Assembly (NCBI RefSeq): GCF_900114315.1
Contig: NZ_FOSQ01000014.1
Location: forward strand, 1 to 64,000
DNA from: Falsiroseomonas stagni DSM 19981
GTDB lineage: Bacteria; Pseudomonadota; Alphaproteobacteria; Acetobacterales; Acetobacteraceae
Direction of reading: 5' to 3'
DNA: 64,000 nt
The position numbers and the translations under genes were made by a program. Each line of letters starts with the position of its first letter. The first letter of the stretch is position 1. Shown piece after piece: positions 1 to 64,000 of this stretch. The notes below the pieces were generated by a model that had not been told where the DNA came from, did not search any database, and worked only from the letters and a program-made list of their open reading frames with translations.

Positions 1-276
1 GAGGAAGCCCGCCGCCTGGTTCAGCCGGTACTTGACGCCGGGATTGCTGAGCTCGGCGATCCCCCGCAGCGCCGCCCACGCCGCCGTCTGCCGCAACGAC
101 AGCCCGCCCGGGCCGCGGGCGAGCGCGATCCGCAGCAAGCCGGCGCCATCCACCACCTCGCGCCGCCGCTGGATCGCCTTCGTCTCCAGCGCCAGCGCGT
201 CGAGGTCGAGACCCGGCGGGAGACGCGCCAGCAACTCCGGAAACTGATCGTGCAGGGCAGGGGTCGGATCGGACAT
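1..276 (-). CDS. IS4-family transposase, N-terminal part (runs off the window)
   Basis: The reverse strand opens with ATG at 276 and stays open for 92 codons to the window edge. The translation begins MSDPTPALHDQF and contains LARGPGGLSLRQTAAWA, which resembles the N-terminal helical domain of IS4-type transposases. The DDE catalytic domain would lie to the left of the window, so whether the element is intact cannot be judged. No clear terminal inverted repeat was found between 277 and 415, so the right end of the insertion sequence is not defined. The next stretch, 332-346, holds a small GGGGGC/GCCCCC hairpin similar to the dispersed hairpins found elsewhere in this window. Confidence 0.7.
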   Translation of the reverse strand, partial: MSDPTPALHDQFPELLARLPPGLDLDALALETKAIQRRREVVDGAGLLRIALARGPGGLSLRQTAAWAALRGIAELSNPGVKYRLNQAAGFL

Positions 277-415
277 CCGCCCCCAGAATCAGATCCAACC
301 GCGTCGGGGCAAGACCTATTTTAGCGCGTATGGGGGCAGCGCCCCCCTGCGGGCAAGCATCGAGGGCGGCGCCCCCCCGCTGGCCTTCGCCGCGCCGAGC
401 CGCCATATCCCGCCC

Positions 416-1078
416 GTGGACCTCTCCTCCCCCGCCAGCCGCCAGCGCGCCTGGCTCAACTCCCTCCTCGTGGACCACGCGGTCCTGCGCATCTCCTGGC
501 GCAACTGGGGTGAGGTCTCGCGCGGCCGCCTCTACCGCTCCAACCACCCCCTGCCCTGGCAGCTCGCCGCCGCGCAGCGGCGCTTCGGGCTGAAATCCGT
601 CCTGAACCTGCGCGGCCACCGGCTGGATTGCGGGTCAGACGCGCTCGGCCGGGCGCGGGCCGGCGAACTCGGCCTGATCCATGCCGATGCCCCCTTCGAA
701 AGCCGCGGCGCCCCCCACAAGGACCGCATCCTGCGCCTGGCGGCGCTGCTGCCCACCCTGCCGGAACCCCTGCTGATCCATTGCAAGTCGGGCGCCGACC
801 GCACCGGCCTGGTCGCCGGCATCTGGCTCATCCTGAATGGCCATTCCGTGGCCGAAGCACTGGGCCAGTTGCACTGGCGCTTCGGCCACATCGCCGCCAG
901 CCGCACCGGCATCCTCGACGCCTTCTTCCGGGACTACGCCGCCCACCAGGCCGCCCACGGCCCGAAGCCCTTTCTCGAATGGCTGACCGAGGACTACGAC
1001 GAGGCCGATCTCCGCGCCCGCTTCCGGTCGAAGGCCTGGGCAGACCGGCTGGTGGATGGGGTGCTGCGGCGCGAATAG
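416..1078 (+). CDS. tyrosine / dual-specificity phosphatase family protein
   Basis: A 220-residue protein starting at GTG. It carries the phosphatase signature HCKSGADRTG, that is HCX5R with the catalytic Cys and phosphate-binding Arg. The upstream LNLRGH stretch corresponds to the part of the fold before the general-acid loop. No signal peptide or membrane segment is visible, so it is probably cytoplasmic. Family members remove phosphate from tyrosine or other phospho-substrates; nothing here identifies the substrate. The start lacks a good ribosome-binding site, so the exact N-terminus is uncertain. It stands alone between the insertion-sequence edge and pal. Confidence 0.8.
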   Translation: MDLSSPASRQRAWLNSLLVDHAVLRISWRNWGEVSRGRLYRSNHPLPWQLAAAQRRFGLKSVLNLRGHRLDCGSDALGRARAGELGLIHADAPFESRGAPHKDRILRLAALLPTLPEPLLIHCKSGADRTGLVAGIWLILNGHSVAEALGQLHWRFGHIAASRTGILDAFFRDYAAHQAAHGPKPFLEWLTEDYDEADLRARFRSKAWADRLVDGVLRRE

Positions 1079-1080
1079 GC

Positions 1081-1109
1081 TTGCGGTCGGCGGCGACAAG
1101 GAATATAGT
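1081..1109 (+). promoter_or_regulatory. candidate housekeeping promoter for pal
   Basis: TTGCGG at 1081-1086 and TATAGT at 1104-1109 are separated by 17 bases, the ideal spacing for a sigma-70-type promoter. Transcription would start near 1116, about 95 bases before the pal ATG. Seen in the sequence; activity is inferred. Confidence 0.5.
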
Positions 1110-1211
1110 CCTTTCGTCCTGGCCCCCGCACGGAATGAGTGCCCCCGCCCCTTGAAGCGCCCCTCGCGCTCTGGGATCACAGGCGAAACGCCATACGCGG
1201 AGTTGCCCACC

Positions 1212-1739
1212 ATGAAGATCGCCTCCCTCGCCGTGCTCGGCCTGGCCCTTGGCCTGGCCGCCTGCTCGTCCAGCTCCGACACCGATTCGGCCGCCGCCGG
1301 CCGCGGCGGCGCGGGCGGCGCCGGGGGAGCGGGCGGCATCGGCCAGTCGCCGCTGGGCGGCCCCGGTGGCGGCAATTTCCGCCCGGGATCACAGGAGGAA
1401 CTGGCCGGCAGCATCGGGGACCGCGTCCTCTTCGCCACTGATTCGGTGCAGGTGGGCGCCGACCAGCGGCCGATCCTGTCCCGCCAGGCGGAGTGGATGA
1501 ACCGCCATCGCCAGGTGCAGGTGACGATCGAGGGCCATGCCGACGAACGCGGCACGCGGGAATACAATCTGGCGCTCGGCCAGCGCCGCGCCAATGCGGC
1601 GCGGGACCTGCTGGTGGCCGATGGCGTGGCCAGCACGCGGATCCAGACCATCTCCTACGGCAAGGACCGGCCGGTGGAGCTCGGCTCCAACCAGGCGGCC
1701 TGGGCGCAGAACCGGCGCGCGGTGACGGTGGTTCGCTAG
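1212..1739 (+). CDS. pal: peptidoglycan-associated lipoprotein Pal
   Basis: A 175-residue lipoprotein. The N-terminus MKIASLAVLGLALGLAACSS is a signal peptide ending in a lipobox (LAAC) with Cys at about 18. A Gly/Ala-rich linker follows to about residue 60, then an OmpA-like peptidoglycan-binding domain (about 65-175) with the GHADERGTREYN motif and the NxALGxRRA helix. Pal anchors the outer membrane to peptidoglycan and works with the Tol system. In most proteobacteria pal follows tolB; here tolB and the other tol genes are absent from the window, so pal is separate from them. The start at 1212 is chosen because it begins the signal peptide; the frame stays open further upstream without coding character. 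Confidence 0.9.
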   Translation: MKIASLAVLGLALGLAACSSSSDTDSAAAGRGGAGGAGGAGGIGQSPLGGPGGGNFRPGSQEELAGSIGDRVLFATDSVQVGADQRPILSRQAEWMNRHRQVQVTIEGHADERGTREYNLALGQRRANAARDLLVADGVASTRIQTISYGKDRPVELGSNQAAWAQNRRAVTVVR

Positions 1740-1747
1740 ACAAGTGG

Positions 1748-1779
1748 CCGATTCATCGGGGCGAAAGCCCCGGAATCGG
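1748..1779 (+). terminator. hairpin downstream of pal
   Basis: CCGATTC, a two-base bulge, CGGGGC, GAAA loop, GCCCCG and GAATCGG form a long stem just after the pal stop. There is no clean T-run after it, so it may be a weak terminator or a 3'-stabilising hairpin. A second small hairpin (GTGACC/GGTCAC, 1822-1837) overlaps the end of the convergent acetyltransferase gene. Confidence 0.45.
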
Positions 1780-1833
1780 TGCTAAAGACGGCTAATCCTC
1801 ATAATCGGCTAAAGAGGGTTAGTGACCTAAAGG

Positions 1834-2520
1834 TCACGGCTGGCGCGCGGCGAAATCCTCCAGCGCCGCGACGCCGCCCTTGACCAGCAGCGGGATGGCG
1901 CGGGCGATCCGCGCCACCGGCCAGTCCCACCAGCCGATCGCCACCAGCCGCGCGGCCTCCTCCTCCGTGTAGCGGCGGCGCACCACCCGGGCCGGATTGC
2001 CCGCCACCACGGCATAGTCCGGCACGTCGGAGGCCACGACCGCCCGCGCGCCGATCACCGCGCCATGGCCGATGCGCACGCCCGGCATCACCAGCGCCTC
2101 CATGCCCACCCACACGTCGTGGCCCACCACCGTGTCCCGCCCCGGCTTGAAGGGGTAGTCGGCGAAGGGCAGCGCGCCGAGGAAGCCGCCGCCCAGGATG
2201 CCGAAGGGGTAGGTGGAGGGCCCCTCCATCGCATGCATCGCGTCCGGGAACATGAAGCGCGCCGCCGTCGCGATGGCGCCGAAGCGCCCGATCCGCAGCC
2301 GGGCGCCGGAAGCGCCGAAATTGTAGAGCAGATTGCGCCGGAAGAAGTCCCGGGCGTGCAGCGGGTCGTCGTAATAGGTGAAGGCGCCGACCTCGACGTT
2401 GCGGATCTCCGCCAGGCTGTCGAGCAACGGCTTCAGGAAGACGATGCGCGGCTTGTTGGGGATGGGATGGATCGCATCCGGGTCCGGCAGCGCCTCCGCC
2501 TCCGCCTTCGACCGCGTCAT
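1834..2520 (-). CDS. CatB/Vat-type acetyltransferase (hexapeptide repeat)
   Basis: A 228-residue protein of the xenobiotic acetyltransferase type. It has left-handed beta-helix hexapeptide repeats (TVVGHDVWVGMEALVMPGV, IGHGAVIGARAVV) and the typical ending VVAGNPARVVRRRY. The early NVEVGAFTYYD segment also fits CatB/Vat relatives. The family transfers acetyl from acetyl-CoA to hydroxyl groups of antibiotics or sugars; the substrate here is unknown. Its ATG overlaps the stop of the ABC exporter by four bases (ATGA), so the two are translationally coupled. The pairing may point to cell-surface or glycolipid modification, but that is only inferred. Confidence 0.85.
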   Translation of the reverse strand: MTRSKAEAEALPDPDAIHPIPNKPRIVFLKPLLDSLAEIRNVEVGAFTYYDDPLHARDFFRRNLLYNFGASGARLRIGRFGAIATAARFMFPDAMHAMEGPSTYPFGILGGGFLGALPFADYPFKPGRDTVVGHDVWVGMEALVMPGVRIGHGAVIGARAVVASDVPDYAVVAGNPARVVRRRYTEEEAARLVAIGWWDWPVARIARAIPLLVKGGVAALEDFAARQP

Positions 2521-4307
2521 GCAGCGAAGGCCTGGGTGCGGACGAGGCGGGCATAGAGCCCGTCCTGGGCCATCAACTCCGCATGGGTGCCCTGTTCCAC
2601 CGCGCGCCCGCCCTCCATCACCACGATGAGGTCGGCGTCGCGCACGGTCGAAAGGCGGTGGGCGATGACGAGGGTGGTGCGCCCGGCGCGCAGCCGTTCC
2701 AGCGCCTGCTGCACCAGCGCCTCGTTCTCCGCATCCAGCGCGCTCGTCGCCTCATCCAGCAGCAGCACGCGGGGGTTGCGGAGCAGCGCGCGAGCCAGGC
2801 TCACGCGCTGCCGCTGCCCACCGGAGAGCCTGTTGCCCCCGGTGCCGAGCGGCGTGTCGTAGCCCTGCGGGAGCGAGGCGAGGAAGTCATGCGCGGCCGC
2901 GGCCCGCGCCGCTTCCTCCACCATCGCGCGGCTGGCGCCCGGCCGGCCGCAGGCGATGTTGGCGAAGGCGGTGTCGTCGAACAGCACGGCGTCCTGGCCG
3001 ACATAGGCGATGGCGTCGCGCAGGCTTTCCAGCGACACACCGCGGATGTCGGCCCCATCGATGCGGATCGCGCCCTCCGTCACCTCGTAGAGGCGGGGCA
3101 CCAGCGCCAGCGCGGTGGATTTGCCGGCGCCCGAGGGCCCGACCAGCGCCACGGTGCGCCCGGGTGCGGCGGTGAAGGTCAGGCCGCGCAGCGCGGCATC
3201 GGGCACGCCCTCATAGGTGAAGCCCACACCCTCGAACGCCACGCTGCCCTCGCCGGCCGGCAGCGGCCTGGCATCGGCGGCGTCCAGGATGCGCGGCCGC
3301 TCATCGACACTGGCAAAGGTGCGTGACAGGCCGGCCAGGCCCTCCTGCAAGGCCGCGTTCAGGCTGCCGAGCGCGCGGGCCGGCCGGGCGGCGATCAGCA
3401 GGGCGGCCACGAAGCCCGTGAAGTCGCCGATGGTGCCGAGCCCCGTCGAGACCCGCCAGCCGACGAAGCCCAGCACCAGCGCCACCGCGAAGCCGCCGAG
3501 TGCCTCCAGCACCGGATCCAACCGCGCGCGGGTGCGCTGGATGGCGAGCTGGCTGTCCCGCAGCCGCAGGAAGGCGGCCTCCGCGCGCGCTTCCTCCTGC
3601 GCCTCCAGCCGGTAGCTGCGCACCACGCGGGCGGCGCCGAAGCTTTCCACCAGCAGCGACGCCGTCTCCCCCACCCGGTCCTGCATCCCCGCGGAGGCGC
3701 GGCGGATGCGCTTGCCGATGCGGAGGATCGGCACGATGGCGATGGGATAGAGAAGGGAGGCCAGCAGCGCCATCTTCCAGTCCATCCACAGCATGGACCC
3801 CACCAGGCCCACCACCGTCAGCACATCCGCGATGCCGCTGATGGCCTTGGACAGCGCCTCCCGGATCAGGGCCGCATCGGTGGTGAAGCGCGCGGCGTGC
3901 CGGGCCGGCGCATCCCGCGCCACGGCGGCCAGGTCGGCCCGCGTCAGCGCCCGGAACAGGTCCCGCTGCAGATCCGTGATGACACTCAGCACCACCTTCT
4001 GCATGGCGACCGCTTGGCCATACATGGTCAGCGCCCGGGCCAGGGTGACGGCGATGATGACGGGCGGCAGCGCCCAGACCACCCGCGCATCGCCGGCCGC
4101 GAACAGGTTGAACGCCTGCTGGATGATCAGCGGATACAGCGCCGTCGTCCCCGCCACGCCCAGCGTGCAGGCGATGGCGATCGCGACGCCCCCGGGATGG
4201 CGGCGGATGTAGTCCCGCCAGAGGCGACGGACGAGCGGCAGGGAGGCAGCATCGAAGGCAGGTCGGGCCATGCGCGCCGTGTAGTCCAAGCGCGCGTCGA
4301 GGGCCAT
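2517..4307 (-). CDS. ABC exporter, fused membrane and ATPase domains (MsbA-like)
   Basis: A 596-residue half-transporter. A six-helix ABC membrane domain fills about residues 30-320. It is followed by an ATPase domain with Walker A GPSGAGKST, signature LSGGQRQR, Walker B VLLLDEATSALD and the switch His in VIAHRLS. It should sit in the inner membrane as a dimer and move a lipid or other amphipathic substrate outward at the cost of ATP. A second ATG 12 codons in (4271) is an equally good start, because neither site has a strong ribosome-binding site. It is the first gene of a two-gene unit with the acetyltransferase. MsbA, lipid exporter and drug exporter cannot be told apart from sequence alone. 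Confidence 0.88.
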   Translation of the reverse strand: MALDARLDYTARMARPAFDAASLPLVRRLWRDYIRRHPGGVAIAIACTLGVAGTTALYPLIIQQAFNLFAAGDARVVWALPPVIIAVTLARALTMYGQAVAMQKVVLSVITDLQRDLFRALTRADLAAVARDAPARHAARFTTDAALIREALSKAISGIADVLTVVGLVGSMLWMDWKMALLASLLYPIAIVPILRIGKRIRRASAGMQDRVGETASLLVESFGAARVVRSYRLEAQEEARAEAAFLRLRDSQLAIQRTRARLDPVLEALGGFAVALVLGFVGWRVSTGLGTIGDFTGFVAALLIAARPARALGSLNAALQEGLAGLSRTFASVDERPRILDAADARPLPAGEGSVAFEGVGFTYEGVPDAALRGLTFTAAPGRTVALVGPSGAGKSTALALVPRLYEVTEGAIRIDGADIRGVSLESLRDAIAYVGQDAVLFDDTAFANIACGRPGASRAMVEEAARAAAAHDFLASLPQGYDTPLGTGGNRLSGGQRQRVSLARALLRNPRVLLLDEATSALDAENEALVQQALERLRAGRTTLVIAHRLSTVRDADLIVVMEGGRAVEQGTHAELMAQDGLYARLVRTQAFAA

Positions 4308-4384
4308 GTCGCCGCGCCCGTCAAGACTTGCATCCCAGGCTGGCCGATGCTAGTTCTTCATTCGTTCCGGTGAGGCCCAGGGAG

Positions 4385-5641
4385 TCAGGACCCCGGGTTT
4401 TTCCTTCCCGGGGCGGTGGGCCCGTCCGCCGCCCCGGACCTCTCCAGCTCGGCGGCGAAGCGCGCCAGGGAGGCCGTCCGGTCCGCGACGCAGCCGCCCT
4501 CGATCCACCAGGCCCGCACCGCCTTCATGGCCTGCCCGATCCGCGCATCGGGTTTGTGGCCAAGGTCGATCGCATCCTGCCCCCGCAGCGGGAAGACCGG
4601 CACGGGAATTGCCGCCAGCCGCGCGCGGAGCCCCGGCCAATCGCCGGCCTCGCCGCGCGACTCGGCAACCCAGGACGCATCGAGCAGGCGCGCGAGGGGG
4701 ACATCCGCCAGCAGGCGCCGCAGGGCGGCATCGTCCAGCGCACCCCGCACGCGCGCCGTGGCGCGGGCGGCAGCGTATTGCCCGGCCTCCTCCCGCGACC
4801 AGCGGAGCCGCGACGGCAGGCGCGCATCGGCGGCGCCGTCCGGCACCAGCACCGCGAGCCGCAGCACCGGGTCCCGCGGCAGGCCGCGCGCCAGGCCGGC
4901 CGCCAGCGTGGCGGGGTCCGCGCCCTCCGGCAGCGCGGCGGCGCGAATGCCGGTTTCCTCCATCAGCAGCAGCGCGCCGACGGGGTCCGCAGCCTCCAGC
5001 AGCCGCTTCAGTTCCATCCAGATGCGCTCGACCGCGATGCGCCTGGCCAGGCCCTCCACCGCGCCGCGAATCGCCGCCACCGCCGCGGCATCCGGCGCCC
5101 CACGCCCATAGCGCGCCCAGAACCGGAAGAAGCGGAGCGCTCTGAGGAAATCCTCGGCCAGCCGGGTGGCGGCATCGCCGACGAAGCGGACGCGGCCTGC
5201 CGCCAGATCCTCGCGGCCGCCGAAATAGTCCCAGAGCCGCCCTTCCCCGTCGCAGGACATGGCGTTGATGGTGAAGTCCCGCCGGGCAGCGTCCTCAGCC
5301 CAGTCGGTGGTCCAGGCGACCTCGGCGTGGCGGCCATCGGTCGCGACATCGCGGCGCAGCGCCGTCACCTCCACCGCCTGCCCGCCCAGCACAGCGGTGA
5401 CGGTGCCATGGGCGAGCCCCGTCTCGAACACCTTGAGCCCCGCCGCCTTCAGCCGTTCGGCGATGTCCGCCGGCGGCAAGGGTGCGGCGACGTCCACATC
5501 ATGCACGGCAACGCCCGCCAGCGCATCCCGCACGCAGCCGCCAACCGCCCGGCTGCCCGGCAGGGCCGCCAGCACGGCGGCGGGGGCGGGTTCCGCCAGG
5601 AAGGGCGGCGGCGGGATCCGGCCCTGCGGCGCGTCGGTCAC
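4385..5641 (-). CDS. cca: CCA-adding tRNA nucleotidyltransferase
   Basis: A 418-residue class II nucleotidyltransferase of the poly(A) polymerase head-domain type. It begins with the GG...D-x-D active site (VGGCVRDALAG followed by VHDVDVA, about residues 31-51) and RRDFTINAM further on. An RNA-binding head region follows (EDFLRALRFFRFWARYG). It adds or repairs the 3' CCA of tRNAs. That matters here, because the tRNA-Arg gene in this window does not encode CCA. The start overlaps the stop of the upstream DUF6111 gene by four bases. NUDIX and DUF1285 genes lie upstream in the same direction, an arrangement common in alphaproteobacteria. Confidence 0.92.
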   Translation of the reverse strand: MTDAPQGRIPPPPFLAEPAPAAVLAALPGSRAVGGCVRDALAGVAVHDVDVAAPLPPADIAERLKAAGLKVFETGLAHGTVTAVLGGQAVEVTALRRDVATDGRHAEVAWTTDWAEDAARRDFTINAMSCDGEGRLWDYFGGREDLAAGRVRFVGDAATRLAEDFLRALRFFRFWARYGRGAPDAAAVAAIRGAVEGLARRIAVERIWMELKRLLEAADPVGALLLMEETGIRAAALPEGADPATLAAGLARGLPRDPVLRLAVLVPDGAADARLPSRLRWSREEAGQYAAARATARVRGALDDAALRRLLADVPLARLLDASWVAESRGEAGDWPGLRARLAAIPVPVFPLRGQDAIDLGHKPDARIGQAMKAVRAWWIEGGCVADRTASLARFAAELERSGAADGPTAPGRKNPGS

Positions 5642-5895
5642 GGCCGCCGCTCCCCATGCCCCGGCGTGATGCTGCCATCCGGCGCCAGGGTGGCGGGCAC
5701 ATAGGCCTCCCCCCGCCCCATCGCGCCTTCCTGCCCGAACCAGATCGCCGCCCCGATGCCGAGCGCCGCGCCGACGGCCAGCGCCAGCACCAGCCCCGGC
5801 GAGGGCCCGGTGGAGGTGCGCGGCCGCAGCCTGCGCCAGGCCAGGAACAGGCCCAGCGGCAGCAGCATCAGCAGGATATCGGCGACCGCCATCAT
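5638..5895 (-). CDS. DUF6111 family small membrane protein
   Basis: An 85-residue protein with two predicted membrane helices (about 4-20 and 35-53) and a short hydrophilic tail. It matches the short alphaproteobacterial DUF6111 family, which is found beside cca. No catalytic motif is visible and the function is unknown. Its stop overlaps the cca start (ATGA), so the two are translated together. Upstream lies a 405-bp gap (5896-6300) that separates it from the NUDIX gene. Confidence 0.75.
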   Translation of the reverse strand: MMAVADILLMLLPLGLFLAWRRLRPRTSTGPSPGLVLALAVGAALGIGAAIWFGQEGAMGRGEAYVPATLAPDGSITPGHGERRP

Positions 5896-6003
5896 GACCG
5901 GATGATTCCTAAAGGCGTTGCCGATGGCGGCGACAGGAAGCGTCTCTTCGACCCACGCCAGGCCGCGATCCTAGCCTTCCCGGCACGACCTGGAAGGTGT
6001 CCG

Positions 6004-6222
6004 ATGCCCGTGAAGCCGCTGCCCCCCGCCCTGGCCCGCACCCTCGCCGCCGCGCAATGGCCGACGGCGCGCGCCCATGTGCTGACCGAAGGCTTCATCC
6101 CCTGGCGCAACCCGAAGCGGCGGCCTCGAGACCGTTTGAGAATGCCGGCGGCTGAGGGTTCGCGGGGGATTTTTCGTGCTGGGCAGGAGCCGGGCGCAGC
6201 CGATGCTGGTTGCATCGGCTAG
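6004..6222 (+). pseudogene. short reading frame cut into by the palindromic element
   Basis: A good ribosome-binding site (GGAAGGTG) precedes ATG at 6004. The first 39 or so codons have the GC-rich third positions of real genes, and the peptide starts MPVKPLPPALARTLAAAQW and reaches GFIPWRNPKR. At about 6122-6128 the frame enters the large palindromic element and continues with unrelated residues to a stop at 6222. This looks like the 5' end of a gene truncated by insertion of that element, but no homologue is recognised. It could also be a small non-functional frame in the gap 5896-6300. Confidence 0.35.
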
Positions 6223-6312
6223 TCCGGGGTCATGCCGCAGGCGTGCGAACCGCACGACCCCAGCGCGGAAAAGCCCAGCGAAACCGACCCGCCGGTGTTC
6301 TCAAGCGGTCTC
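6128..6312. repeat. 185-bp imperfect palindromic element with internal hairpins
   Basis: The left arm starts GAGACCGTTTGAGAATGCCG at 6128. The right arm, read on the other strand from 6312, starts GAGACCGCTTGAGAACACCG. The arms match imperfectly for about 55 bases each. Between them lie a perfect 9-bp hairpin (AGCCGATGC / GCATCGGCT, 6198-6220) and a second hairpin (about 6226-6261, GGGGTC...GACCCC). The whole could fold as a three-armed cruciform or RNA. It fills most of the gap between DUF6111 and the NUDIX gene and overlaps the last 12 bases of the NUDIX gene. It is consistent with a MITE-like or REP-like mobile palindrome; no transposase is present. Confidence 0.7.
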
Positions 6313-6954
6313 TTGGCCCCTCAACACCCGGGCCAGGCCCATCAGCATGGCCGCGGTGGCGCCCCAGATCAGGTGTTCGTCATGCGGCCAGACCCAGTAG
6401 TCCCGCATCCTGCCCCGCACCTCCCGCGACTTCAGCGCGGGCGCCGCGGGGTCCAGCACGGTGGCGAGCGGCAGTTCGAAGATCGCCTGCACCTCCCCCG
6501 GTTCCGGCGACAGGGACAGCGGCGGGTCGAGGAAGGCGACCACGGGGGTCACCCGGTATCCCGTCCCCGTCAGATGTTCCGGCAGCGATCCCACGATTTC
6601 CGGCAGGCGGGGGTCGAGCCCCACCTCCTCCGCCGCCTCCCGAAGCGCCGCGGCTTCCGCCGTCTCCCCCTTCTCGATCCGCCCGCCGGGAAAGGCCACC
6701 TGCCCGGCATGGGAGGAGAGGCGGTCGGACCGCAGGGTCAGCAGGATGCCCGGCCCGGATTCGTGCCAGACGATCGGGATGAGGACCGCGGCGGCCACCG
6801 GGCCGTCCGGGCGGATGACGAAGATGTCCCGTTCCTCGAAGGTGGCGTCCCTCGCGCGGTCGTGCGCGGCGGGGTCGGCGAGGCGGGCGGCGATCTCCTC
6901 CCGGCTCGGCAGGCCCGGGCGGGTGATGAGGGCCTGACCGGGCTTGGCGTTCAC
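6301..6954 (-). CDS. NUDIX hydrolase, CoA pyrophosphatase type
   Basis: A 217-residue protein with a full Nudix box, GGRIEKGETAEAAALREAAE followed by EVGL, at about residues 91-114. The box is preceded by the SSHAGQVAFPGG motif characteristic of CoA pyrophosphatases. These enzymes split CoA or its derivatives into phosphopantetheine and 3',5'-ADP. The start overlaps the stop of the DUF1285 gene by four bases. The last four codons lie inside the palindromic element (6128-6312), so the C-terminus may have been altered by it. Confidence 0.85.
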   Translation of the reverse strand: MNAKPGQALITRPGLPSREEIAARLADPAAHDRARDATFEERDIFVIRPDGPVAAAVLIPIVWHESGPGILLTLRSDRLSSHAGQVAFPGGRIEKGETAEAAALREAAEEVGLDPRLPEIVGSLPEHLTGTGYRVTPVVAFLDPPLSLSPEPGEVQAIFELPLATVLDPAAPALKSREVRGRMRDYWVWPHDEHLIWGATAAMLMGLARVLRGQETA

Positions 6955-7643
6955 TCCGCCGCCTGGTCGTAGGTATCGTCCTCGTCATCCTGCTGGGCCG
7001 TCGGCGCATCGTCGATCGGGAAGAAGACGCCTTCCGACCACACGCCGATCACGGCGCGGCCTTCCACCGTCTCGGGCTGGGCCAGCGCCACCAGTTCGTA
7101 GAAGACGGCGCGGTTTATCCGCGCCTCCAACCCCGGGCGGACGGTGATGTAGGGGCGCGGCTCCCGCGACACGGGGTCGATGGTCACGCGAATCGGGTGC
7201 TCCGCATCCGCGGTCACCATCTCATCGAGGTTGGTGCGGAAGGTCAGGCATTGCCGGGGCTCGGCCGCGGCGGCGCCCAGCGGGGCGAAGGGGTCGGCGC
7301 AGGTGCGCCACCACATCTCCACCGCCACGAAGGGGGCGTCATCCACCTCGATCCGCCCGCGCTCCACCGGCGTTTCCAGCCAGTAGCTGCCATCCTCCTC
7401 CCGCTTCAGGACGGAGGCGAAGAGGCAGACCAGCTCCTTCCGCCCGATCGGGCTGCCCCGGTAGAACCAGGTCCCGTCCTTGGCGATCCGCATGGAGAAA
7501 TCGCCGCAATTCTGGTTCGGCCGCTCCGCGGCCTGGGTCTGTTTCAGGCGGGGCATCGCGGGCATCCGGGCTTCACGCCCTTCCGGCCCCGCGCCCATCA
7601 GCGCCCCTTGGGGCGCCGCGTCACGTCGCGCTTCGTTCATCAC
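6951..7643 (-). CDS. DUF1285 domain protein
   Basis: A 230-residue cytoplasmic protein. A variable 40-residue N-terminus is followed by the DUF1285 core: CGDFSMRIAKDGTWFYRGSP, then LVCLFASVLKREEDGSYWL and TPVERGRIEVDDAPFVAVE. An acidic C-terminal tail ends it. The family is widespread in proteobacteria, has no established reaction, and is often found with NUDIX and cca genes as here. An internal ATG at codon 27 (MPAMPRLK) is an alternative start nearer the conserved domain. It is the first gene of the minus-strand unit and is divergent from the MoxR operon. Confidence 0.8.
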   Translation of the reverse strand: MMNEARRDAAPQGALMGAGPEGREARMPAMPRLKQTQAAERPNQNCGDFSMRIAKDGTWFYRGSPIGRKELVCLFASVLKREEDGSYWLETPVERGRIEVDDAPFVAVEMWWRTCADPFAPLGAAAAEPRQCLTFRTNLDEMVTADAEHPIRVTIDPVSREPRPYITVRPGLEARINRAVFYELVALAQPETVEGRAVIGVWSEGVFFPIDDAPTAQQDDEDDTYDQAAE

Positions 7644-7730
7644 ACCTTCCGCACCCCGTGACCCCTAAGGCCTCTCGGCCCCTGGCTCCCCAGCCACACC
7701 ACGCAAGACCCCCGATCCACCGCGCGGCCA

Positions 7731-7749
7731 TCGAAGCGTGACGCTTTGA
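7731..7749. promoter_or_regulatory. inverted repeat in the DUF1285 / MoxR divergent promoter region
   Basis: A perfect 13-bp palindrome AAGCGTGACGCTT (7734-7746) extends to 19 bp with one mismatch. It lies between two divergent genes, 88 bp from the DUF1285 start and 84 bp from the MoxR start. It could be an operator for either. No regulator is encoded next to it. Confidence 0.3.
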
Positions 7750-7832
7750 TGCACTGCGATGTGGCGCCGGGGATGGGCGAGGTGGATACTCGCCCCATAT
7801 CGAACTGACCGCATATAGGGAGCCTGACCCGC

Positions 7833-8829
<997 letters not shown>

Positions 8830-8837
<8 letters not shown>

Positions 8838-9708
8838 CCCCGCGCCCCCTCCCTCCGCCGCCCGGCTGACGATCCCCTGGGCGGAACAGCTCGGCGCGCG
8901 CCTGCCGCCGCTGCTGGTGGAGGCCGAGCGGGTGGCGGCCACCGTGATGCCCGGCATCCATGGCCGCCGCCGCGCCGGGCCGGGGGAGGCCTTCTGGCAG
9001 TTCCGCCCCTATGTCGCCGGCGACCAAGCCAGCCGGATCGACTGGCGCCAGTCCGGCAAGTCCGACCGGCTGTTCATCCGGGAGACGGAGTGGGAGGCCG
9101 CGCAGACGGTCGCGCTGTGGCGCGCCGCCGATGCCGGCATGGCCTGGCGCAGCGGGCCGGAGGTGCCGCCCAAGCAGTTGCGCGCCGACCTGTTGCTGCT
9201 GGCGCTGTCGGCGCTGCTGCTGCGCGGCGGCGAAAGGGTGCGCCTGTTCGGCCTGCCGCGTCCCTTCGCCGGCCGCGGTGCCCTGCCGCAGATCGCGGAT
9301 TCCATGGCTTCCATGGCGCCGGTGCCGGAGGATCCGCGCATCGCGCGGCACGCCCGCGCCGTGCTGTTCGGGGATTTCTGGGGGCGGCTGGAGGAGACCC
9401 GCCGCGCGGTCGGCGCGCTGTCCGCCCAGGGCGTGCGCGGCCACATGGTGCAGGTCATCGACCCGGCGGAGGAGACGCTGCCCTATGCCGGCCGCATCCG
9501 GTTCGAGGAGGTGGCCGCGGGCCTGGCGGCGGCGCTGGTGCCGCGCGTCGAATCGGTGCGGGAGGTCTATCTGGAACGGCTGACGCGCCACCGCGCGGGC
9601 CTGGCTGCCATTGCCGCCGCCGCCGGCTGGAGTTTTGCCACCCACCGCACCGACCAGCCGCCGGAGGCCGCGCTGCTGGCCCTGCACCAGGCGCTGGCGC
9701 CGCCATGA
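8830..9708 (+). CDS. DUF58 domain protein
   Basis: A 292-residue soluble protein. The DUF58 signature is visible as GRRRAGPGEAFWQFRPYVAG followed by DQASRIDWRQSGKSDRLFIRE (about 41-81), and a VWA-like fold is expected in the rest. The start is TTG at 8830, eight bases inside the end of the MoxR gene, which suggests translational coupling. DUF58 proteins occur almost always with MoxR ATPases and are thought to be their substrates or partners. An alternative internal start cannot be excluded. Confidence 0.85.
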
Positions 9709-9725
9709 GTGCTCTCATTGACGAC

Positions 9726-9784
9726 GGTCCAGGAGGCTCTGCCTCCTGGCGGATGGGGTCCGGGGAAGGCAGAGCCTTCCCCGG
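9726..9784 (+). repeat. double-hairpin intergenic repeat, copy 1
   Basis: GGTCC leads into CCAGGAGGC-TCT-GCCTCCTGG (9729-9749). A spacer GCGGATGGGGT follows, then CCGGGGAAGGC-AGA-GCCTTCCCCGG (9760-9784). The same arrangement with compensating base changes occurs on the other strand at 22257-22313. It sits between the DUF58 and DUF4159 genes, where it could cause partial termination or stabilise the upstream transcript. Confidence 0.8.
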
Positions 9785-9814
9785 GTCGCTCCTTTGCTGG
9801 ACGGGCACCGCCCC

Positions 9815-12565
9815 ATGCTGACGCTCGGCCCCATCGCCTTCACCGCCCCCTGGCTGCTGGTCGCCCTCGCCCTGCTGCCCATCCTCTGGTGGCTGTTGCG
9901 GGTCACGCCGCCGGCGCCGAAGCGGCAATCCTTCCCGGCGTTGCGGCTGTTGCAGGAATTGCCGGCGCCGGAGGAAACCCCCTCTCGCACCCCCTGGTGG
10001 CTGCTGGCGCTGCGGCTGGCCGCGGCGGCGCTGATCATCCTGGGCCTGGCGCGCCCGGTGTGGAACGCGACGGCGGGCGAGGGCGGGGACGGTCCGCTGC
10101 TGATCGCGATCGATGATGGCTGGGCCGCGGCCGCCGATTGGCCGGACCGGCTGGCCGCCGCCGAATCGGTGCTGGACGCCGCCGCGCGCAGCGGCCGCCG
10201 CACCGCCCTGCTGCTGACGGCGCCGCCTGCCGTGCCGGAGGCCCCGCGCATCACCGGCCTGATGCCGGCGGAGGAATTGCGGTCCCGCCTCGCCGCGCTG
10301 CGGCCCAAGCCCTGGGCGCCGGACCGGCCCGGCGCGCGGGAGGCCCTGGCCGCCTGGCGCGCGCAGCATGCCAGCCCCTTCGCCACCTTCTACGTGGCGG
10401 ACGGCGTGGAGCATGAGGGGGCCGAGGCGCGCGGCTTCCCCGCCCTGGCGGAGGCCCTGGCCGCCGGCGGCACGCTGACCCTGGCGCGGTCGGAGGGCCG
10501 CCCGACGCGGGTGCTGCCGCCGCCGCGCGGCGAGGCAGACCGCCTGGTGCTGACGGTCCGCACGACGCCGCTGCCGATTGCCTCGGAGGCCGTGGTGCTG
10601 GCCCGGACGGGGGATGGCCGGACGCTGGACCGCGCCGTGGTGCCGATCCCCGCCGGGGCGACGGAGGCCGAGGCAGCGATGCCGCTGCCGCTGGAAATCC
10701 GCAACCAGGTGGTGCGGCTCGACCTCGATGGCATCACGGGCGCCAATGCCACGGTGCTGCTGGATGAACGTTTTCGTCGCAGGCCGGTGGGGCTGATCTC
10801 GGGCGGGGAGGAAGCGGCGGCGGATGTGCCGCTGATCGGGGAGCTCTTCTACCTCGACCGCGCGCTGGCGCCCCATGCCGAGCTGCGGCGGGGCAGTGTG
10901 GAGGCGCTGCTGGCGCGGCGGCTTTCCGTCCTGGTGCTGGCCGACCGGCCCATCACGGAGGGGCGGGAGCGGGAACAGCTGACGCGCTGGATCGAGGCCG
11001 GCGGTACGCTGCTGCGCTTCGCCGGGCCGCGGCTGGCGGAGGCACCGGACACGCTGATGCCGGTGCCGCTGCGCGCCGGCGAACGGCAGCTCGGTGGCGC
11101 GCTGTCCTGGGAAAGGCCGCAGACGCTGGCCCCCTTCCCGGAAGGCTCGCCCTTCCAGGGGCTGATGCCGCCGCCGGAAGTGACGGTGGAACGCCAGGTG
11201 CTGGCGGAGCCCTCCGCGCGCCTCACCGGCCATACCTGGGCGCGGCTGGCGGATGGCACGCCGCTGGTGACCTGGGACAACCGGGGCGCGGGGCGGATCG
11301 TGATGTTCCACGTCACCGCCAATGCCGAATGGTCCAACCTGCCGCTGTCAGGGTTGTTCGTGGAGATGATGAAGCGCCTGGTCGCCCTCTCCGCCGGGGT
11401 CGGCGGCGCCGATGGGGAAGCCCCCCTGCCGCCCTTCGAGACGCTGGACGGCTTCGGCCGGCTCGGCCCGCCCCAGCCCGGCGCGCAGCCCATCCCGCCC
11501 GCGCGGATCGAGAACGAGGCGCCATCGCCCCGCCACCCGCCGGGCTGGTACGGCAGCGGCGCGGGGGGAGAGGCCGCGCATCGCCGCGCGCTGAACCTCG
11601 GCGCGGGGGTGGCCCCGCCACGGCTGGCCACCGGCATCCCGGCGGGGACATCGATGAGCACCATCGGCGGCGTGCCGGCGGAACGGGACCTCGGCCCCTG
11701 GCTGCTGGCGGCGGCGATGCTGCTGCTGGTGGTGGACATGATCCTGTCCCTGCTGCTGCGCGGCCTGGTCGGGCGCGGGCGCAGCCGGGCGATGTCCGGG
11801 ATGGGGGCGGGGGCGATCCTGCTGGGCGCGATGCTGGCCGGCGGCCCGGTGGCGGCGCAGGACGGCAATGCGGCGCTGGCCACGCGGCTCGGCTATGTCG
11901 TCACCGGCGATGCGGCGGTGGATGAGGTGAGCCGCACGGGCCTCGTCGGGCTGTCGGATTTCGTCAACCGGCGGACGGCGGCCGCGCTGGCGGACCCGCT
12001 GCCGGTGACGCCGGGGCGCGACGATTTGGCCTTCTTCCCGCTGCTCTACTGGCCCGTGCTGGGGGACGCGCCCCAGCCCAGCGCCGCCGCCGCCGCCGCG
12101 CTGAACGGCTTCATGCGCAATGGTGGCATCATCCTGTTCGACACGCGGGATGAGGGATCGGGCGAGGGCTTTTCTCCGGGTTCGCGCGCCGCTTTGCGGC
12201 GGCTCACCAGGGATCTCTCGATCCCGCCGCTGGCGCCGGTGGCGGAGGACCATGTGCTGCGGCGCGCCTTCTACCTGCTGCAGGACCTGCCGGGCCGCTT
12301 CACCGGCGGCAATGTCTGGGTGGCGCGGGAACAGGACCGGGCGAATGACAGCGTCAGCCCCGTCATCATCGGGGGGCATGACTGGGCCTCCGCCTGGGCG
12401 ATCGATGCGCGGGGCAACAACCCCTATGCCGTGATCCCCGGCGGGGCGCGGCAGCGGATTCTGGCCTACCGCTTCGGCACCAACCTCGTGATGTACGCGC
12501 TGACCGGCAACTACAAGGGCGACCAGGTGCATGTGCCGGCCATCCTGGAAAGGCTGGGGAATTGA
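9815..12565 (+). CDS. BatA/DUF4159 domain membrane protein
   Basis: A 916-residue protein. The N-terminus holds a BatA-type domain with two membrane helices (about 9-26 and 60-80: LVALALLPILWWLL, LLALRLAAAALIILGLA). A VWA-like and periplasmic part follows, then two further helices near 620-680. The last 210 residues are a DUF4159 domain (GRDDLAFFPLLYWPV, NGGIILFDTRDEG, GGHDWASAWA). The protein is probably inner-membrane with large soluble domains on both sides, and part of a MoxR-served complex. The ATG at 9815 is chosen because it begins the first helix; the frame is open seven codons further. The double-hairpin repeat lies just upstream. The biochemical role is unknown. Confidence 0.85.
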   Translation: MLTLGPIAFTAPWLLVALALLPILWWLLRVTPPAPKRQSFPALRLLQELPAPEETPSRTPWWLLALRLAAAALIILGLARPVWNATAGEGGDGPLLIAIDDGWAAAADWPDRLAAAESVLDAAARSGRRTALLLTAPPAVPEAPRITGLMPAEELRSRLAALRPKPWAPDRPGAREALAAWRAQHASPFATFYVADGVEHEGAEARGFPALAEALAAGGTLTLARSEGRPTRVLPPPRGEADRLVLTVRTTPLPIASEAVVLARTGDGRTLDRAVVPIPAGATEAEAAMPLPLEIRNQVVRLDLDGITGANATVLLDERFRRRPVGLISGGEEAAADVPLIGELFYLDRALAPHAELRRGSVEALLARRLSVLVLADRPITEGREREQLTRWIEAGGTLLRFAGPRLAEAPDTLMPVPLRAGERQLGGALSWERPQTLAPFPEGSPFQGLMPPPEVTVERQVLAEPSARLTGHTWARLADGTPLVTWDNRGAGRIVMFHVTANAEWSNLPLSGLFVEMMKRLVALSAGVGGADGEAPLPPFETLDGFGRLGPPQPGAQPIPPARIENEAPSPRHPPGWYGSGAGGEAAHRRALNLGAGVAPPRLATGIPAGTSMSTIGGVPAERDLGPWLLAAAMLLLVVDMILSLLLRGLVGRGRSRAMSGMGAGAILLGAMLAGGPVAAQDGNAALATRLGYVVTGDAAVDEVSRTGLVGLSDFVNRRTAAALADPLPVTPGRDDLAFFPLLYWPVLGDAPQPSAAAAAALNGFMRNGGIILFDTRDEGSGEGFSPGSRAALRRLTRDLSIPPLAPVAEDHVLRRAFYLLQDLPGRFTGGNVWVAREQDRANDSVSPVIIGGHDWASAWAIDARGNNPYAVIPGGARQRILAYRFGTNLVMYALTGNYKGDQVHVPAILERLGN

Positions 12566-12587
12566 GGGCGCTTGAGGGAATGAACCC

Positions 12588-14741
12588 ATGAAGCAGGCGC
12601 TGGCTGGCATCGACTTCGCGCCCGTCATCCCGCTGTGGCTACTCGCGGCGCTGGCGGGGCTCGCGCTGCTGGCCTTGCTGCCGGGGCTGCTGCGCGTGGT
12701 GCGGAACAGCGCGGGCGCGGCAAGCTGGGCCCCGGCGCCCGGCATCTGGCTGCGCGCGCTCGCCTTCGGCGCGCTGGTGCTGGCTCTCGCCAATCCCCGC
12801 CTGGTGGAGGAGACGCGGGAGACGCGGCCCGACATCGCGCTGCTCGTCGTCGACCGCAGCGACAGCGCCGTGCTCGGCCCGCGGGAGGCGCAGATCACCG
12901 CGGCGCGGGAAGCGATCGAGGCCCGCGCGCGGCGCCTGCCGGAACTCGAACTCCGCACCGTGGAGGTGCCGGAGGGCGGCAACCAGGGCACGCGGCTGTT
13001 CAGCGCGATGGAACGCGCCTTGGCGGACATCCCCCGCGCCAGGCTGGCGGGCGTGATGGCGCTGACGGATGGGCAGGTGCATGACATCCCCGCCGCCCCG
13101 GCGCTGGACGCCCCCTTTCACCTGCTGCTGTCGGGACGGCCGGGCGAGGTGGACCGGCGGCTTCGCGTGGTGGAGGCGCCGGGCTTCGGCATCGTCGGCC
13201 GCCCGGTCGAATTGCGGGTGGTGGTGGAGGACCAGGGCGCGCCGCCCGGCGGTGCCGCGCGCCTGACCATCCGGCGGGACGGCCAGCCGCCCCGCGTCGA
13301 ATCCGTCGCCGTCGGCCGCGAACACCGCATCGCGGTGCCGATCGAGCGGGGCGGGCCGACCGTGGTGGAGATCACCGCCGAAACCCGGCCGGGGGAGGTC
13401 AGCGAGATCAACAACCGCGCCGTCGTCTCCATCAACGGCGTGCGCGACCGGCTGCGGGTGCTGCTGGTCTCGGGCGAGCCCCATGCGGGGCAGCGGACCT
13501 GGCGGCGGCTGCTGAAGGCCGATCCGAACGTCGATCTCGTCCACTTCACCATCCTTCGCCCGCCGGAGAAGGACGATCTGACACCGCTGCATGAACTCGC
13601 CCTGATCGCCTTCCCGGTGCGGGAGCTGTTCCAGGTCAAGCTGCGGGAATTCGACCTCATCGTCTTCGACCGCTTCGCCAATCGCGGCCTGCTGCCGCCG
13701 GTCTACCTCCGCAACATCGCGGACTACGTCCGCGGCGGCGGCGCGCTGCTGATGTCGGTCGGGCCGGAATTCGCGGGGCCGACGAGCCTCGCCTCCACGC
13801 CGCTGGGCCAGATCCTGCCGGCCCGCCCGCCGACCGGCGCCGGCGCCGCGCAGGCCGCGCTGCTCGAACAGCCCTTCCGGCCTATGGTGACGGAGACGGG
13901 GGCGCGGCATCCGGTGACGGAGGGCCTGCCCGGCGCCAATGTGCTGGGCGCCGGCCTGGCGGATGCCACCTGGGGCCGCTGGTACCGCGCCATGCGCGCC
14001 GATGCGCGGGCCGGCAACACCGTGATGGAAGGGCCGAACGGCACGCCGCTGATGGTGCTGGACCGGGTGGGGGAGGGCCGCGTCGCCCTCATGCTCTCCG
14101 ATCACATCTGGCTGTGGTCCCGCGGCCATGATGGCGGTGGGCCGCAGCAGGAACTGCTCCGCCGCATCGCCCATTGGACGATGAAGGAGCCGGAGCTGGA
14201 GGAGGAGGATCTGACGGCGCGGATCGACCAGGGCCACCTGACCGTCGTCCGCCGCAGCCTGGAAGCCGGCCCGCCGCCCGAGATCACCATCACCGCCCCC
14301 GATGGCAGCATCACCCGCCGCGCCGCCGAAGCCCGGGGCGGTGGCCGCGCGGTGGTGGAGATGCCGGCGGTGCAGGCCGGCGTCTGGCAGGCCGCCGATG
14401 GCCGCCGCACCGCCTTCGCCGCGGCCGAGGCCCCGAACCCGATGGAGGTGGCGGACCTCCGCGCCGACGAAACGCGGCTGCGGCCCCTGGCGGAGGCGAC
14501 GGGCGGCGCGGTGCGCTGGCTCGGCACCGATGCCCAGCCACTGGTGCCGGAACTCCGCCGCGTGGCGCTGGGGCGGGACCAGCATGGCGGGGCCAGCCCC
14601 GGCCCCGGCTGGATCGGGCTGCGGCGCAACGCGGACCACACCGTGACCGGCATCACCGCCCTGCCCCTGCTGCCGCCCTGGCTCGCCCTGCCGCTGGTGC
14701 TGGGCCTGGCCCTGGTGGCCTGGCGGCGGGAGGGGCGCTGA
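12588..14741 (+). CDS. large membrane protein with VWA-like and glutamine-amidotransferase-like domains
   Basis: A 717-residue protein. Two N-terminal membrane helices (about 14-36 and 49-67) are followed by a VWA-like segment with a DRSDSA motif (PDIALLVVDRSDSA, MIDAS-like D-x-S-x-S) and a TDGQ motif. A class-I glutamine-amidotransferase-like fold spans about 280-525 (LRVLLVSGEPHAG, YVRGGGALLMSVGP), without an evident catalytic Cys. A single helix lies at the C-terminus (LPPWLALPLVLGLALVAW). It completes the MoxR-DUF58-DUF4159 set and starts 22 bases after the DUF4159 stop. It is probably the membrane scaffold of this complex; the actual activity is not known. Confidence 0.8.
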   Translation: MKQALAGIDFAPVIPLWLLAALAGLALLALLPGLLRVVRNSAGAASWAPAPGIWLRALAFGALVLALANPRLVEETRETRPDIALLVVDRSDSAVLGPREAQITAAREAIEARARRLPELELRTVEVPEGGNQGTRLFSAMERALADIPRARLAGVMALTDGQVHDIPAAPALDAPFHLLLSGRPGEVDRRLRVVEAPGFGIVGRPVELRVVVEDQGAPPGGAARLTIRRDGQPPRVESVAVGREHRIAVPIERGGPTVVEITAETRPGEVSEINNRAVVSINGVRDRLRVLLVSGEPHAGQRTWRRLLKADPNVDLVHFTILRPPEKDDLTPLHELALIAFPVRELFQVKLREFDLIVFDRFANRGLLPPVYLRNIADYVRGGGALLMSVGPEFAGPTSLASTPLGQILPARPPTGAGAAQAALLEQPFRPMVTETGARHPVTEGLPGANVLGAGLADATWGRWYRAMRADARAGNTVMEGPNGTPLMVLDRVGEGRVALMLSDHIWLWSRGHDGGGPQQELLRRIAHWTMKEPELEEEDLTARIDQGHLTVVRRSLEAGPPPEITITAPDGSITRRAAEARGGGRAVVEMPAVQAGVWQAADGRRTAFAAAEAPNPMEVADLRADETRLRPLAEATGGAVRWLGTDAQPLVPELRRVALGRDQHGGASPGPGWIGLRRNADHTVTGITALPLLPPWLALPLVLGLALVAWRREGR

Positions 14742-14763
14742 CGTTTCGCGGCCGGCATCCTAC

Positions 14764-15129
14764 ATGCCAGGCATGACCCGGACAGCCGCTCTCGGAGCCC
14801 TCCTCCTGCTCGGTGCCTGCGCGCAGGGGCCGACGCTGCAACAGCGCCTCTCGGTCTTCATGGGCCAGGGGGAGGGTGACCTCGTTGCCGCCCTCGGCGT
14901 GCCGGTGCGCGTGCATGAGGCCGAGGGACGCCGCTTCCTGCAGTTCGAGCAGCGCCGCACCGTGGCTGTGGCCGCGCCCCAGCCCTTTCCCTATTACGGG
15001 CGCTTCGGACCGCGCTTCAGCCAGTGGCCGCAGCCGCCGGGCTACGCGGTCATCGGCTGCGACATCACCTTCGAATTGCAGGAAGGCCGGGTCCAGGGCT
15101 TTTCCACCCGCGGCGAGGGCTGCCGGTGA
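14764..15129 (+). CDS. small lipoprotein, unknown function
   Basis: A 121-residue protein. The signal peptide carries a lipobox (ALLLLGAC, Cys about 19). The rest is a small domain with a YYGRFGPRF aromatic stretch and two later Cys (CDITF and the terminal GEGCR) that could form a disulphide. It contains QGEGDLVAALGVP, reminiscent of lipoproteins of the SmpA/BamE-like general shape, but this is not firm. It follows the membrane-protein gene by 22 bases and may be co-transcribed with the ankyrin gene. Confidence 0.7.
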   Translation: MPGMTRTAALGALLLLGACAQGPTLQQRLSVFMGQGEGDLVAALGVPVRVHEAEGRRFLQFEQRRTVAVAAPQPFPYYGRFGPRFSQWPQPPGYAVIGCDITFELQEGRVQGFSTRGEGCR

Positions 15130-15173
15130 TCGGGCCCTTCCTCGGCCGGGGGGAAGTGCGTAGGTTGCGGGCC

Positions 15174-15836
15174 ATGCGACGCATCCCCCGCCTGCCCGCC
15201 CTGCTGCTTCCCCCCCTGCTGGCCAGCGGCGCCTTCATGGCCACGCCGCCGGCTTCGGCGCAGGAGATGATCCGGCCGCCGCCGGCCGCCAATACCCAGC
15301 AGGCCCCCGCCCCTGCCCTGCCGGGCCTGGCGGCGCGGCGGGCCGTGGCGCCGATCCCGGGCGATCCCGCCGCGAACCTGTCCCCCAATGCTGCGCTGTT
15401 CGATGCGGTGGCGCGCGGCGACATCGCCGCGGCGCGCGATGCCGTGTCGCGCGGGGCGGATGTGGAGGCGCGGAACGCGCTCGGCCTGACGGCGCTGGAT
15501 GCGGCGGTGGACCAGGGGCGCAACGACATCGCCTTCTACCTGCTCTCGGCCCGCGACGTGTCGCGCAGCGGCACCCAGGCGCGGGCCCCCGCCGCCGGCC
15601 GCGCCAGCGCCGCGCCCCCCGCGCCGCCCCCGCGCCCGGTCCGGCAGGCGGCGCCGCTCAACACGCCGCCCATCGCCGCGGCGGCGGTGGCACAGCCCCG
15701 TTCGGCCACGCTCTGGGCCGGCAATGGCGGCGCGCCGCAGCCGGAGATCGGCTTCCTCGGCTTCGATGCCGGCCGTCCCGCCGGCGCCGCACCCCCGGCC
15801 GAGGCCGCGCCTGCCCGCCGCGCGCCGCGCGGCTGA
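15174..15836 (+). CDS. secreted ankyrin-repeat protein
   Basis: A 220-residue protein. The N-terminal signal peptide ends at the ASA-QE site (about residue 29). Two short ankyrin-like repeats occupy about 65-125 (NAALFDAVARGDIAAARDAV, ADVEARNALGLTALDAAVDQ). A long Pro/Ala-rich low-complexity tail follows. It is probably periplasmic and binds a protein partner. The start at 15174 is chosen because the signal peptide begins there; the frame is open upstream without coding character. No partner is identified. Confidence 0.7.
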   Translation: MRRIPRLPALLLPPLLASGAFMATPPASAQEMIRPPPAANTQQAPAPALPGLAARRAVAPIPGDPAANLSPNAALFDAVARGDIAAARDAVSRGADVEARNALGLTALDAAVDQGRNDIAFYLLSARDVSRSGTQARAPAAGRASAAPPAPPPRPVRQAAPLNTPPIAAAAVAQPRSATLWAGNGGAPQPEIGFLGFDAGRPAGAAPPAEAAPARRAPRG

Positions 15837-15861
15837 GCCGGATCCACCGCGCGCCGCGCCG

Positions 15862-17988
15862 TCAGTCGTTCCCGGCTGAACGGACGCCCGGGCGCTGATC
15901 GACCGCCCCGGCGGGGGATGCGGCGGGGCGGGCCGCCGGGTCCGCCACCCGGCCACGCAGCGCGTCGATCAGGCCGAGCAGGCGGCGCGTCTCGAAGGGC
16001 TTTCGCAGCACCGCATCGAAGCCGGCGGCACGGCAGGCGGGCTCCACCTCCTCCGGCTGTTCGGCCGTCAGTGCGATCAGCGGCACGCGGCCCTGTTCGC
16101 CGGGCAGGGTCCGCAGCGCGGCGGCGACGCCGAAGCCATCGAGGCCCGGCATGTGCAGGTCCAGCACCGCCAGGTCGAAGGCCGCGCCATGCAGCGCGGC
16201 GAGCGCCGCCGGCCCGTCCTCCGTCGCCGTCACGGCATGGCCGGCGCGTTCCAGCACCGCCGTCAGCAGCAGGCGGCTGGCCGCCACATCCTCCGCCACC
16301 AGGATGCGGAGCGCGGCATCATGGGCGGGGGCGAGCGGCGCGGCCCCGGGGCGGTAGGGCACCCAGAAGACGAAGCGGCTGCCCGCCCCCGGCTTGCTCT
16401 CGGCGCCGATGGCGCCGCCCATCGCCTCCACCAGCCGCCGGCAGATGGCAAGGCCGAGGCCGCTGCCGCCGAAGCGCCGCGCGGTATCGGCGCCTTCCTG
16501 GCGGAAGCGGTCGAAGATGCGGGGCAGGGCCTCCGGCGCGATGCCGATGCCGGTATCGACCACGGCCACCTCCACCCGTTCCGGCCGCGCGGTCAGGCGT
16601 GCGGAGACGACGATCTCCCCACGCTCCGTGAACTTGATGGCGTTGCTGATGAGGTTGGTGGTGATCTGGCGCAGCCGCATCGGGTCGCCCCGCATCCAGC
16701 GCGGCAGGCCGGGGTCCAGCTGCACCCGCAGGCCGAGCCCCTTCTGCTGGGCGACGCTGCGCATCAGCCCCGCGCAATCCTCCAGCAGCTGCGCGATCTC
16801 GATATCCGCGTCTTCCAGCTCCACCGCGCCTTCATCCAGCCGGGCGAAGTCCAGCACATCGCCGATCAGCGCCAGCAGCGCCTGGCCGGCCCGGCGCTGC
16901 TGCTCCACCCATGATTTGGCGGTGGGGGGCAGGTCGGCCTTGGCGAGGAGGTCGGTGTAGCCGAGCAGCCCGGTCAGCGGCGCGCGCAGCTCATGGCTGA
17001 CCGTCGCCAGCATGTCGGTGCGGCGGCGGTCATGATCCGCGGCGCGGGCCAGGGCTTCGGCCTGGCTGCGATGGCGCATCGCCTCCTGCCCCCGGTGGCG
17101 GGATGCGATGCGGGCGGCGACGCCGATGCCGGCCATCACGGCGGCGGCGCCAGTGGCCAGGACCAGCCAGCCCAGCACGGTGGCGGCGAAGGTGTCGGGC
17201 GTGGCGGCGGCCACCAGCGTCCAGCGCGAATCGCCGACCGGCATCGCATAGGCGGTGAGCGAGGGCAGCGACAGCATCTGGCGGGGCTGCGCCAGCGCCA
17301 GGCGCAGATCCTCCGGCGCCGCGGTGCCACTGGCGGCGCGGGCGATCATCCGGCCCTCGGCATCCAGCAGGGTCGCCGACCAGCCGCGCGGCAGGTCGGC
17401 CTGGTCCAGCACGCGGGCATAGGCCGAGGCCTCGACCGCCCCCATGAGGGAGAAGCGCACCAGGCCATCGACCCGGACAGGAACCCGCAGCGCCACGAAG
17501 CCGTCCAGCAGGCCGCTCGGCATGGCGCGGCCGGTGCGCAGCACGCTGGCGACCGAGGCCGGGTCGCGCAGCGGCGGCAGCACGGCTTCAACGGGGTAGC
17601 GAAGGTTCAGCAACTGACGTTCGCCATCCATCAGGACGATGGTGAACCAGGATGAATCGCGCGCCATGGCGCGCTGCGCCTCGGCCCGGAAGGAGACGAG
17701 GTCCCCGGCGGCGAGGCGCGCCGAGCCGGCCAGCGCCTCCAGCACCCGGATGCCGCCGCGGAGTTCGGCCTCCAGCGCCACGGAAAGCGCCGTGGCCGCC
17801 CGCTGCAGGTCGGCCTGCCGGTCTGCCTCCCGCTCCGCCCGCAGGGCCAGCGACAGCATCAGGCCGAAGGCCGCCAGCGGAAGGACGGCCAGGAAAGGGG
17901 CAAAGAGGGTCAGCCGGGACAGCAACCTGCGGGAGAACCAGGACCCGCCCTCCTCGGGGAGGGGTGATGGCGTGACGATTTCTGGCAC
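15862..17988 (-). CDS. hybrid sensor histidine kinase with receiver domain
   Basis: About 708 residues. Two membrane helices flank a periplasmic double-Cache-like sensor (helix 1 about 23-46, helix 2 about 270-292). A HisKA domain follows with the phospho-His in TVSHELRAPL, then an ATPase domain ([27 protein letters not shown]). The C-terminal receiver has VLDLHMPG with the phospho-Asp and LRKPFE with the conserved Lys. It is an orphan with no response regulator alongside, so the output partner is unknown. The frame extends 56 codons further to an ATG at 18156. That stretch is AT-richer and unlike coding DNA, so the GTG at 17988 is preferred. Confidence 0.85.
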   Translation of the reverse strand: MPEIVTPSPLPEEGGSWFSRRLLSRLTLFAPFLAVLPLAAFGLMLSLALRAEREADRQADLQRAATALSVALEAELRGGIRVLEALAGSARLAAGDLVSFRAEAQRAMARDSSWFTIVLMDGERQLLNLRYPVEAVLPPLRDPASVASVLRTGRAMPSGLLDGFVALRVPVRVDGLVRFSLMGAVEASAYARVLDQADLPRGWSATLLDAEGRMIARAASGTAAPEDLRLALAQPRQMLSLPSLTAYAMPVGDSRWTLVAAATPDTFAATVLGWLVLATGAAAVMAGIGVAARIASRHRGQEAMRHRSQAEALARAADHDRRRTDMLATVSHELRAPLTGLLGYTDLLAKADLPPTAKSWVEQQRRAGQALLALIGDVLDFARLDEGAVELEDADIEIAQLLEDCAGLMRSVAQQKGLGLRVQLDPGLPRWMRGDPMRLRQITTNLISNAIKFTERGEIVVSARLTARPERVEVAVVDTGIGIAPEALPRIFDRFRQEGADTARRFGGSGLGLAICRRLVEAMGGAIGAESKPGAGSRFVFWVPYRPGAAPLAPAHDAALRILVAEDVAASRLLLTAVLERAGHAVTATEDGPAALAALHGAAFDLAVLDLHMPGLDGFGVAAALRTLPGEQGRVPLIALTAEQPEEVEPACRAAGFDAVLRKPFETRRLLGLIDALRGRVADPAARPAASPAGAVDQRPGVRSAGND

Positions 17989-18170
17989 GCTGGCGCTGCA
18001 CCTTCCGCTGGGGATCGCGACGGCGGTAGCCGATCCACCGGGCGCCCAGGCACCGATTACAGCATCGGATGTAGTGCCGTCATCCCATGCTTCTACCGGA
18101 ACGCGAAAATCATCAACAGAGCGCAACCAGATCCGGCAATAGGCCGCGGTAGACAAGGATATTTCTTGAA

Positions 18171-18190
18171 CCGCGGCGGAATCGCCGCGG
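18171..18190 (-). terminator. GC hairpin after the Bug gene pair
   Basis: CCGCGGCG-GAAT-CGCCGCGG is a perfect 8-bp stem with a four-base loop. It lies 47 bp beyond the stop of the minus-strand Bug gene and is followed on that strand by TTCAAGAAAT. There is no long T-run, so it is a weak intrinsic terminator at best. The rest of the 248-bp gap 17989-18236 shows no gene. Confidence 0.4.
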
Positions 18191-18236
18191 CTTCACATGG
18201 CCGTTACCGCGTCTCCTGGCCCATCGGGCCGGCCGG

Positions 18237-19232
18237 TCATTCCAGGCGGACATCGGCGGCGCGAATCACGTCGCGCCACTTGGGAGGCTCCGCCGCCAGG
18301 AAGCGGGCGAATTCGGCGGGGGTGTTGCCCACCGTCTCGAAGCCCAGCGTCGCGATCCGGCTGGCGACCTCCGGCCGCTTGATGGCGGTGGCGAAGACGT
18401 CATGCAGCCGGGCGATGATCGGCGCCGGCGTGCCCGCCGGGGCGAGCAGCCCGTACCAGGCTTCCACGCTGATGGCGGGGCCGCCGGATTCGGCCATGGT
18501 CGGCACCTCCGGGAAGGCGCCGAAGCGGCGGGGCGTGGTGACGGCCAGCGCCTTCAGCAGGCCGGCGCGGACATGCTGGATGGATTGCGGGCTGTCGAAG
18601 AACACCGCCGTGTCGCCGCGCATCACCGATTGCGTGGCATCCGGCGTCTGCCGGTAGGTGACGTTGGTCATCTGGATGCCGGCTTCCCGCAGGAACATCT
18701 CGGTCGCGAGATGCGGCACGGTGCCGTTGCCGGCTGTCGCGTAGTTCAGCGCGCCTGGGCGGCGCTTCGCCTCCGCCACCAGGTCGGCGATGGTGGCGAA
18801 GGGCAGGCGCGGGTTGGTCACGACCAGCAGCGGGCCGGTGGTGAGCATCGAGATCGGCGCGAAGGCCGTGGCGGGGTCATAGCCCAGGTCCCGGTAGAGG
18901 AACTGGTTGATGACCAGGGGGGAGGAGGCGTTGAGCGCCAGGGTGTAGCCATCCGGCGCCGCCTGGGCGACGATCCGGCTGCCGAGGTTGCCGCCGGCGC
19001 CGGCCCGGTTCTCGATCACCAGAGGCTGGCCGAGCGCGGCGCCGACGGGTTCCGCGAGCAGCCGCGCCACCACATCGGTCGGGCCGCCGGCGCCGAAGGG
19101 CACCACCACGCGGATGGGGCGGTCCGGCCAATTGCCCTGGGCACGGGCGATGCCGGGCAGGTTGATGCCAAGCGGGGCGAGCATCCCGGCCAGGGCCGGG
19201 AGGTGGCGGCGGGTCAGCATGGCCATGGTCAT
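18237..19232 (-). CDS. Bug-family tripartite tricarboxylate transporter binding protein
   Basis: A 331-residue periplasmic protein. A Tat-like or Sec signal (RRHLPALAG..., cleavage near ARAQG) precedes the Bug fold. Hallmarks are WPDRPIRVVVPFGAGGPTDV, ENRAGAGGNLGS and YRQTPDATQSV. Bug proteins bind small carboxylates, aromatic acids or amides, often as solute receptors for TctAB permeases. No tctA or tctB is in the window, so this is an orphan receptor. Its start overlaps the stop of the upstream Bug gene by four bases. The ligand cannot be read from sequence. Confidence 0.88.
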   Translation of the reverse strand: MTMAMLTRRHLPALAGMLAPLGINLPGIARAQGNWPDRPIRVVVPFGAGGPTDVVARLLAEPVGAALGQPLVIENRAGAGGNLGSRIVAQAAPDGYTLALNASSPLVINQFLYRDLGYDPATAFAPISMLTTGPLLVVTNPRLPFATIADLVAEAKRRPGALNYATAGNGTVPHLATEMFLREAGIQMTNVTYRQTPDATQSVMRGDTAVFFDSPQSIQHVRAGLLKALAVTTPRRFGAFPEVPTMAESGGPAISVEAWYGLLAPAGTPAPIIARLHDVFATAIKRPEVASRIATLGFETVGNTPAEFARFLAAEPPKWRDVIRAADVRLE

Positions 19233-20197
19233 TCCGGCTGGATGCGGGCAGCGGCGACGAGGGCCTGGTTGCGCGGGATCTCGGCCGCGATGTAGCGGGC
19301 GAAGGCGTCGGGCGATTCCGCCACCGGCGTCAGGCCGAGATCCGCCATGCGGGCATTCACCGCGGGCTCCATCGCCGCCTGGTTCACCTGGGCGTTGATG
19401 CGGGTGACGATGTCGGCCGCCAGGCCCCGCGGGCCCCAGATGCCGGTCCAGCCATCCAGCACCATGTCGGCGAAGCCGGCCTCCACCATCGTCGGCACAT
19501 CCGGCAGCACGCGCTGCCGCGCGGCGGAGAGCACGCCATAGGCGCGCAGCCGCCCGTCCCGGATCAGCGGCATGGAAGGGCCGAGCGGGGCGATGAACAG
19601 GCTGACGGCGCCGGAGACGAGGTCGTTCATCGCCGGGCCCGTGCCGCGATAGCTGACGAAGGTCGTCGTGACGTTCAGCTTCTGCCAGATCGCCGCCGTG
19701 GCCAGCTGGCCGACCGAGCCCAGCGAGGAACCGGCGAAGGAGAAATCATCCGGCCTGGTCCGGATGGCGGTGAGCAGCTGGTCGAGGGTCCTGGGCGCCA
19801 GGGCGGTGCCGCCCACGATGACGTAGGGGACGGAGACGGTGCGCGCGATCGGCGTGAAATCGGCCTGCAGGTCGAAGGGCACGTTGCGCTGCACGAAGGG
19901 CAGCACGGTCAGCACCTCGTTCGAATAGAGGAAGGTGGTGCCATCCGCCGCGCTGCGGGCGACGGTCTCCGCGCCGACCGCGCCATTGGCGCCGGAGCGG
20001 TTCTCGATCACCCAGTTCTGGCCCAGCAGTTCCGCCGCGCGCGGCGCGATGAGGCGCGCGGTCAGGTCGGTGGTGCCGCCGGGGGGATAGGGGACGACGA
20101 TGCGGGTGCTGCGCGTGGATTGCGCCAGGGTGGCGCGGGACAGGGCGGGCATGGCGAGTGCGGCCACCGCCAGGCGGCGCGTGATGCGGATGGTCAT
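19229..20197 (-). CDS. Bug-family tripartite tricarboxylate transporter binding protein
   Basis: A 322-residue periplasmic protein with an N-terminal signal peptide ending near TLAQS. The Bug signatures are RIVVPYPPGGTTDLTARL, ENRSGANGAVGAE and VSYRGTGPAMNDLVSGAV. A strong ribosome-binding site (GGAGGGG) precedes the ATG. It is translationally coupled to the next Bug gene. The gene lies 76 bp downstream of mccA on the same strand and could be part of that unit. Its divergence from the coupled Bug protein suggests the two bind different ligands. Confidence 0.88.
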   Translation of the reverse strand: MTIRITRRLAVAALAMPALSRATLAQSTRSTRIVVPYPPGGTTDLTARLIAPRAAELLGQNWVIENRSGANGAVGAETVARSAADGTTFLYSNEVLTVLPFVQRNVPFDLQADFTPIARTVSVPYVIVGGTALAPRTLDQLLTAIRTRPDDFSFAGSSLGSVGQLATAAIWQKLNVTTTFVSYRGTGPAMNDLVSGAVSLFIAPLGPSMPLIRDGRLRAYGVLSAARQRVLPDVPTMVEAGFADMVLDGWTGIWGPRGLAADIVTRINAQVNQAAMEPAVNARMADLGLTPVAESPDAFARYIAAEIPRNQALVAAARIQPE

Positions 20198-20273
20198 GAA
20201 CGTCCCCTCCCCGCCGCGTGAACCGTGGCGGAATTGCTTCAGTGCCTAAGCATCGGGGCGTGGGAGGTTCCGG

Positions 20274-22256
<1,983 letters not shown>

Positions 22257-22313
22257 GGGGAAGGCCCTGCCTTCCCCATACCCCATCCGCCAGGGGGCAG
22301 AGCCCCCTGGACC
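22257..22313 (-). repeat. double-hairpin intergenic repeat, copy 2
   Basis: Read on the minus strand: GGTCCAGGGGGC-TCT-GCCCCCTGG, then GCGGATGGGGTAT, then GGGGAAGGC-AGG-GCCTTCCCC. It matches copy 1 (9726-9784) with paired changes that keep both stems. Its last hairpin touches the mccA start codon, so the only purine-rich ribosome-binding candidates are within the stem-loop. Confidence 0.8.
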
Positions 22314-22329
22314 ATCGGCAATTGGAGAC

Positions 22330-22384
22330 GGTCCAGGGGCGGTTCGCCCCTGGCCGGGGGTGCAGGGGGGCGGCGCCCCCCTGC
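22330..22384 (+). repeat. double-hairpin intergenic repeat, variant copy 3
   Basis: CGGTCCAGGGGCG-GTT-CGCCCCTGG (22330-22353) is followed by GCAGGGGGG-CGGCG-CCCCCCTGC (22362-22384). The leading CGGTCCAGG is shared with copy 1, while the second hairpin differs. It faces copy 2 head to head across 16 bp, so the gap between mccB and mccA is almost entirely hairpins. Confidence 0.7.
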
Positions 22385-22398
22385 CTCGACAGTGCCCC

Positions 22399-24021
22399 TC
22401 ACGTCCGGAACACCCCGAAGCGGGGTTCGCCCTGCCAGCCAGGCACTGGGTTGTTCCGCGCCGCCGAGAGGCACAGCCCCAGCACCATCCGCGTATCCTC
22501 CGGCGCGATCACGCCATCATCCCAGAGTCGCGCGCTGGCATAGGTCGGGTTGCCCTGGGTCTCGTATTGCGCCTCGATCGGGGCCTTGAAGCGCGCCTCC
22601 TCCTCCGCGCTCCACTGGCCGCCCTTGGCCTCGATCACGTCGCGGCGGAGGGTGGACAGCACGCTGGCCGCCTGGGGGCCGCCCATGACGCCGATGCGGG
22701 CGTTGGGCCACATGAAGAGGAAGCGCGGGCCGTAGGCGCGGCCGCACATGCCGTAATTCCCGGCGCCGAAGCTGCCGCCGATGATGATGGTGAATTTCGG
22801 CACGCGGGCGGTGGCGACGGCGGTCACCATCTTGGCGCCGTCCTTGGCGATGCCCCCGGCCTCGTATTTCCGGCCGACCATGAAGCCGGTGATGTTCTGG
22901 AGGAACACCAGCGGGATGCCGCGCTGGTCGCAGAGTTCGATGAAATGCGCGCCCTTCTGCGCGGATTCCCCGAACAGCACGCCGTTATTGGCGACGATGC
23001 CGATGCGGTAGCCCCAGAGCCTGGCGAAGCCGGTGACGAGGGTGGTGCCGTAGAGCGGCTTGAACTCCTCGAACTCGCTGCCGTCGACCAGGCGGGCGAT
23101 GACCTGCCGCACATCATAGGGCTCCCGCAGGTCGGCCGGGATGACGCCGCCGATCTCGGCTTCGGGGTAGAGCGGCGGGCGGGGTTCGGCGATGTCGGCG
23201 AAGCCCGCCGGCTTGGCGCGGTTTAGGCCGGCGACGATGCGGCGCGCCAGGCCCAGCGCGTGCTGGTCGCTCTCCGCCATGTGATCGGTGACGCCGGAGG
23301 TGCGGCTGTGGAGGTCGGCGCCGCCGAGATCCTCGGCGGAGACGACCTCCCCGGTCGCGGCCTTCACCAAGGGGGGGCCGGCCAGGAAGATGGTGCCCTG
23401 GTTGCGGACGATGATGGCCTCGTCCGACATGGCGGGGACATAGGCGCCGCCGGCTGTGCAGCTGCCCATCACCACCGCGATCTGCGGGATCCCCGCGGCG
23501 GACATCCGGGCCTGGTTGAAGAAGATGCGGCCGAAATGGTCGCGGTCCGGGAAGACCTCATCCTGGTTCGGCAGGTTGGCGCCGCCGCTATCCACCAGAT
23601 AGAGGCAGGGCAGGCGGTTGGCTTCCGCGATCTCCTGCGCCCGCAGGTGCTTCTTCACCGTCATGGGGTAGTAGGTGCCGCCCTTCACCGTCGCGTCATT
23701 GGCGACGATGACGCATTCGCGGCCGGAGACGCGGCCGATGCCGGTGATGAGGCCGGCGGCGGGAATCTCCTCTCCATACATCCCCTGCGCCGCGAGCTGG
23801 CTGAATTCGAGGAAGGGGGAGGCCGGGTCGATCAGGGTGCGGATGCGGTCGCGCGGCAGGAGTTTTCCGCGGTCCGTATGGCGCTTGCGGGCGGTTTCAC
23901 CGCCGCCGAGCCGGATGCGTTCCACCGTCGCGCGGAGATCTGCGACAAGGGCCGCCATGCGGGCAGCATTGGCGCGGAAGCTGTCGCTGCGCGGGTCGGC
24001 GCTGGTCGGGATCACGCCCAT
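22399..24021 (-). CDS. mccB: acyl-CoA carboxylase beta subunit (methylcrotonyl-CoA carboxylase type)
   Basis: A 540-residue carboxyltransferase with two crotonase-like halves. It shows [40 protein letters not shown] and [18 protein letters not shown]. The second half has [40 protein letters not shown] and [10 protein letters not shown]. These are typical of MCC beta rather than propionyl-CoA carboxylase. With the biotin-bearing alpha subunit it would carboxylate 3-methylcrotonyl-CoA in leucine breakdown. It lies upstream of mccA on the same strand, separated by 142 bp of hairpin repeats, which may set the subunit ratio. Confidence 0.9.
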
Positions 24022-24134
24022 GGCGGGCCCGCCCGGAATCCCACGCAGCCTGCCACGCGATGCCCCCCTTCTTGCTTCGGGTGCTAGTGCCGCACGGCGG
24101 GCGGCGTGGCGTCAATCCTGGGGTGGAACACCCC

Positions 24135-24166
24135 AAAAAAGGAAAGGGGCGCCTTTCGGCGCCCCC
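24135..24166 (-). terminator. Rho-independent terminator of the OmpA-type gene
   Basis: On the minus strand GGGGCGCC-GAAA-GGCGCCCC (24146-24165) is followed by TTTCCTTTTTT, 36 bases after the stop of the OmpA-type gene. This is the clearest intrinsic terminator in the window. Confidence 0.85.
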
Positions 24167-24201
24167 AACCCGTAGCCTCGTTCGCGAAGGTCGCGCGCTG
24201 A

Positions 24202-25290
24202 TCAGCGCAGGACGATCTCGACGCGGCGGTTCTGCGGCTCGCGCACGCCGTCCGCAGTCGGGACGAGCGGGCGGCTCTCGCCGAAGGCCTGGATGGCCAT
24301 GGCGGAGCGGGCAACGCCACGGCGCTCGAGTTCCGCGGCCACGGCGGCGGCGCGGCGCTCGGACAGGCGCTGGTTGTACTGCGGCGTACCGGAACGGTCG
24401 GCGTGGCCGGAGACTTCGATCCGGGTCGTGCCGGTGCGGCTGTTGGTCGCGGCCTCGCCGATGATCTGGCGAGCGCGGTCCGTCAGGTCGGCGCGGTCGA
24501 AGTCGAAGAACACCAGGTAGGTGCGCGGGGCGGCCGGGGCGACGACCGGCGTCGGGGCGACGACCGGGGCCGGCGGCGGCGTCACGCCGAAGGCGTAGCG
24601 CAGGCCGATGAGCAGGCTGTGGTTGTAGTTGTCCACATCGGTCGAACCGCGGGTGGTCGTGCCGGTGGTCCGGACGTCGATGTTCGGCTGCAGCGTGCCC
24701 ATGAAGCGGTATTCGGCGGTGACCGCCAGGCCGGGGGCCGCGGCGATCGGGAAGGCCGCGCCGACGATGGCCTGGTAGGCGAACTGGCCGTCGTCACCAT
24801 CAATCGTCACGGACGCGCCGTTGGACGAGCGGGCGCGGACACCGTCGTAGGAATGCCACTGATAGCCGGCACCGACGCCGACATACGGGGTCATGAAGGA
24901 CCCGGCGCCCAGGTCGAAGTCATACAGGGCATTCGCCATGATGCCGTAGGACGTCGCCGTGCCGCTCGAGCGCAGCGGGCGGGTGTTGAAGCCCGTGATG
25001 CTGTCCACCTCGTTGGTGCGGTAGCTGGCTTCGAGCTCAGCGCGGACGCCATTGCCGAAGCCATAGCCGAGGCTGACGACGCCAACCCAGCCGTAGCTAA
25101 ACTCGACGGTAGCCGAGCGGTCAGCGCGGGTCAGGCCAGCGGCCAGCGGGCCAGAGATGGAGACGTCCGACTCTTGCAGCAGGTTCACGCCGGCGCCCGC
25201 GCCGACATAGAGGCCGCTGATGGGCTGGGCCTGGGCCGCCAGCGGCAGCGCCAGGAAGGTCGCCGCCAGAAGGGCGTTGCGAATACGCAT
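24202..25290 (-). CDS. OmpA-type outer membrane protein with beta-barrel
   Basis: A 362-residue protein. The signal peptide ends in AQAQP (about residue 23). An eight-stranded barrel domain (about 27-220; alternating strands such as LYVGAGAGVNL, FSYGWVGVVSLGYGF) is followed by a Pro/Ala/Val hinge and an OmpA C-terminal peptidoglycan-binding domain (YLVFFDFDRADLT, VSGHADRSGTPQYNQRLSERR). It is an abundant-type structural protein of the outer membrane. Three ATGs stand in tandem (25296, 25293, 25290) after AGGAG. The last gives the best spacing (8 bases) and the neatest signal peptide. A strong terminator follows the gene. Confidence 0.88.
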   Translation of the reverse strand: MRIRNALLAATFLALPLAAQAQPISGLYVGAGAGVNLLQESDVSISGPLAAGLTRADRSATVEFSYGWVGVVSLGYGFGNGVRAELEASYRTNEVDSITGFNTRPLRSSGTATSYGIMANALYDFDLGAGSFMTPYVGVGAGYQWHSYDGVRARSSNGASVTIDGDDGQFAYQAIVGAAFPIAAAPGLAVTAEYRFMGTLQPNIDVRTTGTTTRGSTDVDNYNHSLLIGLRYAFGVTPPPAPVVAPTPVVAPAAPRTYLVFFDFDRADLTDRARQIIGEAATNSRTGTTRIEVSGHADRSGTPQYNQRLSERRAAAVAAELERRGVARSAMAIQAFGESRPLVPTADGVREPQNRRVEIVLR

Positions 25291-25453
25291 CATCATCGCT
25301 CCTTTGTCCCCGACTTCGCCGGGGGGGTCGGTCATTACCGCTGACGCGGTTGCCGGATCGACGCTTATGTAGAACGGCCGGGCGCCCAAGGCGAGAGGGA
25401 CCTGCCGGGAACCTCGCGGGTCGCGTGTGTCTGTGGCCCCAGGGCCACACCCC

Positions 25454-26266
25454 TTAAGCACCCTTGCCACACAGGGCCTTCACCTCCCGCGCCTTCGCCG
25501 CGCAGGCCGCCGCCAGGAAGCCCAGATCCGTCCCGGTGGAGACATAGCGCGCCCCCATGCCGACGATCTCCGCCACAAGGTCGGGGCGGGAGGCCAGGCC
25601 GCCGATCCCCACATGCTTCCCCCGGCCCCGGGCGGCATCGATGATCCGGCGATAGGCATCGCGGACGCGCGGATCGTCGTAGCGGCCGGGGATGCCCATT
25701 TCCGCGGTCAGGTCGTTGGTGCCGACCAGCACCATGTCCACGCCCTCCACCGCCACGATCTCCTCCACCCGGTCCAGGGCCTCCAGCGTCTCGACCATCG
25801 GGATCACCATCGTGGCGGCGTCCAGCACCGGGTTGGCGAGGCTGGCGGGGAAGGACCGGAAGCCGAACTGGGGCAGCGGCGCCGCGGCCGATCGCGTGCC
25901 GAGCGGCGCGAATCGGGCCATGGCCACCACCGCCTTCGCATCCTCCGCCGACCGGACATGGGGGGCGATGATGCCGAGCGAGCCGGCATCCAGCACGCGG
26001 CCGACATACTCCGGCGTCAGCGCGGGGACGCGAACGAAGGGGGTGATGCCCGCCGCCAGCGCCGCCATGCAGACCTGCCCCGTCATGTCGAGCGTCAGCG
26101 GGCTGTGCTCCATATCCACATAAAGGCTGTCGAAGCCCGCGCTGGCCGCGATCTGGGCGATCTCGATCCCGCGCACCAGGCGCACGGTCATGGAGGCGAC
26201 GACCTCGTCCCGGGCCAGCTTCTCCCGCACCAGGTTGCGCAGGATGTCGGCGGGCTGGACGGTCAT
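25454..26266 (-). CDS. HpcH/HpaI aldolase / citrate-lyase family protein
   Basis: A 270-residue TIM-barrel protein. Conserved features are VDMEHSPL (substrate-binding loop), the metal-binding Glu in MVETLEALDRVEEI and the metal-binding Asp in VGTNDLTAEMG. Members cleave 2-keto-4-hydroxy acids to pyruvate and an aldehyde, or act on related compounds. It stands alone, divergent from small genes to the right. A second, different member of the family lies at 48612-49421. The exact substrate is unknown. Confidence 0.85.
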   Translation of the reverse strand: MTVQPADILRNLVREKLARDEVVASMTVRLVRGIEIAQIAASAGFDSLYVDMEHSPLTLDMTGQVCMAALAAGITPFVRVPALTPEYVGRVLDAGSLGIIAPHVRSAEDAKAVVAMARFAPLGTRSAAAPLPQFGFRSFPASLANPVLDAATMVIPMVETLEALDRVEEIVAVEGVDMVLVGTNDLTAEMGIPGRYDDPRVRDAYRRIIDAARGRGKHVGIGGLASRPDLVAEIVGMGARYVSTGTDLGFLAAACAAKAREVKALCGKGA

Positions 26267-26364
26267 GCGGCGGGCTCCGGGATGGCGGGCGGGGCCGGGC
26301 GGCCGGATGGCAGCGGCCGCGGGCGATCCCCTCCCCTTGTTGGCGCAAGCCTAGGCACCGCTCC

Positions 26365-26570
26365 TCATCCGCCGCAATCCGCGCGGGCGATGCGGCCCAG
26401 GTCGAGCCGCGCCCGGCCCGCGGCCTCCGGGGGGGGATCGGCGCGAAGGCCGCGAAGAGGGGCAGGCACAGCGACTCCAGCCGGCCGGGATCCTGCCGCG
26501 CGGCCAGGGCCGCGCGCGCCTCCCCGAGTCGCGGCCCGAAGGCGCGGCGCGGAGAGGCATCCGCCGGGCC
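26365..26570 (-). pseudogene. possible frameshifted small gene in the gap 26267-26653
   Basis: The 387-bp gap holds no intact gene. On the minus strand one frame reads GPRLGEARAALAARQDPGRL and continues through LCLPLFAAFAPIPP with almost only G or C in third positions. At a run of eight C (26429-26436 on the plus strand as G) the coding pattern moves to another frame, PEAAGRARLDLGRIARADCG, and stops at about 26369. One extra C would join them. No start is visible in the first frame. A second shift to the frame opening at 26644 (MARVMERIKNINVARRA) would be needed. Family unknown. Confidence 0.3.
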
Positions 26571-26653
26571 CGGGTGGCATGGTGCTGCAACGCCGCGCGG
26601 CGGGCCACGTTGATGTTCTTGATTCGTTCCATGACTCGCGCCATGCTGGGGCC

Positions 26654-26932
26654 ATGCCCGAAGCGCCCCTTCCCCCCGGTGCTCTGCCTGCCGCCCTCCT
26701 GCCGCTGTCGGCCCCGAAGCCCGGGGCCTGCCCGGCCTGGCTGGATGCGGCCACCTTCGCCCTGATGGGCAGGGCCGCCGCCGGGGCCGGGCCGTCGGAG
26801 GATCCCACGGCGCTGGCGCGGGAGGTGGCGGCCGCGCGCTACCCCGCCCTGCCCGCGGCCCTGCTGAGCGAGGCGGCCCTGCTGGCAACGGGTGCCGCCA
26901 GGCCGGCGCGGACCGAGGGAGACGCGCCATGA
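26654..26932 (+). CDS. small hypothetical protein
   Basis: A 92-residue protein rich in Ala, Pro and Leu (PGALPAALLPLSAPKPG, WLDAATFALMGRAAAGAG, YPALPAALLSEAALLATGAA). It has no recognisable domain, signal peptide or membrane helix. Third-position GC is high as in neighbouring genes. The stop overlaps the start of the next small gene by four bases (ATGA), which supports both being real. Function unknown. Confidence 0.55.
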   Translation: MPEAPLPPGALPAALLPLSAPKPGACPAWLDAATFALMGRAAAGAGPSEDPTALAREVAAARYPALPAALLSEAALLATGAARPARTEGDAP

Positions 26933-27159
26933 CCCCGCCGCCGAGCATCCTCGGCCAGACCCGGTGGGAGTGGGAGGGCGGGGGCATCCGCTTCCGCCTC
27001 TGGACCCGCCCGGTGGTCGGCCAGGGCGGCCGCAGCGTGGTGCCCGTGACCCTGCTGTGGCGCCGGCCCGACGGCAGCGGCGGCATGGCGCGCTGCGGCG
27101 GGTTGATCGAGGCGATGGAACGCGTGGCGGAAGTCCTGGCCGCGCCGCCGGCCCCCTAG
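26929..27159 (+). CDS. small hypothetical protein
   Basis: A 76-residue protein with several Trp and Arg (GQTRWEWEGGGIRFRLWTRP, VTLLWRRPDGSGG), probably a small beta-rich domain. It is translationally coupled to the preceding 92-residue protein. No family is recognised. It ends 52 bp before the convergent tRNA-Arg gene. Confidence 0.55.
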   Translation: MTPPPSILGQTRWEWEGGGIRFRLWTRPVVGQGGRSVVPVTLLWRRPDGSGGMARCGGLIEAMERVAEVLAAPPAP

Positions 27160-27211
27160 CGAGCGGCAGGCGGGGGCGAGGCGTGCGGCGCGCAACCCGG
27201 GGGAAGGGGAA

Positions 27212-27285
27212 TGTCCTCGGCGGGATTCGAACCCACGGCCCCCAGATTAGGAATCTGGTGCTCTATCCTGCTGAGCTACGAGGAC
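27212..27285 (-). tRNA. tRNA-Arg (anticodon CCT)
   Basis: Read on the minus strand, GTCCTCG pairs with CGAGGAC to form the acceptor stem. The D-arm is GCTC...GAGC. The anticodon stem CCAGA/TCTGG carries loop TTCCTAA, giving anticodon CCT for the rare AGG codon. The T-arm is GTGGG-TTCGAAT-CCCGC. The gene is 74 bases with discriminator A, and CCA is not encoded. Confidence 0.95.
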
Positions 27286-27399
27286 GCCCCCTCCCGGATA
27301 GCACAGGCCGCCTGCGCCATGCGAGGGGGGCGGAAATCCCGCGCGACGCCAGCCCGTTCGTCGCCCCAGGTCCCGTCACGAACGACCGAGGGAGGGACC

Positions 27400-27837
27400 A
27401 TGGCCAGCAGCATCCGTGACATCGACATCGCCGGCCTCACGAACGCGCATGCGCTGGAAGCCCAGGCCATCCAGCCCATCAACCGCCAGGTCAAGCGGAT
27501 CGAGAACCACCCGGAGATGCGGGAGCGCCTCCGCCTGCATGGGGAGGAGAGCAGGCGCCTGCAGGAACGCGTGGCGCAGATCCTGGACGCGCTCGGCACC
27601 TCGCCCTTCGGCTGCAAGGACATCGGCACCTCGCTGATGGGCAATGTCGCGGCGATCGCCAGCTACCGGTCCGTGCTGACCATGGCGGAGGCCGCCGGCG
27701 ATACCGGCGCGCCGCGCCTGCTGGAACAGAACCTGCGGGACGAGATGGCCTTGGCCCGGTGGATCGAGGAGCATCTGGACGCCACCACCCGCCGCACCAC
27801 GCAACGGGAGAGTACGGGCCAGACCGCCGGGGTTTGA
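27400..27837 (+). CDS. DUF892 / YciE-YciF family ferritin-like protein
   Basis: A 145-residue all-helical protein. It shows RQVKRIENHPEMRERLRLHG, ESRRLQERVAQILDALG, SLMGNVAAIASYRSVLTMAE and NLRDEMALARWIEEHL. This matches the four-helix ferritin-like DUF892 family that is induced by stress in enterobacteria. Glu and His residues at typical di-iron spacing are present (E-N-H, E-E-S-R). A good ribosome-binding site (GGAGGGA) precedes the ATG at 27400. No neighbour clarifies its role. Confidence 0.75.
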   Translation: MASSIRDIDIAGLTNAHALEAQAIQPINRQVKRIENHPEMRERLRLHGEESRRLQERVAQILDALGTSPFGCKDIGTSLMGNVAAIASYRSVLTMAEAAGDTGAPRLLEQNLRDEMALARWIEEHLDATTRRTTQRESTGQTAGV

Positions 27838-27928
27838 GCGCGCCGGGCGGGGGCAGCCGCAAGCCCCCTCCCCTTCACGCTGGGGCCAGGGCGCGCATAC
27901 TGCCGGCGACCATTCCCGGAGGCGCGCC

Positions 27929-28120
27929 GTGGCAGACCCCTATCCCGAAGCCGTCTTCGACGCCGCCATGGCGCGGGCCGGCATCGTGCTCACGGAGGCC
28001 GAGCGTGCCACGCTGATCGGCGTGTCGCGCCACATCGCCGCCAGCACCGCCCGCATCCGCACGGAACGGCCGGTGGGCCTGGAACCCGCGACGATCTTCG
28101 TGCCGGGGCAGAACACATGA
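27929..28120 (+). CDS. AtzG/GatC-like small partner of the amidase
   Basis: A 63-residue protein. Helices (YPEAVFDAAMARAGIVL, EAERATLIGVSRHIAASTAR) are followed by an extended tail with LEPATIFVPG. Size, tail motif and position match the short DUF4089/AtzG-like proteins that form a GatC-like belt round AtzE-type amidases. The stop overlaps the amidase start by four bases. It is inferred to be needed for folding or activity of that amidase. Confidence 0.65.
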   Translation: MADPYPEAVFDAAMARAGIVLTEAERATLIGVSRHIAASTARIRTERPVGLEPATIFVPGQNT

Positions 28121-29511
28121 GCGCCCTTCCCGGCACCATCGCGGACCTGCACCGGCTGATCGCGGCCAGGAAGCTCTCGCCGGTCGACCTCGCGCGCGAA
28201 TCCCTGACGCGGGCGGAACGGCTGAACCCCGCGCTGCACGCCTTCATCCGGCTGACGCCGGAGGTGGCGCTGGACCAGGCACGGGCCGCGGAGGCGCGGC
28301 AGATGCAGGGCGCGCTGCGCGGGCCACTCGATGGCATCCCCGTGGGCCACAAGGACATCTTCGAGACCGCCGGGATCCCCACCACGGGCCATTCCCGGGT
28401 GATGGAACACCATGTACCCGCGAAGGACGCGACCGTGGTGCGCGCCTGGGCGGAAGCCGGGATGGTGACGGTCGGCAAGCTCGCCACCCATGAATTCGCC
28501 TGGGGCGGGCCTTCCTTCGACCTGCCCTGGCCGCCCGCGCGCAACCCCTGGGACACGACGCGCTTCACGGCCGGCTCCTCCACCGGCACCGGCGCGGCGG
28601 TGGCGGCCGGGATCGTGCCGGCGGGGACAGGCAGCGACACGGGCGGGTCCATCCGCGGGCCGGCGGGGCTCTGCGGGCTGGCTGGCATCAAGCCCACCTA
28701 CGGGCTGTGCAGCCGCACGGGCGTGCTGCCCCTCGCCCATAGCCTGGACACCACCGGCCCCATCGCCTGGACGGTGGAGGATTGCGCCCTCCTGCTGCAG
28801 GCCATGGCGGGGCATGATCCGGCCGACCCTTCCTCCGCCAACCGCCCGGCGCCGGACCTGCTGACGGGGCTCGGCGATGGGGTGAAGGGGCTGCGGATTG
28901 GCGTGATCCGGCATTTCCATGAGGCCGACCTGGTGGTGACCCCCGCGGTGCGGGCCGGCGTGGACCACCTGGCGGAGGTGCTGCGGGCGGAGGGCGCGGA
29001 GGTCCGCGACATCACCCTGCCGCCCTTGATGGACTGGAACGCCACGGGCTGGCTGATCCTGATGGTGGAGGCGCTGGCGGTGCATGAGCCCTGGCTGCGC
29101 ACCCGCTTCCGCGACTATGGGGAGATCCTGCGCGAACGCCTGGCACTGGCGACGCTCGTCTCCGGCGCCGACTACGTCCAGGCGCAGCGCCGGCGCCGCG
29201 AATTGTGCGGCGCCATGGCGGCCACGATGCTGGATTGCGACCTGCTGCTGACCGCGGCGCAGGCCAGCGAGGCGCCGCCGATCGACCAGGTCTCCAAATT
29301 CGCGAGCCTGGAGGCCCCGGGCCTGACCATCCCCTTCAACCTGACCGGCCAGCCCGCCATGACGGTCTGCACCGGCTTCGGCGAGGGCGGGCTGCCCGTG
29401 GGTGCGCAAATCATCGGCCACCCCTTCGGGGATGCGGTGGTGCTGCGCGCCGGCCATGCCTTCGAACGCGCCACCGCCTGGCGCCAGCGCCGCCCCGCCC
29501 TCGCCGCCTGA
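28117..29511 (+). CDS. amidase-signature hydrolase, AtzE/GatA-like
   Basis: A 464-residue amidase-signature enzyme. The Ser-cisSer-Lys triad is visible: Lys in PVGHKDIFET (about 76), cis-Ser in FTAGSSTGTGAAVAAG, and the nucleophile Ser in GSDTGGSIRGPAG. Members hydrolyse amides such as urea-derivatives and cyanuric-acid products. With an AtzG-like partner, the closest functional model is AtzE, which deaminates carboxybiuret-type intermediates. That assignment is by arrangement only. A HupE/UreJ-type membrane gene follows 22 bases later, which fits nitrogen or nickel metabolism but does not prove it. Confidence 0.82.
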   Translation: MSALPGTIADLHRLIAARKLSPVDLARESLTRAERLNPALHAFIRLTPEVALDQARAAEARQMQGALRGPLDGIPVGHKDIFETAGIPTTGHSRVMEHHVPAKDATVVRAWAEAGMVTVGKLATHEFAWGGPSFDLPWPPARNPWDTTRFTAGSSTGTGAAVAAGIVPAGTGSDTGGSIRGPAGLCGLAGIKPTYGLCSRTGVLPLAHSLDTTGPIAWTVEDCALLLQAMAGHDPADPSSANRPAPDLLTGLGDGVKGLRIGVIRHFHEADLVVTPAVRAGVDHLAEVLRAEGAEVRDITLPPLMDWNATGWLILMVEALAVHEPWLRTRFRDYGEILRERLALATLVSGADYVQAQRRRRELCGAMAATMLDCDLLLTAAQASEAPPIDQVSKFASLEAPGLTIPFNLTGQPAMTVCTGFGEGGLPVGAQIIGHPFGDAVVLRAGHAFERATAWRQRRPALAA

Positions 29512-29533
29512 TGCACGCCGGAGAAACCGCGCC

Positions 29534-30121
29534 ATGAACCGCCTGCTGCTGCCCATCGCCGCCCTGGCCCTGTCCGCCGGCCCCGCCGCCGCGCATCACC
29601 CGATGGGGGGCGCCATGCCGGCCACGGCGATGGAGGGGCTGCTCTCCGGCCTCGGCCATCCCGTGATCGGGCTGGACCACCTGGCCTTCCTGCTCGGCCT
29701 TGCCCTGGTGGCCGGGCTGGCCGGCTGGGGCGCGATGCGGGTGGTTATCTTCGTGCTGGGGTCGCTGGCCGGCGTCGCCACGGCCTGGATGGGGCTGGCG
29801 CTGCCGGGCGCGGAGGTCCTGGTGGCGTTGTCCGTCATCGGCATCGGCATCGCCCTGCTGGCGCGGGTCGAGGCCCCCGCCGGCGCCTGGGCCGCGCTGC
29901 TGGCCGTGGCGGGCCTGGCCCATGGGCAGGCCTTCGCGGAAGCAGTGATCGGGGCCGAGGCGACGCCGGTCCTGTCCTACCTCGCCGGCCTCGCCGTGGT
30001 GCAGGGCGCGCTGGTGCTTGGCATCGCCAGGCTGGTGGCGGAACGGCCTTCCCTCGGCCTGGTGCCGCGCCTGGCGGGCGTGCTGGTCGCGGTCGTCGGG
30101 GCGGCGGCGCTGCTGGCCTGA
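29534..30121 (+). CDS. HupE/UreJ family membrane protein
   Basis: A 195-residue protein. It has a signal peptide (cleavage near AAAHH), a His-rich mature start (HHPMGG), and six predicted helices. The conserved HPVIGLDHLAFLLGLAL motif contains the metal-liganding His and Asp expected for HupE/UreJ. The family is implicated in nickel (or cobalt) uptake for hydrogenase or urease. No urease or hydrogenase is in the window. It may be co-transcribed with the amidase upstream. Confidence 0.85.
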   Translation: MNRLLLPIAALALSAGPAAAHHPMGGAMPATAMEGLLSGLGHPVIGLDHLAFLLGLALVAGLAGWGAMRVVIFVLGSLAGVATAWMGLALPGAEVLVALSVIGIGIALLARVEAPAGAWAALLAVAGLAHGQAFAEAVIGAEATPVLSYLAGLAVVQGALVLGIARLVAERPSLGLVPRLAGVLVAVVGAAALLA

Positions 30122-30147
30122 TCCCGGCCCGGCAAGGCCGGCGCCGG

Positions 30148-33793
<3,646 letters not shown>

Positions 33794-33797
33794 GGGT

Positions 33798-34280
33798 TCA
33801 GGCGGCCAGGGCCGGATCGTCCAGCAGCATCGCCGCGCCATCATCCGCGCCGATCAGCCGCGGCATGTCGAGCACGACGACGAAGCCGCCCCCGCGCCGG
33901 CCGATGCCCCGGATGCAGTCGGACCGCCAGCGCCGGCCGATATCCGGCGCGGGCTCCGACTGCGCGGCGTCCAGGCCCGTCACCTCGAACACCCGATCCA
34001 CCAGCAGGCCGATGCGGAGCCGCCTGCCGCCGACATCCAGTTCCAGCACCAGGATGCGCGTCCCCTGGCTCGCCTCCGCGGCGGGGACGCCGAGCAGGCG
34101 GCGGAGATCGACGACGGGCACGCTGCGGCCCCGCACATCCGTCAGGCCGAGGAAGCTGGCAGGCGCATGGGGTAGGCGCGCGATCGGACGCAGATCGAGG
34201 ATCTCCTGCACCTGGGAGACGGGGATGGCGAAGACCTCCTCCGCCGCCCCCAGGGTCACATACTGGTCGTGCTCCGCCAT
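33798..34280 (-). CDS. cheW: CheW-type coupling protein (operon copy 2)
   Basis: A 160-residue single CheW domain (FAIPVSQVQEILDLRPIARL, LTDVRGRSVPVVDLRRLLG, GLLVDRVFEV). It links receptors to CheA in the signalling array. It is unusually close to cheR (4 bp) and lies immediately after the receptor gene at 34305. It differs clearly from the second CheW of the operon (37874-38326), so the array may contain two kinds of coupling protein. Confidence 0.9.
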   Translation of the reverse strand: MAEHDQYVTLGAAEEVFAIPVSQVQEILDLRPIARLPHAPASFLGLTDVRGRSVPVVDLRRLLGVPAAEASQGTRILVLELDVGGRRLRIGLLVDRVFEVTGLDAAQSEPAPDIGRRWRSDCIRGIGRRGGGFVVVLDMPRLIGADDGAAMLLDDPALAA

Positions 34281-34304
34281 CGCCGCCTCCCTCTGCCCCT
34301 GGGC

Positions 34305-35214
34305 TCAATGCCGCTGGAATTCGGCGTCGAGGCTGTCGCCACCCGCCATGTTGAGGGCGAAGCCGTTGCCGTTCAGCTTGCCATGCGGCTTGGCGGGCCG
34401 GACCTTGGCGGGCTGGTCGCGGCGGATCGCCGGCTTGGCCTGCGGACGGGCGAAGGACACCGCCCGCGTCTCCGCCACCGGCGCTGCGGGCGGCGCCTCC
34501 GCATCGCCGAGGCGGAAATAGGCGATGGTGGATTGCAGCACCTCCGCCTGCGTCGACAGCTCCTCCGACGTCGCGGAGACCTCCTCCGACGCGCTGGCAT
34601 TCTGCTGCGTCACCTTGTCCAGCTGCTGGATCGCCTGGTTGATCTGCCCGGCGCCGAGGTCCTGTTCCCGGCACGCCGCGCTGATCTCCTCCACCAGCTC
34701 CGCCGTGCGCTTGATGTCCGGCACCAGGCGCTGGAGCATCGCCCCCGCTTCCTGCGCCGTCTTCACCGTGTTCGACGACAGCGTGCTGATCTCCGCCGCC
34801 GCCGCCTGGCTGCGTTCCGCCAGCTTGCGCACCTCGCTCGCCACCACCGCGAAGCCCTTGCCGTGCTCGCCCGCCCGCGCCGCTTCCACCGCCGCGTTCA
34901 GCGCCAGCAGGTCGGTCTGCCGCGCGATCTCCTGCACGATGTTGATCTTCTCCGCGATGCTCTGCATCGCGACCACCGCCTCGCTCACCGCCGCGCCGCT
35001 GCGCTGCGCATCCTCGGCCGACTGGCGGGCGATCTTCTCCGTCTGGCTGGCGTTCTCCGCGCTCTGCTTGATGTTCGCCGCCATCTCCTCCATCGACGCC
35101 GAGGCTTCCTCCGCCGACGACGCCTGCTCCGTCGCGCCCTGCGCCAGCTGCTCGGAGGAAGACGCCAGTTCCTGGCTGCCGGACGCCACGTTCTGCGCCG
35201 CCACCGAAGCCTCG
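34305..35214 (-). repeat. 910-bp direct repeat, receptor signalling half (copy 1)
   Basis: It aligns base for base without gaps to 36153-37062, with only scattered substitutions. It covers the signalling hairpin and C-terminal tail of the receptor gene at 34305. Identity stops abruptly upstream, where GTGACG versus CTGACC differ and the proteins diverge. Confidence 0.85.
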
Positions 35215-36110
35215 CTGACCACGGCGCGCAGCTTCGCCAGCATCCGCTCCAGCGCCAGGCCCATCACGTCCTTGTCGGACAGCGGCTTCGCCTCGATGGC
35301 CAGGTTGCCCTTCGCGATCTCCTCCGCCACCGTCGCCGTCCCGCGCAGCCCCACCGTCATGCGGCCCATCGCGTCGATCAGGTCCTTGATCTCGTCATTG
35401 GTCGTGACGCGGGCCGTCTGGCTGAGATCGCCGATCGCGACCGAACTCACGACATGCAGGGCCTGGCCCAGGCCACGGCTGATCGACAGCGCCATCCAGA
35501 CCGCCGCACCGCAGGCAATGACGAAGGCGATGCCGGCAAGGGCGAGCAGCAGACGGCTCGCATGCACCGCCTCGTCCGACGCATTGTCCCGCGCTTCCTC
35601 CATCAGCCCCTGGTTGATGCGGATCACGTCGTTGAGGCGATCCATCGACTCGGTCACGGACTGGAGCGCGACCGTGGTGGACATTGCAATCGCCTGCGCC
35701 TGGTCACCCGCACGCACCAGTTCGCGCATGCGGTCCTGGACCTGGATGTACTGCTGCAACGCATCCCGCGCCGCCACCCAGCGCGGCCGCCCCTGCTCCG
35801 AAGCCCGCTGGATTCCCTGCTCCAACGCCTGCACCAGCGCCTGCCGGCGCTGCTCCATCTCCGCGCCGAAGCGATCGACCGCCGCGCGATCGGTGGACAT
35901 CACCATGTTCTTCTCGGCGCGGACAAGCAGCGCCATGTCGGTCTGCGCCGTCTGCGCCCGCTGGACGCGGCTCACCGCGCCATTCAGCACGTCTTCGTAA
36001 CTGGTCGTCGTCGCGTTCAGGCTGCTGTAGCCGAGGCCCGCCATCCCGGCCAGCAGCAGGAGGATGAACCCGAAGGTTGCGAAAAGCTTCGCCTTGACGG
36101 TGATCCGCAT
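34305..36110 (-). CDS. methyl-accepting chemotaxis receptor, 4-helix-bundle sensor
   Basis: A 601-residue receptor. It has one N-terminal membrane helix (about 10-28), a periplasmic four-helix-bundle sensor (about 30-185), a second helix (about 188-208), HAMP, and a long cytoplasmic signalling hairpin. The hairpin tip is [20 protein letters not shown] followed by [17 protein letters not shown]. The C-terminus ends LDAEFQRH, a possible adaptor tail. The last 303 codons are nearly identical at DNA level to those of the neighbouring receptor, while the sensor domains differ. The ligand is unknown. Confidence 0.9.
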
Positions 36111-36152
36111 AGCGATCGATTCCCTGGGAATTGTCGTTGATCGGGAGGCGGC

Positions 36153-37062
36153 TCAGTGCCGCTGGAATTCGGCGTCGAGGCTGTCGCCACCGGCCATGTT
36201 GAGGGCGAAGCCGTTGCCGTTCAGCCCGCCATGCGCCTTGGCCGGCCGGGCCTTGGCGGGCTGGTCGCGGCGGATCGCCGGCTTGGCCTGCGGACGGGCG
36301 AAGGACACCGCCCGCGTCTCCGCCACCGGCGCCGCGGGCGGCGCCTCCGCATCGCCGAGGCGGAAATAGGCGATGGTGGATTGCAGCACCTCCGCCTGCG
36401 TCGACAGCTCCTCCGACGTCGCGGAGACCTCCTCCGACGCGCTGGCGTTCTGCTGCGTCACCTTGTCCAGCTGCTGGATCGCCTGGTTGATCTGCCCGGC
36501 GCCGAGGTCCTGCTCCCGGCACGCCGCGCTGATCTCCTCCACCAGCTCCGCCGTGCGCTTGATGTCCGGCACCAGGCGCTGGAGCATCGCCCCCGCTTCC
36601 TGCGCCGTCTTCACCGTGTTCGACGACAGCGTGCTGATCTCCGCCGCCGCCGCCTGGCTGCGTTCCGCCAGCTTGCGCACCTCGCTCGCCACCACCGCGA
36701 AGCCCTTGCCGTGCTCGCCCGCCCGCGCCGCTTCCACCGCCGCGTTCAGCGCCAGCAGGTCGGTCTGCCGCGCGATCTCCTGCACGATGTTGATCTTCTC
36801 CGCGATGCTCTGCATCGCGACCACCGCCTCGCTCACCGCCACACCGCTGCGCTGCGCATCCTCGGCCGACTGGCGGGCGATCTTCTCCGTCTGGCTGGCA
36901 TTCTCGGCGCTCTGCTTGATGTTCGCCGCCATCTGCTCCATCGAGGCCGAGGCTTCCTCCGCCGACGAAGCCTGCTCCGTCGCGCCCTGCGCCAGCTGCT
37001 CGGAGGAAGACGCAAGCTCCTGGCTGCCGGACGCCACGTTCTGCGCCGCCACCGAAGCCTCG
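36153..37062 (-). repeat. 910-bp direct repeat, receptor signalling half (copy 2)
   Basis: Partner of the repeat at 34305-35214, in the same orientation and offset by 1,848 bp. It covers the signalling hairpin and tail. Recombination between the copies would delete one sensor and fuse the rest into a working receptor. Confidence 0.85.
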
Positions 37063-37841
37063 GTGACGATCCTGCGGAGCGCCGTGTTCATCCGCTCCAT
37101 CGCGTTGATGAGGTCCTTGATCTCATCATTGCCGCGCTGGTCCACCTTCTGGGAGAGGTCGCCCGTGGCGATGGCATCGGCCAGCGTCACCGCCTTGCGC
37201 AAGCCGGCGCCAATGGACAGCGCGATCCACACGGCGGCGCCGATCGCAACCAGCAGGGCCGCGCCCGCCGCCAGCAACAGCACGAGCCGCATGTCATCCT
37301 TCGTCTCCTGCGCCTCCGCGCGCTCCGTCCGCAGCAGTTCAGCACTGATGCCGATGACCTGCTGCAGGCGATCCATCGTCTCGGCGACATGGCGACGCGC
37401 GGTGCCGGTCGACAGTGTCGCCGCCTGTGCCGAATCCCCGGCCCGGACCAAGTCCCGGATCTGGTCCTGCGCCTGGATGTACTGCTGCAGCGAAGACCGT
37501 GCGTCCACCCAGCGTGGGCGATCAGCCTCCATGGCGCCGGCGATGGCATTCTCGATGGAACCGAGAAGCGCCTGCCGGCGCTGCTCCATCTCCACCACGA
37601 ACTGATCGGATTGCGCGCGGGTCGGCGCGACGATCACGTTCTTCTCCGCGCGAACCAGCAGGACCAGGTCCGATTGCGCGGTCTGCGCCCGCTGGATGCG
37701 CGGCACCGCGTCATCGAGCACGCCTGTATAGGTATCCCCAACGGAAGCGAGGCCGTTCAGCCCGAACCCCACCATGCCGACCATCAGCATGATGACGCAT
37801 CCGAAGGATGCGAAGAGCTTGGTCTTCACGGTGATGCGCAT
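36153..37841 (-). CDS. methyl-accepting chemotaxis receptor, 4-helix-bundle sensor
   Basis: A 562-residue receptor with the same plan as its neighbour: [20 protein letters not shown] helix, four-helix-bundle sensor, second helix near 190-210, HAMP, signalling hairpin and the same LDAEFQRH ending. It is 39 residues shorter, because the region between HAMP and the hairpin lacks the second linker present in the other receptor (around [16 protein letters not shown]). Its sensor domain is related to but distinct from the neighbour's, so the two probably sense different signals through a shared output. Confidence 0.9.
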
Positions 37842-37873
37842 GGTGCCTGCGTCCTGTCGGGTTACGGGGAGGA

Positions 37874-38326
37874 TCAGTGGAGGATCTGGCTGAGATTCGG
37901 CAGGATCAGCAGGTCATCGCCGCGCATGCCGATGCCGCGGATGAATTCCGGCCGCCATCGGATGCCGATCCGCGGCGCCGCTTCCAGCGACGCCGGGACG
38001 ATCTGCGTCACCTCGAAGACCCTGTCGGCCAGGATGCCGACGGGCGTCGGTTCTCCCTCCAGGTCGAGTTCAAGGACGATGATCCGCGTATCCGGCGTCG
38101 GCGCCGTCACCGCCATGCCGAACTGCACGCGCAGATCGGCCAGCGGCACGATGCGACCGCGGACATTGACAACCCCGCCGACGAAGGATCGCGCGCCGGG
38201 CACGGCCGTGATCGGCACCAGGTCCAGAATTTCCCGCACATCGGCAGCCTCAATCGCGAAGATCTCGCCGCCGATGCCGAGGGTCAGCACGTCGATCGCG
38301 CTGTCGGAAAGGATGTCGCGCGTCAT
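37874..38326 (-). CDS. cheW: CheW-type coupling protein (operon copy 1)
   Basis: A 150-residue CheW domain ([54 protein letters not shown]). The start overlaps the cheA stop by four bases. It is placed between cheA and the receptors, while the other CheW lies after them. The two share the EILDL, VRGR and RVFEVT motifs but differ elsewhere. Confidence 0.9.
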
Positions 38327-40299
38327 GCCGCCTGCCTCATCCGTGTCCGGCGTCCCTCTTCCTCCCCGATCTCCAGCAGATGGGCGACATCGAGGATGAG
38401 CGCCACGCTGCCGTCGCCGAGGATGGTCGCGCCGGAGAAGGTCTTTACATCCGCATGCAGCCGCGACAGCGACTTGATCACGGTCTGGTGGCTGCCGAGG
38501 ATCTGGTCGACCACCAGCCCGAGACGCTGGTCGCCCGCGGCGATGATGACCACCTTCTGATGCGGATCGGGCGGCGTCGTGCAGCGCATCAATTCGCGCA
38601 GCCGGAGGAAGGGCACCAGCGCGCCGCGGATCTGCAGCAGGCTGTAGCCCGCCGACCGTCCATCCTCCTGCGGCGGCAGTTCGACGCATTCCTCGACCGC
38701 CGAAAGCGGGATCGCGTAGCAGCCATCGCCGACACGCACGAGGAGGCCTTCGATGATCGCGAGCGTCAACGGCAGGCGAAGCGTCACATCGGTGCCGCGG
38801 CCGGGCCGCGTCGCGATCTCGATCGAGCCGCGCAGCTGCTCCACCGTCCGCTTCACCACATCCATGCCGACGCCGCGGCCGGAGATCGCGGAGATCTCCT
38901 TCGCCGTGGAGAAACCCGGCTGGAACAGCAGCTGGTGGATCTCATGATCCGCCAGCCGGGCATCGGCGGCAATCAGGCCCTTCTCGATCGCGCTCGCGCG
39001 GATGCGTTCCGCGTCCAGGCCTCGGCCATCGTCGCTGACGGTGACGAGCACTTCCGCCCCCGCATGCCGCGCCGAAAGCCGGATGCTGCCACCTTCCGGC
39101 TTGCCGGCGGCCAGGCGAACCGCCGGCGCTTCCAGGCCATGGTCCACGGCATTGCGGATCAGATGCACCAGCGGATCGGCCAGCCGCTCGATCATCGTCT
39201 TGTCGAGCTCGGTCTCCTCGCCGCTCGTCACCAGCTCGACCGGCTTGCCGAGGTCGCGCGACAGGTCGTGCAGCAGGCGCCGGAAGCGGCTGAACAGCGA
39301 CCCGATCGGCAGCATGCGGATGCTCATCGTCGTGTCGCGCAGTTCCGCGACCAGCCGGCCGATCTCCTCCGCCACCGCGGTCAATCCGGCCTCCCCGCCG
39401 GTGGCGAGCTGGCTGAGCCGCGCATGCGCGATCACCAATTCGCCGACGCGATCCATCAGCGCATCGAGACGCTCTGCCTGGACACGCAGGCTGCCACCGA
39501 CGCGGGCAATGTCGCCCTCGCCCCGTGCACGCTCCGCCACAGGCTGGACGGGTGCCGCTGCGACCGGCACGGCAGCGGATGGGGCCGGGGCGGGCGGGGC
39601 TGCCGGCTCCGGCGCGTCCCCGACCAGGCTGATGTCGATCTTCGCGTCGTCGCTGACGAAGATGAAGACTTCCTCGATGGCCGCGCGGGAACAGGAACTG
39701 CGCAGCCTGACCTGCCAGCCGAGGTGGCAGGTCTCGGGATCCATATCATCGAGCGTCGGCACCGCATCGACGAGGGCCGCGACCGTGACCGGCCCCAGGG
39801 CCCGCAATTCATCCAGCATCAACAGCGGGTTCGTGCCGTTGACCAGCGCCTCCGGCCCCAGATGGAAGCGGATCTGCCATTCCATCGCCGCGGCCGGCTG
39901 GGGGCTGCTTGCCGCCGCATCCGCCCCATCCACGGCCAGGCGCAAGGCCGCCAGCAATTCGGTGCCGCGCGCGGGCAGCGCCTGCTCCGGCGCCTCGATC
40001 AGGGCGCGGATGTGGTCGCGCGCCTGCAACGCCGCCGTCACCAGCGCGGGCGTGCAGGGTGCAAGGCCGCCACGCACGCGGTCGAAGGCGGTCTCGAAAT
40101 CATGGACGAAGGCGGCCACGGCGTCGAAGCCGAACATGGCGCCGGAACCCTTGATGGTATGCAGCGCACGGAAGGCGGTATCGACCAGGCTGCGGTCATC
40201 CGGCCGGCTGCCCAGGTCCAGCAATGCCTGCTCAAGCTGCTCCAGCAACTCAGCCGCTTCCTGGCGGAAGATCTCCGCCGGATCGCCGCCGCCGCTCAT
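38323..40299 (-). CDS. cheA: chemotaxis histidine kinase CheA
   Basis: A 658-residue kinase. The P1 domain carries phospho-His 47 (FRALHTIKGSGAMFGF). A middle domain of the CheA accessory type (MEWQIRFHLGPEAL, CHLGWQVRLRSSCSR) is followed by P3 dimerisation, the P4 ATPase (HLIRNAVDHGLE, VSDDGRGLD, ISGRGVGMDVVKRTVEQLRG) and the P5 CheW-like domain. It phosphorylates CheY and CheB in response to receptors. The ATG at 40299 overlaps the cheY stop (ATGA), and the cheW start overlaps its own stop, so the whole set is coupled. Confidence 0.94.
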   Translation of the reverse strand: MSGGGDPAEIFRQEAAELLEQLEQALLDLGSRPDDRSLVDTAFRALHTIKGSGAMFGFDAVAAFVHDFETAFDRVRGGLAPCTPALVTAALQARDHIRALIEAPEQALPARGTELLAALRLAVDGADAAASSPQPAAAMEWQIRFHLGPEALVNGTNPLLMLDELRALGPVTVAALVDAVPTLDDMDPETCHLGWQVRLRSSCSRAAIEEVFIFVSDDAKIDISLVGDAPEPAAPPAPAPSAAVPVAAAPVQPVAERARGEGDIARVGGSLRVQAERLDALMDRVGELVIAHARLSQLATGGEAGLTAVAEEIGRLVAELRDTTMSIRMLPIGSLFSRFRRLLHDLSRDLGKPVELVTSGEETELDKTMIERLADPLVHLIRNAVDHGLEAPAVRLAAGKPEGGSIRLSARHAGAEVLVTVSDDGRGLDAERIRASAIEKGLIAADARLADHEIHQLLFQPGFSTAKEISAISGRGVGMDVVKRTVEQLRGSIEIATRPGRGTDVTLRLPLTLAIIEGLLVRVGDGCYAIPLSAVEECVELPPQEDGRSAGYSLLQIRGALVPFLRLRELMRCTTPPDPHQKVVIIAAGDQRLGLVVDQILGSHQTVIKSLSRLHADVKTFSGATILGDGSVALILDVAHLLEIGEEEGRRTRMRQAA

Positions 40300-40658
40300 C
40301 CGAGCACCTTCTTGACGATGGCCAGAAGCTGGGCCTGTTCGAAGGGCTTCGTGATCCACCCCGTCGCGCCGGCCTGCTTCGCTTCCATCTTGCGGGCGGC
40401 ATCGGATTCGGTGGTCAGGAAGATGATCGGCACGCCCTTGTAGGCAGGCAGCTTCCGCAATTCGCGGATGAAGGTCATGCCGTCCATGACGGGCATGTTG
40501 AGGTCGGTGACCACCATGCTCATCGGCGTCGCCTGGGCCTGCCGCAGCCCCTCCGCCCCGTCGCCCGCTTCCTTCACCTGGTAGCCCGCGCCGGAGAGGG
40601 TGAGGCGCACCATCTGCCGGACGCTGGCCGAGTCATCGACGGTCAGCACGGTCTTCAT
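40296..40658 (-). CDS. cheY: CheY-type response regulator
   Basis: A 120-residue stand-alone receiver. It has the acidic pocket in TVDDSASV, the phospho-Asp in MVVTDLNMPVMDG, Thr in IFLTTE and Lys in ITKPFEQAQL. It is the output regulator expected for CheA. No flagellar or pilus genes are in the window, so the process controlled (swimming, twitching or another) cannot be told. Start and stop overlap both neighbours by four bases. Confidence 0.92.
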   Translation of the reverse strand: MKTVLTVDDSASVRQMVRLTLSGAGYQVKEAGDGAEGLRQAQATPMSMVVTDLNMPVMDGMTFIRELRKLPAYKGVPIIFLTTESDAARKMEAKQAGATGWITKPFEQAQLLAIVKKVLG

Positions 40659-40969
40659 GCGGCGCTCCGTTCAACGGGAGAGGTCCAGTCGCGAAAGCCG
40701 CCTTCCGCCAGGATGGCGGCCAGCGGTGGCGGGACGGGTTGGCGGAGCGAGAGGCCGATGCCGTCGCGCTGCGCGAGGGCGCGGGCGGATTCCAGCAATT
40801 GGACGAAGGCGATGTCGAAGGCCGTGCCGCCGTCGCAATCCAGCTCGACCGCGGGCGATCCCCGCAGCGCTTCCAGCAGCGTGTTCCTGGAATCCTGGAC
40901 GGTGGCGATGGTCAGCCGTCCGTGGAGCCGCACGCAATGCGCGGCAGGGTTGGAGCCGGTCGTCGACAT
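40655..40969 (-). CDS. STAS-domain protein, first gene of the che operon
   Basis: A 104-residue STAS domain (VRLHGRLTIATVQDSRNTLL, AVELDCDGGTAFDIAFVQLL). The position where anti-sigma-factor antagonists have a phosphorylatable Ser is occupied by FDIAF, so the phospho-Ser is apparently missing. STAS genes often open che operons of the accessory type. It is coupled by overlap to cheY. Confidence 0.82.
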   Translation of the reverse strand: MSTTGSNPAAHCVRLHGRLTIATVQDSRNTLLEALRGSPAVELDCDGGTAFDIAFVQLLESARALAQRDGIGLSLRQPVPPPLAAILAEGGFRDWTSPVERSAA

Positions 40970-41090
40970 GCTGCTCGCCTGTCCGGAGTGGATGGCGGAC
41001 AGGTATGCGATATCGAGGTTAGCAATTCCCCAATGCGGACGACGCCGGCCGCCCGTGCCGAAGGGGGGGCTGGGCCGCTAGCAGGCTGCG

Positions 41091-41110
41091 TTCAGATGAT
41101 TCAATCTGAA
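41091..41110. promoter_or_regulatory. inverted repeat upstream of the che operon
   Basis: TTCAGAT-GATTCA-ATCTGAA, two perfect 7-bp arms, lies 121 bp upstream of the STAS start and 12 bp beyond the stop of the 60-residue gene. It is AT-rich in a very GC-rich setting, so it may be an operator or a short terminator. Confidence 0.4.
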
Positions 41111-41121
41111 CACATAGTGCC

Positions 41122-41304
41122 CTACCGCGGCCGGTTCGCCGTGGCGGTGATGGTGGCGATCATGTCCTGCTCGGCGGCAGCCGCGCTCATGTAGCGGGGC
41201 GCGGTGGTGACGAAGGGCTCCGTCGACTCCGCCGGCATGAAGACGAGGAGGTAGAAGAGGCCCGTGGCGCTGTCGCGGGTCGCCTCGATGCGTAGCGTGG
41301 CCAT
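41122..41304 (-). CDS. small hypothetical protein
   Basis: 60 residues (MATLRIEATRDSATGLFYLL, VFMPAESTEPFVTTAPRYMS). A strong GAGGAG ribosome-binding site lies 6 bases before the ATG, which supports it being translated. The alternating pattern suggests a small beta-alpha domain. No family is recognised. It lies 9 bases downstream of the oxidoreductase gene on the same strand and could be the last gene of that unit. Confidence 0.55.
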   Translation of the reverse strand: MATLRIEATRDSATGLFYLLVFMPAESTEPFVTTAPRYMSAAAAEQDMIATITATANRPR

Positions 41305-41313
41305 GCGGTCTCC

Positions 41314-42495
41314 TCAGCCTGGTACGGCAATCTGGTGGCTTAGTGTCACGTCCCGCCCGCTCCGAGCGGATTCCAGCACCGCGAGACAGGCTTCCAGCGT
41401 GGCCATGCCCCAGGCGCCGGAATGCAGCGGCGGGATGCCGTCCAGCACGGCGGCGCAGAACTCGTCCAGCACCTCCCCGCGCGGAACCTCGGGCAGGGGG
41501 GCCGGTTCCAGCCAGCGCCGGTCATCGGTATGGACCATCACCCCCTCCGGCGTCAGGCGCAGGTCGGCGCGCTCGCAACTCGCCAGCAGGAAGCCGAACT
41601 GATTGTGAAAGGCGGGCGCAGCGGGCGGGGCCAGCGGTGGCGTGTCGGGACCATAGGCCCGGCGTGCCTTGGCCGCTTCCTCATCGGTGATGCCGGCCAG
41701 GGCGCGGCGCGCGGTGCCATAGGCGTCGGGGTCGCGCGCCTGGCCGAGTTCGCCCACCCAGCCCATCAATTCGTCGCTGTCATACCGCCCATGGCCGCTA
41801 TAGGTCAGGGTCGCCGTCGCGCCGTCCGCGAATTGCAGGAAGGCCGCATAGGCGCCCTCCGTCGGGCGCCCGGCATCCCAGCCGAAGCACTGGGCGCGGA
41901 TGCTGCGCAGCAGGCCACCGCCCAGCAGGCGCACCACGTCCAGCTGGTGCGCGCCCTGGCTGAACACCACGCCGCCGCCCCGTGCCGTGTCCAGCTCCTC
42001 CGGCCGGCGCGGGCGATAGAGGAAATCCGTGTAGGTCAGCGCCGTGATCAGCCGGACGCGGCCATGCGTGCCGGAGGCGACCAGCCGCCGTGCCGCCAGC
42101 ACCGGCCCGTCCTGGCTGTGGCTGTGGCCGATGACGAGTTGCACCCCGGCGCGGTCCGCGGCCTCGATCATCGCGGCACAGTCGTCCAGCGTGATCGCCA
42201 TGGGCTTTTCCACCAGGCAGTGCTTGCCGGCGGCGCTGGCGGCGATGACGTCGGCAGCGTGGTACTGGTGGGGTGTGGCGACATAGATCGCCTCCACCGC
42301 CCCGTCCCGGCAGAGCGCGGCGATGTCGGCATGGGCGCGGCTGCCGGGGAAATCCCGGGTGAAGCGCGCACGCGCCTCCGGCCGCGGATCGGCGCAGGCC
42401 ACGAGTTCCACCCGCCGGTGGCCGGCGAGGGTCGGCAGCATCAGCGTGAAGGCCCGGCTGAGGCCGACGACGCCAAGCCGCAGCCGCCGCGTCAC
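41314..42495 (-). CDS. Gfo/Idh/MocA oxidoreductase, likely dihydrodiol dehydrogenase of the ring-carboxylate pathway
   Basis: A 393-residue NAD(P)-dependent enzyme. A Rossmann start (RLGVVGLSRAFTLMLPTLAG) is followed by the family motif VEKPMAIT and a C-terminal dimer domain. Pht4, 4,5-dihydro-4,5-dihydroxyphthalate dehydrogenase, belongs to this superfamily. Its neighbours here are relatives of Pht2, Pht3 and Pht5, so the same step (rearomatising a cis-dihydrodiol) is the best inference. The start is GTG at 42495, overlapping the reductase stop (GTGA). A sugar dehydrogenase cannot be ruled out by sequence alone. Confidence 0.8.
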   Translation of the reverse strand: MTRRLRLGVVGLSRAFTLMLPTLAGHRRVELVACADPRPEARARFTRDFPGSRAHADIAALCRDGAVEAIYVATPHQYHAADVIAASAAGKHCLVEKPMAITLDDCAAMIEAADRAGVQLVIGHSHSQDGPVLAARRLVASGTHGRVRLITALTYTDFLYRPRRPEELDTARGGGVVFSQGAHQLDVVRLLGGGLLRSIRAQCFGWDAGRPTEGAYAAFLQFADGATATLTYSGHGRYDSDELMGWVGELGQARDPDAYGTARRALAGITDEEAAKARRAYGPDTPPLAPPAAPAFHNQFGFLLASCERADLRLTPEGVMVHTDDRRWLEPAPLPEVPRGEVLDEFCAAVLDGIPPLHSGAWGMATLEACLAVLESARSGRDVTLSHQIAVPG

Positions 42496-43460
42496 AGGTC
42501 GATGACCAGTTCTTCCGTGCCCGGCGCGGCGCGGGAGACGCAGACCATCAGCTGCGATGCCTTCTCATGCTCCATGAGCACGAGGTCGCGGTGGTCGACC
42601 GCCCCGCCCAGCAGCCCGGTGCGGCAGGACCCGCAGGTGCCGCTTTCGCAGGAATGGGAGACGGCGATGCCCGCGCCGCGCAGCGCATCCAGGATGGTGG
42701 TGCCGGGCGGCACGTCGATCCGGGCACCGCTGCTGGCCAGGCGCACGGCGAAGGGTGCGTCATCCGCGCGCTTCTGCCCGCCGCCACTGCCAAAATCCTC
42801 GAAATGCACGGCGGAGGCCGGCCAGTGGCCGGTCATGTCCCGCACTGCCTGCATCAGCCCGCGCGGGCCGCAGCAATGGATGTGGCGGCCCTTGGGCTGG
42901 TCGAGCAGCGGCCAGAGGTCGAAGGCGCGGTCGGGGTCGCCGCCATCGTGGTGGATGGTGACCTTGCCCTTCAGATCGGGCGCCGAGAGTTCGTCCCGGA
43001 ACGCGGTCTCGGCCGCGGAGCGCGTGAGGTAGATGAGCTTCCAGGGCGGGCGCCCCTCGGCCTGGAGGTGCCGGATCATGGCCATGATCGGCGTGATGCC
43101 GATGCCCCCCGCGATGAACAGGCGTGAGGCCGGGTTGCCGGCCAGCGGGAAATCGTTGCGCGGCGGGGCGCAGGGCAGCAGGTCCCCGGCCTTCACCTGG
43201 TCGCACAGCAGGACGGACCCGCCCCGCCCGGCGGGATCGCGCTTCACGGCGATGCTGTAGCCGGCCGTCTCGGCGGGATCGCTGCACAGGGAATAGCGGC
43301 GCGTCAGGCCGTTCGGCAGTCGCACGCACAGATGGGCGCCGGCAGTGAATGCAGGCAGGTCGGCACCATCGGGATCGGCCAGGTCGAAGCGGAAGATGCC
43401 CTCGGCGATCGCCTCGGCGGCCAGCACCCGCAAGGGGCGGAACTCCCCATCCTCGTCCAT
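42492..43460 (-). CDS. phthalate-dioxygenase-reductase-type ferredoxin oxidoreductase
   Basis: A 322-residue reductase. The flavin domain has RRYSLCSDP, the NAD domain GGIGITPIMAMIRHL, and the C-terminal plant-type [2Fe-2S] ferredoxin CESGTCGSC with a later Cys (MVCVS). That order is that of the class IA phthalate dioxygenase reductase / VanB family. It supplies electrons from NADH to the Rieske oxygenase encoded divergently. ATG at 43460 has GGAGGG 8 bases upstream and is preferred over GTG at 43466. Operator-like site 1 lies 28 bp upstream of this start. Confidence 0.9.
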   Translation of the reverse strand: MDEDGEFRPLRVLAAEAIAEGIFRFDLADPDGADLPAFTAGAHLCVRLPNGLTRRYSLCSDPAETAGYSIAVKRDPAGRGGSVLLCDQVKAGDLLPCAPPRNDFPLAGNPASRLFIAGGIGITPIMAMIRHLQAEGRPPWKLIYLTRSAAETAFRDELSAPDLKGKVTIHHDGGDPDRAFDLWPLLDQPKGRHIHCCGPRGLMQAVRDMTGHWPASAVHFEDFGSGGGQKRADDAPFAVRLASSGARIDVPPGTTILDALRGAGIAVSHSCESGTCGSCRTGLLGGAVDHRDLVLMEHEKASQLMVCVSRAAPGTEELVIDL

Positions 43461-43487
43461 GCGCACGGCCCTCCCTGCCGGGATTTA

Positions 43488-43501
43488 CTTAGCTATCTAA
43501 G
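43488..43501. promoter_or_regulatory. operator-like inverted repeat, site 1 (CTTAG-CTAT-CTAAG)
   Basis: Perfect 5-bp arms separated by four bases, in the 131-bp divergent region between reductase and oxygenase genes. The same pattern recurs at 43545 and 47164. It is probably recognised by a dimeric regulator (MarR or similar) not encoded nearby. Confidence 0.55.
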
Positions 43502-43544
43502 AATTTTGGTCAAGCCCCGGCCGCCCTGCCTTGCAGGCCCGGCA

Positions 43545-43558
43545 CTTAGAACGCTAAG
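43545..43558. promoter_or_regulatory. operator-like inverted repeat, site 2 (CTTAG-AACG-CTAAG)
   Basis: Second perfect copy of the repeat, 57 bp (centre to centre) from site 1 and 34 bp upstream of the oxygenase ATG. Both sites are preceded by A. Arm sequence and spacing are identical to site 1; only the central four bases differ. Confidence 0.55.
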
Positions 43559-43591
43559 TATTGGCCAGCCTTGCAGTGTGGAGGAAGCGGC

Positions 43592-44911
43592 ATGCTGACC
43601 CATGAGGAAAACCAGCTTCTGGCCCGCGTCGAGGGCGATGCCCCCATGGGCCGCCTGATGCGCCAGCATTGGCTGCCCGTCTGCCTGTCGGAGGAGGTGG
43701 AGGAGCCCGAGGGCAAGCCCATCCGCGTCCGCATCCTGGGCGAGAACCTGGTCGCCTACCGCGATGCCGAGGGCCGGGTCGGCCTGGTCGGCGAATTCTG
43801 CCCGCATCGCAAGGCGTCGCTCGTCTATGGCCGGAACGAGGAAGGCGGGTTGCGCTGCCTCTATCACGGCTGGAAGGTCGATGCCGACGGCAATGTCGTC
43901 GAGATGCCGTCGGAGCCGCCGGAGGCCTGCGCCGCCGCGAAGTTCAAGCACCCCGCCTATCCGACCGAGGAAGCCGGCGGTTTCGTCTGGGCCTATATGG
44001 GCGACCGCGCGACGATGCCGGCCTTCGAGCCCCCGCCCTTCGCGCCGACGCCGGAGACGCGCGTTTCCATCGGCACCGCGCGCGTGGACTGCAACTGGGC
44101 GCAAGTAGTGGAAGGGCAGATCGACAGCGCCCATTCATCGTCGCTGCATTCGTCGGACATGGTCCCCGCCCGCGTCGGCCGCGCCAGCGCCAGTGCGAAG
44201 GGGTGGACCCGGCCTTCGACGGACAAGGCGCCGCGGCTGCAGGTGCAGCTCACCTCCTACGGCTTCCGCTACGCCGCCATCCGCCGGCCGATCCAGAACG
44301 CGTCGGTGAACGACTACATCCGCATCACCACCTTCGTCGCGCCGCTGATCTGCCTGATCCCGCCGAACGCCAGCTACAACGTGGCGCAGGTGACGATCCC
44401 GATCGACGACCACAGCTGCATGTTCCACTTCATCGCCTGGGGGGATGGGCCGGACGTGCCCTCCATGGCCGAATGGCGGAAGTTCCTGGCGCTGACGCCG
44501 GGTGTCGATGTCGATCCCGCCAAGGGCTGGGCCAGGCTGCGGGTGCGGGACAACGACTATTTGCAGGACCGCAACCTGATGAAGCTCGGCAATTTCACGG
44601 GCATCAAGGGCATCCCCGCGCAGGACATGGCGATGTGGGAAGGCATGGGGCTGATCGCGGACCGCACCTCCGAACGGCTGGGCGCCAGCGACGTTGCCAT
44701 CGTGCAGTGGCGCCGCCTGATGATCGAGGCCGCGAAAGCCTTCGCGGAAGGCGCGCCCGCACTCGGCCGGACGGCGCCGATGGTGCCGAAGAAGGACATT
44801 GCGAGCTTCGAGGGCGTGGTGCCGAAGACCACGGATTGGCGCACCCTCGGCACCACCGAACTGGAGCGCAGCCTCTTCCCGGGCGCCGCACCGGCCCAGG
44901 CTGCCGAGTAG
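43592..44911 (+). CDS. Rieske aromatic ring-hydroxylating oxygenase, phthalate 4,5-dioxygenase-like
   Basis: A 439-residue oxygenase alpha subunit. The Rieske cluster ligands are Cys70, His72, Cys89 and His92 (FCPHRKAS, CLYHGW). The mononuclear iron ligands fit D178-x2-H181-x4-H186 (QIDSAHSSSLHS). No beta subunit gene follows, as expected for the homo-oligomeric phthalate dioxygenase class. It would add O2 to an aromatic or heteroaromatic carboxylate. ATG at 43592 has GGAGGA ideally placed. It is divergent from its reductase and followed after five bases by the decarboxylase. Confidence 0.88.
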   Translation: MLTHEENQLLARVEGDAPMGRLMRQHWLPVCLSEEVEEPEGKPIRVRILGENLVAYRDAEGRVGLVGEFCPHRKASLVYGRNEEGGLRCLYHGWKVDADGNVVEMPSEPPEACAAAKFKHPAYPTEEAGGFVWAYMGDRATMPAFEPPPFAPTPETRVSIGTARVDCNWAQVVEGQIDSAHSSSLHSSDMVPARVGRASASAKGWTRPSTDKAPRLQVQLTSYGFRYAAIRRPIQNASVNDYIRITTFVAPLICLIPPNASYNVAQVTIPIDDHSCMFHFIAWGDGPDVPSMAEWRKFLALTPGVDVDPAKGWARLRVRDNDYLQDRNLMKLGNFTGIKGIPAQDMAMWEGMGLIADRTSERLGASDVAIVQWRRLMIEAAKAFAEGAPALGRTAPMVPKKDIASFEGVVPKTTDWRTLGTTELERSLFPGAAPAQAAE

Positions 44912-44916
44912 GATCG

Positions 44917-45909
44917 ATGAGCAACCTTTCCCTCTCCGTCGCCATCGGCCCCTATGACCGCATGATGCCGCTGGTACGCGGCGAGGCGCGGATCGACGCG
45001 GTCGATCCGCAATTCATGCTGCTGGAACCGGAGGAGATCTTCTTCCGGGCCATGCGGCATGAGGCCTTCGACATCTGCGAACTCTCGCTCTCCTCCTACA
45101 GCCTGCGCGTCGCGCGGGGCGACAGCCCCTATGTCGCGATCCCCGTCTTTCCCTCCCGCGCCTTCCGCCACACCTGCATCGTCGTGCGCAACGACCGTGG
45201 CATCCGCACGCCCGCCGACCTTCGCGGCAAGCGCATCGGCATGCCGGAATACCAGCTGACCGCGAATGTCTGGGCGCGCGCGATCCTGGAGGAGGAATAC
45301 GGCGTCAACCAGCGCGACATCACCTGGGTGCGCGGCGGCTATGAAAGCCCCGGGCGGATCGAGAAGCTGAGCGTGACGCTGCCCGATGGCGTGGTGGTGG
45401 AGAATGCGCCGGAAGGGAAGACCATCTCCGGCATGCTCGCCGCCGGCGAACTCGACGGCGTGATGGGCCCGCGTGCGCCATCCTGCTTCGAACGCGGTGA
45501 TCCCGCCATCCGCTGGCTGTTCGATGACCCGACGGCCGAGGCGACCGCCTGGTTCCGGAAGACGCGCATCTTCCCGGTGATGCATGTGCTCGGCATCCGC
45601 AGGACGCTGGTGGACAAGCATCCCTGGCTGCCGACGGCGGTGATGAAGGGCTTCCAGAAGTCGAAGGACATCGCGCTGGAACGGCTGACCGACACCTCCG
45701 CCACCAAGGTCACGCTGCCCTTCGTGGAGGAGAATTTGCGTCGCGCACGGCAGCTGATGGGCGAGGATTTCTTCAGCTACGGCCTGGCGCCCAACCGCCA
45801 CGTCTTCGACTACTTCCTGCGCCACCACCATGCGCAGGGCCTGTCGAACCGCGTGCTGGCGGCGGAGGAACTCTTCCACCCGAGCACGCTGGAAGCGCAC
45901 AAGGTGTGA
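44917..45909 (+). CDS. 4,5-dihydroxyphthalate decarboxylase-like protein
   Basis: A 330-residue protein of the periplasmic-binding-protein-like fold (SLSVAIGPYDRMMPLVRGEA, FRHTCIVVRNDRGIRTPADL, GKRIGMPEYQLTANVWARAI, WVRGGYESPGR). It lacks a signal peptide, which separates it from transport binding proteins. The length and motifs match Pht5, which removes one carboxylate from 4,5-dihydroxyphthalate. It directly follows the Rieske oxygenase. With the reductase and dehydrogenase the set would turn phthalate or a look-alike into a dihydroxy monocarboxylate such as protocatechuate. Confidence 0.85.
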   Translation: MSNLSLSVAIGPYDRMMPLVRGEARIDAVDPQFMLLEPEEIFFRAMRHEAFDICELSLSSYSLRVARGDSPYVAIPVFPSRAFRHTCIVVRNDRGIRTPADLRGKRIGMPEYQLTANVWARAILEEEYGVNQRDITWVRGGYESPGRIEKLSVTLPDGVVVENAPEGKTISGMLAAGELDGVMGPRAPSCFERGDPAIRWLFDDPTAEATAWFRKTRIFPVMHVLGIRRTLVDKHPWLPTAVMKGFQKSKDIALERLTDTSATKVTLPFVEENLRRARQLMGEDFFSYGLAPNRHVFDYFLRHHHAQGLSNRVLAAEELFHPSTLEAHKV

Positions 45910-45921
45910 GGGGTTTCCCCC

Positions 45922-47109
45922 TCAGACCGGAAAGCCCTCCAGCAGTTCCAGCGGATCGCCGTAGCGCTCGGCCAGCGCGACCACCTTCGGGTCGCGCAGG
46001 GACAGCAGGTAGCCATCCTCGATCATCGGGCTGTTGCCCGCGGTGACCGTGCTGTCATAGGTCACCAGATCCATGTGGATGTGCGGCTCCTCCCAGTTCG
46101 GCATCACGCGGCGCAGATATTCGGAAGGCTTCAGCGCGTTGATGCCGAAATGCAGGGCGCCGGGGGAATTGGGACCGGCGGGGTAGATGTCGAAGCGCGG
46201 CGCCTTCGGGTTGTGGCCGCAGCCCACTTCCTCGAGTGTCCCGCCAATGAGGTAGTCGCGCAGCACCTCGGCCTCGAAACCCTCGCCATGCACGGCATGC
46301 ACCACGTCGTCCTGGAACTCCACGCCGACGGGTGTCGCGAAGGGGTGGTCGAAGCCGACGGCCCATTGCGCCCAGATGGTGCCTGATATGCCGACCTTGT
46401 CCTCCGGCTTCAGCCCCACCATGCCGGGCTCGAACAGGTTCGGGCCATGCGTCGGCAAATAGTGGACGTAGCAGCCATCCTCATCCGCCACATTGTGCCC
46501 ACGCCAGCGATTGTGGCGCTTCAGCTTCTGCAGCATCGCATCGGTGTAGGGGATGCGGAAATCCGTGCCGCGCGGATCGGTGAAGCGCAGCGTGAAATCG
46601 CCCTGCTCGGGGAACAGGCGCGAGGTCGCGCGGATGATCTCGCCGAGCAGGTCGATCGGGAACTGCGCCTGCGGCGTGTTCAGCAGGTCCAGGTCGCGGA
46701 AGAAGGTGATCTTGACCCAGCGCTGGCCCTTGTTCTTCCGCAGCGCCATGCAGAAGGGATCGATCACGCTGGCGAACCAGGTGGAGACGACGAAGGTCGC
46801 GCGTTCCAGCAGCGCCTTCGCCTCATCCGGGATGGTCACGTAGCGCGTGCTGTCGCCCATATAGGCGATGAAGGTGGCGCCACGCCCCCGCGCCAGGCCC
46901 TGCACCGCCTGCACCACGCGCGGGTCCAGCAGCGGGTCGATCAGCATCACCACATGGTCGCCGGGCCGGATCGCCATGACGCGGCAGAAATTGTCCATGC
47001 CCTTGATGGAGGCGGCGATGTCCGCCGGCGGATGCGTCACCTTGCGCGGCAGGCCGCGGCGCGTGGGGGCGGCGATGATGTCCTCGACGCGATTGGCCAG
47101 GCGGGGCAT
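45922..47109 (-). CDS. NicX-like (2,5-dihydroxypyridine 5,6-dioxygenase / M29-fold) enzyme
   Basis: A 395-residue protein. The stretch HGEGFEAEVLRDYL (about 274-287) closely resembles NicX (HGGFEAEYLRDYM as recalled), and HMD (345-347) fits the NicX HxD iron ligands; His299 is a further candidate. NicX opens 2,5-dihydroxypyridine and shares the fold of M29 aminopeptidases. It converges on the decarboxylase gene with a 12-bp gap, and its promoter carries the third copy of the cluster's operator-like repeat. Ring cleavage is therefore a reasonable inference, although an M29-like peptidase is possible. ATG at 47109 has GGAGGA upstream; the frame extends to 47160. Confidence 0.65.
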   Translation of the reverse strand: MPRLANRVEDIIAAPTRRGLPRKVTHPPADIAASIKGMDNFCRVMAIRPGDHVVMLIDPLLDPRVVQAVQGLARGRGATFIAYMGDSTRYVTIPDEAKALLERATFVVSTWFASVIDPFCMALRKNKGQRWVKITFFRDLDLLNTPQAQFPIDLLGEIIRATSRLFPEQGDFTLRFTDPRGTDFRIPYTDAMLQKLKRHNRWRGHNVADEDGCYVHYLPTHGPNLFEPGMVGLKPEDKVGISGTIWAQWAVGFDHPFATPVGVEFQDDVVHAVHGEGFEAEVLRDYLIGGTLEEVGCGHNPKAPRFDIYPAGPNSPGALHFGINALKPSEYLRRVMPNWEEPHIHMDLVTYDSTVTAGNSPMIEDGYLLSLRDPKVVALAERYGDPLELLEGFPV

Positions 47110-47163
47110 GGCGGCTTCCTCCTCCACCGGCCACGCCTTGCGAGGAGCGGGGCCGGGCATAAA

Positions 47164-47177
47164 CTTCGAAGACTAAG
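47164..47177. promoter_or_regulatory. operator-like inverted repeat, site 3 (CTTCG-AAGA-CTAAG)
   Basis: It matches sites 1 and 2 in spacing and in nine of ten arm bases. It lies 55 bp upstream of the NicX-like gene's ATG. This is the evidence that the NicX-like enzyme belongs to the same regulon as the oxygenase genes. Confidence 0.45.
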
Positions 47178-47217
47178 CAATACCCGGCCTGCGCCTGTCA
47201 ATCCCGATGCGACCCGG

Positions 47218-47694
47218 TCAAATCCGCCGGTACGCCGCCCGCATGATCGGCTGCCACTGGCCATCCGGCATCCGGACGCGCGATGACAGCGTGCGCCCGC
47301 CATCCGGCAGCATCTCCACGATGTCCTGGTAGTGCAGGCGCCGGGTCGGGTCGGTGAAGTCCGGGCCTTCGCAGTCCAGCGTCAGCACATCGCCCTCCCG
47401 CACCCCGTCATAGAGCCACATCATCGACATGGCGGAGGAGATGAAGCTGCCGGTGAAGCGACCGCGGGCGATGTCGTGGCCAAGGGTGATGAGGTTGGTG
47501 GCGGTGCCGCCGCCCGGCATCTCCGCCTGGCTCTCGCCCTGCACCCAGAGGCTTCCGATGGCGCGGACCTTCTCCGTGCCGCGCAGCAGCTGCTCGCCCT
47601 GGCCGTCGCCCATGCTGCAACTGCCCTCCATGATCCAGTCGCCGACCAGGCACAGCAGCCATTCATGGTCGGGCGTGGGCTGCGGGATATCCAT
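47218..47694 (-). CDS. DUF1579 domain protein
   Basis: A 158-residue soluble protein (HEWLLCLVGDWIMEGSCSMG, GRFTGSFISSAMSMMWLYDG, MPDGQWQPIMRAAYRRI). It matches the DUF1579 lipocalin-like family of unknown function. These genes often sit beside SRPBCC and ArsR genes, as here. It is 42 bp downstream of the SRPBCC gene and is probably in the same unit. Confidence 0.8.
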   Translation of the reverse strand: MDIPQPTPDHEWLLCLVGDWIMEGSCSMGDGQGEQLLRGTEKVRAIGSLWVQGESQAEMPGGGTATNLITLGHDIARGRFTGSFISSAMSMMWLYDGVREGDVLTLDCEGPDFTDPTRRLHYQDIVEMLPDGGRTLSSRVRMPDGQWQPIMRAAYRRI

Positions 47695-47736
47695 GCCGTG
47701 TTCCTTCCTCGGCGGTTCGTTCAGCCGGCAGGCACG

Positions 47737-48174
47737 TCAGGCGCTTGCGTGCAGCGCCTCCAGCCGCTCCAGCGATTCCGTCCAGCCGCGGCGATGGCGC
47801 GTGGCGGTTTCGGGATCGGCGAAGCGGTCATGGGTCAGCGTGACCTCCGTGCCGTCGGGGATGGGCCGGAATTCGACGGTCACGCGGGATTCACGTTCGG
47901 GCATGGAGACCCAGGCCCAGGTGAAGACCAGCCGGCGCTCGGGTTCGAACACCGTGTAGGTGCCGCCGACGCCGTGGCGTTCGCCATTCTCCTCCACCAG
48001 CCGGATCAGGAAGCGCCCGCCCTCCCGCGCCTCGATCTCCGCCTGCTCGACCTTGGTGTGGTGGGGGCCGAACCAGCGGGCGATCATCGCCGGCCGCGTC
48101 CATGCGGCGAAAACCGTGGCGGGCGGCGCCTTGATGCGCTTCACCAGCGTCAGGCTCGGCATGACGGCGGTCAC
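47737..48174 (-). CDS. SRPBCC / AHSA1-type protein
   Basis: A 145-residue START-like domain (VKRIKAPPATVFAAWTRPAM, ARWFGPHHTKV, YTVFEPERRLVFTWAW, EVTLTHDRF). It is the usual partner of ArsR regulators of the SdpR-like group. It probably binds a small hydrophobic molecule. The start overlaps the ArsR stop by four bases. Confidence 0.87.
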   Translation of the reverse strand: MTAVMPSLTLVKRIKAPPATVFAAWTRPAMIARWFGPHHTKVEQAEIEAREGGRFLIRLVEENGERHGVGGTYTVFEPERRLVFTWAWVSMPERESRVTVEFRPIPDGTEVTLTHDRFADPETATRHRRGWTESLERLEALHASA

Positions 48175-48515
48175 GGTTGCTCGGCCTCCAGCGCCGCCGC
48201 CAGGCGATCGAGGCTCTCGGTCCAGAAGCGCTGGTAGCGCAGCAGCCAGCCCATGGCGTCCTCCATCGGCGCGGCGGTCAGCCGGCAGGTCACGGTGCGG
48301 CCCGATTTGCTGCGGGCGATCAGCCCGGCGCCTTCCAGCACATCCAGGTGCTTCATCACCGCGGGCAGGGACATGGCCAGCGGCTGCGCCAGGGCGGAGA
48401 TCGAAAGCCCATCCTCCGCATCCAGCCGGGCGATCAGCGCCCGGCGCGTCGGGTCCGACAGGGCGGCGAAGACCTTGTCGAGGCGGGGTTCGGCAGCGGG
48501 ATTTTGTTTAACCAT
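48171..48515 (-). CDS. ArsR-family transcriptional regulator
   Basis: A 114-residue winged-helix regulator (KVFAALSDPTRRALIARLDA, SISALAQPLAMSLPAVMKHL). No Cys-based metal site is visible, so it is not a classical arsenic sensor. It probably represses its own operon with the SRPBCC and DUF1579 genes. Choosing ATG at 48515 puts the start inside an inverted repeat; a GTG at 48533 in the same frame is the alternative and would make it 120 residues. Confidence 0.87.
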   Translation of the reverse strand: MVKQNPAAEPRLDKVFAALSDPTRRALIARLDAEDGLSISALAQPLAMSLPAVMKHLDVLEGAGLIARSKSGRTVTCRLTAAPMEDAMGWLLRYQRFWTESLDRLAAALEAEQP

Positions 48516-48526
48516 AGAGTTAACAA
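48504..48526. promoter_or_regulatory. probable ArsR autoregulatory operator
   Basis: TTGTTTAAC-CATAGA-GTTAACAA is an AT-rich imperfect palindrome that overlaps the ArsR start codon at 48515. Its TTAAC/GTTAA arms resemble operators of the ArsR/SRPBCC class. Binding would block transcription start or, if the transcript is leaderless, cover the first codon. Confidence 0.55.
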
Positions 48527-48611
48527 TAAACACCCAAGCGCCACCGGGTCAAGTCTTCCCACCTCCCCGCGACCCGGCGCAGCATCGCAGGGACGGGGAG
48601 GAACCAGGCCC

Positions 48612-49421
48612 ATGATCGCGAATCCGGTCCGCCGGCGGCTGCTGCAGGGGGAGACCTGCTTCGGCCTGATGGCCTTCGAGTTCTTCACCCCGGGCCTCGC
48701 GCCCATCCTGGCCGCCGCGGGCGCCGAATTCGTCATCCTGGACATGGAACACAGCGGCCTCGGCATCGAGGGTGTGAAGGCCCAATGCGCCTTCGCCCGG
48801 GCGGCGGGCATCGTGCCGATGGTGCGGCTGCCGCGCCCCGATCCCGGCCTGGCGCCGCCTTTGCTGGATGCCGGGGCGCTGGGCATCATGATGCCGCTGG
48901 TGGAAAGCGCGGCCCAGGCCAGGGCGCTGGTCGATGCCTGCCGCTACCGGCCGGAGGGGCGCCGCGGCCTGGCCTTCGGCCTGGCGCATGATGGCTACGC
49001 CGCCGGCCCGCCGCTGGAGAAGATGGCCGCCGCCAACCAGGCGGTGCTGACCATCGCGCTGGTGGAAAGCGCAGCAGGGATCGAGGCCGCGCCGGCCATC
49101 GCCGCGGTGCCGGGGCTCGACCTGCTGTGGCTCGGCCATTTCGATCTCTCCGACAGCCTCGGCATCCCCGGGCGCTTCGAGGAACCGGCCTACCGAGCCG
49201 CGGCGGCCACGCTGCGGGATGCGGCGGCGGCCCAGGGCAAGCCGATCGGCTGGCTGGCCGCGGATGGCGCCCAGGCCGCGGCGGCGCGGGGCGCCGGCTT
49301 CCGCTGCCTCTGCATCGGGCATGAGGTGATGCTGCTGCGCGACGCCCTGTCCCGCGCCATCACCGCCGGGCGCGATGCGGAGGTCGCCCCGCGTGATCCG
49401 GGGCGGAACGGCCTGCCGTAG
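48612..49421 (+). CDS. HpcH/HpaI aldolase / citrate-lyase family protein
   Basis: A 269-residue TIM barrel. It shows VILDMEHSGLGIEGVKAQCA, the Glu-bearing TIALVESAAGIEA and the Asp-bearing LWLGHFDLSDSLGIPG, as in 2-keto-4-hydroxy acid aldolases. GGGGAGGA precedes the ATG. It differs considerably from the family member at 25454-26266. It lies just beyond the ring-cleavage cluster, but is separated from it by the ArsR unit, so a role in the same pathway is speculative. Confidence 0.85.
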   Translation: MIANPVRRRLLQGETCFGLMAFEFFTPGLAPILAAAGAEFVILDMEHSGLGIEGVKAQCAFARAAGIVPMVRLPRPDPGLAPPLLDAGALGIMMPLVESAAQARALVDACRYRPEGRRGLAFGLAHDGYAAGPPLEKMAAANQAVLTIALVESAAGIEAAPAIAAVPGLDLLWLGHFDLSDSLGIPGRFEEPAYRAAAATLRDAAAAQGKPIGWLAADGAQAAAARGAGFRCLCIGHEVMLLRDALSRAITAGRDAEVAPRDPGRNGLP

Positions 49422-49468
49422 CAACGGCCGGAAGGCGCGCGACCCCGGGACGTGGCAGGCTGGCCGGC

Positions 49469-50164
49469 ATGGACCTGACGCTCGACTGGCCGCGCATCGC
49501 GGCCGACCTGGACGCCACGGGTTGCGCGGTGACGCCGCCCCTGCTGGGCGCCGCCGACTGCACGGCCCTGGCCGCGCTGTATGACGACCCCGCCCCCTTC
49601 CGCAGCCGGGTCGTGATGGCGCGGCACGGCTTCGGGCGGGGCGAATACCGCTACTTCGCCTATCCCCTGCCGGACCCGCTGCCCGCGCTGCGCGCCGCGC
49701 TCTATGCCGGGCTAGCGCCGATGGCGGAGCGCTGGCGCCTGGCGATGGGCGGGGCCGGCGAGCCCTTTCCGACGTCGCTGGATGCCTTCCTGGCGCGCTG
49801 CCACGCGGCCGGTCAGGCCAAGCCCACGCCGCTGCTGCTGTCCTACGGCCCCGGCGACTACAACTGCCTTCACCAGGACCTCTATGGCCCGCATGTCTTC
49901 CCCTTGCAGGCCACCATCCTGCTCTCGGCACCGGGGCGGGATTTCGAGGGCGGTGAATTCGTGCTGACCGAACAGCGCCCCCGCATGCAGTCGCGGGTCG
50001 AGGTCGTGCCCCTGGCGCAGGGCCAGGCCGTGATCTTCGCCGTCAACCACCGGCCGGTGCAGGGCACCCGCGGCATCTACCGCGTCGCCATGCGCCATGG
50101 CGTCAGCCGCGTGCGGGCAGGTCTGCGCCGGACGCTGGGCATCATCCTGCATGACGCGGCCTGA
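49469..50164 (+). CDS. 2-oxoglutarate/Fe(II) oxygenase family protein
   Basis: A 231-residue protein. The Fe ligand pair HxD is in CLHQDLYG. The distal His and the 2-oxoglutarate-binding Arg fit the segment VAMRHGVSRVRAG near the C-terminus. The fold is of the double-stranded beta-helix prolyl-hydroxylase-like group. The preceding LLLSYGPGDYN corresponds to the strand before the HxD motif. The substrate is unknown. It ends 87 bp before ilvD. Confidence 0.8.
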   Translation: MDLTLDWPRIAADLDATGCAVTPPLLGAADCTALAALYDDPAPFRSRVVMARHGFGRGEYRYFAYPLPDPLPALRAALYAGLAPMAERWRLAMGGAGEPFPTSLDAFLARCHAAGQAKPTPLLLSYGPGDYNCLHQDLYGPHVFPLQATILLSAPGRDFEGGEFVLTEQRPRMQSRVEVVPLAQGQAVIFAVNHRPVQGTRGIYRVAMRHGVSRVRAGLRRTLGIILHDAA

Positions 50165-50251
50165 CCGTCTGGCCGAGGCGTGGCGCAGGGTCTAGATCGG
50201 GCTGGTGGCCGGGCCTGCCCGGCACCCAAACCCGGCACAGGACCGTCCACG

Positions 50252-52108
50252 ATGCCCCAGTACCGCAGCCGCACCACCACCCATGGCCGCAACATGGCCG
50301 GCGCGCGGGGCCTGTGGCGCGCCACCGGCATGAAGGACGGCGATTTCGGCAAGCCCATCATCGCCGTCGTCAACAGTTTCACCCAGTTCGTCCCCGGCCA
50401 CGTGCACCTGAAGGATCTGGGCCAGATGGTGGCGCGGGAGATCGAGGCCGCGGGCGGCGTGGCGAAGGAATTCAACACCATCGCGGTGGATGACGGCATC
50501 GCCATGGGGCATGACGGCATGCTCTACAGCCTGCCGTCGCGGGAGCTGATCGCCGACAGCGTCGAATACATGGTCAACGCGCATTGCGCGGATGCCATGG
50601 TCTGCATCTCCAACTGCGACAAGATCACGCCGGGCATGCTGATGGCGGCGATGCGCCTCAACATCCCCGCCATCTTCGTCTCCGGCGGGCCGATGGAAGC
50701 GGGCAAGGTGATCCATCGCGGCAAGAAGCGGTCGGTGGACCTGATCGACGCCATGATCGTCGCCGCCGATGCCAGCGTGACGGATGAGGAAGTGGCCGTC
50801 ATCGAACGCAGCGCCTGCCCGACCTGCGGCAGCTGCTCCGGCATGTTCACCGCCAATTCGATGAACTGCCTGACGGAGGCACTGGGCCTCGCGCTGCCGG
50901 GCAACGGCACCGTCCTGGCCACCCATGCGGATCGCAAGCGCCTGTTCCTGGAAGCCGGCCGCCGGATCGTCGAGATCACGCGCCGCCACTACGAGACCGA
51001 GGACATGTCCGTCCTGCCGCGCGCCATCGCCACGCGCACGGCATTCGAGAATGCGATGACGCTCGACATCGCCATGGGTGGCTCCACGAACACGGTGTTG
51101 CACCTGCTGGCGGCGGCGCAGGAAGGCCAGGTGGACTTCACCATGGCGGATATCGACCGCCTGTCCCGCCGTGTCCCCGTGCTGTGCAAGGTGGCGCCGA
51201 GCGTCGCCGATGTGCATGTGGAGGATGTGCACCGCGCCGGCGGCATCATGTCCATCCTCGGCGAGCTGGATCGTGCGGGACTGCTGGATACCTCCACCAG
51301 CCGCGTGGACAGCCCAACGCTCGGCGAAGCCCTGGCCGAATGGGACATCGCCGGCAAGGTCGATGACAGCGTGCTGGAATTCTTCAAGGCGGCACCGGGC
51401 GGCGTGCCGACGCAGGTCGCCTTCAGCCAGGCCGAACGATGGGAGAGCCTGGACACCGACCGCGCGACGGGCGTGATCCGCTCGAAGGAACACGCCTTCT
51501 CCGCCGATGGCGGTCTTGCCGTGCTGTTCGGCAACATCGCGGAGGAAGGCTGCATCGTGAAGACGGCCGGCGTCGATGCCTCCATCCTCAAGTTCACCGG
51601 CCCGGCCCGCGTCTTCGAAAGCCAGGATGCCTCGGTCGAGGCCATCCTCGGCAAGAAGGTGAAGGCCGGCGACATCGTGCTGGTGCGCTACGAAGGCCCG
51701 CGCGGCGGCCCGGGGATGCAGGAGATGCTCTACCCCACGAGCTACCTGAAGTCCGTCGGCCTCGGGAAGGCCTGCGCGCTGGTGACGGATGGCCGCTTCT
51801 CCGGCGGCTCCTCCGGCCTTTCCATCGGCCACCTGTCGCCGGAAGCCGCCGAGGGCGGCCTCGTCGGGCTGGTGGAGGAAGGCGACATCATCGAGATCGA
51901 CATCCCGAACCGCCGCATCCACCTGGCCGTGCCGGATGACGTGATCGCGGCGCGCCGCGCGGCGATGGAAGCGAAGGGCGATGCGGCGTGGCAGCCGGCG
52001 GAGCCGCGCAAGCGCGCCGTCTCCACCGCGCTCAAGGCCTACGCGGCGCTGGCGACCAGCGCATCGCGTGGCGCGGTGCGGGACCTCAACGGCCTGCGCC
52101 GGAAGTAG
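50252..52108 (+). CDS. ilvD: dihydroxy-acid dehydratase
   Basis: A 618-residue iron-sulphur enzyme that dehydrates 2,3-dihydroxy acids to 2-keto acids in valine, leucine and isoleucine synthesis. Cluster Cys are visible in [10 protein letters not shown] and [12 protein letters not shown]. Substrate motifs include [13 protein letters not shown] and [23 protein letters not shown] at 50252 fits the family start ([20 protein letters not shown]); the frame extends further upstream. The 3' end overlaps the convergent sensor-kinase gene by 23 bases. Confidence 0.95.
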
Positions 52109-53435
52109 CGCCGGCGCCGCGGCGCGGCAGCACCAGCAGGGCGCGAAGGCCTCCCTTCGCGCCCTCTGCCAGTTCCAGGGAACCGCCGGCCAGCGCCGCC
52201 AGATCCCGCACGATGGCCAGGCCGAGGCCGCTGCCAGGCTTGGCCTCATCCAGCCTCACGCCCCGCGCCATGGCGTCACCCGCCGCCAGGCCCGGCGTCA
52301 GGCCGGGGCCGTCATCCTCCACCGCGATGCGCATGGTATCGCCCTCCGCGGCGATGGTGACGGTGACGGTGGCGCCGGCCCATTGGCAGGCATTCTCCAT
52401 CAGATTGCCCAGCATCTCCGTCAGGTCCTGCGCATCGGCGCGCAGCCGCGCGCGGGCATCGCCCTGGACCGTGATGGCGATACCGCGGAACAGCCGCCGC
52501 AGCGCCTGCGCCACTTCCTCCACCAGCGCCAGCGGCGCGACCTCCGCCGCACCAGCCGCCAGGGCGGCGCTGCGGGCGCGGGCCAGGTGGTGCTGCACCA
52601 GGCGATCCAGCGCCGCGGCTTCCGCCCGCGCCACGGGGATGGCGGGGGGCGATGCCTCCAGCGCGTTGCGCAGCACGGCGATCGGCGTCTTCAGGGCGTG
52701 GGCGAGGTTGCCGAGATGGGTCCGGGCCATGGCCACCGTATCCCGGTTCTGGCGGATCAGCGCATCCACCTCCGTCACCAGGGGCGCGATCTCCGATGGC
52801 GCGGGCATCGCCAGGGCCTCCCGCTCCCCGGCCCGGACCTCGGCCAGCGCGCGGCGGATGCGGCGCAGCGGCGCCAGGCCCACCACGACCTGCAGCACCA
52901 CGCCGCCCACGAGCCCCACGCCCAGCAGCAGGAACACCAGCCCGAGGCCGCGCTGTAGCCGCGCCACCTCCGCCATTGTCGCGGCGCGGGAAAGTGCGAC
53001 AGCGACATGCAGCGGCGCCGCGCCATCGGGCAGCAGCAGGTCGCGCTCCGCCATCAGCAGCGGCTCCCCGCGCGGGCCGGTGGCCTGGCGCAGCAGCACC
53101 CCGGCATGGTCACGCGATGCCGCCGGCAGCGACTGGTCCCAGAGGGAGCGGGAGGTGACGACCCCGCCATCCGGCCCCGTCACCTGCCAATAGGCGCCGG
53201 AGAAGGGTGCCTCGAAATCCGCACCGGCCGGGGAACGGGCCAGGCTGGCCTGGCCCGCCGCATCGACCTCCACCGCCGCCGCCAGGCTGTCGAGCACGGC
53301 GCCGAGGCGGGCTTCCAGCGCGGCCTCGATCTGCGCCGTCACGATGCCGGTCACGAACCAGGCGGCGCCGCCCAGCCCCGCCGCCACCCAGAGCCCCGCC
53401 AGCAGCGCCAGCCGCAGCGTGAGGGAGCGCATCAC
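52086..53435 (-). CDS. sensor histidine kinase, QseC/PhoQ-like
   Basis: A 449-residue kinase. It has an N-terminal helix (about 6-28), a periplasmic sensor, a second helix (about 158-183) and a HAMP-like segment. The His box is [14 protein letters not shown], the variant used by QseC and PhoQ relatives. The ATPase domain shows [16 protein letters not shown] and [13 protein letters not shown]. It should phosphorylate the regulator encoded immediately upstream, whose stop overlaps its start by four bases. The overlap with ilvD is convergent. Confidence 0.88.
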
Positions 53436-54091
53436 CCGGCGGCCAGGCGGTAGCCCTGCCCGCGCAGCGTCTCGATCATCCCCTCCCCCAGCTTCTTGCG
53501 CAGCCGCCCGACCACGACTTCCAGCGTGTTGCTGTCCCGGTCGAAATCCTGCGCGTAGAGGTGTTCCGTCAGTTCGGTCTTGGAGACGACCTGGCCGGCA
53601 TGATGCGCGAGATAGGCGAGCAGCCGGTATTCCAGCGCGGTGAGCCGCACCGCCGCGCCATCCAGCATCACGCGCGCCGCGGCCGTATCCACCACCAGCC
53701 GGCCGAGCGTGATATCGGCCCGCGCCTGGCCATGGGCGCGCCGCACCAGCGCCTGCACCCGCGCCACCAGCTCCGCCATCATGAAGGGTTTCGCCAGATA
53801 GTCGTCGGCGCCGGCATTCAGCCCGGCCACCTTCTCCGTCCAGCCATCGCGCGCGGTCAGGATCAGCACGGGCATGGACCGCCCCGCGGCGCGCCAGCGG
53901 CGCAGGACCGTCATGCCATCCAGCACCGGCAGGCCGAGGTCGAGCACCACGGCGTCATAGGGCTCCGTATCCCCGAGGAAGTGACCTTCCTCCCCATCCG
54001 GCGCGACATCGACGGCGAAATGCGCCTCCTCCAGCGCCGCGCGAAGCTGCCCGGCCAGGGTCGCGTGGTCCTCCACCACCAGCAGGCGCAT
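53432..54091 (-). CDS. OmpR-family response regulator, QseB-like
   Basis: A 219-residue regulator. The receiver has phospho-Asp 51 (AVVLDLGLPVLDG) and KPF. The winged-helix DNA-binding domain has LTALEYRLLAYLAHHAGQVV and RLRKKLGEGMIETLRGQGYR. It is co-translated with the kinase and overlaps the preceding PepSY gene by one base (TGATG). Likely targets include the divergent PepSY/cytochrome b561 genes. Confidence 0.9.
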   Translation of the reverse strand: MRLLVVEDHATLAGQLRAALEEAHFAVDVAPDGEEGHFLGDTEPYDAVVLDLGLPVLDGMTVLRRWRAAGRSMPVLILTARDGWTEKVAGLNAGADDYLAKPFMMAELVARVQALVRRAHGQARADITLGRLVVDTAAARVMLDGAAVRLTALEYRLLAYLAHHAGQVVSKTELTEHLYAQDFDRDSNTLEVVVGRLRKKLGEGMIETLRGQGYRLAAG

Positions 54092-54426
54092 CAGGGGCGT
54101 TCCTGCACCGGGCCGCGGCTGCGCAGCAATGCACCCGTGGCGGCATCGAGCTTGAGTTCGAAGACCCGGCCGGAGGGGGGCAGGAGCTTGAACTCATAGA
54201 CCCAGCGCTCGTCCTCACGCTCCAGCTCCGTCTCGATCACCCGGCCGATCCAGCGGCGCTCCACCTCCGCCAGCAGATCCGCCAGCGGGCGGATCTCCCC
54301 GGCGGCCAGCGCGGCGCGGGCACGTTCATGGCCGCGCCTGTCAACGCTCCGGCCCTCGCGCCGGTCATCGGCGCGGGCGGGCGATGCCAGCAGCAGCAGG
54401 GAGAGAAGGAGAAGGGCGCGGCGCAT
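54091..54426 (-). CDS. periplasmic PepSY-domain protein
   Basis: A 111-residue protein with a signal peptide (cleavage after ARA near 19). A PepSY domain follows (RAALAAGEIRPLADLLAEVE, YEFKLLPPSGRVFELKLDAA). It is the first gene of the regulator/kinase unit. PepSY proteins next to QseBC-type systems are a known arrangement and may feed an envelope signal into the kinase. Confidence 0.8.
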   Translation of the reverse strand: MRRALLLLSLLLLASPARADDRREGRSVDRRGHERARAALAAGEIRPLADLLAEVERRWIGRVIETELEREDERWVYEFKLLPPSGRVFELKLDAATGALLRSRGPVQERP

Positions 54427-54554
54427 GGCAGGCAGGCTGGCATCCCGAAGCTGAATGGCGGCTGAACCGCCGCCTCAGGCTGGGTTCAGGCGGGGGCCGC
54501 CAGAGTGCGCCCCGTTGCAGCCCACCCGCAACGGCACAGACGGAGAGAACCGAC

Positions 54555-54857
54555 ATGACCCGCACCCGCATCCTCGCCGCCCCGCTGGCCCTGGCCCTCG
54601 CCGCCGGGCTGCCCATGGCGGCCTTCGCCTCCCCGGAGCGCGACCAGCGCCGCAGCGAGGAACAGCGCGCCATCACCGCCGCCACGGTGGACGCCGCCGG
54701 CGCCATCGCGGCCGTCAGGGCCGCCGGCTACGGCACCATCCGCGAAGTGGATTGGGAGCGTGGCGCCTGGGCCGTGAAGGCGACCGACAGCGCCGGCCAG
54801 CGCGTGGCGCTGCGCGTTGATGCGCAATCCGGCGCCGTCACACCGCGCCAGCGCTGA
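54555..54857 (+). CDS. periplasmic PepSY-domain protein
   Basis: A 100-residue protein with a signal peptide (cleavage near AFASP). A PepSY-like domain follows (AIAAVRAAGYGTIREVDWER, ALRVDAQSGAVTPRQR). It is divergent from the other PepSY gene across a 128-bp promoter region and leads into the cytochrome b561 gene 61 bases later. It is probably regulated by the adjacent two-component system. Confidence 0.78.
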   Translation: MTRTRILAAPLALALAAGLPMAAFASPERDQRRSEEQRAITAATVDAAGAIAAVRAAGYGTIREVDWERGAWAVKATDSAGQRVALRVDAQSGAVTPRQR

Positions 54858-54918
54858 TCCCGACCGCGCCCGGCCATCAGGCCGGGCGCTCCCCGCGGCC
54901 CGAACCGGACACACCGCC

Positions 54919-55521
54919 ATGACCAGCATCACCGCCGACATCCTGCCGACCAGCGCCCCGCCCCGCCACGGCGCCACCACCATCGCGCTGCACTGGGGCG
55001 CCGCCCTCGTGCTGGTCGCGGCCTTCGGCCTCGGCCTGCTGATGGAGGAATGGCCGCGCGGCCCGCAGCGCGACATGGCGATGATGATCCACTACAGCCT
55101 CGGCACGCTGGTGCTGGCGACGGTCATGCTGCGGCTGCTGCGGCGCCTGCTGCTGCCCGGCCCGGTGAAGCCCGATGCGGGGCTGGCCGGGAAGGCCGCG
55201 CTGGCCGTGCACGGGATGCTCTACGCCCTGATGGTCGCCATGCCCGTGACCGGCGCCATGGACCGCTGGGCGCGCGGCCGCCCGCTGCGGCTGTTCGGCG
55301 ACAACCTGATCCCCGCCCCCTTCCCGATCGGCGGCGGCAAGCTGTGGATCGAGGCGCATGAACTGATGGCATGGGCGCTGGTCGCCCTCGTCGCCGCCCA
55401 TGCCGGTGCCGCGCTGTGGCACCACTTCATCCAGCGCGACGATGTGCTGCGCCGGATGCTGCCCGGTCGCCCCGGCGTCGCCGCCGGGTCGATGGGTCAG
55501 CCCGGCATCACCGCCGGATAG
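54919..55521 (+). CDS. cytochrome b561-type membrane protein
   Basis: A 200-residue protein with four predicted helices. The His residues expected to hold b-type haem are in IALHWGAALV, MMIHYSLG, AVHGMLYALM and VAAHAGAALWHHF. Such proteins transfer electrons across the inner membrane, for example from quinol. Its last 25 bases overlap the convergent racemase-fold gene, whose stop is at 55497. Confidence 0.85.
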   Translation: MTSITADILPTSAPPRHGATTIALHWGAALVLVAAFGLGLLMEEWPRGPQRDMAMMIHYSLGTLVLATVMLRLLRRLLLPGPVKPDAGLAGKAALAVHGMLYALMVAMPVTGAMDRWARGRPLRLFGDNLIPAPFPIGGGKLWIEAHELMAWALVALVAAHAGAALWHHFIQRDDVLRRMLPGRPGVAAGSMGQPGITAG

Positions 55522-56306
55522 ACCGGGCCGTAATAGCGGCGGAGCTCCTCGATCTGGCCCGGCGGTGGCTGCCCATAGGCGCCCCGCCGGCTGGCATAGC
55601 GCCCGCCCATGGCGCGGGAGAGGCGCACCGCCGCCTGCCCCGCCTGCACAAGCGCCATGGGGCCGCACAGCACCGGCGTGTCCTTCACCGTCTCATGCAC
55701 CCCGGCCTCCGCCAGCAGCACCATGGCCACGCCGACGGCGGGGATCACCACCTCCGCCCCCTTCGCCACGCAGGCCTCCGCCGCCGCATGGAACTGGCCA
55801 AGAATGCGCTCCCGCTGCTCACCGGGGCTGAAGGCAGCATCGAGGTCCACGAGGCGATCGACCGCCATCCGCTCCACCGCCACGACGCGCGTGTTCAGGC
55901 CATAGACGGAAACATTCTCCAGGATGCGGGAGTAGTGCTTGTCGTTGGACACGACGAGGCCAACCGTCACGCCCATCTGGCAGGCCGTGAACAGCGAGGA
56001 TTCGCACAGCCCCAGCACCGGGATCCGCGCCATCTCCCGCGCCGTGCGCAACCCCGGATCGGCGATGTTGCCGAGCAGCACGGCGTCGAAGCCCTCGGCC
56101 TCCGCGCGCTCCACATTCTCCAGCACCTCGATCGTCTCGATGAATTCGAGGCGCCGGTACTGGTCACCGACGCCGCCGCGCTTCTCGATCCCATGCACCT
56201 CGATCACCGTGCCGGGATCGGTCGCCTGCGCCAGCACACGGCGCAGCGCGGCCTGGTAGGCGGGCCAGGCATCGGGACGGGTGAGCGACTGGTACCAGAG
56301 TTTCAT
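55497..56306 (-). CDS. Asp/Glu-racemase-fold protein lacking both catalytic cysteines (copy 1)
   Basis: A 269-residue protein of the aspartate/glutamate/hydantoin racemase superfamily (GFDAVLLGNIADPGLRTARE, IPVLGLCESSLFTACQMG). Active members use two Cys, one at the end of the strand before the GDPG-like loop and one in a GCAG-like motif. Here these positions are Asn80 and Val191. It probably does not do classical two-base racemisation and may bind or isomerise another acid. It is the last gene of the eight-gene operon, five bases after a Bug gene. It is a paralogue of 59939-60748. Confidence 0.8.
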   Translation of the reverse strand: MKLWYQSLTRPDAWPAYQAALRRVLAQATDPGTVIEVHGIEKRGGVGDQYRRLEFIETIEVLENVERAEAEGFDAVLLGNIADPGLRTAREMARIPVLGLCESSLFTACQMGVTVGLVVSNDKHYSRILENVSVYGLNTRVVAVERMAVDRLVDLDAAFSPGEQRERILGQFHAAAEACVAKGAEVVIPAVGVAMVLLAEAGVHETVKDTPVLCGPMALVQAGQAAVRLSRAMGGRYASRRGAYGQPPPGQIEELRRYYGPVYPAVMPG

Positions 56307-56310
56307 GCGT

Positions 56311-57285
56311 TCACTCCGCCCGGATATTGGCGCCGCGGATCACCTCGCCCCAGGACCGGCCCTCGCTGGACAGGCGCTGCGCGAAGCTCTCGATGCTGCC
56401 GCCCAGCGGCTTCGCGCTGAGGCGTTCCAGCGCGGCGGTCATGGTGGGGGAGGCGATGCTCTCGGCCAGCACGGCATGCAGGCGCTGCGTCGTCTCCGCC
56501 GGCAGGCCGGCGGGCGCCATGATGCCCCACCAGACCGTGACGTTGATGCCCTCGATCCCCTGTTCGGCGAAGGTCGGCGAGTCCGGCAGCGCGGGGTGGC
56601 GCTGGCGGTCGGCGACGCCAAGCACCTTGAACTGCCCGCCGCGGATCAGCGGCAGCGCCTGCGCCAGGTTGGTGAACATCATGGAAAGCCGCCCGGCCTG
56701 AAGATCCGTCATCGCCGGCGCGCCACCGCGATAGGGGACATGCACGATGTCGATCCCCGCGCGCAGCTTCAGCAATTCGCTGGCCAGGTGCTCCGTGGTG
56801 CCGGAACCGCCGGAGCCGAAGGTGTAGAAGCCGGGCCGCGCACGCGCCATGGCGATGAAGGCGCGCGCGTCATTCGCCTCGAACCCCGGCGGCGCGATCA
56901 TGACGGAGGGCACCTCCCCCACCAGCATCAGCGGCGCCAGCTGCGTCGCCTGGTCGTAGGTCAGGCTCGGATAGAGATGCGGGTTCACGATGACGGAGGG
57001 AGAGGCCATGAGCAGCGTCGTGCCATCCGGCGCGGATCGCGCGACATGCTCCATGGCGATGTTGCCGCCGCCGCCGGTGCGGTTCTCCACCACCACGGTC
57101 TGGCCGAGCCGCGGTCCGATCTCCTGCGCCACCAGCCGCGCCACGATGTCCACCGCGCCGCCGGCGCCGAAGGGCACGATGATGCGGATGGTGCGGCCGC
57201 CGGCGACCGGCTGCGCGAGGGCGGGCATGGCGAGGGCGGCAGCAGCCGCGCCAAGCACGGCGCGACGAGTGGGATGGGCGCGCAT
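56311..57285 (-). CDS. Bug-family tripartite tricarboxylate transporter binding protein
   Basis: 324 residues. The signal peptide is near ALAQP. Bug signatures are RTIRIIVPFGAGGAVDIVAR, ENRTGGGGNIAMEHVA and VPYRGGAPAMTDLQAGRL. It lies between the isochorismatase-fold and racemase-fold genes, so it probably binds the compound they act on. Upstream are two GGATACA direct repeats (57288-57306), of unknown meaning. Confidence 0.88.
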   Translation of the reverse strand: MRAHPTRRAVLGAAAAALAMPALAQPVAGGRTIRIIVPFGAGGAVDIVARLVAQEIGPRLGQTVVVENRTGGGGNIAMEHVARSAPDGTTLLMASPSVIVNPHLYPSLTYDQATQLAPLMLVGEVPSVMIAPPGFEANDARAFIAMARARPGFYTFGSGGSGTTEHLASELLKLRAGIDIVHVPYRGGAPAMTDLQAGRLSMMFTNLAQALPLIRGGQFKVLGVADRQRHPALPDSPTFAEQGIEGINVTVWWGIMAPAGLPAETTQRLHAVLAESIASPTMTAALERLSAKPLGGSIESFAQRLSSEGRSWGEVIRGANIRAE

Positions 57286-57326
57286 TCTTGTATCCTCCCT
57301 GTATCCTACTCAGTCTGCGCCAGATC

Positions 57327-57349
57327 GGCGGCGCCCTTCAAGCGCCGCC
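57327..57349 (-). terminator. GC hairpin inside the operon
   Basis: GGCGGCGC-CCTTCAA-GCGCCGCC, an 8-bp perfect stem, lies 9 bases after the isochorismatase-fold gene and 42 bases before the next Bug gene. There is no T-run. It could cause partial termination or protect the upstream mRNA, giving unequal expression along the operon. Confidence 0.35.
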
Positions 57350-57357
57350 TTGGGGGC

Positions 57358-57939
57358 TCAGGCCGTGAAGTCGATGGCGTCCGAGGTCGTGAAGGTCGCG
57401 AAGCGCTGCAGAGCGCGGATCGCGGCGTCCTGGTCCTCCTGCGTCGCGCAGGCGCAGCAATCCTCCAGCACCGTCATGACGTAGTCCCGGTCATGCCCGT
57501 CCCGCACGCAGCCCTGCACCACGGCCACGGTGGAAACGCCGGAGCAGATGATGCGCTGGATGCCATGCGCGCGCAGGATCGCTTCCAGGTTGGTCGCGTA
57601 GAAGGGGCTGACGCGGTGCTTGACGATGTCGAAATCGCCGGGCTGCGGTGCCAGGTCCTTGTGCACCTCCGTGCCCCAGGTCCCGAGCTTGAACAGCCCA
57701 TGCTGCTTCGCGCCGTTGAAGATGACGGAGGTGGACGGAGCCTCCCGGTAGTCGGGGGAGAAGCCGACGCGCACATAGCCGATGGGCACGCCCGCCGCGC
57801 GCGCCTTGGCGATGGCGTTCGCGGTCTTCGGGATGATGCCGCGGCCCTGCACCTGGGCGCCCAGCGGCCCCTTGCCGTTCGGCCCATCGGCCGAGACGAG
57901 ATCGTTTTCCATGTCGAGGACGAGGTAGATCGACTTCAT
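57358..57939 (-). CDS. isochorismatase-fold protein lacking the catalytic cysteine
   Basis: 193 residues. The Asp (YLVLDMENDLV, Asp9) and Lys (FDIVKHRVSPFY, Lys107) of the cysteine-hydrolase triad are present. The segment that normally reads G-V-x-T-N-x-C-V is GVSTVAVV here, so the nucleophilic Cys is Val140; a Cys four residues later (144) is not in the same place. Loss of Cys also occurs in PhzD, which hydrolyses a vinyl ether without a covalent intermediate. It is likely to act on a substrate taken up by the neighbouring Bug proteins. ATG at 57939 begins the first strand; upstream codons belong to the spacer. Confidence 0.82.
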   Translation of the reverse strand: MKSIYLVLDMENDLVSADGPNGKGPLGAQVQGRGIIPKTANAIAKARAAGVPIGYVRVGFSPDYREAPSTSVIFNGAKQHGLFKLGTWGTEVHKDLAPQPGDFDIVKHRVSPFYATNLEAILRAHGIQRIICSGVSTVAVVQGCVRDGHDRDYVMTVLEDCCACATQEDQDAAIRALQRFATFTTSDAIDFTA

Positions 57940-57955
57940 CGTATGTATTCCCGTT

Positions 57956-58930
57956 TCAATCGTCGAGCTTGATGCCAAGGCGTTCCACCCGCGCCCGCCA
58001 CACCGCGTCATCTTCCGCGAGGTAGCTGATGAAGCGCGCGCGATCCTGCGTATCCGCGAGCAACCCATTGGGCGTGAGGAATTCCAGCGCCGCCGGCGTC
58101 CGCACGAAAGCCTGGGTTTCCTGCGCGATGCGCTCCGCGATGGCGGCGGGCGTACCGGGCGGCGCGAGGATGGCGAGCCAGAGATCGCCCGCCAGGTTGA
58201 TACCCTGTTCCGTCAGCGTCGGCACCTGCGGGATGGCGGAGAAGCGCTGCGCCGTCGCGACGCCAAGGATGGGCAGGCGCCCCTGCTGGCCGATGGCCAC
58301 CGCGACCGGCAGCATCATCGCATCGACCTGGTCACCCAGCAGCGCCTGCACGGCGGGGGCGGCGCCCTGGAAGGGGATGTGCTGCATCTCCGTCCGCGTC
58401 TCGAACTTCATCGTCTCCATCATCACCTGCGACGTGCTGGCAATACCCCAGGAGGCGAAGGTCAGCGGGTTGCTGGCGCGCGAGCGTGCCAGCGCCACGA
58501 ATTCCTGCGCCGTCTTCGGCCCGAGTCCCGGCCGCGTGACAAGCGAGAAGACAAGCCGCGCCACGGCGGAAACCGGCACGAAGCTCTGCGGCTGGTAGGG
58601 CAGACGGCGATAGACCACGGGGTTCACGGAATGCGTATCCGCCGTGGTGAAGATCAGCGTGTGCCCGTCCGGCGCCGCCTGCTGCACCGCCTGGCTGCCG
58701 AGGATGCCGTTGGCACCCGGCCGGTTCTCCACCACCGCCGGCTGGCCGAGCCGCGTGGTGAGTTCCCGCGCCACCCAGCGCGCGACGAGGTCCGTCGCGC
58801 CCCCCGGCGGATAGGCGACGACGAGGCGCACGGGACGCGTCGGGGCCCAGGCCTGGGCGCGCGCCGCGCCGGGAAGCATGGCGATGGCAGGCGCCGCGAG
58901 CATGAGCCCGCGGCGAGAGGGCATGGTCAT
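57956..58930 (-). CDS. Bug-family tripartite tricarboxylate transporter binding protein
   Basis: 324 residues. The signal peptide is near ARAQA. Bug motifs are RPVRLVVAYPPGGATDLVAR and ENRPGANGILGSQAVQQA. AAGGGG lies close to the ATG at 58930, a better start than that at 58945, which overlaps the upstream stop. It is third of the Bug genes when the operon is counted from its distal end. It has the same general fold as its neighbours but different residues in the pocket loops. Confidence 0.88.
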   Translation of the reverse strand: MTMPSRRGLMLAAPAIAMLPGAARAQAWAPTRPVRLVVAYPPGGATDLVARWVARELTTRLGQPAVVENRPGANGILGSQAVQQAAPDGHTLIFTTADTHSVNPVVYRRLPYQPQSFVPVSAVARLVFSLVTRPGLGPKTAQEFVALARSRASNPLTFASWGIASTSQVMMETMKFETRTEMQHIPFQGAAPAVQALLGDQVDAMMLPVAVAIGQQGRLPILGVATAQRFSAIPQVPTLTEQGINLAGDLWLAILAPPGTPAAIAERIAQETQAFVRTPAALEFLTPNGLLADTQDRARFISYLAEDDAVWRARVERLGIKLDD

Positions 58931-58941
58931 GGCGTTCCCCT

Positions 58942-59913
58942 TCATTCGGCGGTGATGCGGGCGGTGCGGATCAGCTCGCCCGTCTCCGCCAGCTTGCGCG
59001 TGATGTAGTCGCGGAAGGCGGCGGGCGGGCCGCCGGCCGGTTCGATGCCGAGGCCGGCGAGGCGCGCCATCATCGCGGGTTCCGCGATGCCGGCATTGAT
59101 GGCGGCATTCATCGTCGCGAGCGCCGCGGCCGGGATGCCGGCCCGCGCGAAAAGGCCGAACCAGGAGGTGCTCTCATAGCCCGGGACACCGGCCTCGCTC
59201 ACCGTCGGCACGCCGGGCAGCAGCGCGGAGCGGTTGGCGGCGCCGATGGCGATGGTGCGCACCTCGCCCGAGGTCAGGTTGCCCTGGACGGAGGGGTAGT
59301 TCTCGAACATCACGTCGATGCGCCCGCCGATGATGTCCGTCGCGGCGGGGGCGGTGCCGCGATAGGGCACATGCGTCAGATCGACGCCCGCGCGCCACTT
59401 GAACAACTCGCCCGACAGATGCGCGAAGGACCCGATGCCGGCGGAGGCGTAGGTGAGCTTGCCCGGCTCCGCCTTCGCGGCCGCGACCAGGTCCGCGATA
59501 GTCCGGATCGGGCTGTCGCGCCGCACCACCACCACGGCGGGGCTGGCGCCGACGAAGGCCACGGGCTCGAAATCCCGCAGGGGCTGGTAGGGGATGCGGG
59601 GCTGCAGATGGGGGTTGATGGTGATGGGCCCCGGCGTGCCCGCCATCAGCGTGTAGCCGTCAGCGGGCGCATCGAGCACGCGCTGCGCGCCGATGGTGCC
59701 GCCCGCGCCGGTGATGTTCTCCGCCACCGTGGTCTGGCCGAGCTTTTCCGTCAGCATCTGGGCGCAGAGGCGCGCCAGGATATCCGTGCTGCCGCCAGCG
59801 GCGAAGGGAATCACGATGCGGAGGCCGCGCGTCGGGAAGCGTTCCTGCGCGAAGGCTCCCGGCATCGCCGCCATGCCTGCCGCAAGGCCCAGAAGGGTCC
59901 GCCGTTCCATCAT
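58942..59913 (-). CDS. Bug-family tripartite tricarboxylate transporter binding protein
   Basis: 323 residues. The signal peptide is near AFAQE. Bug motifs are RGLRIVIPFAAGGSTDILAR, ENITGAGGTIGAQRV and VPYRGTAPAATDIIGGRI. It lies 25 bases after the second racemase-fold gene. Three Bug genes in one operon with no TctAB permease point to use of permeases encoded elsewhere, or to a role in sensing. Confidence 0.88.
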   Translation of the reverse strand: MMERRTLLGLAAGMAAMPGAFAQERFPTRGLRIVIPFAAGGSTDILARLCAQMLTEKLGQTTVAENITGAGGTIGAQRVLDAPADGYTLMAGTPGPITINPHLQPRIPYQPLRDFEPVAFVGASPAVVVVRRDSPIRTIADLVAAAKAEPGKLTYASAGIGSFAHLSGELFKWRAGVDLTHVPYRGTAPAATDIIGGRIDVMFENYPSVQGNLTSGEVRTIAIGAANRSALLPGVPTVSEAGVPGYESTSWFGLFARAGIPAAALATMNAAINAGIAEPAMMARLAGLGIEPAGGPPAAFRDYITRKLAETGELIRTARITAE

Positions 59914-59938
59914 CGTTGTTTCCTCCCGATTGTTGCGC

Positions 59939-60748
59939 TCAGCCGCCGACGCGATCGATGCCGTAGAATTTGAGCAGTTCCTTGACGCGCTCGCGCGGCG
60001 GCTTCGCCTGGAAATAGCCGCGGCGGCTGGGCTTCGCGCCGGTGATGCGGCGCATGCCGACCATCATCTCCGCCGCCTTCACCGTCGCCGTCACGGGGTC
60101 CAGCACCGGCACGCCGTCCACCTCCGTCACGCCGGCCTTGGACAGCAGCAGGCAGAGCGGCGCCTCGCCGGGGATGATCACATCCGCGCCGCGCGCGATC
60201 AGCGCCCGCGCATCCGACTGGAAGCGGGCCACCACCTCCGAAGGGTCGCCCGCATAGGCGGCGAGCACATCGTTGAAGGTGAAGGAGACGGGTTGCGCGC
60301 CGATGAAGCGCGATGTCAGCCCCATCCGCTCCACATTGCGCTCCACCGTCCCGGCCATGCCATGGATGAAGAGCAGCACGCCGATCTTCTGGCCGAGCAT
60401 GGAGGCGGCGAGCATCGCGCTTTCGCCGTAGCCAACCACGGGGATGTCCACCAGGCTGCGGCAATCCATCAGGGAAGGTTCGGGCAGCGTCATCATCGCG
60501 AAGGCGTCGAAGCCCTGTTCCTCCGCCGCGATGGCGCCGAGCACGAATTGCTGGCTGTGCAGGGATTGCAGGTAGCTGAAGCTGATGTCGTTGCCGGGAT
60601 ATTCGGTGAGGTAGGTGCCAGGGTCCATGCCATGCATCACCACCTCCGTCCCCGGCGCGCTGGCGCGGGCCAGATGCGCGGCCATGGCATCGGCATAGGC
60701 GGGCAGATTGCCCAGCACGGTGAAGCTGTGGTGCCAGATCTTTATCAC
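59939..60748 (-). CDS. Asp/Glu-racemase-fold protein lacking both catalytic cysteines (copy 2)
   Basis: 269 residues, the same length as copy 1 at 55497. It shows GFDAFAMMTLPEPSLMDCRS and IPVVGYGESAMLAASMLGQK. The two Cys positions of active racemases align with Thr87 and Glu195 (VIIPGEAPLC). The start is taken as GTG at 60748, one base after the SDR stop; a longer frame to 60772 overlaps the SDR gene. Copies 1 and 2 are diverged, so they may act on different compounds or form a hetero-oligomer. Confidence 0.78.
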   Translation of the reverse strand: MIKIWHHSFTVLGNLPAYADAMAAHLARASAPGTEVVMHGMDPGTYLTEYPGNDISFSYLQSLHSQQFVLGAIAAEEQGFDAFAMMTLPEPSLMDCRSLVDIPVVGYGESAMLAASMLGQKIGVLLFIHGMAGTVERNVERMGLTSRFIGAQPVSFTFNDVLAAYAGDPSEVVARFQSDARALIARGADVIIPGEAPLCLLLSKAGVTEVDGVPVLDPVTATVKAAEMMVGMRRITGAKPSRRGYFQAKPPRERVKELLKFYGIDRVGG

Positions 60749-60749
60749 G

Positions 60750-61493
60750 TCAGTCGCTCCACATGCCGCCATTGATGTCCAGCACTTCGCCGGTGATGAA
60801 GCCCGTGTCAGGCCCTGCGAGGAAGGCGATGGCAGCCGCCACCTCCTCCACCCGCCCCATGCGGCCCACCGGGATCAGCGCCTGCAGGGCTGCCGGGAAA
60901 TTCGTCGTCATGGCGGAGGCGATGGGCCCGGGCGCCACCGCATTCACCGTGATGCCATCGGCGGCAAGTTCGCGCGCCAGGAATGCCGTCATGGCATGGA
61001 CCCCGGCCTTGGAGACGCCATAGGCCACGTTGCTTGCCCGGTCCTGCTCCGCCGCGTCGATCCAGGGCCGCGCATTGCCGCCATTCTTGCCGATGATGGA
61101 GCCGATATTGATGATGCGGCCGTGCCGGTTGACGCGCATGGCGGGAATCACCGCCTGGCAGCAGAGGAAGCTGCCCTTCAGGTTCACCGCCATCACGCGG
61201 TCCCACTCCGCTTCCGGCAACGTCGCCGCCGCGCCCATCGACACCGTGCCAGCGACATTCACCAGGATATCGAGCCGCCCGTATTCGGCGACCACGCGGT
61301 CGACCATGGCGCGCACATCGGCGGAGCTCGTGACATCCACGGCCAGGTTGAGCGCAGCCTCCATCACCGGCGCCACGCGATCCGCCAGCGCCAGTCGCGC
61401 ACCCCGCGCCGACAGGGCACGCGCCGTGGCGCTGCCGATGCCGCCGGCGGCACCCGTCACCAGCGCGACGCGGCCTTCCATTGCCAGCGTCAC
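60750..61493 (-). CDS. short-chain dehydrogenase/reductase
   Basis: A 247-residue SDR. It has the NAD-binding TGAAGGIG motif, NVAG, the catalytic Ser in INIGSIIGKNGG, and Tyr-x3-Lys in AYGVSKAGVHAM. It ends with the usual VLDINGGMWSD. It oxidises or reduces a hydroxy/keto substrate. GTG at 61493 overlaps the flavoprotein stop (GTGA); ATG at 61481 is the alternative. Confidence 0.88.
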   Translation of the reverse strand: MTLAMEGRVALVTGAAGGIGSATARALSARGARLALADRVAPVMEAALNLAVDVTSSADVRAMVDRVVAEYGRLDILVNVAGTVSMGAAATLPEAEWDRVMAVNLKGSFLCCQAVIPAMRVNRHGRIINIGSIIGKNGGNARPWIDAAEQDRASNVAYGVSKAGVHAMTAFLARELAADGITVNAVAPGPIASAMTTNFPAALQALIPVGRMGRVEEVAAAIAFLAGPDTGFITGEVLDINGGMWSD

Positions 61494-62947
61494 AGGTTGC
61501 GCCTTGCGGTCGCCGCATCCGCACCCGCCAGCTTGCCGAAGACGAGCCCCTTCAGCACGGAGGTCGCGCCGGTATAGGTGCCGTAATACATGCCCACGAC
61601 CTCACCCGCCGCGTAGAGGCCGGGGATGGGATCGCCGCCGGTGTCCAGCACCCGCGCCTTGCCGTCCACGCGCACGCCGCCGAAGGTGAAGACATTGGCG
61701 GAGATGATGGGGTAGGCGTGGAAGGGCCCTGCCACCAGCGGCGTCGCCCAGTTCGACTTGCGCGGCACCAGCCCCTGCGTGGCAAGCCCATCCAGTTGCA
61801 GCGGCTTCCATTCGCCGGGCACGCAGGCGGCGTTGTACTCGGCCACCGTCTCCGCCAGCGCCGCCTCCGGCAGGCCGATGGCCCGCGCCAGCGCCTCGAT
61901 GCTCTCGCCCTCGATCGGCGGCTGGTCGGTGCGCAGGCCGAGCCGCCAGTTCGGGATCTCCCGGTGCCTGGCATCAAGGATCACCCAGGCGATGCCGTCG
62001 CGCTGTTCGTAGATGCGGCGCGTGACGCGTTCATAGGTCGCATCCACCGTGCCGGGCGATTCATCCACGAAGCGCCGGCCTTCCTTGTTCACCAGGATGC
62101 CGTAGGGGAAGAGGAAGACGGAGGGCTCCGCGATCGAGGATCGCGGATCGATCGGTTCCGCATGGTAGCTGCCGAAGTCGCCACTCGGCGCCGCACCGAT
62201 GTCGAGGGCCATGCGGATGCCCTCCCCCCGGTTGAACAGCCCGCCCTTGCAGATGGTGCGGAGGAAGCTGGACCGCGGGCCGAGGTAGCGGGTGGACATC
62301 TCCGCATCACCCTCGAACCCGCCGCAGGCCAGCGTGACGGGGCCGTGGAAGCGGACCAGCCGCCCGGCCTGGCGCGCGACCAGGCCGATGACGCGCCCCT
62401 CCTCATCCTGCATCAGGGACTGCGCCGTCGTCTCGTAGCGGAACGCCACGCCGAGTTCCTCGGCCCGCTTCGCCAGCGCCTCCACCAGCGCGGCGCCGCC
62501 GCCGACCGGCAGCAGGCGGGGCTGCGACTTCGTCAGGAACTGCGTCGGCAGGAAATCGAAGCGCACGCCCATGGTCTTCAGCCAGGCGATGGTCGGCCCC
62601 GCCTGGTCGGCGAATTCCTGCACCACGTCGGGATCGATCATGGACAGCGCGCGCGCATGGCCGGCGCGATCCGCCATGGGGCGGGAGACCTCGGGCGCGA
62701 GGTCGGGGTCGGCGTAGGGCAGCGCGCCATTCTCGGCGAGATGCGTCTCGAAATCGTCGGTGACCTCGGTCTCGCTCTTCATGCGGAGATACGCTTCGGT
62801 GTAGCGGCTCTGCCCGCCGCGTTCCGCGCGCGGCGCGCGTTCCAGCACGACGACGCGCGCGCCCTGCTCCGCGGCCGCCACGGCGGCGGAGAGCCCTGCC
62901 ACCCCGCAGCCCGCCACCACCAGGTCGAATCCCTCCCCCGCTGCCAT
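61490..62947 (-). CDS. FAD-dependent dehydrogenase, tricarballylate dehydrogenase (TcuA)-like
   Basis: A 485-residue flavoprotein of the fumarate reductase / TcuA group. It shows the FAD motif LVVAGCGVAGLSAAVAAAEQ, ERAPRAERGGQSRYTEAYLR, HAEPIDPRSS and GGVRVDGKARVLDTGGDPIP, then LYAAGEVVGM. TcuA oxidises tricarballylate to cis-aconitate. Bug-type uptake together with this enzyme is consistent with use of a di- or tricarboxylate. It is the first gene of the operon and is divergent from the LysR gene. ATG at 62947 is chosen because it begins the FAD-binding strand; the longer frame upstream lies antisense to the LysR gene. Confidence 0.83.
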   Translation of the reverse strand: MAAGEGFDLVVAGCGVAGLSAAVAAAEQGARVVVLERAPRAERGGQSRYTEAYLRMKSETEVTDDFETHLAENGALPYADPDLAPEVSRPMADRAGHARALSMIDPDVVQEFADQAGPTIAWLKTMGVRFDFLPTQFLTKSQPRLLPVGGGAALVEALAKRAEELGVAFRYETTAQSLMQDEEGRVIGLVARQAGRLVRFHGPVTLACGGFEGDAEMSTRYLGPRSSFLRTICKGGLFNRGEGIRMALDIGAAPSGDFGSYHAEPIDPRSSIAEPSVFLFPYGILVNKEGRRFVDESPGTVDATYERVTRRIYEQRDGIAWVILDARHREIPNWRLGLRTDQPPIEGESIEALARAIGLPEAALAETVAEYNAACVPGEWKPLQLDGLATQGLVPRKSNWATPLVAGPFHAYPIISANVFTFGGVRVDGKARVLDTGGDPIPGLYAAGEVVGMYYGTYTGATSVLKGLVFGKLAGADAATARRNL

Positions 62948-63045
62948 GTGACCGGCGCCGCTCCCCTTTGCTTGGACGGGCGCAGGGTTCACCCGTGGCG
63001 GCCGGAGGGCAACGGCCGAGTACCGGGGAGACGCCGAATACAGTC

Positions 63046-63060
63046 TTCGACTTTCCCGAA
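63046..63060. promoter_or_regulatory. candidate LysR-binding box
   Basis: TTCG-N7-CGAA contains the LysR pattern T-N11-A (63047-63059). It lies 99 bp upstream of the flavoprotein ATG and 21 bp upstream of the LysR ATG, where control of both genes is expected. Confidence 0.5.
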
Positions 63061-63080
63061 TGATGGGATAGGCTGCGCGC

Positions 63081-64000
63081 ATGGACAGGCTGCGCGCAAT
63101 GGAGGTCTTCGTGGCGGTGGCGGAAGCCGGCAGCCTGGCCGGCGCGGCCACGCGGCTCGGCCTTTCCGCCCCCACCGTCACGGCGCAGGTCCAGGCGCTG
63201 GAGGCGCATCTGCGCTGCGCGCTGCTGCATCGTTCCACGCGCAGCCTGCGCCTGACGCCGGAAGGCGAGGCCTTCCTGTCCCGCGCCCGCGCCATCCTGG
63301 GCGCGATGGAGGAAGCGGAGGCCGGCGCCGGCGGCGATGCCGCGCGCGGCGTGCTGCGCGTCCAGGTGCCGATCGCCGTCGGCCATATGGTGCTGGCGCC
63401 GGCGCTGGCGGCCTTCGCCGCCGCGCATCCCGGCTTGCGCGTGGTGACCATCCTGGGGAACGATGTGGACAGCCTGGCGCGGCGCGGCATCGATGTCGCG
63501 ATCCGGATGGATGAGGTGGAGACCGGCGATCTCGTCGCCCGCCCGGTCTATCGCAGCACGCATGTGGTCTGCGCGGCGCCGGGCTTCCTGGCCCGCCATG
63601 GCGTGCCGACGCATCCGCGCGCGATCGATCCCGCGCAGGGCCTGGCCTGGGTGGCGGATACGGCGGCGGCACCGCGCGCCTGGCGCTTCCAGCGCGGGGC
63701 GGAACGCGTGGTGGTGAACCCCACGGGGCCGCTGGCCTTCAACAGCAGCGATGCGCTGCTGAACGCCGCCGCGCAGGGGGCCGGCTTCTGCTACGTGCTC
63801 GGCCTGCTGGCGCATGCGCATCTGCGCGACGGCCGGCTGCGCGCGGTGCTGGAGGAATGGGAGACGGAGGCGCAGGTCTTCTACGTCGCCTATCCCAAGG
63901 CGCGCTTCACCGCGCCCAAGATACGCGCCTTCGCCGACTACGCCGCGCGCGTCTTCCCCGATCACCTGCGCCAGGCGCCGGCATCGCCGATCCGCATCCG
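63081..64000 (+). CDS. LysR-family transcriptional regulator (runs off the window)
   Basis: 306 codons are present and the stop lies beyond the window edge. The winged-helix N-terminus is MDRLRAMEVFVAVAEAGSLA, then GAATRLGLSAPTVTAQVQAL. The C-terminal co-inducer domain is of the type-2 periplasmic-binding fold. It is divergently arranged with the TcuA-like operon and is the likely regulator of those eight genes, responding to their substrate or a product. Confidence 0.88.
   Translation, partial: MDRLRAMEVFVAVAEAGSLAGAATRLGLSAPTVTAQVQALEAHLRCALLHRSTRSLRLTPEGEAFLSRARAILGAMEEAEAGAGGDAARGVLRVQVPIAVGHMVLAPALAAFAAAHPGLRVVTILGNDVDSLARRGIDVAIRMDEVETGDLVARPVYRSTHVVCAAPGFLARHGVPTHPRAIDPAQGLAWVADTAAAPRAWRFQRGAERVVVNPTGPLAFNSSDALLNAAAQGAGFCYVLGLLAHAHLRDGRLRAVLEEWETEAQVFYVAYPKARFTAPKIRAFADYAARVFPDHLRQAPASPIRI

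Follow-up and report, generated by a model that had tools for sequence, protein, structure and literature searches.

The window, by which we mean the whole stretch of 64,000 nucleotides that was analysed, comes from a host genome of 6.38 Mb whose nearest named relatives at the level of this locus are Roseomonas and Falsiroseomonas. Open reading frames at 41314-47160 make up a five-gene set, laid out as follows:

41314..42495, minus strand: cis-4,5-dihydrodiol phthalate dehydrogenase (Gfo/Idh/MocA; Pht4-type); PF01408 E 3.3e-21; 7wzd
42492..43466, minus strand: phthalate dioxygenase reductase (FAD/NAD binding and 2Fe-2S); PF00970, PF00175, PF00111
43467..43591, no strand: putative divergent promoter region separating the reductase/dehydrogenase pair from the oxygenase/decarboxylase pair, inferred from gene layout
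43592..44911, plus strand: phthalate 4,5-dioxygenase, Rieske oxygenase component; PF00355, PF19301; 7fjl
44917..45909, plus strand: 4,5-dihydroxyphthalate decarboxylase (solute-binding-protein-like family); 9jp7; PF12974, PF09084
45922..47109, minus strand: NICX, an uncharacterised NicX-fold protein and probable metalloenzyme

The reductase and dehydrogenase genes share 4 bases on the minus strand; on the plus strand the decarboxylase gene follows that of the oxygenase after a gap of 5 bases, and the NICX gene is convergent with that of the decarboxylase. The open frame of the oxygenase starts at 43571 and that of NICX extends to 47160, and a possible ATG of the reductase lies at 43460.

The earlier note had recognised four phthalate-type enzymes here, and Pfam matches and solved relatives confirm all of them. 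The oxygenase joins a Rieske domain (PF00355, E 2.7e-19) to a LigXa_C-type domain (PF19301, E 1.8e-139), and its best solved relative is the Rieske protein 7fjl (E 2e-182; 63% identity). That of the dehydrogenase is 7wzd, entered as '4,5-dihydroxyphthalate dehydrogenase' (residues 4-385, E 6.1e-122), and the decarboxylase matches 9jp7, '4,5-dihydroxyphthalate decarboxylase', over residues 1-329 (329 residues; E 4.2e-129). The reductase gene lies close to the oxygenase gene in many relatives' loci. We take 7fjl to be the phthalate dioxygenase of Comamonas testosteroni KF1, and 7fjl/7v25/7v28, 7wzd and 9jp7 presumably all derive from that strain.

PMC12445078 names S182, R207, R244 and I256 of the KF1 enzyme (PDO-KF1) with their roles, and gives V at the S182 position and L at the R207 position of isophthalate dioxygenase. 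The four residues named there agree with the 7fjl sequence in letter and number, and the window oxygenase keeps them all, as S189, R214, R251 and I263 (numbered in the frame from 43571). From this retention, and from the difference of the isophthalate enzyme at S182 and R207, phthalate would be the expected substrate; an isophthalate-type oxygenase is rejected on the same two residues. Pyridines with ortho-dicarboxylates (quinolinate, cinchomeronate) share the geometry of phthalate, would also fit the oxygenase pocket and are conceivable substrates as well. Set against the KF1 phthalate 4,5-dioxygenase pathway, the window has these four residues in common and near full-length relatives of the dehydrogenase and decarboxylase, whereas it carries an extra NicX-fold gene and its five cluster genes include no protocatechuate dioxygenase. 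On this evidence, four of the genes form an ordinary phthalate module and the fifth is its unusual companion.

That this companion is a relative of NicX, as had been proposed, proves correct, the relationship being a distant one in which the H-x-D ligand pair is kept. NICX has the NicX fold, which is its nearest, nearer than that of M29, and sequence similarity between NICX and NicX lies below detection in PDB searches. No Pfam family matches NICX at E 0.001, and hence PF02073 (M29) does not. The host possesses a separate M29 enzyme (521 bits against PF02073) and, at G000:C22:164007-165017, a homologue closer to NicX, with 36% identity to it.

Residue counts use the 46 distinct rows among 51 from tblastn; L027, which has a stop in frame, was excluded from alignment A1, and its aligned or open piece was included in the 46-row counts and the tree. 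PMC7910607 gives the iron ligands of NicX (2,5-dihydroxypyridine 5,6-dioxygenase; 7cn3, 7cnt, 7cup) as His265, Ser302, His318 and Asp320. Of the ligands listed there, His318 and Asp320 are matched in NICX by H362 and D364, which are invariant in A1 and kept in 45 of the 46 distinct rows, the remaining row not extending that far. The column of His265, in contrast, holds Glu in 15/23 and Gly in 8/23 NICX rows of the joint alignment, against His in all ten NicX-type rows, and a pairwise reading gives Glu in 29 and Gly in 16 of 46; the window residue at this column, E311, is listed as invariant in A1, and the betaproteobacterial rows have a one-residue insertion. The joint alignment is unreliable around the ligands outside the H-x-D pair, and there MAFFT places the Ser302 column on R351 (R 19/23, K 4/23), in a predicted helix; secondary structure points instead to the matching strand, 336-341, with the invariant H337 as the candidate, and the residue is not Ser either way. 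His105 and Glu177 of NicX are not kept in NICX. Among NicX-type rows, too, His105 is replaced by Phe in six of ten.

The M29 aminopeptidases (AmpT, PepS, AmpS) have a motif, EEHYHD, that PMC7023490 assigns to E250, E316, H345, Y352, H376 and D378 of AmpT. Of the motif as given there, NICX keeps H376 and D378; the other four columns differ in the window protein, in a part of the alignment that is unreliable, and the motif beyond H-x-D was not recovered. The earlier note had allowed that the protein might be a true M29 aminopeptidase, and this is rejected on the lack of a PF02073 match and a fold nearer to NicX. NICX as a NicX orthologue is likewise rejected, given the undetectable similarity, the NicX residues His265, His105 and Glu177 that it does not keep and the nearer homologue in the host. 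H238, E311, H337, H362 and D364 are invariant in A1, and R147, K150, R218, H233, H238 and R301 are invariant or nearly so among NICX rows; the conserved basic residues suggest an anionic substrate. NICX is probably a metal-dependent enzyme that is neither NicX nor an M29 aminopeptidase. It would form a third branch of the NicX/M29 fold, one whose metal site differs, and could help to show how a single fold switches between hydrolysis and oxygen chemistry.

Comparison of cluster content among relatives, which had been proposed as a check, shows that the five-gene combination recurs: all four phthalate genes accompany NICX at 15 of 38 loci retrieved with its protein sequence, and a full-length oxygenase gene at 18. 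NICX adjoins the decarboxylase gene in the window and at L009-L011. Two families were surveyed with E limits of 1e-20 for NICX and of 1e-110 and 1e-130 for the oxygenase, the L039 protein serving as NICX query in the second. Of 249 genomes in the host's family, 7 carry NICX, 12 the oxygenase and 6 both; in that of L039's genome, an assembly labelled Paracidovorax, the corresponding numbers among 299 genomes are 9, 24 and 9. Hypergeometric probabilities of 2e-8 and 2.8e-11, respectively, are too small because they ignore kinship. Over both families, 15 of 16 NICX carriers have the oxygenase, and the one host-family carrier of seven in which none was seen, G121, is an assembly 84% complete in 740 contigs. 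All 23 carrier entries (22 of the 38 loci plus the host) have an oxygenase of at least 57% identity, also where the two genes are not neighbours. In G378 the genes lie at 993,616 and 4,357,036 on one contig of 4.5 Mb, 3.4 Mb apart (about 1.1 Mb if circular), and in G001, G007, G361 and G464 they are on separate contigs. Conversely, 6/12 oxygenase genomes in the host's family and 15/24 in that of L039 are without NICX. NICX is tied to the phthalate dioxygenase, and the reverse dependence does not hold.

The pattern does not suggest inheritance as a single block. Linked NICX is scattered over the oxygenase tree, where well-supported branches force at least 6 changes for the linked group and 111 of 500 shuffles were as low as observed, and at L017, L019 and L021-L025 a NICX 80-83% identical to that of the window stands with oxygenases 61-62% identical. 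A plasmid search with the NICX protein returned no match. At four alphaproteobacterial metagenome loci (L030, L031, L032, L041) NICX lies near an M20 amidohydrolase gene, with no phthalate genes in view at the locus, which tells against the dependence; the amidohydrolase was considered as a partner, which led nowhere, the L098 and L041 copies being 33% identical.

The neighbours of NICX concern uptake and control. Genes of TctC-type uptake occur at 28 of 38 NICX loci, often next to NICX, and the window has no transporter gene adjoining it. A GntR regulator gene is present at 8 of 18 betaproteobacterial NICX loci and missing from the other 10, compared with none of 6 NICX-less oxygenase loci fetched in the same family, which were drawn from 15 such genomes there (12 of 21 over both families); alphaproteobacterial loci have no GntR gene, with or without NICX. 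Such company points to a separate intake step that would feed phthalate.

The earlier note had also supposed that the NicX-like enzyme stands in place of protocatechuate dioxygenase. The cluster indeed contains none, but the host carries three PF00775 gene pairs outside it, two of them with a beta subunit above the curated PcaH cut-off, so that no ring-cleaving enzyme is missing from the pathway. That cut-off is exceeded in 13 of the 23 NICX-carrier entries or, with G001 and G266 counted once because their places are the same, in 12 of 22 distinct genomes. Each of the remaining 10 has a LigB match with E below 1e-77, which is a family match and no proof of protocatechuate 4,5-dioxygenase; by one or the other, every carrier entry has a candidate for protocatechuate cleavage.

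We consider it somewhat probable that the cluster is a phthalate-to-protocatechuate module with one accessory enzyme, NICX, most likely funnelling into phthalate. Judged by strong homology, the oxygenase and reductase would hydroxylate phthalate to its cis-4,5-dihydrodiol, from which the dehydrogenase would make 4,5-dihydroxyphthalate and the decarboxylase, in turn, protocatechuate; a 3,4-dioxygenase whose gene lies in another part of the genome would then cleave protocatechuate. NICX probably adds one step to phthalate breakdown, and may convert an imported carboxylate to phthalate, for example an amide or ester of phthalate or the product of a benzo-fused heterocycle; we infer this hydrolase or heterocycle role from genome logic. 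The core breakdown pathway of phthalates, which are widespread pollutants, is textbook knowledge; a conserved protein found almost only with phthalate dioxygenase in two families hints that an entry or repair step is missing from it. Among the matches listed from the open-licence literature (subscription journals being outside the scope) we found no description of a phthalate cluster with a NicX/aminopeptidase-like gene, the two listed papers that pair phthalate with an aminopeptidase being on Streptomyces genomes, and nothing on Roseomonas with phthalate and dihydroxyphthalate.

Unlikely, if still worth keeping in view, is an M29-like hydrolase or repair enzyme that would remove a dead-end or inhibitory side product of the phthalate pathway. 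The dependence of NICX on that pathway agrees with such a role and its five invariant residues could form a hydrolase-like metal site, but NICX has no Pfam M29 match, its fold is nearer to NicX, and the M29 motif was not recovered in a joint alignment that is unreliable there. We are more doubtful that NICX is a ring-cleaving dioxygenase of the route itself, with 4,5-dihydroxyphthalate or protocatechuate as its substrate. Such an enzyme would accord with the nearest fold, the H-x-D pair and the place beside the decarboxylase gene in the window and its three relatives; yet the iron ligand His265 is not kept, cleavage candidates already exist in every carrier entry, and many oxygenase genomes in both families manage without NICX. 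Protocatechuate, moreover, arises from many sources, so that its cleaver should have no need to track the phthalate dioxygenase.

It is improbable, by our estimate, that NICX founds a new family of the NicX/M29 fold that would carry out metal-dependent opening of a benzo-fused analogue of 2,5-dihydroxypyridine. An example might be a benzo-fused parallel to the NicX reaction that turns 4-hydroxy-1-isoquinolone into N-formylphthalamate, by which isoquinoline-type compounds would drain into the phthalate pathway. Such ring opening would account both for the NicX ancestry and for the tie to phthalate dioxygenase; no linked gene was recognised for the preceding or following steps, and no isoquinoline pathway was evident among the matches listed from the open-licence literature.

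The earlier note was half right, its observation being confirmed and its interpretation partly supported. Its pathway, which starts from a pyridine dicarboxylate (quinolinate or cinchomeronate) and leads through hydroxylation, rearomatisation and decarboxylation to ring cleavage by NICX, is highly improbable: the NicX fold, the pocket that these pyridines would fit and the NicF-/NicE-type families (isochorismatase, Asp/Glu racemase) at 55-61 kb of the window favour it, but the phthalate residues of the oxygenase are kept, three cluster proteins have phthalate enzymes as their closest solved relatives, H105 and E177 of NicX are not kept, and NicF/NicE-type genes were seen at only two of the 68 loci, each from a near relative. 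The operon at 55-63 kb was rejected as the source of missing NicF and NicE steps on a weak comparison, the operon starting 8 kb from NICX and no locus extending more than about 10 kb from it: among the 68 loci the racemase was seen only at L009 and L010, and the isochorismatase only at L009.

The host genome encodes, besides the NicX-fold gene of the phthalate cluster, a separate NicX-type protein (L052, G000:C22:164007-165017) with 36% identity to NicX, and an M29 aminopeptidase (L067, G000:C43:22126-23340), and all three branches of the fold therefore coexist in one genome. Two further groups of genes share the window with the cluster:

34305-40658 (-), chemotaxis genes adjoining the phthalate cluster: two MCPs, CheW, CheA and a CheY-like response regulator
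55497-63490 (-), operon-like run: two Asp/Glu racemase-family proteins, an isochorismatase-family protein, three TctC solute-binding proteins, an SDR and an FAD protein (tricarballylate dehydrogenase-like)

The signalling halves of the two MCPs are nearly identical to each other. The racemase and isochorismatase families of the operon-like run resemble NicF and NicE of the late nicotinate pathway; across 68 loci, viewed to at most about 10 kb from the NicX-fold gene, the run recurs only in L009 and, in part, in L010.

Among the relatives' loci, an M20 amidohydrolase-family gene adjoins the NicX-fold gene or lies one gene away in four alphaproteobacterial metagenome assemblies (L030:8954, L031:6566, L032:10640 and L041:12627), and no phthalate genes are in view at these four loci. 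In L036 (2463-3461) and L040 (6536-7789) the NicX-fold gene has a LigB-domain extradiol-type dioxygenase gene at a distance of two or three genes.

A quinolinate phosphoribosyltransferase-family gene, assigned by Pfam on the L113 copy (L113:7583-8464), lies close to phthalate genes in four genomes, all from the betaproteobacterial family; the copies in L091, L108 and L110 belong to the same protein cluster as that of L113. Quinolinate phosphoribosyltransferase is inhibited by phthalate, and this gene may therefore represent a protective spare copy.
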